A stretch of 64,000 bases of DNA from Strix aluco. Its lineage: Eukaryota > Chordata > Aves > Strigiformes > Strigidae. Positions 1-64,000 of this stretch are shown one piece after another. The notes beneath the pieces are model-generated. The model did not search any database. It was not told the origin of the DNA and worked only from the letters and a program-made list of their open reading frames with translations. Location of the stretch: contig NC_133954.1 of NCBI RefSeq assembly GCF_031877795.1, positions 10,197,466 to 10,261,465 on the forward strand, read 5' to 3'. The position numbers were made by a program, and so were the translations under genes. The first letter of the stretch is position 1. Each line of letters starts with the position of its first letter.

Positions 1-181
1 CCCGCCACAGTCCCGGGCATCACCCCAGGGCTGCTGCGGGGTCTGGCCCCCCACTGTGCCCGTGTCTTCCCCGCCAGCCTGGGCACGGGTCCAGGTGCCG
101 GGTGTCCCCAGCCAGCAGCCGCGGGCAGGGACGGGCTCTGGCAGGGGTGTGTTGCCTGCGCTCAGCACCTTTCCCCTGCAG
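1..181 (+). other. RAMP2 intron sequence
   Basis: GC-rich sequence ending in a pyrimidine-rich CAG acceptor at 179-181. Nothing else is seen in it. Confidence 0.7.
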
Positions 182-997
182 AGGAGAGGTACACCAACAT
201 CACACAGTACTGCTGGGAGATGTTCGTCGACCTGATGAGGAACGTGACGGCGTCAGAGCTGTGCGAGTGGAAAGTCATCAGCAGGTCCGGGCCGGCTGCA
301 GCCCCCTCCTGGGCAGTGCTGTGGGGTGTGGGGGGCTCTGACTGCCTCCAGGGACGTCCCTGGCTGGGGAGGCCGCACATGGGGACCCTTGGGTGGGGGC
401 ATCGCCCGTGGCCCCTCTGTCCCCAGGGCTGCACGAGTGGAGCAGCTCCTGAGACAGCAGAAAGGGTTTGATCGGGGCAGAGCCCCCGGGCTGTGCCGAC
501 TGGCCACCAGCTCCTGGCCCGAGGGGCCCAGGGCCACCTTCCCCTCCGGCAGCTCCTGCCTGCGCAGGGCCGGCTGGTGCAGCAGTGGGGCGCAGGGCGA
601 GCCCTGGGTGGTCCGGGGGATGCTGCTGGGCCAGGGGGGGCTTGGGGCCGCCCGGGGGGGTCCGTGCCTCTGGCATCCCGCAGCCACCCTGTGCCCCACC
701 GTGTCCCCGTCCCCTCCCAGCTCCCCGCGGTCTCCCCCCAGGCCCTACAGCATGCTGCAGGCCTGCCTGGAGGACGGGGCCGACCACCTGCACTACGGGT
801 ACCCCAACGCGCTGGCCGAGCGGTTCATCTTCCAGAGCCACCACCGCTACTTCCACAACTGCACCCGGGAGCACCAGGTCTACCTGGATCCGCCCGAGGA
901 CGTGCTGCTGGCCATGATCATCGCCCCCATCTGCCTCATCCCCTTCCTGGTCACCCTGGTCATCTGGCGCAGCAAGGACGGCAAAGCCCAGCCCTAG
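182..997 (+). CDS. RAMP2: RAMP2, receptor activity-modifying protein 2 (3' part)
   Basis: Single-pass membrane partner of the calcitonin-receptor-like receptor; with RAMP2 that receptor responds to adrenomedullin. Two exons are visible: 182-284 and 742-997 (stop 995-997), joined in phase through a split Arg codon at the place where human RAMP2 reads ISR-PYS. Visible features are the cysteines of the extracellular domain (YCWEMF, LCEW, QACLED, FHNCT), possible N-glycosylation sites (NITQ, NVTA, NCTR), and a C-terminal membrane segment reading DVLLAMIIAPICLIPFLVTL followed by a WRSKD cytoplasmic tail. DVLLAMIIAPICLIPFL is almost identical to human RAMP2 and separates it from RAMP1 and RAMP3. 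The signal-peptide exon lies upstream of the window, so the gene is partial here. VPS25 follows about 480 bp downstream on the same strand, as in human. Confidence 0.93.
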
Positions 998-1261
998 CGC
1001 CGCTGCCGGGCACCCCCGGGCGCCCCCGCCGCCCCCTGCCGCCCCCCGCCCGCGGCGGGCAGCCAGCGGGCAGCGGCAGCCATGCGGGTCCCGCACCCGG
1101 GCGCTGCCCCACGCACCCCCCCCGGCTGCGGGGCCACCGGCCGCTCGCGCAGCCCCGGGGGGGGCTCCCGGCGTTACCGGCACACGCTGCTGGGGCAGCC
1201 GGTTCCCGCTGCGCCGCCGCCGGCGCCCCCCCTCGCTCCCCTGCCGGCGCCGTCGCCGGGG

Positions 1262-1267
1262 ATTAAA
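1262..1267 (+). terminator. RAMP2 poly(A) signal (ATTAAA)
   Basis: ATTAAA, the common variant hexamer, about 265 nt after the RAMP2 stop and about 210 nt before the VPS25 start. It is the only plausible signal between the two genes. Confidence 0.6.
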
Positions 1268-1289
1268 CGCTTCTTCCCCCACCCGTGTC

Positions 1290-1479
1290 GCTGGTTCTTC
1301 CGCCGCTCGGGCCCGGCGGGTGATCGCGGCCCTCGGCGGGCACCGGGCACCGACCGGGCGGGGCGGGGCCTCGTGGGGGCGGGCCGGGGGGCGGGGTCCC
1401 GGCGGGGCGGGTCCCGGCGGGGCGGGGGGCGGGTCCCGGCGCGGGCCGGAAGGCGGCGGCGGCGGTTCCGGTGGCGGCG
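1290..1479 (+). promoter_or_regulatory. VPS25 CpG-island promoter
   Basis: GC-box rich stretch (repeated GGGGCGGG) immediately upstream of the VPS25 start codon. An ETS-type CCGGAAG lies near 1446 and a TTCCGG near 1465, and no TATA box is seen. This is typical of a housekeeping promoter. The extent is estimated. Confidence 0.5.
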
Positions 1480-3688
1480 ATGAGCTTCGCGTGGCCCTGG
1501 CAGTACAGCTTCCCCCCCTTCTTCACGTGAGCGGCCGGCACCGGCACCGGCACCGGGACCGGGACCGGGGGAGCGGGGAGGGGCCGCGGGGAGCGGGGCG
1601 GGGCGGGGCGGGGGGGGCGGCGGGACCGGGGGAGCGGGGCCCGGGGCGAGGCCGGGCCGGGTGTGCCGGGTCCCGCCCGGTGCCGGTGCCGGTGCCGGTG
1701 CTGAGCGGAGCCCCGCAGGCTGCAGCCCAACGGCGAGACGCGGCAGAAGCAGCTCTCGGCCTGGTGCGCGCTGGCGCTCGCCTACAGCCAGCGGCACCGG
1801 CTGCCGGCCATGACGGTGCGGGAGGCCCAGGACAGCCCCCTCTTCGCCAACCGCCGCCTGCAGCGTATCCTTTGGGCGCCGGTGCCCCCCCCCCCCCCCC
1901 CCCCCGCCTCCGCCGGTCGGTGAGCGCCTCCTTAACCCCCGCCCAGGGAAGCTCCCGCTGGAGTCCATCCAGGTGGTGCTGGAGGAGCTCCGCAAGAACG
2001 GTGGGTGCCGCTTGTCCGTCCGTCCGTCCGTCCGTCCGTCCCGCCCGCGGCCGGTGCCCGCCCCGCAGCTAGACGGGGGAGCGGGGAGGGCGGGAGCCGC
2101 TGGGCAGTGTCGGTCTCGCCGCCGGGAGCCCGTGGGACCCTGCCCCGGGAGCGAACTGTCTGCGGGAGGGCTCGGGGGCTCCGAGGGGGTTCACGGAGCG
2201 GGGGGGTGTTGAGGAGGTTGTGAGCGGTCCCGGGGAGGGGCGGGGCAGGTCCCCGGAGCTACCGGTGGGCGTCACGTCCAGCGCGTGTCGCGACGTCTGC
2301 GGGCTCGGCCGTTACTGTGGGCTCGTGCTCTGCTTAAATACCTTTTCCCTGTTGATTTTAGGGAACCTGGAGTGGTTGGATAAGAACAAAACCAGTTTTC
2401 TGATCATGTGGAGGAGACCCGAAGAATGGGGAAAGCTCATCTATCAGTGGGTGAGAACACAGAGGCTGTCTCGTCCCACGGACTGGGCTCTCTGTCCCCA
2501 GAGGACGGGTGGCATTGGCTGCCGTTTGTGAACAACACCACTGTAATATTTTTCTTTTGCTTCCTCACTGCTTTTACCTTTCTTCTTCCATTCCTCTCTG
2601 TCAGAGAGAAGCGTAGGGGTGTTAACAGCCCTTCACTTGCTGTGAGATGCGGGTTGAGCAGCGGATGCAGTCACCGCTCCCGCTGGCTGCCCCGTAGTGA
2701 GGACGGAGCAGCGCTGCTGCGGTGCCTTCGTGGGGCACGAGTCCTTATTGCGAAACACGTGGGCAGGAAGAGCAGAGGGCGGGGAAGGAACCCTCTTGGC
2801 TTCCTCAGGTGTCATTTCTTGACTCTCCAGGGCCCTGGAGCGTTTCCAGGATATTTTTGCTCATCGAGCGCTGTCCATGTTCCATTTCGCTTGCACTGAG
2901 ATGTACGAGAGGTCGTGCCGAGGGTGTTAAATGATGGGGGTGAGATTTGCTTTACTGCTTTTATGTTTCCAGGTGTCCAAGAATGGCTTAACCAACTCCG
3001 TGTTCACGCTGTATGAATTAGCCAGTGGAGATGATACAGAGAACGAAGGTAACGGCACGGGTCACGTTCCGAAGCAGGTTTTCAGAGCACACTTTGATTT
3101 GAGCCCGTAAACAGCTGATTGTCAGATTGTAGTTTTGTAGATCAAATATTTTAACGTTGCTCATGCGAGCTCACGCTGATCGCTGCTGGCAAATGCCGCT
3201 CTGAAGGTTTTTTACCACTTTGCGTGAGCATCTCCCTCGGTTATCACCGTTTGCATTTTAAGCCCTCCCCAGGGCCCAGCTCGGCCTGGTGCGAGGTGCG
3301 GGGGGGTTGGTTCATTCCCGGCTCCTTTGAGGCTGCGGTGACTCGTTGCCCTCTGGTGACCTCCAGGCTTTGCTCCTGGCACAGCAGCGCTCTCGGGAGT
3401 CTGTCGGTGCAGCCGTGGCTCTGGATTTGCTGCAGTGTTGTGATGCTGGAGTGTGCAGGGTGCTCCTCGGAGCCCTCTGCTTCACCGCTGCCAGTCCCTG
3501 GGCTTTGTAAGCCTCTTTGTTTCCTGATGTGTTTTTTTCTTCCCCCGTTTGATGGGGGTCTCTGTCCTTCCCTAGAGTTCCACGGCCTAGATGAGACTAT
3601 GCTGCTCCGTGCCCTGCAAGCCTTGCAGCAAGAGCACAAGGCTGAAATCATCACGCTGGACGATGGCCGAGGCGTCAAGTTCTTCTGA
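1480..3688 (+). CDS. VPS25: VPS25, ESCRT-II subunit
   Basis: ESCRT-II component that sorts ubiquitinated cargo into multivesicular endosomes and links ESCRT-II to ESCRT-III (CHMP6/VPS20). Six exons: 1480-1526, 1719-1864, 1947-2000, 2362-2450, 2973-3048 and 3576-3688; all phases close, giving 174 aa (human 176). The N terminus MSFAWPWQYSFPPFF matches the proline-aromatic segment used to bind VPS22/VPS36. The body forms two winged-helix domains; near-invariant stretches include ESIQVVLEELRKNGNLEWLD, FLIMWRRPEEWGKLIYQWV and LLRALQALQQEHKAEII, ending GRGVKFF. The human protein has two more residues (MA) before the MSF methionine; no upstream in-frame match was seen. Intron 2 holds a run of about 22 C and intron 3 a GTCC repeat. 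Confidence 0.96.
1885..1906 (+). repeat. Poly-C run in VPS25 intron 2
   Basis: About 22 consecutive C shortly after the donor of exon 2. Exact length is uncertain because homopolymers are prone to sequencing error. Confidence 0.8.
2014..2041 (+). repeat. (GTCC)n microsatellite
   Basis: About seven perfect GTCC units starting 13 nt after the exon 3 donor of VPS25. Confidence 0.9.
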
Positions 3689-4247
3689 TGGAGCCCCCTC
3701 CCCTCCGCTCTTCCCTGGCTGCCGGAGCGGTTCTCGCTCTGGAGGTTCGCTCTCCGGGCCTGGTTTCAATCCGTGACTACAAGCAGCTGCATCCTGGGGA
3801 TTTCTTGGGGCAAGGAGAATCTGTGAAGCTTTCCAAAGACGTGACTACTTAGAAATATTCAGAGATCCTCTGTCTGTCTTTTCTCCCCGTGATTGTGTTT
3901 GAGAGGCCAAAGCTGCTCTGGGCAGTTCTGAGAGGAACCACCCAGAAGTGAAATAACGGGGCTGCTGCTGTGGCTGCTCCCCGTTCCCACGAAGGCCGCG
4001 GAGCAGAGCGGTCCCTTCGCCTGGCTGGTCGTGCCTGGCCTCGAAGGGCCCCTCCTTGCCCGCGGCCACCCGTGCGCCGGGGCGCTGCGGTCCCTGCGCG
4101 GCCGCGCGGGGTAGAGCAACCACAAGGAACTGGCTGTCGCTGCCGTGCCGTGGTGTGGAAGATCTCCATGGCAGGGTGGTATGTGCTTGCTGCAAAGCAG
4201 GCGGTGCCACGGGGCCGGGGTGGGTGCCAAGGAACTAATTTGAAGTA

Positions 4248-4253
4248 ATTAAA
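4248..4253 (+). terminator. VPS25 poly(A) signal (ATTAAA)
   Basis: First hexamer after the VPS25 stop, about 560 nt downstream. No better AATAAA is seen before it. Confidence 0.5.
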
Positions 4254-7200
4254 ATGACAGGTATTTGTAGAGCGGCCTGGGTGTTTTCGTCTGTCTCTGT
4301 TTTTCCATTAGAAACAAACCAGAGCAGCGTACCAGGGTCCTGCCCTTTGGCCGCGTTTCCTTGCTGCACCGTGAACACAGCAGTGTGCTGGGGAGAGCGT
4401 GGCCCTGCCAAGCCCCCCGCCTGTGGAGGAGCGGGCTGCACCAGGGTGTTTTTCCCCACACCAGAGCTGCGGACCCCGCGGGCCCTTGCTGCCTGTCTTC
4501 AGGGCAGCGTTTACTGTCATTTTCCACGTGCGATCCACCGAGAGCTGATGGGCTCCTTGCAGGGGTGTTGCTCTGTGCAGCAGCCGCTGGTAGAGGGTAT
4601 GACAGGTTTAAATTCTTGGTGCTGATAACAAAGTACTCTGCTTGTCAGAAGCCACGGCCCAGGGACAGTCTTTGACCCAGTAAGTCCTTAACCGGTGTCG
4701 GGGAGCTGGACGCTGTGCCGGGAGGGTCACGCTCGCCTTTTCTGTTTGCTGCCTGAGCGCTCGGTGCCGGCTGCCGCAGAGGAGTGGTGCTGTGCCAGAG
4801 CCAGACCCAGCGTGGTCATTCCCGGGATGCGGCAGAGCCGATGGCGGCTGCTCCCGGGGCGCTTCAGCCGTCTGTCCCCAGCTGGGGCTGCCCTGCCTGC
4901 CCTGCCTGCCCTGCCCTCCCTGCCTGCCTGCCCTGCCTGCCCTGCCCGGGGAGGACGGCTGGCACTGGCTCAGCTGCTGACAGCCCTCGTCGACAGCAGG
5001 CAATTTTCAGTGTTGACAAGATGCTGGAGTCCAGGCTGAGTTTGCGGGGCTGTGAGATTTCAAAATTTCCCTTTTGTAGTGGGAGCCCGTTGGCCTGAGC
5101 CCGGCGGGATGTGCTGGCCCGATGTGGGCGCATCGTTCTGGAGCTGCGGTGGGAGGCCGGTGCCCGGGGTTCCCCCTGTGCCGGAATTCCCGTGTGCCAG
5201 CGCCACTGCGATCACTGACACCGGGATAACATCCCCGACCCTTTCCGGAGAGCGTCATCCCTGCAAGCACTGAGGCGACGCAGGGGAGCGGCTGGGATGG
5301 TGCCCGGCCCCCCCGCCGTGCCGCAGCGGCCCAGGCTGGTTTCCCATGTCCAGCGCCTGTTCTGGCAGCCTGGGCCGAGGCCCCAGCGCCGGGAGGGCTG
5401 GGGCAGAGGCTGGACGTGGCAGCCCCCGGAGATGGACACGCCGGGACACAGAGCTGCCTTGGTGCAGCCGTCGCCGGGGAGCGTCTGACGGCGGCCGAGC
5501 AAACCCAGTGCCCTGCGGGAGCAAAGGCCGCGCCGTGTGCCCGGAGCCCTGCAGTGTGTCCCGGCAGGGGCAGCGCGTGTGTCCCCACAGCTGGCAGGAG
5601 CTCTGCCCAAACTGGGGCTCACTGGTCAGACGGGGGTGCCCCCTCTGTGTGCGCAGCCAGAAAAGTCTCTGCGTAGGAATCGTCCGCTACCAGAGTCTGC
5701 CCTGGTCTTGTTTCGATGTCTGAGATCTGCCTCTTCCTCCTGCTTCACTCCACCCACATGACTCCTTCCCTCGCCCCTCCTGCTGCTCTCGTACCCCTGC
5801 CGCGTGCCGGGTTCCTGTGCTTTTGATCCCCAATAACGAGCCTTGAGCAGCCAGGCCCAGGACATCTGCACTTCTTGCTCTCCACGTGGGTGATGCGACC
5901 TCTCAGCGTTGTGTTCCGACTTGCATGTGCTGTATGTAACCTGGCTGTCCTTGAGTGAGTCTGTGTTCTTAATTAAATTTGCTCCCTTCTTAGGAAATGG
6001 CTGATGTGACATTAGATAAGCCTAAAACCAGCCTTTTTCTTTCCAAGGTGCTCCTGGCAGCGATTCACTGCTCGTTTTCAGCTTCCTACTTAGTTGCTTA
6101 CTTAGTGAGGGGAGGAGGAAGAGTACGTTCCCCCTTCAGAATGGACATGGTGTAAAATTCCTTTTTCTGCACCCTCCCAGCCGGTTACGAAAGGTCACAT
6201 CAAGCCGTTCCTGTGAGGTCCTTGTGGGACCGGCTCCCTGGGCCGGGCACTACGGCAGGGCCGCGGCAGCGTGGTGCTCAGACCCCGCCGGCGATCGCTT
6301 GGCTGCGGGATGGGGCCTGGGACTGCCACCCTGGGGGGAGCAGGTGCTCCCCGGCTGCTCCCTCTGTGGGGACGGTGGCAGTTTGTAGCTTGTGGTGATG
6401 AAAGCGCCTGTTGGCAGGTAGAATGGAGCCTTTTAGCTGTCCTCGGAAACTGGCTTCCTTATCTTTATTCAGTGCTTCGTAGCGTTTGATGATGTATGTA
6501 ATCATGGGACTGGGACACCAGTGCCAGCCCAGAGACGCTGTGAGGCTGCTCTGGTGTGGAAGCCCTCGGTGCTGGGCAGGGATGGAGGAGACGTAATTGC
6601 TCTGCTCAGAGGGAGAGAGAGTGGCAGCCTCCAGCCATGACGTTCCATGAACGGGAACAGTCACGCCTCTTCCCAGTGCTCCAGGCGCAGCGTGAGAGCT
6701 GCAGGCGCCGCCGAGCGAAGCGAAGGGCCGGGGAGGTCTGTGTTCAGGCAGGAGCGTGGCAGAAACCCGGCCGGGTGCCTCCCTCGCCTGCTGCCTCTCT
6801 GCCTGCACTGCGCTGCCTGCGGCCAGGGACCACCCGCCCCGTCGCTGCAGCAGGGCCGACCCCTTCGCGGGGGGGTTTGGCCTTGGAAAGTTTAAAACCC
6901 GACCCCAAACCTCTCCGCGCTCCCAGGCACATCACAGGCAGGGTTCAGGCTCCAGCACCCAGAGGTGCTTTCAAGCCCGGCCACGCAGCCCCCCCGGGGG
7001 GCTGGCTGGAAGGTGGCGTGTCTGGGGGGGCCGGCACAGCCCCCTGCCTCCAGCCCGTGGCCACTCTGTGCCCATTGCCACGTCTGGCTACGGTGATTAG
7101 GGCCCGCTGGCCAGGGCGAGGCAGAACTCGAGGGGCTGGTGCTGAGATAAGGCGCTATCGGGCCGCGCACACTCGGATCCTGCTGTTCAGGGAAGGGAAA

Positions 7201-10200
7201 ACGCCGAGAGGGTTTTTATTTAATGTGGCTGGTTAGGAGCAAGAGTTTGTTGCAGTTTGATTAATTCATATGTCGGGATAAACTTGCAGGCGGGTTACTT
7301 ACATCTGTAACTCTGGGCTAAGGAAATCCTCCACGGTTATCTGCCTGGGGTTAAGGCCACAGCTGAGGTTTGGGTGACATCTCTGACCCGAGCTCTTGTG
7401 CGTTAGGGCAAGGAGGGAGGATGCAGGAGGAGGCTGGGCGCTTGGGGGGCTGACGCCAACCATGGAACAAGCCCCGGGTCGCTGCGGAGCCCTCCTCGGC
7501 TCTGACCCTTCCCGGGACGGGCTCCCCGTGCCTCGCAGCCCGAGCTGCGCATCCCCCATCGCGGCAGACTCCTGCGTTTGGACCCGTCCTGGCACCTCCG
7601 TGATCCCGCCCCGAGCTCTGGGATCAGAACGGACAATTCCTGGCAGGACTTGCTGGAGCAAGGAGCTGAGCAGGGCTTTGATTCATGATCTAATCCTGAG
7701 GAGAGCGATTACACAGTCCCTGTTCTCCTTCTGGCAGCCAAATGCAAGTGAGAAATGGGTTATGTTGCCAGATTGCAGCGGTTCCTCAAAGTGGAGGGCT
7801 GGAGCTGGCACCCGCAGCCCAGAAATGTCACCCTGATAATGGCCAGGGAGCTGCCGTGGGCAGGACGGTGGAGCAGGAACCTTCTGATTTCGGGCCAAGG
7901 TGGCTCCAGCTTGGCGTCCCGGGCCAGGTCAGGAGGGGACCCGTACCCCTGCCCGAGCTGCCTGCCCCTGCCAAGCTTGCAGTGTGGGACGGCATCGGGG
8001 GGGGCAGTCGGGGAACGTCTTGGGCCATTTACCAGGGAGATGGGGGGGCAGCAGTCAGAGCAAACTTCACCCCTAATTTCCTCTCCCATCTGCAGGGGCC
8101 TCACCAGGACTGGGACACTCCTCTGCTCCTCTGGGATCTTCTGAGGCATCTCGTTTCACGATGAAAACACTTGATAAGGGGACATGAGCCTACCAGGGAC
8201 CAAGCCGAGATCCCTGCCTGGCTCCGTGTCTCTCGCTGGAGAGCTGGGGCTCCCTGCCAGCCTGGGCCGTGTCCCCGTGCCTGGGCAGCGCAGGGGCCCT
8301 GTCAGGGACCCGTGAGCCATGCTGCTGCTCGGAGCTGTGTGGGCTTGTTCTCCCTGCCCAGCTCGGCGCTGGCCGCCCTTGGGCCCCGAGGTGGACAGGC
8401 CGGGCCTGTCCTGCGGCTGCCCTGCTCCGTGCTGTGCGGGGAGGGTGGGCAGCTGGGGCTGGGTTTCTCTCTTTGGGCTTCCCAGGCTGGGGACAGCCGG
8501 GCTGGACACGCCTGGAGCACGCGCCTGTCCCGGTGCGGTGGGAGCTCCCCCCACCCAGCGCCCTTTCCCCCTGAGGACGGATCTGTTGGCCTGTTTAATT
8601 TCGGCTTTTAATTTCGGAAGCCGTCAGCCGGTGCTGGCCGGTGCTGGGATCGATCCCCGCAGGCCCCGCCGCTGCCTCGGCTGCCAGATTCGCCTGTTCC
8701 GGCAGCTGCAGGATGAGACGCGGCGCTGCCAGTCCTGCGGATCAGGCTGAGGGTTTTCAGCTGGGAAGGACTGAAATCTCCACCTCTGCTGGAGGCTGTA
8801 GTCGGGACAGGATAAAAATAAAAGCAATCACTTCTTAAGCAGCAAGGTTTTTAAACCTGACATATTCTACATGAGTAAAAGCTGCAGCCTCGTGTCCTGT
8901 GAGAGGCTCCAGAGGAGAGGCAGAGGCTGCGGGGGCCCGAAGGATGGGCGGCTCTTTGCAGGCCTCCTCCTGCCCCCCGAGCTGGGACAGCGATCGCCCG
9001 GCTCCTGGGCGGGCTCCTGACTCTGTGCAGCCTGTGCGGTGCTCAAGGAGAGAGTTCCACAGGAGCAGGAAAGCCCAAGAGATGCAGCGTCAGAGACAGC
9101 TATGAGGGGAGCAGGATGCCCCCCTTTCTGGCACTGGATCTGGTGGGGCAGGGTCCGTCCGAAGGAAGCAGCTGGTTGGCAGAGTCAAGTCAAACCATGT
9201 CACATCTCACAGCACGAGAGTCCCACGCCAGGGCCAGCGCGAGCACCGCACCCACGGGCCCATCTGTCCTGGACTTTTGTCTCTGGCCACTGTGGACACC
9301 CAGTGCTCCGGCCGAGGGGGGTCAGTGCTGAACACCCGTCCCTCAGTTGTGGTTGTTCCCCCAGGACGGGGAGGACGGGGTCACTGCTCCCTGCTCACCA
9401 GCCCGTGCTGCGGGCAAGCGGCTCTCCCCGGGGAGACGCTGGTCAAAGGCCTTCCCGGGGAGGTGGTACCGGGCCCCCCCGTGAGCTGGAGAGCGGAGCT
9501 GGACAAGCGGGGTCGTGGGGGGGAGCAGCGCCTGCCTGCGCAGGGGGTCGGCACTGCGACATGCAGCCTCGCCGGGGCTGCTCCAGGAGCAACGTTTCAC
9601 CAAATGCTTCTCCCTCCTCCCGCCGGACAGCGGGTTCGTGGGGCTGCAGCAGCCCCGGATCGCCCGGTGTGCCCCGGACGCGGCTGCGCTCCGTGTCGAT
9701 CCTCTCCTTCATGTTTCCGGTATCATTGAGTAGAAACAATCTGTCCTTAGGGAAAAGAAATTAGCGCCGGCCTCGAACACTTTGTTTTGCGTAAACAGCC
9801 TCACCGGGGAGAACAGCCTCCTCCTTTAACCTGGCCAGACAAGAAGCTCTTGTCCCGGCCCTTGGCTCGCGCAGGGCTGACACGTTCGTATCCTCCTACT
9901 TGCGTGACCCCAATTTCAGGGTTTCAGACCGCGGTAAACCCGGAGGGGAACGGGGATGCACACCCCACCCCCCCCCCCCGCAGCCCGGGGAGCGGGACGG
10001 GGCTTCTCCCGGGCGCGCTGCCCCGCAGCCCCGAGTCAGAAGCTCCCAGGGAACGTCCGGACCAGGAGCTTCCCCGCGGCTCCGCTTGGGCTGCGTCACC
10101 TCGCCGGGGGCTTCGGCCACCGCGGCCCCGAGGCCCGAGGCCCCTCGGGGGCAGGGAGGGCTCGGAGCCCCCGGCCCCGGAGCTGCGGGTGGGAGCCGGG
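4254..10200. other. Intergenic stretch between VPS25 and WNK4, no gene seen
   Basis: Nearly 6 kb without an open frame that resembles a known protein. The open frames are GC-biased and low in complexity. A CCCTGCCTG-type repeat lies at about 4888-4946. Isolated poly(A)-like hexamers occur (ATTAAA at 5972, AATAAA near 8816) without any supporting exon. In human no gene lies between VPS25 and WNK4. Confidence 0.6.
4888..4946 (+). repeat. CCTGCCTGC-type tandem repeat
   Basis: Irregular array of CCCTG and CCTG units in the VPS25-WNK4 interval. Confidence 0.8.
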
Positions 10201-10488
10201 CGGCGACCCCCGCCCAGGGCCAGGGGGGAGGATGCCCGCCGCATCCCGGGGCCCGGTGGCGGGGCCGGTGGCGCAGCGCAGGCGGGGGGCGGCGGCCGCG
10301 CGGGGGCGGGCCCGGGCGGGGCGGGGGAGGTGCCGCCGGGCGGGGCCGGGGCCGGTGCCGGTGCCCGGGGCCGGGGCTCGGCGGTCGCTCCTGGCTGTGG
10401 GGCCGCGGCGGCACCGGGTGCGACGCTGCGCGGGAGCGGCCGCCCGGGCCGGGCTGAGCCGGTGCTGGCGGCTGAGCCCGGCGGAGCC
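10200..10488 (+). promoter_or_regulatory. WNK4 CpG-island promoter and 5' UTR
   Basis: Extremely GC-rich sequence with many GGGGCGGG and GGGGCCGG units directly before the WNK4 start; no TATA box. Boundaries are estimated from composition only. The WNK4 frame stays open through this stretch. Confidence 0.45.
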
Positions 10489-13400
10489 ATGTCCCAGCCC
10501 GAGGCGGAGCGGGCGGGCGGCGGCTCCGCGCCGGAGCCGGAGCCGGAGCCGGGGCCGGGGCTCCCCGGGCGGGCCCCGCACCGCAGCCGCGGCCGGCGGC
10601 CCTCGGGGCGCGACTCCCGCCGCGCCTCCTCCCGCTTCAACCGGCGGAGCTCGGCCGAGCTGGAGCTGCTGGGCTACCCGGCGCCGGGCGGGGGGCGCGG
10701 GGGGTCGCCGCCGCCGGTCGCCGCCGGTCGCCGGGAGCCGGAGGAGACGGAGAGCGAGGAGGTGGAGACGCGCGCGGTCGCCACCTCCCCCGACGGCCGG
10801 TTCCTCAAGTTCGACATCGAGATCGGCCGCGGCTCCTTCAAGACCGTCTACAAGGGGCTGGACACGGAGACCACGGTGGAGGTGGCCTGGTGCGAGCTCC
10901 AGGTACGGCCGCCCGCGCCTCTGCCCCTGCCCGCGCCCTGCCTGTCCCCACAGACCCCCGCCCCGGGGGAGGGGGCGTCGGCAGGGGCAGTTGGACCCTT
11001 CTCCGTCCAGTTTCCCTGGCGTGGGCAGCCGCCCCCCGGCCCTGAGCCCCTCTGCCCGCCACTGCCTGCCCGGGCTGCCGTGCGGGAGTCGCGGGGTATC
11101 TCCGCTGGGCCGGGGCCCGTCCCGGAGCGCGCAGGGACCCGAGATCCCCCGTTTCTGCCAGGCACGTCGGCGGGGCAGGGCAGGGCAGGGCAGGGTGCCT
11201 GCAGCCGGGCTGGGGCTCCCCTCGCCTCCCCGCACTGCGCCTGTCGCTGCCGGTGCCCTGGCACCGTGCGGGTCTCTCGGCCTGGGCCCAGGCTCCTGCT
11301 CAGCGCTGCAGCTCCCGGCCCTCCTGCCCGACACGTGCTGTTTTCCATCTGCCTTCCCGCTGCCCGCACCACGGAACGCACCGGGGTGCCCGCGCTCCCG
11401 GTGCCAGTCCCCGCTCCGGAGGTTCATGGGTGGACCCAGGCCTGGCTGCCGGTGCCGAGCGCCGTGCTGCTTTCTAACCCCCCCCCAGCTCGCAGCTTTC
11501 CCTCGGGAAGGGGAGCAAGGGCAGGGGTGCTCTCTCCTGTGCCGGCCTCCGTACGCCCGCCTGCACCGGTGCTGGAGCTGGAGCTGGCTCCAGGGTTTGC
11601 TCCGACAGCCCTCGGCGTGCGCGGGGGCACGTGCCAGCTGCGAGCCTGGGGCTGGGCGTCACTCAGGAGCAGGGTACGGCGCGACCTTGGGGCGCTCCGG
11701 CTGCTTGTCCTTGGCTGAAGCCGTGTCCGCGGGCACCTGCGTGTGGTTTCTGCGATGCTGCCAGGGGCTCTCTGCTGGGAGCATCTGGACCTGTGGTTTT
11801 CCAGGTCTCTGAGCAGTGTCCCCATCTCCCCTCTGCTGCCTCGCTCCTCTGTCCCCTTCGCTGCTCTGCGGCCTGGCAGCGGGATGCCAGCAGCGGGACG
11901 CTGGGGGCAGCGGTGGAAGTGTTGGCTCCATGACACCGTCTCCTGCTCGTTGCTTTTGACGGCCCCAATCCCGTCCGTGGAGGCGCGCAGGGAGAGCCCT
12001 GCCGTGGGGCTCCCTTCTCTCCTTGGAGCCCCTGGGGAGGGGCTTCCGTGAAGTCCAAAGTCTCCCAACAGGCTCCTGACCCTCGGGTGGCTGCTGTGGC
12101 TGGAAGGTCCAAGTCCTTGTTTACACAGAAAAACGTGTCTTGCGAGTTTGTTGTCTTGTTCCTAAAACCATGGTGTGGCTGTAGGTGGCTGCCCGGGCTG
12201 GGTCCTTGGGGTGGCTGCAGCCCGTCAGCACAAGAGATCCTGAGATAGCGGTGGGTGATTTCTGGAGGAGCTGACTGTGGCCTCTTAGCGAGGAAGGTGA
12301 GGTCTGGGCCTCCGCCTGCCTTCGTGGGTTGCACAATTGCTTCAGCTGGCTGCCGAGAGCTGGCTCAGCGCTCTCTCCCTCCCTCCTGCAGCCCCATGGC
12401 TCCATCCAAACACTCCTGAGCTCTCCTGGAGTCCCGCATGCCTTCGGGAAGTGCCAGCCTGCGCTGGCAGGGGAGGGCTCTCCTTGGCCAGCCCGGGTCC
12501 GTGAGTCAGCCATGCCCGGTGCTTCCCGCCCGGCTGGCTCCGCATCCCTCCCTGCGGGTCCCAGCCCCTCCTTGCCGACGTGCCCCAGTTGCCCTGCGCT
12601 GGCACCCGGCACGCGTAGTGGGGCTGGCAGCACGGCTCGCTGCCTGCCCTCCTGCCCATCCCCGTAACCGGGCTGCGCTGCCCTGCGGGGCCCCTGTCCC
12701 CTCCCCGGCGGTGTTGGAGCAGCTCCCGTGTGTCTGCTGGGGCTGGATGTGGCCCCCGGTGCCCATCCTACAGCCCGGGTCAGGGGCTCTGTTTGGCAAA
12801 GAGCTGGCCGCGGTCTGGCAGCGGTGCAGGCAGGGCGTGCCTGCGGCTGCGCGGGCAGCTCTGGTGTCTTGCGAGGTGGCTGCCAGGGGAACGAGGCTGC
12901 ACCGTCCCAGGTGGAGGAAGGGGAGTTGGGAAGCAAAACCGCTCCTGCGCCCCGAGTCCCGCAGGCACCGGCTGGGCCCGCTGCCTGCCCGGCGAGCCTG
13001 CGGGCCAGTGCGGCTGGAGCTGCGGGAGCCGCTCGCTTGGCCCGTGGGAGTTGGCCCTCGAGGGCTGGCGGGCACGGGCAGCCCCGGCCCCGCTCCTGTC
13101 CCGCGCAGCCCTGGCAGCCCCCGTATCTCTCCCCCCCAGACCTCTCCCTCCCCCACCCAGTGTTCGGCTCCATCCGACTGCCCTTTATCCAGTGTCTCTT
13201 GTCCCAAAATCCACGTCCCATGAGGGGCTGAAAGCACAGAAGCAGACTTTTAAAAGTTTGTTTTTTTCAGCAATCATGCAAAGAATCAGACACTGTGACA
13301 CAAATACGGGATTTGGAACCGCAAATAAAAATGGTTGTGGTTCTGCCCTTTTAAAAATAGCTTTGTCCCGTGTCTTTCACAGTTCTCCTTTTATTGCCTT

Positions 13401-16400
13401 TCAATTCTAAATGAATACCTAACCTCAGCCCTGACCTGTTCCGCTCCGGGAGCCTCGTCCAGCTGCTGTGATGGCTCCTGATCCCAAATCGCAGCTCTCT
13501 GTGCCCTCCCCCTCCCCGGTGCCTGGCGACCTGGAGGCTGTTTTTGCCTGTCCCCTGCCTTCCTGTGGGACCCCTCTGGGGACCTGCCCGTCCCCGTCCC
13601 CCAGTGCCGCTGCCCCCCAGTCCTGAACGCAGCGTCTGTCTTTGCCTCCTGCCTGCGTCCCGCAGCCCCTCCGTGACCTGTTTGTGCTTTCCAGCTTTAG
13701 CCTGGGGACTATTTCTGTTGATAGGTGCCGCGGGCAGCAGGGAAGGAGGAAGCAGGGAGGAAACCGGAGGCCCGGAGTGGGATGGAGCTGTAAATACCTG
13801 GCTGTGAGCGGTTTTCCTGTGGGTGTCCTGGGGTCCCTGCAGGCAGGAGCAGCCTGGGCAGGGGGTGCTGCTGTGCCTCCCCCAGCGCGTGTGCCGGGGT
13901 CGGGCAGGTACCCTCGGCCAGCTGCCCCGGGGGCTTTCTTCCCAAATTCCTGCATCTTCGCAAAATCCTGTCCGTGGCATGCCGGGCCCTCCTGCCTGCG
14001 CTGTGCCTGGGAGTCGTGCTGCGGCTGAGCCTGGCGAGGCCCTGGGGCAGCACCCGGGACCCAGCCCCACATGGGAGCTCTGTCTGTCCAGGACATGAAC
14101 TGAGGAGATTTGGGGGGATTTGCTCAGCGGGGGTCCCGCGGGCTCAGGCGCTGGGTGGTCTCTGGTGCGTGAGTAGCCCCTTCCTGGGTGCGACTCTCGG
14201 CACACGGGGCTTCTGCAGGCCGCCGGGATCCCCCACCCGGGGCATCACAGAGGCAGGGCCCTGCGGGGGCTGCGGGAGCGGGAGAGCCCTGCAGGGCTGT
14301 GGACTCTGCGCCGAGCACCGACGCTTCCTTGCGCTGGGGAGAGCCTCCCGCCGCAGAGGTGAGAGCCATCCTTGGCCACCATGCCCGGCCCTGCCTCCTC
14401 CCGTGCTGGGCCTGGCTCCCATCGCTGGCCGTGCCGGGCTCGCCGGCAGCCAGCTCCCGGCTCGTGGGATGGGGCTGGATCTCTGCCAGCCAGCTCCTCA
14501 CCCGGCATCGTGCCGCCAGCCCCAGCGTCCTCCTCTGCCCTGCGCGAGGTGCTGCTGGGGAAGGACACGGTGTCCCTGCGTGTTGCGCGGGGCGGCAGGG
14601 CTCTGCTGCCTGCCCTGCCCGCCCTGCCCTCCCCGGTGCCCCGTCCCTGGGTGAGCAGCTCCTCTGGTCAGGCTGGGGCCGGACTGGGCTCCGCTCCCCA
14701 CTACCAGCGCTCGGTGGGGCGAGTGCTGGGGCGTTCGGCCACGGGACCGGCTGCTGCTTCAGTCCTGTGCGAGGAGCTGCCGGGCGAGCCCAGCCCAGCT
14801 TGTCTCCCCCAGGCCTTGCTCCAGGGAGAGGTGGCCTCATGCCAGGGGTTCTGCCTGGGGTTGGGGGTGGCACAGTTGGGGTAGCGCTGGCACAACTGCC
14901 TCAAGCTGTGTCCCCTCCCGCTGAACTGGGAGAGCCGTGGCCACTCGTGACTCCCTCCCTGCCCCTGTTCATAGCCTGTGTCAGCTTCCCCCATGCCCTT
15001 GCAGGTTTGCAGGGTGCAATGAAGCCTCTGGTCTCCTTGGTGGGGAGTGGGGGGCCAGGGGGCCTGCGGGCGGCCGTGGTGCTGGGCAGGGCAGCTGCTG
15101 TGCCGCTCAGGGGCTTCGGTTGCTGTTTTCCTCCCCGGTATGAAAGGTCCCATTCATCCCGCTGCAGCAGGGCTCAGGTTCTCATCTGGGCTGAGCCGGG
15201 TCCCTGAGCGTGTGTTAAAAGCAGAGGGGATTATGGAGCGGCTCCAGCCTGGCCGTGGGGCCGGCTGTGATGCAATGAAAATATTACGAAAGCTGCCCGG
15301 GCTGATGGCTGGCGGCCGCCGGCCAAGGAGCCGAGCTCGGCTCTGGCAGTGGGAGCGCGGTGGCCGCCTGTGGCAGCTCCAGTTTCCTCAGCCCGCGAGC
15401 GTGGGCTGGACGGGGGTCCAGGCTGGGGGCCCCCAGGCTCTGCGGCGGCTGGGCCCTTCGGGATCCCAGGCCGTGGTGGAGTCGTCGCTGCTCCTCTCCT
15501 GCTCCTGCCCAGGGCAGGACCTGGCCGGCTCCCCCCTCGGTGCGCTCCGCGGCTCTGTCCCTCCAGGACGAGGGGTCCGCGTCCTCCCCGCTGGCCCCAG
15601 CCCCAGCTCCGCTCAGTGCCCGTGTCAGCGCTCGGCTTCGATTTCCACTTTAATTAACTTGAGCAGGAGGAACATGGAAAAACCTGGGCTGGAGCCTCCC
15701 CTGACCGCTTTCCCCAACAAAGGCCTCATTGAGGCTGGCCCGGCACCCTGCCACGCTGGTGCCTGGCTCTGGGAGCTGCTGGTGCCCCGGCGGGGGCCAG
15801 GGCTGTCCTGGGGGGCAGAAGGGCCGCAGCCGGCGGGTCTGCATGGGGCACGCTGACGGGCAGCGGCCGCTGCAGTCACTGTGCGTCCCCTTGGTGGGGT
15901 GACCGCAGGCTGGGTCTCCCCATCCTGCGGTGGGGTGCTGGGCACCGGCTGGGGGCTCAGAGCAATGAGAGTGGGGACAGGCAGCCCCGGCACGGGGCAG
16001 CTTTTGTGGCAGGGAAGCCCACGGGCTTCTCGACGCACCGTCTGTCATGGGAGACCTTGGTCACCCCTCCCCAAACCAGGGGAGAGCGGTGCCATGCAGA
16101 GCAGTGCCGCGGAGGGCTGGGGTGTGGGGACCGGCTGGGTGGGCTGGGACTGTGGTCAGGGATGGCCCCAGCCCTGCATGAGCCCCTGCGCTGGGGGACA
16201 GCAGGTCTGACCCCAGCCCTGCACTGGGGCCGCAGCAGCCCACGCTGCCCCGTACGTAGGGACGAGGACGTGAGGGTCTCTTGTAAGCCAGGGCATCCCC
16301 CTGCGCTCGCGGGGCACCCCGCGTGCCCCCCTCACCTCCCCACCGGCTCCTGCAGATGCGGAAGCTGTCGAAGACGGAGCGGCAGCGGTTCAGCGAGGAG

Positions 16401-19400
16401 GTGGAGATGCTGAAGGGGCTGCAGCATCCCAACATCGTCCGCTTCTATGACTCCTGGAAGTCGTCCGTCAAAGGCCAGATCTGCATCGTGCTGGTCACTG
16501 AGCTCATGACGTCCGGCACCCTGAAAACGTGAGCAGGGACCACCAGGTCGGGGAGGGGAGGGGAGGGACGGGTCTGCACCCCATTGCTGGGCACCTGATG
16601 TGGGTGTTTGGGTGGGGACGACAGGCCGTGGTGGGCTCAGGTGGGATCTGGGCAGATGACGGGGCAGGGCTGGGAGCTGGACACAGAAATCGGGGGTTGC
16701 TGCTGGATGTTTGGAGACCCGGGAGCTTCCCTGGCACTGTCCTGCGTGGGGACAGTGTGGCCTGGGAACCCCGGAGCTGTGAAGGGCGGCAGCACTGGCC
16801 ACTTGCCCCGGCTGGCTCCCGGCTCCTCCTGGGCTGTGTTTTCTGTGCTGCCTCTGCAGGGCCCAGCTGGGGAGGGGACCGCGAGCCCCCGGCTCCAGGG
16901 TGCTCTTTGCCACTCGCCCTGTGCGGGCTCCTGCATCCAGGCAGGCTCAGTGCGGCGGCGGGAGGGGGGTGGGATGGGGCTGGGGTGGGGGCTGAGTCCC
17001 GTGGGTCCCCGGCAGCTATCTGAAGCGGTTCAAGGAGATGAAGCTGAAGGTGCTGCAGCGCTGGAGCCGGCAGATCCTCAAGGGGCTGCATTTCCTGCAC
17101 ACCCGCTCGCCCCCCATCATCCACCGTGACCTCAAGTGCGACAACATCTTCATCACGGGCCCCACTGGCTCGGTCAAGATCGGGGACCTGGGCCTGGCCA
17201 CGCTCAAGCGAGCCTCCTTCGCCAAGAGCGTCATAGGTGGGTCCCGAGGCGGCGCCGGGCTTGCGGCCACCCCGCGGCTGCATTGGTGCCCTGGGGGTGC
17301 TGAGCGCTGCTGCCGCCTCCAGGCACCCCCGAGTTCATGGCGCCGGAGATGTACGAGGAGAAGTACGACGAGGCGGTGGACGTCTACGCCTTCGGGATGT
17401 GCATGCTGGAGATGGCCACCTCAGAGTACCCCTACTCCGAGTGCCAGAACGCTGCCCAGATCTACCGCAAAGTCACCTCGGTGAGCGGCCCCGGCCCCTG
17501 GCGATGCTGCTGGCGGGTGCCGCGGGCACAGGAGCCGGGCTGAGGGGGCTGGGGGGGCGCGGTCAGATGGAGCCTCACTGCTCCCTGAAGTGTGTCACCA
17601 TGTAGGTTGTGCAAACAGCTACAAATAATCTGGGCGGTGGGAGGGCGCCGTGCCGGGGCACAGGGCTGTGGGGGGTGCAGGGGCTGCAGCTCAGCCAAAC
17701 CCCACGTTCCTCTCCCCGAGCCAGGCGCTGCCAGTGTGTTAATGGGGTGGAACGGGAGCGGGTCTGCTCGGCCACCCCCTGCCTGGGGCACAATGGCTGC
17801 CCCAGCCAGTCCTGACCAGCTCCTGCCTGCTCCTGCCTGCTGGGGTGGAAATGCGGAGCCCCGGGGTGTCCTGGCCCCGGCTGCCCGTGCAGCCATGTGT
17901 GGCCGCAGGAGCCGTTGCCGGGCTGGTGGAGGCCCAGGCGGGGAGCCCAGTCCCCACGTGTCCCCCGCTGCCGGTGGGGCTGTGCCTGGGGCGCTGGGGG
18001 CTGTGGGGCCGCAGCTGCCGGCAGCGCCGTGCCCCTGCAGAGCCTGGGCTCAGCCCTGGGCCCTGGAAACCCGGTGCTGTGGCAGGGTCTGGCGCAGGAG
18101 GTGCTGACACCCGTTGCTCCCAGGGCCTGAAGCCCAGCAGCTTCTACAAGGTGAAGGTGCCGGAGCTGAAGGAGATCATCGAGGGCTGCATCCGCATGGA
18201 CAAGAATGAGAGGTGGGGGGCAGTGGGGGCCTGGGTGGCAGAGCCCCCCAGCCCCTGGCCCTGCGCTGAGCTGCGCTCCCCGCAGGTACACCATCCAGGA
18301 CCTGCTGGAGCACTCCTTCTTCCAGGAGGACACGGGGGTGCACGTGGAGCTGGCAGAGGAGGACGATGGCGTCAAGTCTGGGCTCAAGCTCTGGCTGCGC
18401 ATGGACGACACGAAGAAGCTGCACGGCAAGTACAAGGACAACAACGCCATCGAGTTCCTCTTCGAGCTCTACAAGGACGTGGCGGAGGAGGTGGCCCAGG
18501 AGATGGTGGGTGCAGGGACGGAGGGACCCTGGGCACCACGGGGTTCCTGCGATCTGACGTGACGAGCCCCCTCCTGCGCAGGTGGTCCTGGGCTTTGTCT
18601 GCGAGGCCGACTACAAGCTGGTGGCCAAGGCGGTGCGGGACCGCGTGGTCGCCATCAAGCGCAAGCGGGAGAAGCTGAAGCGCGCCCAGGACGTGCTGTC
18701 GCCTGCAGAGCCGGAGCGGCCGCCGGGCGTCCTGCGGCTGATGGAGGAGCTCAAGGCCCCGCTGCCGCCTGGCGCCGCCGCGCCTGCCCCCGCCACCCCT
18801 GGCTCTGGGGACTCCGTCTTCAGCAGCACCTTCCCCCCGGAGCCCGAGGAGCCCGAGGCCGACCAGCACCAGCACTTCGCCTACCGGCACACCAGCTACT
18901 CCTCGGCCACCTGTGCGTGGGCACCAGGCAGGGGACAGCAGGGGGGACAGTGGGGTGACCTGGGGTGGGAGCCGGGTGTCGGGGGGTCCGGGGGGGGTCC
19001 CTCCCCCCCTTCCACCCTGCCCTTCACCCAGCCCCACAGCCGTTTCCCAGGGGTGCAGGCCAGGGAGGGGGCTCGCTCTGGCCCTGCTCACGCAAGCGCT
19101 CCTCTGCAGCTGACTGTGAGACAGACGGCTACCTGAGCTCCTCCGGCTTCCTGGACTCCCCAGACCTGGCCCATCGCAGCTTCTCAGCAGGGGACGCCGC
19201 CAGCCCACCGCCTGCCCGCCCCATGCGCTGCTTCCCCACGGTGAGTGAGGCCCTCTGGGGCTGGGGCTCCGGGCGGCCGCGGCGCCAGCTCATGCCGTCC
19301 TCTCCCCGCAGAGCATCGCGGTGCAGCTGCCCACGGAGCTCCTGCCCCCTGCCAGCGGCTTCTCCTCCCCCGTGGACAGGTGAGGCCACGGGGGCCGGGC

Positions 19401-22400
19401 AGGGGCTGGACAGGGAGTGTGGGAACGGCCGTGCTGATGCTCTGGCTCCCCACAGCTACGCCTCAGACGTGGCGTCCGGCATGAGCGATGGCTGCGAGGG
19501 GCTCTCGGCCGGCGAGCGCAGCACCAAGCTGCCGCCCAAGCGAGCCTCGGGGAAGCTGCTGCGGCGCCGAGCCCGGTCCAGGCTGCGCATCACCAACGTG
19601 GGTGTCGTGGGTGCCAGGCGGGTGGGCGCTCCCTGGGTGGGAGCTCCCCGGGCTGAGCCCACCCTGTCGCCCACAGATCTCCGACAAGAATGACCGAGTG
19701 GTGGAGTGCCAGCTGCAGACCTACAACAACAAGATGGTGACCTTCAAGTTCGACCTGGATGGGGACAACCCCGAGGAAATCGCAGCTGTCATGGTGAGCG
19801 CGGGCAGGGGCGAGGGCGGGGGCTGCCTGGCCGCGCCAGGTGCTGACCGACCCCTCCACCCCCAGGTCCACAACGAGTTCATCCTCAAGTCGGAGCGGGA
19901 CGGCTTCGTCCACCGCATCCGGGACATCATCCACCGCGTGGAGACCCTGCTCCGCAAGGACGGGCGCAGCGTCGCTGAGCTGCCCGAGAGCCCCGAGGCC
20001 GAGCGTGGCGTGGGCAGCCCCGTGAGTGCCCAGCCCGGCCCCGCCAGCGCTGGGGCAGCCGCTGAGCGCAGCTGGAGGTGCTGCCTGGCCCTGGGGAGCC
20101 CAGCGGGGAGGGGGCTGGGGTGCAGAGTCCTCGCCCGCTCCTGTGGTGGGTCGTGGTGATCCCCCGCCCGGTGCTCCCGTCCCTGCAGGCAGTGGGGCTG
20201 GGATGGGGGCCAGTGGGGGCTTGGCCCAACCTGTCTGGGGCCTCTGCCCCCGCGCTGGGCTCAGCTGTGTCCCCCTCGGCAGGCGGACCTGCAGCTGCAG
20301 GAGCTGTCGCGCTCCATCTCCTCGTCCTCACTCAGCGGTACGTCCCTGCCCCTCTGCGGGTCCTTCCTGTCCCCCCAGCCCTGAGCAGGGGTCCCGCGGG
20401 GTCTGTCCTGCCCCAGCTAAGTGCCCGCTGTCACCCCTGTGCCACAGACCTGGGCTGCACCAGTCCCAGCCTCTCGGTCCAGTCCCCCGTCCTGCCATCG
20501 CTGAGCAGCTCCCCGTCAGAGAACGACCTCGCCAGCCCCATGGAGCCGCCGGCAGCCCCGGCCGGTGAGCTGCGGCCGACACTGCTGGGCTCCCCCGCAG
20601 GTACTGGCCCTGGCAAGTCCATCCCGCTGGGGCTGCGACTGCCTGGGGCAGGAGGAGGGGGCCCGTGGGGGCCAGGCACCACTCCTGATGCTCCGCTCTC
20701 CACAGGCTCTGCGCAGACCTGGCCCCTCGTCTCGATGGCTCCTTCCTGGCTGACGGCATCGCCAGGGTTCCCACAGACCCCCCCAGGCACCCCAGGGGGG
20801 CCTGTCCCACCGGCCCTGCCTCAAGCCCTCATGTTCCCCACGTCCCCTGTCCCCAGCGAGCCCAGCAGCCCCCTGAGCCCCCCTGTGACCAGCACGCCCT
20901 GGTCCCCCACCGCCCCCCTCCTGTCCCTGGCCAATGTCTTCTCCTTGGCAGTGATGAGCGTGGCCCACACACTGCTGCCTGCCGTCTCCTCCATCGCCAG
21001 CTCGGGGGGGCACCTCTACCCCCCGCTGCTGCCACGGCCCCAGAGCCTTGTCCTGGGGCCCCCACGCTTTGTCTACCCCGACCCCACCAGCATGGCCAAG
21101 CCAGCCCCGGCCTGCGGTGGGACCCTGGAGTCAGCAGGGGGTGATGGCCCCATTGCCGGGGGGACCATCCCATTCCCTCCGCTGGCACCACCAGCCCCAC
21201 CATGCCCCGCAGGCAGTGAGGCCATGGGGAGTCCCCTGCCACCGTTGAGCACGTCCACACCGGGGAGCCCGGAGGGCAGCATGGTGAGTGTGGGGGTCGT
21301 GGGGGCTCCCTGTGGCCACTCGAGGTGGGGCTCAGCACCGGGGGGGGGCGGGTTGTCGCTGTGGATGATGGCCTGAGATGGGACAGGGAGCTCCCCAGGG
21401 TGCGGGGAGGAGAGTGAACCGTGGGTCCTGGGGCGTGGGAGCAGCAGTGGGGGGGGGACAGGAGACGTGGGGGGACGCGGGGGGGTGGCTGACGGCTCTC
21501 GGTTGCCTGCAGGTGCTGCCCAGCTCCCCCAGGCCCAGCCACCCGCTCATCATCTCGGAGTCACCAGCCCCCGGCACGCCCAAGGCCCGGCTTTCGCCCA
21601 TCAACGAAGGTGGGGTGGGGAGGGGCCGAGGCTGCGCCGCATGGCCGTGCCTGTGCCGAGGGGTCCCCGCGAGCCCCTGTGCCCTGAACCCCACCAACTG
21701 GCCCCTGTCCCCAGCAGAAGCCAAGCCCCAGATCCTGGGCCGGTTCCAGGTGACGCCGACCAAGGACCCGGCTGCGACCCCGCCAGGGCCGGGCAGCAGC
21801 GAGGGCGAGCAGCAGGATGCAGAGCCGGTGGCGAGCGGCTCCCCCCTGCCCGCGGCTCCCGACACGGGGCGCAGCTCAAGCAGCGACTCGGGCTCGGTGC
21901 TGGAGACGGCAGAGCCGGACCCCGAGGCTGATGAGGCGCTGGTCAAGGAGGGCACGGCGGCAGCGGAGAGCGACCGGGAGGGCCCCGGGGAGGAGGGCGC
22001 GGAGAGCGTCCCACAGGCGGTGCTGAGCCAGGTCTGGCTGAGCTACTCCCGCAGCCTGTCCTACCTGAGCAGCGACGACACCGAGAGCGAGGACGAGGAG
22101 ATCTGGGAGGAGCTGCAGAACCTGCGCCAGAAGTGAGCGGCCCCGCGGTGCGAGGGGGAGCGGGGCGGGGGGCTCCCCGCGGGCTGGGGGACGATGCCCC
22201 CTCCCTGGTGGCACGTGGCGCGGCTGCCAGCCCCCGTCTCCTCCCCAGGCACCTGGCCGAGGTGCAGCTGCTGCAGAGCGCCCAGAAGAAGGAGATCGAG
22301 GAGCTGTACCTGCGCATGGGGAAACAGCCACCGCTGGGCATCGTCTCCCCCGCCGCCATGCTCTCCAGCCGCCAGCGACGCCTCTCCAAGGGCAGCTTCA

Positions 22401-22754
22401 ACCCCTCCCGCCGCAACAGCCTCCAGCGTCTGGAGCTGGCGCAGCCCCCAGGTGCCGGCCCCCACCGCCCCAGCTTCCCCCGGGCGCCCCTGCGGGCTGC
22501 AGCGCCCGGGGCTGGGGGGGGTGTCGGGTCTGTGCCCCCGCTCAGGGCCGGTCTGTCCCAGCAGGCATCATGCGCCGCAACTCACTGAGCGGCAGCAGCA
22601 CGGGCTCGCAGGAGCAGCGGCTGGGCAAGGGGGTGACCTTCGCCGATGACTTCGGCCGGATGGTAAGGGGGGCGGGGGGGGGCTGGTCCCGCTGCCGGTG
22701 GCCCCACGCTGTGCCCAGTGGACCGCCACTCACCGCTGCTTCTCTCCTCAGTAG
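10489..22754 (+). CDS. WNK4: WNK4, with-no-lysine kinase 4
   Basis: Chloride-sensing Ser/Thr kinase that activates SPAK/OSR1 and so controls NCC and NKCC transporters. Twenty exons: 10489-10902, 16356-16528, 17016-17236, 17323-17480, 18124-18212, 18286-18505, 18582-18912, 19110-19240, 19312-19379, 19456-19597, 19677-19793, 19866-20021, 20283-20337, 20448-20564, 20706-21283, 21513-21609, 21718-22132, 22249-22451, 22565-22662 and 22752-22754. All phases close, giving 1261 aa (human 1243). Cys135 (VAWCELQ) stands where other kinases have Lys; Lys118 in [11 protein letters not shown] replaces it. HRDLKCDN has Asp234, DLG has Asp253, and the T-loop SFAKSVIGT has Ser267. The KLHL3 degron [11 protein letters not shown] is at 512-522, and the SPAK-binding RFQV at 1031-1034. 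C-terminal RRNSL sites and a coiled coil ([11 protein letters not shown]) are conserved. The last codon, Met, is followed at once by TAG in exon 20. Confidence 0.94.
10903..16355 (+). other. WNK4 intron 1, no exon seen
   Basis: The 5.4 kb first intron lies between the phase-0 donor at 10903 and the CAG acceptor at 16355. An AT-richer island near 13220-13420 carries an AATAAA (near 13324), but no coding similarity is recognised anywhere in the intron. Confidence 0.6.
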
Positions 22755-23423
22755 CCAGCTGGCCAGGAGTGACTCCATGAACTACCTCAACCAAGTGCCT
22801 GCTGCCCCGGGGGCGGGCGAGAGCCCCTGCACCTCCTGGGAGGGCAGCGCCGGCCCTGGGGGCAGCCAGTGCCCTCCGGCCCCCGCCTCGGCCCCTGCGC
22901 CCGTTGGCCACGCGCCCACAGCTGGGTCCCTGCTGCCTCTGTATCAGAGCGAGGGCAGGCCCGTCCCCTGCTTGGCCTCCCATCTCCCCCCTCCCTGTGC
23001 CCCTCCGGCCCCCTCCCGCCATTCCCAGCCCGTTCACTCAAGCCCCGGCCCCGCTGCGGGACCCGTGCAAGGCGCCACCGTCCTTCAGGGCTTCGCTCCG
23101 AGCTGAACCCCTGCAGGCAGAACTGGGCCCCGCCGGCGCCCTGGCCCAAGAAGAACAGCCTGCCCCCCCACCCCCGTCCCCACTGTCCTCCAGCCCCGCT
23201 CCCGGCGTGGGACGACGCGCGGGGCCTGAGCCCACGCCCTGGGGCTGCCCCACTCACAGCACCCCCGTCACTCCCTGCTCATCCCGCGCAGCCGAGAACG
23301 AGCTGGTCAGGAGCGGGAAGCAGCTTCCCTCGGCCCCGTAAGGCGACGGAGCTGGTGCACCAGGAACGCGGCGGGTGCGCTCTGTTACAGACCGATGTCT
23401 GGAAAGTGTTTTCATAAATATGA

Positions 23424-23429
23424 ATTAAA
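23424..23429 (+). terminator. WNK4 poly(A) signal (ATTAAA)
   Basis: ATTAAA in a short AT-rich patch about 670 nt after the WNK4 stop. If used, the WNK4 transcript ends about 170 nt before the convergent end of COA3. Confidence 0.55.
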
Positions 23430-23633
23430 TACAAATGGGATCTGCCTGTGTCTGGTCTGGTGGGAATTGTGGGCAGGGTGTTGGCTTGTCGTAAGAGCAC
23501 AAAGCAAGTGAGATGATAAAGAGCAGAACAGAAAATTGCCCCATCCCAGCAGCCACCTGGGTGAGATCCTGAGCTGGATTCTGGCCACCAGCTGCTTTAA
23601 CAAGAGGCACTGACAGAGTCTCCAGTCAGGGTA

Positions 23634-23639
23634 TTTATT
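23634..23639 (-). terminator. COA3 poly(A) signal (AATAAA on the minus strand)
   Basis: TTTATT on the plus strand, 300 nt beyond the COA3 stop in the direction of transcription. Confidence 0.65.
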
Positions 23640-23731
23640 GTGGAAAGTGAGGGGCAGCCGGGCACCCCTGCCCTTCCCAGGAGCACGTGCCCGGCAAAGA
23701 CGCCGTCTGCTCTCCAGGAGAAGGGAGAGGC

Positions 23732-23771
23732 GGCCCTGCCCGCAGAGGGGGCGGCCCTGCCCGCAGAGGGG
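23732..23771. repeat. 20-bp direct duplication in COA3 3' UTR
   Basis: A GCGGCCCTGCCCGCAGAGGG-like unit occurs twice in tandem between the COA3 stop and its poly(A) signal. Confidence 0.75.
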
Positions 23772-23938
23772 CCCCCCCAGTGCGTTTCCCCGGACTGCAC
23801 CGAGCACCGTGCAGGCCCAGACCCCGCGAGGGCGGCTGCTCCGTGCTCAGGACCAGGCGGTTCCCCCGCGCTGGAGGCCCGTCCCGCCCCGCGGGGGCTG
23901 CGGTTCCTTTCCCAGGGCAGGGCCGGGCCCTCCCGCGC

Positions 23939-24353
23939 TCAGCTCGCCACGCCCTCGGCCCGCGCCTGCGCGCGCGCCCGCGCCGCCTCCGCCTCCTGCT
24001 CCAGCTCGTCCAGGAACCGCTCCTGCGACACCGAGTAGAAGGTGAACCCGTCTGGGGGGGCGTTAAGGAAAGCAGCGGGCGCAGCCCCGGCGCGGCCCCC
24101 CCGCCCGGCCCGGCCCGGCCCGGCCCGGCCCGGCCCCGCCCCGCAGGATACAGATCCCAGCCGCCACCGCGCCGATGCCGAGGGCCAGCAGCGCGTTGCG
24201 GCCGCGGAGCCGCCGCTGCAAGGCGCGCTGGCGCTGGGCGCGCTCCACCCGCGCCATGAGGAGGCGCTGCTCGGGGCTGAGCCCCGGCTCCCGCGCCGGG
24301 TCGATGCGCCGCGCGAACGCCGCCTCCCCGCCGGGCTCCTGCGGCGCCGCCAT
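23939..24353 (-). CDS. COA3: COA3 (CCDC56/MITRAC12), cytochrome c oxidase assembly factor 3
   Basis: Small inner-mitochondrial-membrane protein that stabilises newly made COX1 in the MITRAC intermediate of complex IV assembly. Two exons on the minus strand: 24353-24152 and 24051-23939 (stop 23941-23939); 104 aa (human 106). The matrix-side N terminus contains [13 protein letters not shown] (human EAPFAQRIDPTRE) and LSPEQ. One membrane segment, [19 protein letters not shown], is followed by [19 protein letters not shown] and an Ala/Arg-rich tail. The split Tyr codon (T/AC) falls inside the membrane segment and restores the human-like IYG(Y/F)TFYS. The 100-bp intron is largely a CCCGG repeat. 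The gene is head-to-head with CNTD1. Confidence 0.93.
24103..24136 (+). repeat. (CCCGG)n repeat in COA3 intron
   Basis: About six perfect CCCGG units inside the 100-bp COA3 intron. Confidence 0.85.
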
Positions 24354-24762
24354 CTTCCTCTCCGCCGCTTCCGCGTAGCGCGGTGACGTCACTTCCGGAA
24401 GGGCCCCGGCTAATCGGAAGGGTGCGGCGGGAGCGGGGCGTCGAGTGATTGGCTGAGGCCCGGCGCGCGGCCGGGCCGCGCTCTGATTGGCGGGGACGGA
24501 CCCCGTGACCGGGCGGGCGCTGGGGCGGGGCCGTGCGCGGGGCCGGGGCCGGGGCCGTGCGCGGGGCCGGGGCCGGGCCCCTCCCGGAAGCGGCCTTGTC
24601 ACCGGGGGGTGGCGGCGGCCCGGTTGTTCCTCCTGGAGCCCGAGGGCCCCGCACGGCCCTGGCGGGGCTCTGGGAGCTCTTTCCTGCCGGCGGCGATGAA
24701 GTGCCGCGGTGCCATTGAGATAAATAAGTGTCGTCCTTGAGGCTTCGGGCCTGGGCTGCCCC
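24354..24762. promoter_or_regulatory. Divergent COA3 / CNTD1 promoter
   Basis: The 409 bp between the two start codons hold a perfect CRE palindrome TGACGTCA (24384-24391) abutting a palindromic ETS site CTTCCGGAAG (24392-24401), two inverted CCAAT boxes (ATTGG at 24448 and 24486), and GGGGCCG repeats near 24530-24575. The CRE/ETS pair sits only about 30 nt before the COA3 start, so it probably serves COA3 most directly. Confidence 0.65.
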
Positions 24763-27700
24763 ATGGGGTCCCAGGCGCAGGCAGCGTCCCGGTGCCGTGA
24801 GCCAGGGCCCGTCTTCGGCGGGGTCGCATCTGGGGTTATTGAGGATACGCTGATCCATTTGGCCACGGAAAACGAACAGTACCTGAGCGAGCTGCCGGCT
24901 CAGGCCGGGTGCTTCAAAGAGACAGAGATCGTGGGTGAGACGCTTTTTCTCACCTGCAGCTCGCTCCCGAGACAGTTAACAGCTCTGTAATTGGCTTCAG
25001 TTGACTGAAGTGAATGACTGTTGCGCTTTTTTTCAGAATTTATATTCCTTTTGTCTGAAAAGTGGCACTTGGACCACTTGGTGAGGTACCAAGCAGTGGA
25101 GTTACTTGAAAGGTAACAGATATCCTGAAAGCTCAGTGCGTGTCACGGTTCCCTCACACGGTTGCGCTGTGCGTGCTCTGTACCACTCACTCAAACAATG
25201 TATGATGGGTTTTTGCACGTCTAGAGCTTTGTTTCTTTACTAATTTAATTCAAATTAACAGCTCTCCGTATATTCTGAGTACATGCAGAATTGCTTTTCT
25301 TCCCTTTTCTTACCTGAAGAGAACTGTTTTCTGAGCAATTGTGGGTTTTGTAGGTTTATGATCAAGCAAGTAGAACAAATCTGTAAGTCCTCCAGAGAGA
25401 ACGTTAGAAGTCATGAACGAGGAGAAGGGAGCAGCTGGAGCTCTCTGAACAATCAGATATATGACACGTTTGTCCTGCGACTTGTGTCGTGCGTTCAGCT
25501 TGCAAGCAAGGTTTCCTTACACTATAACGTAAGCCAGCTAAACCTTTCTTATAACATCTTTTAGCAGTGTGGTAAATGATGTAGTATATTTATCTCTCTT
25601 AAAAGATAGATTTTCTCTTTGAAAGACAGTAGCAATAGTAAAATGCAAAGGATATTGAAATGGAGACCTAAATCTCTTCTGTTTAGGGCAGATTAATTGT
25701 CACTCGTCAAGTAACAATTTGTCAGGAAATGTTCCCAGTACTGGGAGAAAAAGTACAGTCAGTGGGAAAACTCGGCCTGTGGTTGTTGAAATTGTACGGC
25801 TGCGGAGGGTTCACACCGGTCTGGGGAAGGTTTGCGGAGCAGAGGAAACCTGCGGGAAAGGTCTGAGCCAGCCTAAAAGATGAGTGAGATGGGGGTTAGC
25901 GGGCAGCATCCTCGTCATTAAATTCCATGGGAGGAGTAAAGCAGAAAGTACTTTGTTCTTAGCAAGTGCCTTATTGCCTAGAAGATAATCGGTCTTTTTT
26001 TTTTTTTCTTCAGATAGTCAACAGTGACACAGCTTTAAAATTCCTGCAATCCTTAAAGTACTCCTACACTAAACAGGAATTGCTTGAGTCGGAGCTTGCT
26101 GTTTTGAAAACTCTGCACTTCCAGATCAACGTGTCAACCCCTTTGGCTTACGTGGAATTGCTTCTAGAGGTTTTAGGTGAGAATTTTAATAGGAGAGAGT
26201 GGGGAAGAATCTTTTTAAAACTGTAATAGAGCTATTACTGATCTGAAACTAAACGTCTCATGTTACGGATTTTTGCACACTGTGAAGGCACGTGAACCTT
26301 TTCAGATTGTCCAGGGCTTTACTTTTCAGACGAGAACCCTGTTCTTAGTAGAATCTGATGAATGTTATTGGACAGCCCCTCGTGACTCGTTCAGTAAAAG
26401 ATTAAGTGTTTAAAACCCCCAAAACCTACCATAAGGCCACATTTTCTACAATGACTTACCATTTTTTTTGCCCAGGTCTGACAACCTGAATTTCAGAATG
26501 AGTGAAATTACACTGAAAGCGCCTATGGCGTGAGGAGGCCTGTGGCGTTCAGAAACAAAGGGCCGTTGTCACCAGAAACCATCGTCCCTCGCTTCCAGTA
26601 ACTCACACTTCTTTCTAATTCAGCTTAATGACTCGGAGCGTGTGGCTGATTTCGTGTGATCTCTGTGCTAGGACATAACGGCTGCTTGCTTCCTGCAAAA
26701 CCGTTACATCAGATGTGTATACAACTACTAGACTTCTCCTATCTTACAAGAGATGCCATCTACAACACTTTGCTGAAGATTGCCATCGAAAATTCGACAC
26801 CAAGCAAACTGCAGGTGTAAGTAGCTTACGTGACTATTACTTAAAATAACTATTTGAAACTAAAGCCCTAAGAAATAGTAGCATAATTCCCGTTGTGCCA
26901 TTTTTTGAGCATGTTTTAAAACAAGATTTTAATTTTGGGGACTTTCAGCATTGTTTATCGATCTTAACAGACCAGTTCAAAGCAACGTGCTTCACCACGT
27001 TCGCTTTAGGGGCGAGTTAGGAAAGTGTTCAGCTTAATGTAAAACTCCGGCTTTAGCGCTGTCGGTTGAAGTTAACAGTATCAGGCTTTATTTGGGGGGA
27101 GTAACGTGTCCGTGGGCTGTGTAGCCATTACAGAAGTGGGTGCTTTTGAGCTGTAAAGCCACATCGTGTTACACCAGAAGACACTTTTACTTGTGCAGAG
27201 CAAAGTTTTTAACAGTGAAGGAAGATTTCATGCTCTTGGCTGTTGGAATCATCAGCACAAGCGTGTTCATACTAAACCCCGGGCACTGGAAGCAGGTAGA
27301 GTCGCATTAGCTCCACATAAAAAAATGTGAGTTGCTTATACATGTGAGCACAGCAAGAAGAGGGGGAAACTACTGGGAGCAGCTTGAGGGAGGTGACGTC
27401 TTCCAGGTTTTTCAGCAGGAAGCGCGTGCGCCCTGCCCGAGCGTTGGGAGGGCGCGGGCGGCGCGCGGGGAGGCCAGTGCCTGCGCTGGTGTGAGCACGT
27501 CCTCAGGCTACAGCCTCCTGACAGCCAGAACCACCCCCAGACGCAACCCCACGGGACAGCTTTGTGCCCAAACTGCCACTGAATACTGCAGCAATTACAA
27601 ACAGTGGCTTTATCGTGTTAGTAGAAGCAATTAGATTAAAAAATCAAACCCCAAAGCAAGCAAGCAAACAAAAACCCAACCAAATAAATAAACCAGACTG

Positions 27701-27978
27701 AGAAGTGCGCCCTTGGAGCGCTTATCGTCGTTAGATTTGGAGGGTTAAGTATGTCTGTAAACTCATCTCTCTTAGGCAGTGTAAGCAGGTACCTTCCTTT
27801 TTTTTTTTTTTTAAAGGTTGTGGAGCATTTAAACTCTATCACTGGCATCACTTCACAAAGTATCTCAGAATTTTCTTACGCAGTACTGAAACACATCACT
27901 GGCAGCACCACTCCACAGCAGCGCTCTAGCAACTGTGGAACAAAAGCTCCAGGGAACAGAATTATGGCTCTTAACTAG
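24763..27978 (+). CDS. CNTD1: CNTD1, cyclin N-terminal domain-containing 1
   Basis: Meiotic cyclin-like protein that promotes maturation of crossover sites. Seven exons: 24763-24934, 25037-25112, 25354-25528, 26014-26176, 26672-26816, 27199-27295 and 27817-27978; phases close, giving 329 aa (human 330). Family blocks visible: VIEDTLIHLATENEQ, EFIFLLSEKW, FVLRLVSCVQLASK, ELLESELAVLKTLHFQI, TPLAYVELLLEVLG, IENSTPSKLQ, VKEDFMLLAVGII and LNSITGITSQSISEFSYA. The cyclin fold lies in the central two thirds. The exon 5 donor is placed at CAGGT/GTAAGT because only that site restores frame (Val-Ala-Lys-Phe) into exon 6. The start was chosen as the ATG that gives the human length; the N-terminal 20 residues are poorly conserved. 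Introns are AT-richer than the neighbouring genes. Confidence 0.93.
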
Positions 27979-28444
27979 ACCTTCGATGGCCAGGCACGAG
28001 TGTCAGCAGCGCGCTCTGAGCGCGGCGGCTGTGGCGAGGGCCGGGGCTGCTGCGGGCCTGGCGCCTGCCCCGCGTGTCCCACGGGGTTTGTCACCTGCTC
28101 CCTGCCCCTGGGCGAGAGCCCGCTGCAGGGACTCTTGCAAAGTTACTGTCATCGTTACTTTAAACACTATCAAACCCTGTCAAGCTCAGTGGCACAAAGA
28201 AGTGCTGATAGGTCTTAGAAAACATTTTATTTCAAACTGTAGTTAACTCTTTAATGACCAAGCAGAGCTTCCGTGAATTCTTCCGTGTTCTTCCCTGTGT
28301 TTGTAACATTTCGCTTTTCTAACCTGTGTTAAGCTGTAACAGAGCAGTATCAACCTCACAGGTGTTCTGAAGTTCAACAGCAACTTAGACACATATCTAA
28401 AGCCCCAAAAGTACCAGTTTAGCATCTATTTAATAGCTGATTTT

Positions 28445-28450
28445 TTTATT
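28445..28450 (-). terminator. BECN1 poly(A) signal (AATAAA on the minus strand)
   Basis: TTTATT on the plus strand, about 195 nt past the BECN1 stop. It lies upstream of the CNTD1 signal, so the two 3' UTRs would overlap by roughly 100 nt. Confidence 0.5.
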
Positions 28451-28517
28451 CGGTTCAGCTCACTGATAGAACTTTACATATTGCTTTTCTACACACTACT
28501 TGTATAACGGTATTTTA

Positions 28518-28523
28518 AATAAA
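28518..28523 (+). terminator. CNTD1 poly(A) signal (AATAAA)
   Basis: AATAAA followed by a TGTCTTGTGG downstream GT-rich element, 540 nt after the CNTD1 stop. Confidence 0.7.
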
Positions 28524-28645
28524 GTGTCTTGTGGATTTTTGGTATTGTAAACAGTTTGTACTGGTTAATATTAAGAGACATCTTAATTTGACTTTCTCCA
28601 ACAAAACGCAAACACTACAGCTGCCAGGACGAGTTCTTTACACGG

Positions 28646-33164
<4,519 letters not shown>

Positions 33165-36100
33165 ATGGCCTCGTTGCTCAAGGTGGACCCGGAGGTGAAG
33201 CTTAAGGTGCGCCGCCGCCCCGCCGCGCTGGGCCGGCGTCGGTCCGGGCCTCGAGGCGGGGCGGGCTCGGGGCCGCCCCGGGGGCGCCGCCCGCCCTCCC
33301 GCCTTGCCGCGACCCTTGGTCCTGTGGCCGCCGAGCGCGGCCCAACCGCCGCGCGGCTCTGTCCCCGCCGCGGCTCCCCGGGAGGGCGGAACGGGGCCGG
33401 GGCTGAACTGCGGCCACCCCCGGGCCGTTCCCCGGTCGCCCCCGGGCCGGGCGGGCGCGGCGCGGCGGATTCTCCTCTCGGCGCCCCCCGCGCCGCAGCC
33501 GGCCGTGGCGGGAGCTGCTCGGTTTGCAGCAGCCCCCGCTCCCGCTGGACCGTGCTCCTGAGCCCGGCCCGTGCCGGTGAGGCGGTCCGGGAGCTGCTTC
33601 CGCGGCCCCCGGCAGCAGCCGCTCGGTGTTCGCGGGCTCTTCCAGCTCCCGGGCGCTCCTCGCGGGGAGGAGGCTGTTCCTGGAGACATCCCGGGGCCAG
33701 GCCGTCACCCGGCTCCGCAGCCGCAGGGCCTGGTGCTCGGCCCGTGCTGAGCCCCGCTGTGCCAGAGCGGCTCTGAACTGTTGCTTTTCTCCTCTGCAGG
33801 TGGATTCCTTCCGGGAGCGGATCACGAGCGAGGTGCGTATCCCTGCCGCTGCCCCGGGTCGCGGTAGGACGGGACAGAGGCCGTGTGGCTGTACCTGACG
33901 GGCTCGGTTGTCGTTTGAGCCTCTCCCGGGACCTTGGCGGTGCTCAGAGAGTTGCTCGCCAGCTGGAGCGAGGTTACGCAGCCTCGTGGCCCTCCTGGCA
34001 CCTTCCACCTTGGCCTGGAGGGACAGTTGGCCACGGGCAGGACTTGTGTTCTCTCCTGGTTCCTGCCTCTGGACAGTTGACTTCCCCGGTGTTCTCACCT
34101 GTGAGCGGGAACCTCACGGCGCTGTTTCACATCGTTGTCTGTTCTTTCTCTCTCAGGCTGAAGACCTGGTGGCAAACTTTTTCCCAAAGAAGCTGTTAGA
34201 ACTTGATGGGTTCCTTAAGGTAATGCCTGCGTCGTCCTCTGTATCCCTTTTCATTTTCAAGCCACCCGCTGAAAGCACCATGGCAGCTCTTGCCCTGCGT
34301 GTTTTGCCTCGTTACAAAGACGTGAGGCAGTGGCTCAGTTGCTTGCATTGGAGTGCTGTTAGCTCTAGAGGGGGTGCTTCCTTTTCCAGTTTTCTTTGTG
34401 TGATCACCACATTTATCTTTCTTACGCATTCCGCAACTCCGGGCTGTCCTTCGCGATGCCGAGGGCTCCCAGGGACTCCGGCCTTGCAGACAGTTGATAG
34501 CTTTGATCGCGGTCTGGAGCTGGCACGCTGTTCTTGGGTGGAGGGAGGCCTCGTCACAGGCCTATTGTTAGACTTTTTTTCTCATGCATCCTTATTTTAT
34601 AGTTGGGTAAGAGGGAGGCCTGAATCTTTTGTCTTCTCATTGTGTTTGGTGTGACAGAATTTGTTAGTTCATAATTAAATAACAAATCTGCTTTATTTTC
34701 CAGGAGCCTATCCTCAATATTCATGATCTCACTCAGATCCATTCGGACATGAACCTCCCAGTGCCTGACCCAATTCTCCTCACGAACAGCCATGATGGAC
34801 TGGACGGGGTAAGGTTACTCTCTTGGCTGTGATCCCTACTTCTGTTAATTAAAACTGCATGGCTTGCTCTGTGCTGGAGTAGGATGTTCTTATTTAATAA
34901 CCGGCTATGGCTCTCCCAAAGGCTTTTAGGAATTGGTCTCTCGAGCCTGGGAGCTCTGCTAGAGGTAACGCTGTGCTCCGCAGTCCTCCTTTGTTTTTAA
35001 AGAAGGGTACTTAGAAACCAGGAGTGTAGCAGAGGCACTAAAGTTTTCCTTATTTCCTTTGCAACACTGTTACAGCTTACGACTAGTTTGTGAGTAAAAC
35101 ATTTTGTATATTTTAGCCAAATATGAAAAAGAGGAAGCTGGAAGACCGCGAAGAGACCTTTCAGGGTAAGAGTCCCCAAGTCTCTTGTGTTGCTGCCTGC
35201 CCCCTGAACCAGTGCTCCGTGCCGTAGGGATATGAAATCACCTGAACCCCACCTGCCCTGTCCTGACAGCAGCTGCTGCTCACGCGGGCCTGTCCCCTGC
35301 GGAGCCTGACTTACGGACGTTCTGTTGTGGAGGGAGGAGTCAGGTTCCAGCTCCTAGAAGCATAATCAGGACTTCTCTGATAGACATCAGTAGTACTTGC
35401 TTGAGCTTGGCCTGCTGACAGAGGCAGCTGATCTCTCTCTGGCTCTGTGCTGAAAGCTCTCCTTGTCTGGAGGAAGATACCAGGCTTTCGATTAAGCTGA
35501 GGCAGAAACGTCTCATACACGTGCATCAGGAAAATCCTTTGCGCCCAGCTTCAGCAGCCCAGAGCTCCTCAGCTCTTGTCTCTGCTCTGTGTTTTCTCTT
35601 TTCCTTCCTTTGTGGTAACCGCTGTTATCCCACATCACGTTTCCCCTTCCCCACAGGTTAGCTGTGGCTGGCTCAGTGTCCACTTAGTGCCTTTGTGCAG
35701 GTGGACGCGCAGGTGGAACTTTGGTCTGACCCCCTGGCGCAGCCGTTCCTCCGCGCTGCTGACGCGAGGTGTTCCTCTCCTCTGTGCTAGGTACCAAAGT
35801 GTTTGTGATGCCCAATGGGATGCTGAAGAGCAACCAGCAGCTGGTGGACATCATTGAGAAAGTGAAACCAGAAATCAGGCTGCTTATTGAGAAGTGTAAT
35901 ACGGTGGGTACGGGCACTGCAGCTCGTGGAGGCAGTAGGATGCTTTTGCTCCTGGAGAGGCAAAGCTGCTCTGAGTGGAGGGAGCAGGCTCCCCTCTATT
36001 CCGTAGATGAGGAAGGGCAGGATTCCTACTGCAGTGTCCAGAAGTGGCTGGGAGGCAGGTGTAGGGAAATCAGGTTTTTGCGAGCCCTCAGGGAGCTCTG

Positions 36101-37891
36101 TAGTTCACCTCAAGGAGGACGATGTCTGTGACAGAGGCTCCTTCCTTGAGGCTTTTCTTTGCCCTCCTTTTGCACAGTCAGACACCTGCTGGGAGCTTCT
36201 GTGGCCCAGCCAGGAGAGCTTCCCATGGGAAGCTGCAGCTGTGCTGTGCTGGTTTGTGGCGTCCCAGCTGTGTGGAAATGATCTCAGAAGTGTTGCATGA
36301 GCGTGAAGGACCTGCAGGAGTCTGTTAGGAACTGCCCAGCAAGGGCGGGGCCCTGGGGGGCTTTTGGTAATACTTGTGAGCGGGGTCTCTGTGGAGGTGT
36401 TGGCACTGATCGGTGGTGTGGTCTCTCCACCGCAGGTCAAAATGTGGGTGCAGCTTCTCATCCCCAGGATAGAAGATGGAAACAACTTTGGTGTTTCTAT
36501 TCAGGTAAGGCACCGCCAGCTCTGTGCCCTGGCTCCGTGCTGCGCCCCGGGGACACGGATCTCTTGGGTTCCTCTGAATCTCACATTTGATGGCACCCGT
36601 CAGCTGCAGTCATGGGGTTGGTTTAGGCTTTAAAACCCAAACCTGAGCTTGACGTGGCGCTGCTGAGACTTGTTGTTTTCGGAGCCTTGAGGGCCAGCTG
36701 CAGCCTCCTGAAGCTCACGGCTTCCGCATGTTCCCTGCAGGAGGAAACAGTTGCTGAGCTTCGAACTGTGGAGAGCGAGGCAGCATCCTACCTGGACCAG
36801 ATTTCTAGGTAGGCATGCAAGAGCAGACCTCCTCTTTGGGATCCCCTTGGGAAAATAAAGCGCTTGGGGAAGGTCCCCCAGCTTTTCCAGGGCAGCTTGG
36901 GCCTGGAAAAAAAAATCTTGGTGCTATTTATCTGACTTTTAGTCTTTCCCTTTTCCTACCAGATACTATATCACAAGAGCAAAGTTGGTTTCCAAAATAG
37001 CTAAGTACCCTCATGTGGTAAGTAAAGGGGGAAGCGGAGATTTACATGTTATATGCTGCTGCTTTTTGGGACTCTTTGGGCCTTTTTGAGCTGAGGATTC
37101 TGGGGGAAAAGGGGGGATCACACAAGGCTGCAGGACACCTGTGTTAGAGGAGAGCAAGCTGGAGGGGGGAGTCCTGTGCCAAAGGTAGGACCTTCGCTTG
37201 GTGTACGGGAGGTGCAGCCGAGCTCGGGCCGCTCAGCCCCGTGTCTGCTCTCCGCAGGAGGACTACCGCCGCACGGTGACAGAGATCGACGAGAAGGAGT
37301 ACATTAGTCTGCGCCTGATCATTTCAGAGCTGAGGAATCAATACGTAAGTGAAAAACGAGCTGGTGCTGGCTCCCTGCACAGCAGCCAAGAGAGCCCTTC
37401 AGTCCCGCTGCTGCTGCCCCCTCGCCCCCAGCACGCTGCCTGTCTCCTTCCTGCGCTGCTTTGGCTCTAACGACAGGAGCCAACTGCTGCCTCCCCGCCG
37501 TCTCCTGGAGGTGCAAATGTTTCCAACTGAGCGTCCACAGGAGTCTTGCACAAAATGTTCCTTCCACCTCTGTGGGAACCTGTGATCCTAAACTCTTCAG
37601 GCAGTACAAGCTGTTCCTGGGGGCTGTAGAGAAATCTCTTTGTGGTGTTAGATGCGTCCGGCTGAAAGAAGCCCTCGACTGGGCGTGCGGTTGTACGCGG
37701 GGGTGGCGGGTGGTGCCAGGGTGCTGCTGCTCTAACCAGTGCTTGTCCTGGGAGCTGAACGCTGGACGGCTTCACCCTTCTCATCTGAGTCCTGTTCTCC
37801 CTTTTTGCAGGTCACTTTGCATGACATGATCCTTAAAAACATTGAGAAGATCAAGAGGCCTCGGAGCAGCAATGCTGAGACCCTCTATTAA
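33165..37891 (+). CDS. PSME3: PSME3, proteasome activator PA28-gamma (REG-gamma)
   Basis: Nuclear heptameric activator that caps the 20S proteasome and promotes ATP-independent degradation. Eleven exons: 33165-33206, 33800-33832, 34157-34219, 34704-34808, 35117-35165, 35791-35903, 36436-36504, 36741-36808, 36963-37017, 37258-37344 and 37811-37891. Phases close, giving exactly 254 aa, the human length, and almost every residue matches human. Start MASLLKVDPEVKLKVDSF; a basic nuclear signal KKRKLED (human KKRRLDE) is the most divergent spot; VFVMPNGMLKSNQQLVDIIE begins the C-terminal helical domain; the end is RPRSSNAETLY. Head-to-head with BECN1. Confidence 0.97.
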
Positions 37892-39490
37892 GTGTCAACG
37901 TTTGAACTTGAGAACTGTTCAGTCGACTAAAGACCGTCATTGCCTTGGTTTGTTACGTGACTATCGAGATGGGAAACTGGCTGGAAATAGTATTGCATTC
38001 TTAGTTAAACTCTAAAGAAATTCTTGCCTAGTTTTGTGATTGGTTTTGTTCAGGTCTCAGGAGCTCTCCCTCCCTCTAGTAACTGGTAACGAGAAGGCCG
38101 TGCTGCTTTGGGGTGCCCTAGAGGCTACTGCAGAGTGAGAGCACCAGCCAGGCAGGAACATTCCTTCATGCCTTTCTTCCTACCCGAGTAGGAATGACAC
38201 TCGAGACCAAGCCCTTGTCCCGTCCCATCTCTTGGCTGGAGGCTTCACTGGGCTCTCTGGGGAGGGGCAGGCAGCCCAGTACGAGTGCAGGCCGCGGGGC
38301 GGTGCTGGAGCTCACTCTGCGCTGCCGGCCGGAGCTGGGCCCTGCTGCCGTGCTCACCCCTCGCAGAGACGGGGGAACCCGCCCTCCCGGGTGTGGCGCC
38401 TCCCTCCGGGCGCTCCTTCCCTGCCCGTTCCGACTCGGCAGAGCCCGTCCCCTGTCTCTGCCGGCTCAGTTCTGGCTGGATCGGGGCAGAGTGCGAGACG
38501 GCGCTTGAAATGGGCTGGTTGTCCTGGCTGGTCGTGAGCTCAGGTGGCTCCTGCTCCCGTTTGCGATTTGACCAGAGCCACTTCCTTGGCTAAAACCACG
38601 TCGCTTCACGTGTTACCTGGTGCCCCTTCAGCATGAGGCGCTTTGCCCGGGTGGAGAGAGGGGGAGGGGCTGGGTCTGGTGCGAGGGTCCTGGTGGTCGC
38701 TGCGCGGGGCCGGACGGACCCGCTGTCTCCTGGCCCCCTCCCGCCGCCCGGGCAGAGCCGCCGGCTGCCGCAGCCGGTGCCTGGGGGTGCGGGTGGCCCA
38801 CACCCACCCAGGGCCGTGGCAGCCCTTGTAGCCTTTCCCCTGCAAAGGGCGCGCTCGCGTGCCTGGTGACTCCTCTAAGCTGCCGGAACGTTTCATGGTC
38901 CATTACAAACCCCTTTGGAAATGACTGGTTGTGTTGCGTCAGTTTTTGTGTGTGGCGAGTGGGCCCATAACGCTGCAGGCTCCAAAATTTTCTTATTTAT
39001 AGTATTTCTACTTAAGTCCCCTCTTCAGGGAACGTTAAATCATTTGTTTCAGGAACCTCGCTGTTTCCCGGGTCTCGCTGTTACACCTATATATTCTTAT
39101 TGTGCAGTAGCCTTAATAGTTGTGTTAACCTCATTGTAACAACAGTGACAAATGGACTGAACTTTCTCCACTCCTTTTTTTACTTTGTTTTTGTTTCTTC
39201 TGCTTCCACACCTAAGAGCCATGTTGTCTCTTGCTGGTTTCCCAGGGATTTGCCCGGAGTGTGGAGGGCTGCTGGCCCTTGCTATAGACTCTTCTGTTGT
39301 TGTTTGTAGTAAGTCAACTCTTAGTCTTCCCGCTAATAAATATTCAGTAACAAACCAACTGCGTTCTAGCTGCCGTCTGGGAGCAGCACTTCCCCTTGTG
39401 TTTCTTTGTATTGATTCCTTTTCATTTGTTCAGCTCGCTTTGCCAGATGAAAGTATGTAAACTTTTACCATGTCAAGAAATTAAAATAAG
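37892..39490 (+). other. PSME3 3' UTR
   Basis: AT-richer, non-coding sequence following the stop. Two candidate signals mark its end: AATAAA at 39335-39340 and ATTAAA at 39480-39485. A long 3' UTR is also known for mammalian PSME3. A GC-rich block at about 38230-38860 lies within it. Confidence 0.55.
39335..39340 (+). terminator. PSME3 poly(A) signal candidate (AATAAA)
   Basis: First canonical AATAAA after the PSME3 stop; a second candidate (ATTAAA) lies at 39480-39485. Confidence 0.5.
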
Positions 39491-39499
39491 GTACTTGGA

Positions 39500-42400
39500 A
39501 TTCTTTTAAGGTAGCCCCTTGTGTGTGATACTGAGTCTCAGGCTGTGCAGTGCTCCTGTCTGTTCCGGTCCTGCCTCTCTCACATCCAGTTGCTCCTTCC
39601 CTGCGTTCTCCTCGCTCCTCTCCCTGACTGTGTTGTGAACTGCTACGCGCTGCTTTGTAGGTTGTTTCTGTTCCTTTAGCATGCCTTCAGTTTGGCCCAT
39701 GGTCTTGGGTTTAATGTGACCTGTCCCATGTCAACCCAGCGTGTGGGACTCGGGCTGTCTCGGTTAAAAGAGATGCAGGAGGTTTGTGTGGTGTTTCTCT
39801 CCAGGCCTGCAGCCCGCTCCGTGGCCACTCTGTGCCGCCGGCCTGGGTGCTGCGCCGGGGGCGTCTGCTCGGCGCATGGTCCTATAACTCTTGGCCGCTC
39901 CGTGCATGCAGTGCCAAAGGAAAGACGGGGTGCGCCACGGTCCCCCAGCTCCCCAGGGCATCATCCTTGTTCTTGTTGCGCTTCCTCCCGCGTCCGCTGG
40001 GCTGCAGAGACCTCTCCGGTGGCCCTCCCGCTCCACCAGCGCCCCAGCCACGCGCCGCAGGGCTGCAGCCCCCTCTGAGGGCCTGGCCCCCGGGACGGGC
40101 CGAGCTGGGTGTCTGGCCGGGGCTCGGCGGCACGTCCAGCCTCCACTGCAGCTGCTGGGGAGCGGAGCAGCCGCCTGCCCCGCGGTGCTTCCTGCCCCGT
40201 GGGAACGTCCTGCTGCCGCCGCCGCTCTGGGGAGGGTGGGAGTCGAGCTGGAAACAGGTCGCTGGGGGCCGAGGCGGCCGGTGCCAGAGCTCAGAGGCAG
40301 GACTCGACATGGTGTCGCACGAGGGGTCCCTCCCCGCCACAGCCAGAAGAAACTGAGCTCCCGGGAGGCCCAGGACGGAGCACCCGGGACAGTCGTTGCG
40401 GTGGGTGTCAGCAGGGAGCGGGACTCATCCGCAGGAGCTGGGGAGGGTCTGTTGCCTGGGACCTTCCCCCCTCGGTCTCAGTGGTTTCTGCTTTGCTCTC
40501 CAGGAGAAGTGGCAGCGTGCCCTCAGGTCTCTAATTCACAGGTTCCGGAGACATCCCAGCTTATATGCAGTGACCGTTAAAACTCTGAGAGGAGAATAAA
40601 GGCACAGCAGTCGTGTGCAGACACAAACACTGCCAGAAATGCAGCCAACATGGGTAAGGGTCAAGCAATTTCCACTGTTCCTTTTTACACAAGCTGACCC
40701 TGTGAGATGGGAGAGGGGGGTTTTTCCAAAGTCTGGGCTCTGGCTTGGGGTCTGCTGAAGACTTGCCCGTGTTAGGAGCGTTGGCAAGGGGTTTTCTTAC
40801 CATATCTTTACCCGGCTGTCTGGCAGTCACTGACTCGGAGCTTCCCTGAGCCAAAAGCTGTCTGTCTCTGGTTTTGGTTTCTATAAATTTCAGAGACTAT
40901 TTTTTGCCACCTCTACCTTTCTGTGCGAGTGAAAAACAGCAAACTCCTCTCTTCCTTGCTTTGTCTGGGAGACGTGGGCAATTGAGCAAATATAAGATGT
41001 ACTGATGGGTTATACCTCAAAGCAACCGTGTAGTCAAAATAACCCTCGGTAGGATGTGAATTCTCCGTATGAGGAGTGGGGCAGCGGTGGGTTGATCGGG
41101 CTGGGGAGCTGGGTGGTGGGAAGAGGTATGAGCACCAAACGGGTCATAAACAAGTTACGCTGCTGTTAGTGAGACATGTAATTTTTTAAATTCTAGGTTA
41201 GCTTTAAGCTGCTTCAGGCTTCTTTTGGAGAAGGTACGCAAGCACTTCAGTGGTATGTGTGGCCCTTAAAGATCCCCGATTGGTTTTCATCAGTAGGGTA
41301 CTGGCACGGGTTTCCTGGCTCGGCAGGCTCAGTTAATTACTCTGTTTCCTGAAACTTCTGCTGCAAGATGGAGATGGATTTAGGGCTGTTCTGTTTATCC
41401 TGAAACAGAGCTCCCAGAAAGTGCAGGCTGGTTCCTGTGTTGCTTGTAATAGGTTTTAAAAGTCCTCAGCTTGAAAAGTACAGCAGGAATGGACGGTGCT
41501 AAATAAGGTGGCATGAGACACGGCATCCGTGGCACATATCCTGTAGCAGGGCGGGGGCAGCACAGAAGGCTTCGTTTGTGTCGTCTGTATCCTGCAGGCC
41601 TGGGGCGTGTGCTGTGGGTTGGTTTGTCATGGGGGTGTCATTACATGTTAGTGTTTCTCTTTTTTTCCAAACACCCGACATGCACAGAACTGAGAGTGTT
41701 CCCACACTTTATTTTCAGACGTCTCCCAGGCGAGCTGCAGGGCTGAGCTGTGATTTGTGGGGCAGTAAGGCCTGTGGAGTTTATCCAGTTCTCTCAAACT
41801 ACTGCTGTGCTGCTCAGAAATGACCATCTGTAATTGCAGCCTGTGCCTTGACTTTTAGGGACTTGGGAAGCAAAACCAAGAAGCAAAGTCAAAACCAAAT
41901 GATCCGCTCTTTTTGTACTTCTTTAAGGAAATGTCAGTGTGAGCGTCGAGCGCTGGCGGCGTGGGTGTGTGTTGCAGCGGAACAGGCGCATGTAACGTCC
42001 CCGGGGGCAGGAGCCGCGTCTTGGCTCTGCTCTGAACCTCAGCTGGGGGCACAGCGCTGGTTCTCTGCACTCAGAGTGGAATGGATACCGTGTCCTAGGC
42101 TCACACCAAATGGGAGTTTTTCTTTCAAGCCTAAGCCCAAGTAGTCCTCAAAGCCTTGTTGACTTTGTGCATTGAAGGACTGACTGGGAAATTGGCGTTT
42201 CTTTGCTTAATTTGGGGCTACTGGGAGGCATCTGATTGTGCCACTGGAGGCCAGTCGAAGGCCGCTGGGAGCAGGGTGCCTCCGACGCCTGTAGCTGTCG
42301 CATCCCGCGTAGCCAGGGCTCTCCCCTCATCTGCTCCGTCTCTCCCCGTTCTTGTGCCCGTGCCGCAGAGCGAGCCCCTCTCCAGGCACAGTGGCCGCGT

Positions 42401-43852
42401 GACTTGGCTGCCACGGCTCTGCGGGTTTGCTGGCGCGCCGGCCGGCGGGCGGAGGTGACGCGGGCTGGCACGGAGCGGGCGTGCGTGTCCCCGGCCTGTG
42501 CAGCTGCAGCTGGGGCTGGAGAAGGCTGAGGCTGCTCGTGGTGGTGAGGATGATGGAGCGTGGCCTCTGGCAACGTGGCCTCGTGCCTGCCAGCGAGGTG
42601 CCTGGTCGGCACGGCCGGAGGGACCGCGGAGGAGCCAAGGCCAGGGCAGGATCCACTGCAGAGGGAGAGCTGGAGGCACTGCGGGGGGGCTGCCTCCCAC
42701 CAGGAAACTTTGACTGGAGGAGGAAGAGAAGGGCAGGGTGAGGTGAGGTGAGGCTGGCAGCAGGAGTGGAAATGTTGGGTCGAATCTCCAGCCCTGGTTC
42801 TCTTGGATGCCTTGTGCTTCCCAGCACCAGCCCAGGGACAGGCAGGGACTGCAGCTAATGGGGAGCATCTTGTCTGCCCCAGGCACCTGCAGCGTGGCAG
42901 GATGGAGCCCCGAGTCCTGTTGTCTGGCTGCCTTGTTCTGCCAGGGCTGTGGGACCAGCAGAGACCTGCCCGGGGCGGCAGAGGCAGTTGTTCAACCTCA
43001 GGTAGAAACCCTGGAGGCGGCTGCGCAGCCTGGGCGGCCGTGGCCTGGCAGCACCGCGACAGCAGGCGCTTGGGTGCCGCGGGTTGGGGGTGGTTTTGTC
43101 CTTGAGGGAACTGCACCTCAGTTTATCTTCGAGGCAGAGGCAAAAGCTGCGTGATCTTTTTAGTGGAATGCTGGGGGATTAATTAGCTCATGGCTGCTCA
43201 GAGGTGCAAACGAAGAGCCAGTTGTTCACAGCGCATTGGGGCCTGAATCTCATCCTGAACTACATCTCTCCACACCTGCTAGAGTTTTTCTACTACTACA
43301 CAGGTGGATATGTTTTCAGCAAAGGCTTCCATGTGGAAGATTTTAAAAAATAAAATAAAAAGTAACTCCAAGCTTGGAATCATGCTGCCAGGGAGAATGT
43401 TTACAAGGAAGCAGCCTGGTAAACAAGGAAAATCGGTGAGTTGCAAAGAGGTGAAATTCTACAGTGTGGCAACAATTCCCAGCTTGTCGGAGCCTCACAG
43501 TAGTCCCAGCCACCACAGACTGACTGCAAGATCTTCGTTTTTACAGGCAGGCTCAGGAAGCTAGGTTGGACTGAAAAAGTAACAGAATTACGTGAAACTT
43601 GTCTGAGTCACTGACCCTGCATCTCCACTAGTTCTTTCAGGGCACTGCTCGTGGAGGAGGACGGAGAAGGCTGCAGCTGGGAGAGGAGATCTGCCCTTTT
43701 GGTCACCACGAATTTCAGATCTCCTCCCCTAGCCTCTCCCAGTCCTTTGTACTTTCCGTGCTAATCCATCCAGTGCAGCGTAAACTGACAGAGGCAGCAG
43801 CTACAACCCTGCTCTGAAAGGTGCTGTGGACGCCACGGGACCAGCAGCAGAC
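39500..43852. other. Intergenic stretch between PSME3 and AOC2, no gene seen
   Basis: No open frame with recognisable similarity. An AATAAA occurs near 40595 and a short GAGGT repeat near 42737-42755. The sequence before 43853 presumably holds the promoter of the first AOC exon, but no TATA or other clear signal was found. Confidence 0.55.
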
Positions 43853-45419
43853 ATGCACGTGAGAACCCTGCTCATCGTCCTGGTCCTGGCTTTAGCCACG
43901 ATATTTGCTTTAGTCTGTGTGCTGCTGACCAGAGGAAGGGCCCCCGGCACCTGCCAGCACCAGCCCCCGGAGCAGAAGGACACCGATGACGGCCAGAGCC
44001 TGGTCTTTGCCGATCTGACGCCCGAAGAGATGGCGCAAGTGGTGCGGTACCTGCGGGGAAGCCTCGGGGTGCGGCTGGTCGACGCCTCGCGGGCAGAACC
44101 CTCCGACAGCTGCATCGCCTCCGTCGAGCTGCAGGTCCCCGCCAAGGCAGAGGTGCTGCAGTTCCTGGACGGGGCGGGGGCTCGCCCCCCCCGGGAGGCG
44201 CTGGCCGTGCTGTACTTTGGGAACCAGCCGGAGCCCAACGTCACCGAGTACGTGGTGGGTCCGCTGCCGATGCCGGCGTATCACCGGGATGTGACGGTGC
44301 AGAAGTATGGGGGGAAGGTGCCGTACCACCGCAGACCGACGCTGGCTGTTGAGTACAAGCAGATTGCAGCGTTTTTAAAGAGCCGAGTGTTCACCACGGC
44401 TCCATCTTTCATGCGTCAGGTCATGGAGTACGATGGAGCCAGTCTAGCAGCACTGACAGCTGCTCCCCGTGGATTCCAGTCCGGAGATCGGATCACCTGG
44501 TTCGTTTTGTTTCAGAACGTGAGCGGGTTCTTTGTGCACCCGGTGGGGCTGGAGGTGCTGGTGGACCACAGCAGCCTGGACATCTCCCAGTGGGCAGTGA
44601 GCAGAGTCTTCTACAACGGCCAGTACTACAGGGACATGGTGCAGCTGGAGAGCGCCTATGTGCAGGGTCGCATCAGCGTGGAGAAGGCGGGGAAGGCGCC
44701 GCGGGACGGGGACTTCTCGTCCATGAAGCCCCGAGCGCCTGCGGCTGCGCTGTTCCCGCTGCAGTTTGAGCCGCAGGGCCCCCGCTACAGCGTCAGGAAC
44801 AACCACGTCCTCTTCCAGGCCTGGAGCTTCGCCTTTGGGATGAGCGTGCACAGGGGCCTGCGCCTGTTTGACGTCCGACACAAGGGGGAGAGGGTTGCCT
44901 ATGAAATCAGCGTCCAAGAGGCGCTGTCAGTGTACGGCTCCAACTGCCCCGGAGGGATGTCGACGCGGTACATGGACGGGAGCTTTGGCATCGGGCGCTA
45001 CGCCTCCCCCCTGGTGCGAGGGGTCGACTGCCCCTATTTAGCAACGTACCTGGACGTGCACTACCTGGCTCATTCCCAGGTGTCTCGAGTCAGTAAAAGT
45101 GCCCTCTGCATCTTTGAGCAGAACCTGGGCTCCCCTCTGAGGCGCCACTACTCCAACTTGCAGTCGCTCTACTACGGGGGGCTGGTCAACTCCGCTCTGG
45201 TAGTTCGCTCCATTGCCACCGTGGGCAACTACGACTACGTGTGGGACTTCATCTTCTACCAGAACGGGGCCATCGAAGGCAAGGTCCAGGCCACGGGGTA
45301 CGTGACCTCGTCCTTTCTCCACGGGGATGGCCTGAGATACGGCAATAGGGTCTGGGAGCACACGCTGGGTACGATACACACCCATTCCATCAACTATAAA
45401 GTGGACTTGGATGTGGGAG
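43853..45419 (+). CDS. AOC2-like duplicated first exon (copy A), no 3' exons of its own
   Basis: An intact 1567-nt exon (522 codons plus one base) with the layout of copper/TPQ amine oxidase exon 1: cytoplasmic stub, membrane segment [20 protein letters not shown], then the oxidase domain. Catalytic Asp375 (YMDGSFGIG), the TPQ-forming Tyr460 in VGNYDYVW, and copper ligands His509 and His511 (IHTHS) are all present. VGNYDY and NGAIEG match human AOC2 rather than AOC3. The exon ends in an intact GTAGGT donor in the same phase as copy B. No exon 2-4 equivalents lie between it and copy B; they next appear at 51397. It is therefore either an alternative first exon of the AOC2 unit or a truncated duplicate. 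Read through the donor, the frame continues about 23 codons to a stop at 45499, which would lack the third copper ligand. The start is the ATG giving MHVRTLL. Confidence 0.8.
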
Positions 45420-45431
45420 GTAGGTCTGGGT

Positions 45432-48084
45432 CTTCCTTTAATGTCTGCCTTCATACTGGAAACCCCAGAGCTTTGGGCGGATTGTCTCCCACTCTGTAGA
45501 GTCCCTGATAACTGACATCAGAACTCTGCTTTTTCACTCTCCTCTTCTTTCACTGCAAAATTATTTTTCTAAGTATAAACTAGTCAGTCAAGGTCAGGGA
45601 GTTGAAGGCGGTGAGAATTGTCTGGGAGCTCTGTGTTCAGCCTGGGGAAAATATGAAAGGTAGCAGCTGAAAAATGTTTGTGTTTCCTTGAGGCCTCATG
45701 TCTGGCACAGTGCATGTTGCCATAGGCATGGCCCGGCAGACGAGGAGAGGCAGCCCTGTCTGAGCACTGAAGGTGTCAGCCTGCGCTGCCTGCGCCTGCC
45801 GCTGGTCCCCACACTCCTCTGAACTTGGGAAAGTCCTTTTTGTGTCCCGACTGCCCGGTGTAAAGCTGGACCGGGGCTCTGCAGGGCCGAGCTTGCGCAG
45901 CTCTATCCCCGCTCCTCTTTTGAGGAAACGCTTGTAAGTTGGATCCTGAGTCTCGGGCTGCAAAGCCGCTGCAGTGAGCCAGTGAATTCCCCTGCGCCTG
46001 CACACAGCCACGGTTTTGGCGGCGGATCCCTGCCCAGGGTTACTCGAGTCCAGGAGCAGCCCTTTGCTGCTCCGTCTGGCAGGCTGAGCAGGGAAGTGCG
46101 GGCACCCGCCCTGGGAGGCACCGGGATGCTCAGCCCGAGGGCGGCTTTGCTTCCCCTTAAAGCCATTCCAGTAGCTGCAGTCCGGGAGGGTGCAGGGCAG
46201 TGGGTGCTGGGGGCACAGACTGGCAGCAGTAGGTGTCTGTTACTGAAACCTGCTCCTGTAAAAGGCAGGGGAAAAGGGTTTTACATCTGCACGGGACCAA
46301 AGAGACCGCTGGTAGGCAGTGGACTGCATCTGTACTGGCCCGAGGAGGAATGCAGCTCCAGACACCCGTGCTGTGTCCTGGCCTGTGGGGAGTAACTGGA
46401 GACCTGGGTATGTCGAGCTGCCGCTGACTCCCGTGTGAGCCTTCAGTCCTGGTGTGTGTCCTCTCCTGGACCTGCTGCACTGCAGGGGTTTGTGTGGCCT
46501 TGAAAGCTGCTGCTGCTGTCATTATGGTCGAAAACAGGGCTGATACTGTGCCCTTCCTGTAAGCAAGGCTCAAAACCACGCCAGAATACAGTTGTGTGTG
46601 GTGGCAAGGTCCTTCTCTGTGCCTGCCGTGCCCCTCAGTTCCCTGCTCTGTTTATGGAGTCTGAGCTCTGGCTGCTGCAAAATGCTCTTGGGAAGAGTTA
46701 TGTAAAACCCCAGACTTGTTCCCCTTAGCGAGGGAGAGCAGCCCTGCCCGAGCAGCGGCCTCAGGGCCGTGCGGGGTGCGCGATCCCAACCTCCCGAGTG
46801 CAGGGACGGCGGAACTGCAGCACAGCAACGGTGGGTCATCTCCCACACAGGTCTCTTGGATCCTGATCCGAGGCTGGTGTGGGCCCAGCAGGGAAAAAGG
46901 GCGATTAATCCCTGGCTGGAAGTGAGGATGAGAACATAAGTTCCTAAATTAACATGATCACAAGAGTGGTAAATTGACCCAGAGCAGGAGTGGTTTTGGT
47001 CCCTGCCCAGCCCCTCCTGCCTGTGCCTCAGACCGTCCCCACCAGAAGGGTGCAAAGTGGACCACGATCTCCGGACAGCCGGCCTCGCCGCAGGGCTGGG
47101 CGCGGGGGGGACCGGCTGTGTGGGAGCTGGTGCTGCACAGGAGCAGCTGCCTTACGCCACGGTGGGGTGGCCCCAGTGCCCTGGCTCCCTGCTCGCTGCT
47201 CTGCTCGACAGGGAAGGTCCGTCGTGCCGTCAGGACTACGAACAGTTTCCTGACAGTAACTGTTTCTGTCTGTGGCAGCCCTGGTCCAAGGATCGTGGCT
47301 GCTGGAGTGGGGCTGGGATGGCCGAATGGGGACAGGTGTGTCCTCTTTGTTTTCCTGCAGCCTCTGCTCTTCCTGCTGCGGCCGCTCCAGGTCCTGCCTG
47401 TCACTTGCAGTTGCTGCCAGCGGGCACTGGTTTGGCGGTTCGGCGGGCACTGCCTCTTCTCAGCGAGAGCTTCCTCCCATCTTGGCTAGTCTGCCCACAG
47501 CTGGAGCCAGGCTGGAGCTGCCAGGTCGCTTCCCTCGGGGTCGGGAGGGACTTGGAGGCGACAGAATGGCAACAGGGAGAAGTGGCACGTGGAGGTGCTG
47601 GGGAGCCGGCGGGTCTTGGGCTCTCCTGGAGAGGCAGTCTGGGTGGGGAGCGGGGCCAGTCCCAGGGCACCGGCGTGCGGACGGACTGGGCCGGCTGAGC
47701 CCGCTCCTGCGGCATCGCTGTGCTCCCACCAGGTGGGACGGGGCGTCCTGGGAGAAGCAAAGGCCCCTTGGGCAGCGCGAGGCCGGGGCTTTGTGGTGTC
47801 ACCCTGGAGCGGAGAAACCCATCAGTAGCTTGGGCAGTGAGTCAGACGCCGGCTCCCCAGATGCCTTCCTCGGGCTGTCTGGGGTGGCGAGGAAACAGGC
47901 TGAACTGGCCGGGCCCTGTGATCTCTGCTCCGAGCCCCATGCGAGCTCCAGGCTCCCTCCCCGCCTCGCAAGCGACGCCTCTACGCCCACAGCCTGCAAA
48001 CGAGTTAAGAGTCTGGGCTGCAGGTGAGGGACGTGTTCTGGATGCTGCAGCCGAACGTCGCATGCTGTCTCGGCACTCGCAGAG
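45432..48084. other. Spacer between AOC first exons A and B, no gene seen
   Basis: No similarity to AOC exons 2-4 or to any other protein was found on either strand. Identity with the sequence after copy B ends 12 nt into the intron. The promoter of copy B should lie at the 3' end of this stretch. Confidence 0.6.
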
Positions 48085-51000
48085 ATGAACCCCAAACTTT
48101 CCTGCGTTCTCCTGGTCGGGGCTGCGGTGATAATCTTCATTCTTTCCTGCGTGCTACTGAGCAGGGGGAGGCAGTCACCCAGCTGTGAGTCCCAGCCCTG
48201 CATCGTGGAGAAGACGGAATCCACGAGCCACAGCCTGGTCTTTGCCGATCTGACGCCTGAAGAGATGGCGCAAGTGGTGCGGTACCTGCGGGGAAGCCTC
48301 AGGGTGCGGCTGGTCGACGCCTCGCGGGCAGAACCCTCCGACAGCTGCATCGCCTCCGTCGAGCTGCAGGTCCCCGCCAAGGCAGAGGTGCTGCAGTTCC
48401 TGGACGGGGCGGGGGCTCGCCCCCCCCGGGAGGCGCTGGCCGTGCTGTACTTTGGGAACCAGCCGGAGCCCAACGTCACCGAGTACGTGGTGGGTCCGCT
48501 GCCGACGCCGGCGTATCACCGGGATGTGACGGTGCAGAAGTACGGGGGGAAGGTGCCGTACCACCGCAGACCAATGCTGGGCAGCGAGTACGAGCAGGTT
48601 GGGACCTTTTTGAAGACGGTGGCGTTTGCTGCAGCCCCGACCTTCCTCAAAGAAGTCTTTGAGTACGATGGTACCAACGTGGCATTTCAGAGCACAGCCA
48701 CTCGCGGGTTCCAGTCTGGAGACCGTAAGTCCTGGTTCATCGTGTTTCAGAACGTGAGCGGGTTCTTTGTGCACCCAGTGGGGCTGGAGGTGCTGGTGGA
48801 CCACAGCAGCCTGGACATCTCCCAGTGGGCAGTGAGCAGGGTCTTCTACAACGGCCAGTACTACAGGGACATGGTGCAGCTGGAGAGCGCCTATGTGCAG
48901 GGTCGCATCAGCGTGGAGAAGGCAGGGAAGGCGCCGCGGGACGGGGACTTCTCGTCCATGAAGCCCCGAGCGCCTGCGGCTGCGCTGTTCCCGCTGCAGT
49001 TTGAGCCGCAGGGCCCCCGCTACAGCGTCAGGAACAACCACGTCCTCTTCCAGGCCTGGAGCTTCGCCTTTGGGATGAGCGTGCACAGGGGCCTGCGCCT
49101 GTTTGACGTCCGACACAAGGGGGAGAGGGTTGCCTATGAAATCAGCGTCCAAGAGGCGCTGTCAGTGTACGGCTCCAACTGCCCCGGAGGGATGTCGACG
49201 CGGTACATGGACGGGAGCTTTGGCATCGGGCGCTACGCCTCCCCCCTGGTGCGAGGGGTCGACTGCCCCTATTTAGCAACGTACCTGGACGTGCACTACC
49301 TGGCTCATTCCCAGGTGTCTCGAGTCAGTAAAAGTGCCCTCTGCATCTTTGAGCAGAACCTGGGCTCCCCTCTGAGGCGCCACTACTCCAACTTGCAGTC
49401 GCTCTACTACGGGGGGCTGGTCAACTCCGCTCTGGTAGTTCGCTCCATTGCCACCGTGGGCAACTACGACTACGTGTGGGACTTCATCTTCTACCAGAAC
49501 GGGGCCATCGAAGGCAAGGTCCAGGCCACGGGGTACGTGACCTCGTCCTTTCTCCACGGGGATGGCCTGAGATACGGCAATAGGGTCTGGGAGCACACGC
49601 TGGGTACGATACACACCCATTCCATCAACTATAAAGTGGACTTGGATGTGGGAGGTAGGTCTGGGTACTGTTAGACTCCAAAAACTTGGCATTTTTGATC
49701 CTTATACAGATTTTTCTTTCCCCACGCGGGCTGGCGTGGTGTGCTGATACAGAGCTGCCTCCTGTTCCTAGAGCAGTGACAAGCTGTTGTTGTACAGGGG
49801 GGGGTTCCCCCGTCCCATGCAGTTGCCCGCGGGCACCGTGCAGAGCTGCGCCTTCCTGGGCTGGGTAACGCCAGCACCGCTGTGGGCCCGGCCCCTGCCC
49901 CTGCTGGGAAGGGCTCTGCCCGCTGCGGCCTGCACAGACGGACCCAGCCCCGGCCCTGCCCCGTTGGCCTCAAAGCCTTCAGGGCTCTGCGGGAGTTGGG
50001 ATTTTTCCCTCTGCCGCTGGGCCGAGCCCCACGTGGGGGTTAGAGTTGGTGAAGCCGGACGTTGGGCCGTGGTTTCCCGCTCACATTCCTGCTTCCTGCA
50101 GCTTTGTCGAACTGTTCTGCTGTTCCCGTGCGAGTGGGACAGGCAGCTGCCCGCTCCGCGGGGCTGTGGGCAGAGCAGGCAGGGGCTGGGCAGGCAGCCA
50201 GCTCTGAGCTTTCGGCCGCGCGGCGTTTGCCAGGGTACGGGGGCTCCTTTGCTCACAGCAGCAGCTGGAGCATCAGCTGCAGTTTCTCGGTCTTCCCCCA
50301 CCGTTTGTGCCACACACCTGTCCTCGCCCTCCTGCTGAAAATGCATTTGCTGCGTGCTCCTGCCAGCTGCTAAAAATTTCCCAACTTCATTTTAATTGGG
50401 AAACACAAATGTTAAGACTGTTCCATGTGGTTTTAGGTTGAGTTTTGAGTACTTAATTAAAAATGGGGGATTGCAAAACCACAAGCACAGGGAAAAGGCA
50501 GATGAAATCAGACTGTCACTGCTGTCACTGGAAGGGGAGGTGTGGGGTTGGAAGTTTTGTGTGGATCCTCTTCCATGGGGCTCGGGCTCTGGTGCCTCGA
50601 CGGCAGCCCTGGGGCTCAGGCACAAGATGCTGCTCAAACCTTCTGGGATGGCCAGAGGTTCAGTCTGAAATGGCCTTTACACGAGCTGGAAACTCGCGTG
50701 GGGCCGAGGGAGGGGGGCATGGGAGGGTGTTACGCCACCTGCCCTGGCCGGGACAGGCAGCGGGTGCTGGGCACCGGCCCCTGTGCCAGCCCCGCGCTGG
50801 CGCTGAGCGCTCTCGGCCAGCTCTTTGCCATCTTGTCCCCAGATTTATTTGCTTTTGTGCCCCTCCTGTTGATCTGAGCCTCTGGCTCCTGGCTCTTCTT
50901 TGCGGAAAAACCTGACTGCACAGCTCTGCTCCAGCTCTGTGATGTGCAAATGTGCTCAGAGCCTGGGCTCTTGCTGGTGCTTTCCAGCTCGCAGGATGGT

Positions 51001-52831
51001 GCTGATGAGATAAACACAGTGCCTGGGCCATCAGGCGCTTGGGCTAATGAGACTGTGCTTGCACCGGGAAGCAAACCTGTTCTTCTGCACTGGGACGAGG
51101 CTCCCCCCTTCTCCCTTGCAGAGGGCAAGAGTCCCCGTGGTGGTGGTGTCTGCCACAACACGGTGCTGCCTGGGTCAGACAGACGTACAGTCGCACTGCC
51201 GGGATAAACGTACACGACATTGGTCACGGTGCAGCGGAGCTGCGGAGCGGCGGCGGCTCTCACGGGCAGGACCCGCTGCTCGGAGCCCGGCGTGCGGGAA
51301 GGGAGGATGGGGAGAGCGAGCTCTGGCTGCAGGGATGTCCGTGGGGAACAGGGGACTGGGGCAATGCTCCTCAGTGACTTTGCTTTTGCTTCTCAGGGGT
51401 GAAAAACTCTCTGGTGGCCCATGACATGGCGTTTGAGATGGTGCGGGCTCCCTGGAGCCCAGAGCAGCAGATAGAGCGGCCACGACTCGCCAAGAAAGTG
51501 CTGGACACGGAGGACCAGGCTGCCTTCCGGCTCCAGTCGAAGATGCCCAGATACATCTACTTTGCAGCCAACAGCAAAAACAAGTGGGGCCACCAGCGTG
51601 GCTACAGGATCCAGATCACCAGTTCTGCGGGGGACCATGTCCCCGAGGGCAGCTCCATGGAGAGGGCCATCAGCTGGGCAAGGTCAGGCTGCTCTGGCTG
51701 GGACGCAGGTGCTCAGGGACACCCCCAGCCCCACTGGCACAGATGGTCCCTGGTGGGGGGGCACAGGGCGGACACTCGCCTGGGCCAGGGTTACGCCGCA
51801 GGAGCAGGCTGTGCTCTGCAGACACCGCGGGCAGCCGGCCCTTAGCGCTGCCCTGCCCCAGGGGGCTGCTCCCGGCTTTTTTCTTGTCCTCAGGTACCAG
51901 CTGGCTGTCACCCGGCGGAAGGAGGAGGAGCCCACCAGCACCAGCATCTACAACCAGAACGACCCCTGGACGCCCACCGTCGCCTTTGCCGACTTCATCA
52001 ACAACGAGACCATCACCAACGAAGTGAGCTGGGGTCCCCTGGGCTGGAGTGTAGTACCCAGCTCTGGGCTGAGCGGGAGCCCCAGCGCTGCCCAGGGGCC
52101 GAGCGACCCCGGCATGTCCTGCAGGACATTGGGCTCAGGGGGGAGAGTGGCAGCCCCAGGGTTTGAGCATCCCCTTCTCTGTGTATCTGCTCGGTGCTTC
52201 GGTCAGAGCGCACAGATCAGAGTGCAGAGCAGGAGCTTGTTTCTCCCTATGGACAAATGCTGGCAAAAGGTTGGGAAAATCTCTGCGAGGCCGGAGCTTG
52301 GCCACGGGGGTCAGGGCAAGGGCCCTTCTTCCGGGTGGGTGTCTGTGGCTGTGGCTGCGGGCAGGTCTTTGGGGAAGGGAGGGAACCTTTCCCAGGAAGG
52401 GGGAGCTCGGCACGTGGGAATGCGGCTGGGCTGGAGCCTGTGGAGTTCCCCTCCTGCTTTCCTGTAACTTCCCAAGCCCCCTGCGCAGATTCTGGCCACT
52501 TCAGGGTTCTGAAATAACTGTGGTCTTGTGGCTCTTCCCTGTCTAGGACCTGGTTGCCTGGATAACTGCCGGTTTCCTTCACATCCCACACTCTGAGGAT
52601 ATTCCCAACACTGTGACAGTGGGCAACTCGGTTGGCTTTCTCCTGAGACCCTACAACTACTATGACCTCGACCCCTCCATATACTCACACGATGGTGTGT
52701 TTTTCACCAGCGAGCAGGACTTCACGGCCTGTGACGTCAACCCGATTGCGTGCCTGCCCAAAACCGCCTCTTGTCTGCCAGACTTCCCCCCGTTCACCTA
52801 TGATGGTTTCCAAAACATGAGCAGGCTTTAA
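48085..52831 (+). CDS. AOC2: AOC2, copper/TPQ amine oxidase (complete copy B)
   Basis: Semicarbazide-sensitive primary-amine oxidase, expected at the cell surface as a type II membrane protein; oxidises amines to aldehyde, ammonia and H2O2. Four exons: 48085-49654, 51397-51682, 51894-52023 and 52547-52831; phases close, giving 756 aa. Residues 8-25 are a hydrophobic anchor. Catalytic Asp376 (YMDGSFGIG), TPQ Tyr461 (VGNYDYVW), copper ligands His510 and His512 (IHTHS), and the third ligand in exon 4 ([12 protein letters not shown]). Assignment to AOC2 rests on [21 protein letters not shown] and PFTYDGF, which follow human AOC2, and on position between PSME3 and AOC3. Gene conversion with the neighbours blurs the 5' third, so exon 4 and the TPQ region are the safest guide. 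No clear poly(A) signal was found downstream. Confidence 0.85.
49667..51396 (+). other. AOC2 intron 1 (copy B), no exon seen
   Basis: 1.7 kb intron. It contains a short perfect inverted repeat (TTTCCCAA / TTGGGAAA near 50377-50404) and otherwise nothing recognised. The acceptor is CTTCTCAG ending at 51396. Confidence 0.6.
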
Positions 52832-54284
52832 TGCTACAGGACGGTGTTAGGAGACACCGTCAGAGACACCAGGTTGACTGTTCTGTCTCAGATTTTCAGT
52901 TTTTTAGTGAAGTTGTCTCAATTTGCAGCTGTACAATGACTTAACTTTTTATCACTGCTTTTAAAATAGTGCTCTTTAGAAGGGAAGCGTAATCTCTCTG
53001 GCATAATGCCAGATGGGAGTCTGCATTATCTCTGTTAATTGCTGAATTTGAGTCTGTTGCAGGAGGAAACCGAGGAGAAAACCCTGTTCCTCTGCTGTAG
53101 AAGCAAGTGCTGTGTAGTGCCTCTCAGGTTTAAAAAATGAAAATGGTTCTGGTCCAGTGCGCTCTCCAGTGTCCTGTTCTTGTGACTTACAGCAGTGTCC
53201 GCTGGGTGGGGGGATGACGCTGGCTCTCCGCCAAGTTTCCTGTGAGGTTCTGGGTGTCCGTCTGGGCGCGGGAGGGCCCAGCCGGCAGGACGGGCTGGAG
53301 GAGTCCCAGGGCGCTGGCACCAGGCACGGCGGGTGCTCGGGGTGATGCTGGGAACGGGGCCAGGACCTGCTTGGGCTGCAGCTCTTGGGCACTCGCCGCT
53401 GGGTGCGGGTGAGGGGAGCAGAGGGGACAGTTGCAGGGACGGGCCTTGCTGTCCCCATGGTGCCTCTGCGTGACGCAGCCAAGCCTCAGCCCCGCGGGCA
53501 GCGCGGGGGCCAGCTCAGCCCGTCCCAGGCTGCTGCCCGGGGTCACACCAGAGCCCACACGAGCCCGGGCGCGGGAGCCACGCGGCCGCTGGCGGTGCGG
53601 CACGGCCAGGGCCGCTGCCCGTTTGCCAGGATCCTGGGTGCGCTCTGGAGCCCTCGTCCCCCCCCCTCGCAGTCCCGTCTATGCCAGGACGCAGCCCAGG
53701 ATCGAGAGGCACCTTTGGGGGGTGATGAGCTGCTGTCCCCCCATTTCTCCCGGCTGCAGGACCGGCGCCTCCCCGGGTGCGGGTGCTTGGCAGCAGCGAG
53801 TGGTGCTGCGGTGTCTGCGCAGGCTGCAGAGGCGTTGGGGGGGGGGGGGGGGGCGCGGCAGGATGGGGCCGTGGTGCTGTGCTCAGCACCGAGGAGTGTC
53901 ATCCTGCAGCCCCTGTGGCCTGCACTGGGGGTAAGAGGAGGTGCAGGGAGATGTATTTGTTTCACCCAAGTGACCGGATCCGTCCTCTCCAAGGTCTGCG
54001 TGTGGGACGAGAGGGGAAGGACAGATGCAGAAGCATTAAGTTTACTTAAAATTATGACTCACTGGGGGAAGCAGAGCAAAGCTGCCTTTTGCAGCTCCCA
54101 GCAAATCTGGGGCATGTCTGAGAACACCCCCCTCTGCCTTCCCCGCCAGCTCCTCTGGGCTGTTCCCTGTTGAGAAAACGGGGAAGAAAAACCCAACCAA
54201 ACCCTGCCCCTTCTGCCGACGAGTTGCTGGGAGGATTCTGCCGCTGGAAACCTGCCCTGTCAGACTGTGGGAGCTCTCGGAGAC
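52832..54284. other. AOC2 3' UTR and AOC2-AOC3 spacer
   Basis: The first few hundred bases are AT-rich and probably AOC2 3' UTR; no AATAAA is present. A run of 17 G lies at 53837-53853. An AP-1-type TGACTCA lies near 54055-54061, about 225 nt before the AOC3 start. No other gene is seen. Confidence 0.5.
53837..53853 (+). repeat. Poly-G run
   Basis: Seventeen consecutive G between AOC2 and AOC3; length may be inexact. Confidence 0.8.
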
Positions 54285-57200
54285 ATGAACATGAAAACCC
54301 TGCTCATCGTCCTGGTCCTGGCTTTAGCCACGATATTTGCTTTAGTCTGTGTGCTGCTGACCAGAGGAAGGGCCCCCGGCACCTGCCAGCACCAGCCCCC
54401 GGAGCAGAAGGACACCGATGACGGCCAGAGCCTGGTCTTTGCCGATCTGACGCCCGAAGAGATGGCGCAAGTGGTGCGGTACCTGCGGGGAAGCCTCGGG
54501 GTGCGGCTGGTCGATGCCTCGCGGGCAGAACCCTCCGACAGCTGCATCGCCTCCGTCGAGCTGCAGGTCCCCGCCAAGGCAGAGGTGCTGCAGTTCCTGG
54601 ACGGGGCGGGGGCTCGCCCCCCCCGGGAGGCGCTGGCCGTGCTGTACTTTGGGAACCAGCCGGAGCCCAACGTCACCGAGTACGTGGTGGGTCCGCTGCC
54701 GACGCCGGCATATCACCGGGATGTGACGGTGCAGAAGTACGGGGGGAAGGTGCCGTACTATCGCAGACCCGTTACCGGTAAGGAGTACGTGGATATCAAC
54801 ACCCTCATCCAGCAGGAGCTGAGAAAGGCCCCGCGCTTCCTCGCCACATGCTGCGAGTCCGATGGGACCGACCTGGCCATCCTCACGACGGCCCCACGGG
54901 GCTTCAAGTCCGGCGACCGCACAACCTGGTTTGTCCTCTTCCACAACGTGGCCGGCACCGGCTACTACCTCTCGCCGGTGGGGCTGGAGGTGCTGGTAGA
55001 GCACAAGGACCTCCACGTCTCCCGCTGGCGGCTGCGCCAAGTCTTCTACAACGGCCGGTACTTTGCCAGCACAGGGGATCTGGAGGACGCATTTGTGGCC
55101 AACTTGCTGGAGGTCGTCAGGGTCAGGAAGCCCCAGGCTGACACGGTGCTGGGCTCGATGAGACCCCGGCACCCGCCTGGCTCCCCGGGTCCGCTGCACT
55201 ACGAGCCCCAGGGTCCCCGCTACAGTGTCAGGGGCAACCGCATCACCTTCCAGGGCTGGAGCGTTGCCTTCGGCATGAACCCCAACTCTGGCCCGCGCCT
55301 CTTTGACATCAGGTACCGCGGAGAGAGGATCGTCTATGAGCTGAGTCTCCAGGAGGCCTTAGCCCTGTACGGCTCCAACTGCCCCGGGGGCATGTCGACC
55401 CGCTACCTCGACGGGAGCTTCGGCATCGGCAGGTTTGCCTATGAGCTCGTCCGGGGCCTCGACTGCCCCTACACAGCGACCTATGTGGACCGGCACTACC
55501 TGGCGGAGTCAGAGACCCCCAAAACCAACCAAAACTCGCTCTGCATTTTTGAGCATGATGCTGCCCTCCCTCTGCGGCGCCACTTCTCTGACTCTCAGTC
55601 CTTGTACTACGGCGGGCTGCGGAAGAACACGCTGGTCATCCGTGCCATCTCCACTCTCATCAACTACGACTACATCTGGGACTTCATGTTCCACGGCAGC
55701 GGGGCCGTGGAGGTCCGCGTGCACGCCACCGGCTACATCAGCTCCTCCTTCCTCCATGGCCGAGGCACCGACTACGGCAACCAGGTTGGGCCGCACACGC
55801 TGGGGACGATGCACCTCCACCACATCCACTACAAGGTGGACCTGGATGTCAACGGTAGGTTTGGGGGTCTTCTCGCGTGGCTGCACTTCACTGTGGGCTG
55901 TGGCTCTGCCGGGGGCACGGAGCTCGAGAGGGTTTTCCCTTCTGCTGCACAGGGCAGATGAACTCTCTGGAGACCCAGGACATGGGGTACGAGCTCGTGA
56001 AAGAACCCTGGAGCATGCAGAATACCATCGAGCGGCCGTACCTCCGTAGGGAAAGGCTGGAGAGGGAGGACGAGGCAGTGTTCCCGCTCAATGCCCCCAT
56101 GCCCCGCTACCTCTGCTTTGCCAGCCCCTTCACCAACAAGTGGGGGCATCCGCGCAGCTACCGGATCCAGATCACCAGCTTCGCCGGGGAGCACCTGCCC
56201 GCCAGCAGCCCCATGGAGAGATCCATCAGCTGGGGCAGGTGGGTGCCAGGGCTGGGGCGTGCGCAGCTCCTGCCCCCCCGCCACGGCCTCAGCTGCTCCT
56301 GCCTCGTGGCACGGGGGGGCCGCTGCCTCCCAACAAGCCTGTGTCAGGCTGCAGGGAAGGGTTAAACAGCAAACACGTGTATTTTTTGGCTCTGAAAATT
56401 CCTTGAAAAGTTGCTCAATGACATCTGTTCATAGTAGTTCGCAGGCAGGAATCTGACCCCAGATAAGATCAATTTAGAGCAATTACATGTGCTTTTCCCT
56501 GTGAGGGCAGCCAGGCTGTGGGATGAACTCCCAAGGGAAGCATTGGCATCCCCAGGTCTTGACATCCTCAAGTGAGGACAGAATGTCTCTTGGAAGAAGC
56601 TTGGGATAAACACAGAACTGGCTCAGTGCCGGGGTGAAATTTAATGGCTCATGTTCTGGGGGAGGCTGTAGGAGTTAAAAGTGGCTGTGGCTGAAGTGAG
56701 GGCGTCGGGCAGCGAGCAGCAGCGTCTGCACCTGGACATGTTCGTGTTTCCCAGCTGTGCTGGAGCGGCCGTGGGCAGTGAGCGATTCCCTGCGAGCCCC
56801 AAGGTGCCGGGGCTGCTGCCTGTCCCTGCCACACAGTCCCTGCCAGCCCCTTCCCTCCCTGACCCGGGATGGGCCGGGTCCCCCAGCACACACCAGGGTA
56901 GCATCTGGCCCCGTTTGCCAGCGCATCCCCAGGCGGTGATGCTGTGGCCCCCCTGCCCCGTGCCAGAGCCCCCCTGCTCCCCTCGCTGGCAGGTACCAGC
57001 TGGCTGTCACCCGGCGGAAGGAGGAGGAGCCCACCAGCACCAGCATCTACAACCAGAACGACCCCTGGACGCCCACCGTTGCCTTCGCTGACTTCATCAA
57101 CAACGAGACCATCACCAACAAGGTGAGCTGGGGTCCCGGGGCAAAGGGGAGCTGAGCACTGCGGGTCCCCCCTGGCTCCTGCCCTGGCCGGAGCCTTCAC

Positions 57201-57585
57201 CCATCTCACAGCCAAACTGGGCGGCTGCTGGGCCAGAAGGGCCCTGCTCAGCCTGACGGCGCCTGGCTCCCCTCCTGCCCAGGACCTGGTGGCCTGGATC
57301 TCCGTGGGGTTCCTGCATGTGCCCCACGCTGAAGACGTCCCCAACACGGTGACCGTGGGGAACGGCGTCGGCTTTTTCCTGAGGCCCTACAACTACTTCG
57401 ACGAGGATCCCTCGGTGGATTCGCCTGACAGCGTCTACTTCAGCAGCGAGCAGGACGCTGGGGCGTGCGGGGCCAATCCCCTCGCCTGCCTGCCCCACGC
57501 CACTGCCTGCACCCCCTACCTGCCCCCCTTCCGCTACGGGGGCTTCCTCAACCTCAGCCTGGCACGGCCACCCGGCGGGATCTGA
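54285..57585 (+). CDS. AOC3: AOC3 (vascular adhesion protein 1-like), copper/TPQ amine oxidase
   Basis: Cell-surface primary-amine oxidase; in mammals also a leukocyte adhesion molecule. Four exons: 54285-55854, 55953-56238, 56993-57122 and 57283-57585; phases close, giving 762 aa (human AOC3 763). Membrane anchor at residues 5-26. Catalytic Asp376 (YLDGSFGIG), TPQ Tyr461 ([10 protein letters not shown]), copper ligands His510 and His512 (MHLHHIH), third ligand in [49 protein letters not shown] and DQDAGAC-like SEQDAGAC follow human AOC3 and not AOC2. The RGD present in human AOC3 near the C terminus is absent. The first 463 nt of coding sequence nearly match copy A (see findings). A second in-frame ATG lies two codons downstream of the chosen start. 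Intron 2 carries a CR1-like fragment. Confidence 0.87.
56495..56690 (+). mobile_element. Decayed CR1-like LINE 3' fragment
   Basis: In AOC3 intron 2. The order of words resembles the 3' end of a sauropsid CR1 LINE: a GGATGAACTCCC stretch, a CATCCTCAAGTGAGGACAG stretch, an ACTGGCTCAGTGC stretch, GGTGAAATTTAATGGC, and a GGAGGCTGTAGGAG end. It is clearly old and lacks coding sequence. The call rests on remembered consensus, so family and exact borders are uncertain. Confidence 0.5.
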
Positions 57586-58267
57586 CGGGGCTGGGGCTGC
57601 TGCTGCCCCCGTCCCTGCTGGTGCAGATGGTCCGTGTCTGGCTGCCGGGTGCCCCCTTGGAGGGGCTTCGCTGCCACACCAGGACCTGCCCTCCCCATGC
57701 CTGGGATGTCGTGTGCTCTGGGTCAGGTTTTCAGAGGAGCTCAGCTCTCATTTCGGCACCGTGACGCTGCCGAAGGTGGACTCAAAGCCTCTGAGAAACA
57801 GCCCCTAGGAGTGATTTTTGGAGACTCCATTCAGGATGCCACCCAAAGTGCTGTGGGGTGCCCATGGCCGCTCTCCTCCTCTGGGACCGGGGCTCCTGCC
57901 ACCTCTCCAAGGTAGGTCAGTGCACACAGGGCCAGGGCCGGGCACTGCACAAAGCTGCAGCCCCCCTTGGAGCCCAGGGTTTGCCCAGGGTGGCGGGAGC
58001 AGCTGCCGTGGCAGCCACTATGGCCCAGCCACTGCCTGGGGGCGTTGGGCTGCGCGGAGCCAGCGGCCTCCACCCTGGCCCCAGAGCTGCTGCAGCTCCA
58101 GGGCTGCTGGGGCCCAAGTGACGCTGAGTTCTGGCTGCTGTGGGGGTGCCAAGCTCTGGGACAGGGACAGGTCACTGGGCTGCACTGGGAGCCCACAGGA
58201 GCAGCACGGTGCCTGGCTGTGGGATGGGCACTCCCCAGGCTGAGCTGCCCCACGTCCACCCTTCCCC

Positions 58268-58273
58268 AATAAA
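58268..58273 (+). terminator. AOC3 poly(A) signal (AATAAA)
   Basis: Only canonical AATAAA downstream of AOC3, 680 nt after the stop. It implies a 3' UTR of about 700 nt, 57586-58290. Confidence 0.6.
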
Positions 58274-58289
58274 CAGGCACTTGGGTGCT

Positions 58290-61200
58290 TTTTCTGACCA
58301 AACTGTTGCATCGCTCGTGGGTGCTGCTGTGACTTGTGTGGCTGGTGGCCAGAGCCCCGGCACTGCTGATGCTGCGGGTGCTGGTGCCCTGTAACAGCCG
58401 GTCCTGGCTCGGATCCACGGTGCTCACGGGGGCCCGAGGGCCACGGGGCCGGTTCCACACCCGGCACGGCTGCGTGAGCGAGCACCAGCTGTGCTCTTGG
58501 ACCCCGGTGCTGGCAGGAGGCTCCCGCCGGGGAATATGGGACAAACAAGGGAGTTAATGTGTAACGGCTGTTCCGAGCCGCATTAATCGGCTCTGGCCTT
58601 GGCTGCTGCCCGGCGTGCTCAGCCCCTGCCGGCGTGGGGACCCTTGCTGGCGTGGGGACCCTTGCTCCCGCACTCCCAGCTGTGTGCACAGCCCCGGGCT
58701 GTGGCATCCCGCAGCCTCCGGAGCCCGTCCCCACTGTGCCAGGCTGGGCTGGGGACACCAAGAGCCTTGGTGAGGGCGGTTCAGCTCCAGCCTCACGGCC
58801 CAACCCTGGCACGTGGCTGCAGATGCCAAACGCTGGCCCCTGTGTCCCTGGGGCCGTGGTGGGCGTCTGTCCCCTATGAGCCCTCCCCACGGGAGCTGTG
58901 GGCATGGCTCAGTGCAAGGCTGCAGCGGTCCCTGGGTGCCCTTGGAGGGACAGCAGGGGCTGTGCCCCAGGGGCATTTCTTGGGGGGAGCAGGCAGGATG
59001 CTCCCTGTGAGGGGAAGGTCGTGGCCGGCTGGCTCCCTGCTCGCCGCTCTGTCCCCACGTGTTTGCGTGTTTGCGAGTGCTGCCTGGACTCTGCCCGTGT
59101 GCTGACGCAGGTTAGGCCGGACACGCTCCCGTGCTGGCAGTGACCCAGCTCGCTGCCTGGCCCCAGACCTCGTGGCAGGCTGGGAACTTTCTGGATAAGC
59201 ACTGGCACCGTGCGTGGCGCGTTGCGTTACAACACCGACGTGCGCTGCACCTGCAGGAGCTGCAGCTGGTGCCTCGGGGATTGCAGGGACACCGTGTCCC
59301 GGAGCGAGCCGCTGCCACGGCCGGGACCCAGCTCCTGGGCTGCCAGCTGGCCCTGGGCTCACTGCCCACAGACCCCGCTGCAGCAATACAGCACCCCCAG
59401 CCTGGCCCCGTTCCCCCCCCCAGGAAGCTGCCCCGGCCAGTTCATAATGCACGTCCCTGGCCAGCACGGCTGCCTGGTGCAGGGGGCGGACAGGCTGGAG
59501 CCTGGCACAGCACTCCCAGAGCTGCAGCCAAACTGGCCAGGATGCAAAACCCTGTGGTGCCCAGGTCAGCAGCCTCCGCCACCCCGGCCTGCCCAGGCTC
59601 CGCGCAGGACCGGCGGTTTACTCGAAGCACAAGGCACGGAGCCGGCGCTGGGAAACCTCTGCCCTGTGGGCGCTGGCAGCTCCAGCACAGACCTGCCCTG
59701 GGGCACATGGAGCCCGGCTGTGGCACCGGGGGATGCTGGACTGTGCCGCTCCATCACCGGCACAGCCCCGTCACCGGCACAGCCCTGTCACCGGCACAGC
59801 TCTCCCCTCGGCACGGCTCCGTGCACACTCCCGTTGCGCGCCGGCCCCCACCATCCTGGGAGGGAGGAGGCCGCTGCTCCCGTCCCATTTCCTGGCCTCT
59901 CCCCTCTGCAGCCCCAGTTTTCCCGCAGTGACTCTTTCCAAGGAGACTGGAGCATGCTCGTCCCCATCCCCCAACACCTTTTGCCCCCATTTTCTGCTGT
60001 GAAATCTCTCAGGGAGAATTATCGCTGACTGTTTCAAAACATTTTTGACACGGAAGCCAAGTCTGTTGCATTCCTTCACGCTGGCCAAAGCCATTCTCAG
60101 TTGAGGACCCTGGAATGAGCTCCTGGGGAATTTGTTTTGCAAGAGTAATTCCATTTCTGTGCAAACTTCTGCTTTGCTGGGTTTTGTTTGTAGGTTGGGA
60201 ACTCAGTCCGGGGACGGGGACGCCTGGGTCCCGCTCCCCCAGGCGCAGCGAGGGTGGCCTGGAAGGGGCGGGAGGAACAGCCCTGGGCAGGGACGCGCCT
60301 GCAGTCGGGGCTGATCCTGCAGTGCTTCCACCACTTCTCTCCCGGGCACTTTCCTCTCCTTCACGTGTGTCCCCAGCTCATGGGCGGCAGCTGGGAAATC
60401 GCCGCTTGGCAGGACCAGGCTCACGCCGGTGCTGCCTCCCCCCACGCGCAGCCCTGGCCACCCCCGGGCTCCCTGGCCCCGCTCCTGCTCCCTGGCACGG
60501 CCCCGGGGACAGAGTTGGACCAGGCCAGCCTGGGCCAAGGGTGCTGAGCACGGGGTCAGGCTTCGCTGTGCCCTCGCTGCCTGGGAGCACCAGCCCCGGG
60601 GTGACGTGAGAACGCGGGGGGGTCCCAGCAGCCCCTTGGTGCTGAGGACGAGCTGCCCGCAGAGCACACACGGTGCTGCTCTGTGACCGCGGAGCTGCCC
60701 CGGCAGCCCCAGCCGTGCGGGGCCGATGGAGGCAGATCTCTGAGCATCCAGCCGCCCGCAGAGCACGGGCGTTTGTGGGTACAATGCCTCTCCCTGGGCC
60801 TGGCAGCTCCGAGAGCGGTTTGCCATGGGTTTGCCTGTCAGAGCCCACGGCTCCCCGGGCCACGTGCAGGCAGGGGACAGGAAGCTGCCCACTGCCCTCG
60901 CTGGCTGCGCAGAGGTGTCGGCGGGCAGGACTCGGCGCTGGACGGGGCCTCTGCCTGCTGGGCACTGTGGCAAACGGCATGCGGGTAGCGGCACACGGGT
61001 AGCGGTTCAAGGATCTTGACCTGAACTTTCTCGACTAGGGAGATAAGTGATGCATTTTCACTGGCTGCTAATCATTAACGCCTTGTTGCCTGTTCCCCCA
61101 GGAATGGGCAGCTGCCTGTTTTGCTGCAGCCGGCTCTGGCTGGGCGCCATGGGGCTGCGTGTAAGCACACCAGCGGCCGTGGTGGCCGGCCAGAGCTGGG

Positions 61201-62010
61201 GAAGGAGGTTTCTCCTGTGTCCGCAGACTCCTGGAAACAGCTCTGTGTGTTACAGTGACAGCGCGGCGAGGCTGGGGTGGGGAGAGGCCACGGGCAGGGG
61301 CCTGGCAGCAGCCGGACAAGCGGCATGTGCGGTCCGTCCCTGCAGCCGGGGTCTGGCAGGACAGTTCAGTGCAGGGGGGGTTCAACCCAGGGGAGCTGGG
61401 CTGGGAGGAAAGCCTTCCCTCGCTGGGGACCTCATCTGCAAAGGTCCTTTAACCCCACATCAGAAACCAGAAAAACGTCGCTGGCAGCCAGGAGCTCCCC
61501 AGGCCTCGCTGTCTGAGGCTGCGGGGAGCTCCAGAAGCATCTTGGAAAGGTTCCCGCTGTGCAGAGTCCTGGTTAAATCACGAATGCCGTGGCAGGAAGG
61601 TGCTCTTTCATCAGCTGGAGGTTTCAGCTGGTGGGGGGGGCGGAGCAGCCTGCCCCCACGCCACGCGTGACCCTGTCCACATTCCTGGGCATCCCTGCGA
61701 TGTTCGAGGTGCTTGGGGTGATGGCAGAGGGAGGGGAGAAATGTCGCAGCGCAGAGCTGCAGCAGCTCTGCAGTGCTGTTGGCCCCGAGTGCGGGGGCTC
61801 GAATCTCCCCCCGATAACGGGCGAACACCAGGTTTGGTGGGAGCCGCTGAGCTGTGGTACCGGGCGGCAGGAGGAGCGGGGGCTGCCGGATCCCTCCGAG
61901 CGAGGCAGCCCCCTGCGCAGCGCGGGGCGGGGACGGGGCGGGGAAGGGTTAAGGTGCTGCTGCTGGAGCCCCCCACGCCCCGCCGGGAGCCCTCAAAGCC
62001 TGTTTTCCCC
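58290..62010. other. Intergenic stretch between AOC3 and G6PC1, no gene seen
   Basis: GC-rich, without an open frame resembling a known protein. It contains a 17-bp direct duplication at about 58630-58664 (GGCGTGGGGACCCTTGCT unit) and a 16-bp minisatellite at about 59753-59802. Confidence 0.55.
59753..59802 (+). repeat. 16-bp minisatellite
   Basis: About three tandem copies of a TCACCGGCACAGCCC(C/T)G-like unit. Confidence 0.8.
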
Positions 62011-62196
62011 TTTTTACGTAAGTTGTTCCAAACATGTTTGTTACAACCCCCTGCTGATGCACCTTTGGCAAAAGTGGTTTTGGGTCCAAAGATCAGTGCT
62101 GGGACAAGCGACCTGCCCGCGGCAAACAAGAGCCCGCAGCGTATAAAACCCAGCGGCACGGTGGAGCGCGGGACAGCCAGAGCAGCGCCGAGGAGG
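62010..62196 (+). promoter_or_regulatory. G6PC1 hormone-responsive promoter
   Basis: A perfect bZIP/CRE-type palindrome TTACGTAA (62014-62021), a forkhead-type TGTTTGTTAC (62035-62044), an HNF4-like DR1 GGGTCCAAAGATCA (62082-62095) and a TATA box TATAAAA (62142-62148) lie in order before the start codon. This order agrees with what is known of mammalian G6PC1 promoters (CREB or C/EBP, FOXO/FOXA, HNF4). Transcription should start near 62170. Confidence 0.7.
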
Positions 62197-63270
62197 ATGG
62201 AGGCCGCCACGAACCTCCTGCACGACACGGGTGTCCAGGCGACGCGCTGGCTGCAGCAGCGCTTCCAGGGCTCCCAGGACTGGTTCCTCTTCATCTCCTT
62301 CGCTGCCGACCTCAGGAACGCTTTCTTTGTCCTCTTCCCTATCTGGTTCCACTTCAGCGAGTCCGTGGGCATCAGGCTCATCTGGGTGGCCGTGATCGGT
62401 GACTGGCTCAACCTTGTCTTCAAGTGGTGAGTGGCCCGGTGCCACGGCTCCCTCTGGGCGTTGGCACAGCTGGACTAACGCAGGCCAGATGTGCACTCTC
62501 AGTCTTGACGCGGGTGTGAAACAAGGACCAGAGTCCGGCCTCCAGCCTGGCAGTGGTGAGGGTCACTCCTTCCCGAGCCGTGCGGCAGCAGCTCGAACCC
62601 CCCCCCAGAAGTCAGGCAGAGGGATCGACCCTCCTGCAGAGCCCTTTGCCGTCGGCCAGGGCTGCGCAGAGCCCCTCCCCACGCCTGGCATGGCCCACGC
62701 ACACGGGCTGTGCCCCACGTCCCCGCAGCAGGGCCCGGCGGTGTGGCCGGGGGCTGTGCTGGCCACCCCGGCTCTGCGCCTGCCCCACAGCGTGGATCTG
62801 CCCGCTCTGCCTCCACGTGTGACAGCGACAGGTGGGCTCTGCCCCGGTGCCACCGTGAGACAGTTGCTCTTGACCTGAAAAAGACTTTGAGGGAGAAGAC
62901 ACCACTTGTCTTTCTCAACACTTTGACTCCCTCCCAGGCAGTTCTTGCTCTTCCCTTTCCAGGCCGGGGATGGGGACACGTACAGGCAGCCTTAGCTGTC
63001 AGGACCAAGCACCAGCTGGACGCTGTGTCTGCCGGGACACCCTGGACCGCTCATGGGCCCTTTGCCCCCTCCAGCGCCTGGGCCAGAGTTGAAGCCGCAG
63101 CTGCGCCCACCCGCTCTGGTGCCCAGGACCTCTACAGCCCCCTTTCTCCTTCCTTTTCAGGATCCTCTTTGGGGAGAGACCGTACTGGTGGGTCCATGAG
63201 ACGGACTATTACAGCAATACCTCTGCCCCAGAGATCCAGCAGTTCCCACTCACCTGCGAGACCGGCCCAG
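62197..63270 (+). CDS. G6PC1: G6PC1, glucose-6-phosphatase catalytic subunit (exons 1-2 only)
   Basis: ER-membrane enzyme that hydrolyses glucose-6-phosphate, the last step of gluconeogenesis and glycogen breakdown. Exon 1 is 62197-62426 (230 nt) and exon 2 is 63161-63270 (110 nt), the same sizes as in human; the remaining exons lie beyond the window. The N terminus [14 protein letters not shown] matches the human start. [16 protein letters not shown] begins the first membrane segment and [14 protein letters not shown] the second. Arg83 of the phosphatase motif (FGERPYWW) and the glycosylation site Asn96 (YYSNTS) keep the human numbering. The frame is open upstream of the ATG, but the TATA box 50 nt before it fixes this start. 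Confidence 0.96.
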
Positions 63271-64000
63271 GTAGGGTCCCCCAGCCCCGGCAGGGACAGC
63301 AGGCGCCTGCCCAGGGACCTGCACACGCAGGTCCCCACTCCAGGTCTCTGCCCCCACGGGGAGGGTGTGCTGGCACGGTCGGTGCCGTGGCTGGCAGCAC
63401 ACCAGCAGCACTCGCCCCTGGCTAGCTCTTGAGAAGGGCTGTTATCCCCGAGCCACAGCGCTGGCCCCCGCCGTGCTCCCGGGGACACTGGCCGTGCCTG
63501 CGGTGGGTGGAGGCAGGTCAACCCCTGCGCCGAGCAGACCTTGACCCTTGGCGTAGACGTGGCGGTTCAGCACAAACCCCTGCCCGTGCTCGGCCTCAGC
63601 CTTGGCCCCGGCCGTGCTCTGCCCTCCAGCCCCAAACGCGGGCAGCTGTGCCGTGGGGAAGGGGTTTGCCCAGCTCTGGCTGTGCTTTGCCTGCATCTTT
63701 CCACGGGAGCCAGGGGAGGCTGCAGGCATCCCTGGCACTCCCAGCGCGAGCTGTCGAGGATGGTCAGTGCCCTCTGCCCTGTCCTGCCTGGCAGATGGGC
63801 TGTGGAGCCAGAGCCATGCTCCCACACTGCCCCTGCTCTGCTGGTCCCTGCTCCAGCCTCACCTGTGCCCGGGATGGAGCTGGGTGCCTGCTGTGGGGTG
63901 GCCAGCGGCAGAGGGGTGCTGGGTGCTGTGCACACCCAGTGCTGCAGCCCCCGGAGCCGGGGCTGCTGCTTCGGAGCCCCACAGACACGAGGGCACAGCC
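63271..64000 (+). other. G6PC1 intron 2 (partial)
   Basis: Follows the GTAGGG donor at 63271. No exon 3 was recognised before the end of the window. Confidence 0.7.

Follow-up and report, generated by a model that had tools for sequence, protein, structure and literature searches.

Two large copper amine oxidase first exons (A and B) lie in tandem ahead of a single set of downstream exons in Strix aluco, and they may be alternative first exons of one gene with shared constant exons. We regard this reading, which comes from the letters of the DNA, as evenly poised between right and wrong. The window, which means the whole stretch of 64,000 nucleotides that was analyzed, corresponds to C24:10197466-10261465 of a 1.41 Gb assembly with 202 contigs. 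It contains no N and lies on a contig of 10.6 Mb. The exons concerned are the following, with positions counted in the window:

43853..45419, + strand: first exon A, with the anchor, D2, D3 and the first part of the catalytic domain; open, phase 1 end, donor GAG/GTAGGT
48085..49654, + strand: first exon B, with the same layout and donor as A
51397..51682, + strand: exon 2 of B, common to A if A is used; in-frame join, from the exon searches
51894..52023, + strand: exon 3 of B, common to A if A is used; 125/130 nt identical to exon 3 of the paralogue C
52547..52831, + strand: exon 4 of B, common to A if A is used; third copper His and stop

A sequence-only reading of this locus had placed two first exons at 43853-45419 and 48085-49654, and neither pair of coordinates needed correction. 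The two exons share their end phase and an identical GAG/GTAGGT donor, as had been claimed, and both fit the acceptor at 51397. Joined in frame to exons 2-4, A gives an open predicted product of 755 aa and B one of 756 aa, neither with an internal stop. A, B and the downstream paralogue C each have the Pfam domains Cu_amine_oxidN2, N3 and Cu_amine_oxid (start of the catalytic domain) in their first exon. Counted along the human AOC3 alignment, the equivalents of Asp386, TPQ Tyr471 (in NYD) and the copper ligands His520/522 are also encoded in exon 1 of all three, which bears out the earlier statement that the catalytic Asp, the TPQ Tyr and a pair of copper His are present in both A and B. The remaining copper ligand, the His684 equivalent, is encoded in exon 4 of B at 52580-52582, and A would obtain it only via the shared exons. 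For Asp386, TPQ Tyr471, His520/522 and His684 we assume the roles that these names imply.

The surroundings of the block were also inspected. PSME3 lies upstream of the AOC block, and a Pfam match under the curated cut-off hinted at COA3. For the kinase piece, putatively WNK4, the Pfam match (E 0.09) also fell under the cut-off, and no Pfam match was obtained for the piece that is putatively G6PC. The order WNK4-COA3-PSME3-AOC-G6PC is presumably that of human chromosome 17.

The Pfam domains and the bit scores of the B product (930 to AOC3 vs 624 to diamine oxidase) place the locus in the AOC2-4 group of copper amine oxidases. Of the 756 residues of the B product, 1-751 matched human AOC3 (E 8.5e-279). 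The residue at the AOC3 Thr212 position is Thr in A, Ser in B and Thr in C, and according to PMC7144023 the marker of mammalian AOC2 is a His at this position. In the survey PMC12058724, AOC2 is placed in all vertebrates and AOC3 in amphibians, reptiles and mammals, and the non-mammalian AOC2-4 group stands apart from the mammalian one. AOC2/AOC3 are treated as a local duplication in mammals in PMC2566581. The label AOC2, used in the sequence-only reading, may follow common usage for birds, but the mammalian His is absent and the label is not established. A, B and C are AOC2/3-like, and no ortholog name is given here.

The paralogue C had been left out of the sequence-only reading, and it is needed to understand A. 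It starts 1.45 kb past the stop in exon 4 of B and is a complete gene (54285-57585) with a product of 762 aa:

54285..55854, + strand: exon 1 of C, the partner in the anchor and D2 tracts of A
55953..56238, + strand: exon 2 of C
56993..57122, + strand: exon 3 of C
57283..57585, + strand: exon 4 of C, to the stop

Between B and C, exon 3 is identical at 125/130 nt, compared with 199/286 columns in exon 2 and 189/289 columns in exon 4 (exon 4 of C was taken 14 nt short). Judged by this comparison, exon 3 of B and C (51894-52023 and 56993-57122) is likely a separate small gene conversion tract, exons 2 and 4 being at 65-70%.

No copy of exons 2-4 for A was found with tblastn, blastn and nhmmer in 25000-43852, 45420-48084 and 57576-62340, and the best E value in the gap from A to B (45420-48084) was 0.16. 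Two blastn matches, with the lowest E values of all these searches, were taken as chance. One (E 0.003) joined exon 2 of B to 50 nt of B's own intron 1; the other (E 0.008) covered 43 nt near 37358-37395, where the nhmmer E value was 0.073. Neither place was among the tblastn matches listed. When the whole assembly was searched with exon 1, four matches were obtained from five scored candidates. These were A, B, C and one further copper amine oxidase first exon at C1:158037784-158039247, on another large contig, which has its own exons 2-4. The latter gene scored 707 bits to diamine oxidase vs 382 bits to AOC3 and is assigned as AOC1, human diamine oxidase being the nearest relative with a solved structure. 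In the search of the assembly with exons 2-4, all nine matches at E ≤1 came from B, C and the AOC1 gene (three each); the best 11 candidates were scored, and a badly decayed set could escape. The assembly holds four such first exons vs three downstream exon sets. The claim that A is intact and has no exons of its own was therefore upheld, locally and in the assembly, for any set not too decayed to be detected.

Splice sites were scored by a weight matrix. The donors of A and B were third-equal among the 358 GT sites in 45419-51396. The acceptor at 51397 scored 12.4, and only one of the 413 other AG sites in the stretch scored higher. The AG ahead of B's ATG had an acceptor score of 6.5. The rival acceptors en route were 47361 (11.9) and 51122 (12.7), the latter of which B too must skip. 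On the + strand no AATAAA was present between 43354 and 58268, and neither AATAAA nor ATTAAA was present in 45420-48084. The one ATTAAA between A and exon 2 (50456) lies inside B's own intron 1, and the variant poly(A) hexamers after A were TATAAA at 45574 and AATACA at 46585. With the strong donor of A, the weak acceptor at B and no AATAAA, joining to 51397 would be the likely result if A is transcribed.

The best donor among the 358 GT sites was 48023 (CAG/GTGAGG), with a strong acceptor at 47361 and a weak acceptor at 48083, just ahead of B's ATG. In the interval 47361-48083, B could perhaps have a 5' untranslated exon, or these sites could bound a tiny intron.

The upstream region of A is not CpG-rich (o/e 0.31-0.40). 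TAATCC, which we take to be the CRX/OTX core, occurs at 43176-43181 and 43762-43767, within 700 bp upstream of A. A retina link of A via this motif was set aside, as the window has 8 TAATCC vs 7.4 expected, and the two sites near A are a post hoc lead only.

The alignment of A with B and C showed that A is a mosaic of four segments:

43853..43990, + strand: segment 1 of A (anchor), codons 1-46; 135/138 nt equal to C and 71/138 to B
43991..44338, + strand: segment 2 of A (D2 domain), 116 codons; 339-341/348 nt equal in all three pairs of A, B and C
44339..44515, + strand: segment 3 of A (D3 domain), 59 codons; differs in all three, A-B 112/177 nt and 30/59 aa
44516..45431, + strand: segment 4 of A (catalytic part and donor); 301/301 aa and 900/903 nt equal to B, 605/903 to C

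All three A-B differences in segment 4 were synonymous. The last 729 coding nt of A are exactly those of B, and the identity continues for 12 nt of the intron and stops there. The variable columns numbered 472; up to 233 of them in a row were shared only by A and B (maximum in 10,000 shuffles, 45), and up to 65 in a row only by A and C (maximum, 9). Gene conversion is the likely cause of this pattern. Upstream of the exons, the regions of A and B did not align with each other, and in the window compared with itself no match at E ≤1e-4 was found in introns or upstream regions past short exon flanks. The mosaic and these non-matching introns and upstream regions suggest that A is an old duplicate homogenized piecemeal, not a recent copy. 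Over most of their length A and B are thus not independent of each other, a point left out of the sequence-only reading. The open frame over about 463 of the 522 codons of A is therefore no proof of use, since conversion refreshes the frame.

The earlier proposal of two oxidases differing in the anchor and in substrate-side residues held at the level of the predicted products, which do differ there; elsewhere the difference is four aa only. The proposal is thus supported in its structural half, and its promoter choice is a conjecture. Apart from the anchor and the D3 island, 10 codons distinguish A from B, with four replacements, all in D2. A Thr to Met change at codon 44270 is an A-only replacement within this shared D2 part.

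On the same comparison, the 59-codon D3 stretch (44339-44515) is the only old coding piece specific to A. The island is open in A and in register with B. Between A and B its dS was 1.70 (near saturation) and its dN 0.34, giving a dN/dS of about 0.2, and pN was 0.27 vs a pS of 0.67. The island dN to C was 0.54 for A and 0.49 for B. Identity to human AOC3 was 22/58 in A, 18/58 in B and 28/57 in C, and identity to the bovine enzyme was 20/58, 16/58 and 25/57, respectively, C being nearest in both cases. The stop-free frame was dropped as proof of island function, because 59 codons stay open with a chance of 0.36-0.41 after 33 neutral hits.

The history of the island was then simulated with B as the ancestor and indels ignored, and a run was counted as fitting when it had no stop and a pN not above the observed value. 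In the matched simulation, pS was held at the observed 0.67 and constraint at 0.15-0.30, with four settings of 1000 runs each. Without a neutral phase, 63-100% of the runs fitted. When the last 10, 20, and 30% of the A branch were neutral, the share was 27-70, 9-51, and 3-30%, respectively; it was 0.2-3.7% when the last 50% was neutral and 0/1000 per setting for the whole branch. An earlier, harsher simulation with 400 runs had a pS of 0.74-0.77 vs the observed 0.67, and this excess change overstated the case for A. In that version 15.5-97% of the runs fitted without a neutral phase, 0-8.5% with 20% neutral and 0-1.3% with 30% neutral, and whole-branch neutrality gave 0/400 per setting. These simulations suggest that A was a constrained coding exon over much of its history, and it may have been an orphan in the later part.

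In PMC7144023, residues 173, 177, 180, 210, 211, and 212 of human AOC3 are at or near the substrate channel, and residue 212 is described as highly conserved per mammalian subfamily and suggested to be relevant to substrate selectivity. All six positions fall in the island, where the residues are A, K, A, A, L, T in exon A and G, E, G, F, Q, S in exon B. At positions 176, 216, and 227, A, B, C and the human and bovine enzymes share Y, R, and F. The nine channel positions were chosen after the island was known and were partly checked against PMC7144023; six of them differ between A and B, which is no enrichment, as 29/59 island residues differ (chance of at least six, 0.22). The matched-pS rerun and the lack of channel enrichment moved weight from the use of A toward decay.

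If A and B are alternative first exons, each would be transcribed from its own upstream region, and each donor would join the sole downstream set at 51397. Exon 1 of B would be skipped in A transcripts, as a start exon without a strong acceptor. Both products would have the common catalytic part and exons 2-4, together with a different anchor and a different D3 face of the substrate channel, so that the chemistry would be the same and the substrates perhaps different. A would once have been a tandem gene of AOC2/3 type with all its exons. It would have lost exons 2-4 to a deletion that ran from its intron 1 to upstream of B and placed A ahead of those of B, and conversion with C (anchor and D2) and B (catalytic part) would have homogenized all but the D3 island.

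A could instead be an orphaned partial duplicate without exons 2-4, silent or giving unproductive RNA, and kept intact-looking by conversion with B and C. We hold this to be a serious possibility that falls short of an even chance. The conversion tracts span nearly all of A but 59 codons, with the final coding part equal to B, and these 59 codons, being stop-free with a fair chance after neutral change, are by themselves unremarkable; moreover, a neutral phase confined to the final 10-30% of the A branch was possible in simulation. On the other hand, the D3 island has an uninterrupted frame that keeps register with B, and in amino acids it is no more diverged from the human and bovine enzymes than B is. 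A neutral half branch fitted at most 3.7% of the runs, and a neutral whole branch none (0%). The decaying partial duplicate, which the sequence-only reading had named as its alternative, is thus excluded in the form of whole-branch neutrality and hardly fits over the last half, and it is allowed over the last 10-30%.

Two further explanations carry less weight. If A is transcribed and ends early, intron retention up to the stop at 45497-45499 would give a protein cut short before the third copper ligand. Reading past the donor does add a short open tail to 45499, and the TATAAA at 45574 lies behind it, but no AATAAA or ATTAAA follows on the + strand up to 48084, the donor is strong, and the product would have no exon 4 with the His684 equivalent. 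Read-through as the main product of A was rated low on account of this missing ligand, and we consider early ending highly improbable. An assembly or polishing artefact, by which the exons of A were lost or A and B were made falsely alike, is also improbable, if somewhat less so. Zero A-B differences over 729 coding nt would be a possible outcome of mis-polishing. Against this, the window has no N and lies on a 10.6-Mb contig, and the search of the assembly turned up no surplus set of exons 2-4. The flanks do not align and the anchor and D3 differ, which argues against a simple false duplicate.

Alternative first exons as proposed for A and B have known counterparts. Variable first exons with constant exons are described for the UGT1, Gcnt2, and protocadherin clusters (PMC1885805), and the owl locus likewise has two large homologous tandem first exons with the same phase and intact donors, and one common downstream set, with none found for A. 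In UGT1, tandem first exons of like length and phase encode the substrate-side N-terminal part and precede one set of four constant exons, according to the same paper. The owl locus differs in having only two first exons, with much of the catalytic domain also in exon 1. Furthermore, conversion is prominent in the owl locus, whereas it is given as not prevalent in Ugt1, the dog excepted (PMC1885805). For Ugt1, a promoter of its own for each first exon and the corresponding joined mRNAs are on record; in the owl locus both would be predictions. The protocadherin alpha and gamma clusters share the variable first exons, constant 3' exons and strong first-exon conversion (PMC1885805), but they encode adhesion proteins from more than a dozen first exons, compared with an enzyme and two first exons in the owl.

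The locus also resembles the vertebrate AOC2/AOC3/AOC4 tandems, since B matches human AOC3 over nearly its full length and the block lies downstream of PSME3. Unlike A, the mammalian AOC2, AOC3, and AOC4 genes are taken to have four exons each of their own. A splice form of human AOC3, VAP-1 delta 3, is a precedent for splice variation in an AOC gene, although the part of PMC3548902 that was available describes a shorter transcript of one gene and not alternative first exons. In the literature covered, which included little subscription literature and makes these absences weak, we found no description of an AOC member with an intact exon 1 but no exons 2-4, and, by title and start of abstract, none of alternative first exons or conversion in AOC2/AOC3. 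The words "exon" and "gene conversion" are absent from the main text of PMC12058724.

In its widest form, the proposal is that one locus gives two amine oxidases by first-exon choice, with selection keeping the 59-codon channel island distinct and conversion equalizing the anchor, D2, the catalytic part and exon 3. We consider this wider proposal unlikely, though worth stating. It would describe a modular enzyme whose substrate choice is swapped via promoter choice, perhaps the first such case among copper amine oxidases. If A is used, an enzyme family quite unlike that of UGT1 would have acquired a UGT1-like layout, perhaps through one deletion, and the substrate-side segment would be its variable cassette. 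Such a small two-exon system would be suitable for studying the origin of variable-first-exon clusters, and it would let one ask whether functional residues are shielded from conversion by selection. Were A dead, the locus would be a clear case of conversion masking gene loss, and a caution against taking an intact reading frame as a sign of use.

Two minor observations concern base composition and the 3' end of B. The third-position GC of the D3 island rises from 0.56 (A) through 0.70 (B) to 0.85 (C); segment 1 has 0.76-0.77, and segments 2 and 4 have 0.84-0.87 in all three exons. The island values fit a GC-biased conversion that bypassed the island in A and B, but the unconverted parts of C are GC-rich too. 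Between the stop of B and the start of C (52832-54284), one AAGAAA at 54184 was the sole match of 11 hexamer variants, and the first AATAAA, at 58268, lies past C. B may use an unusual poly(A) signal or run into C.
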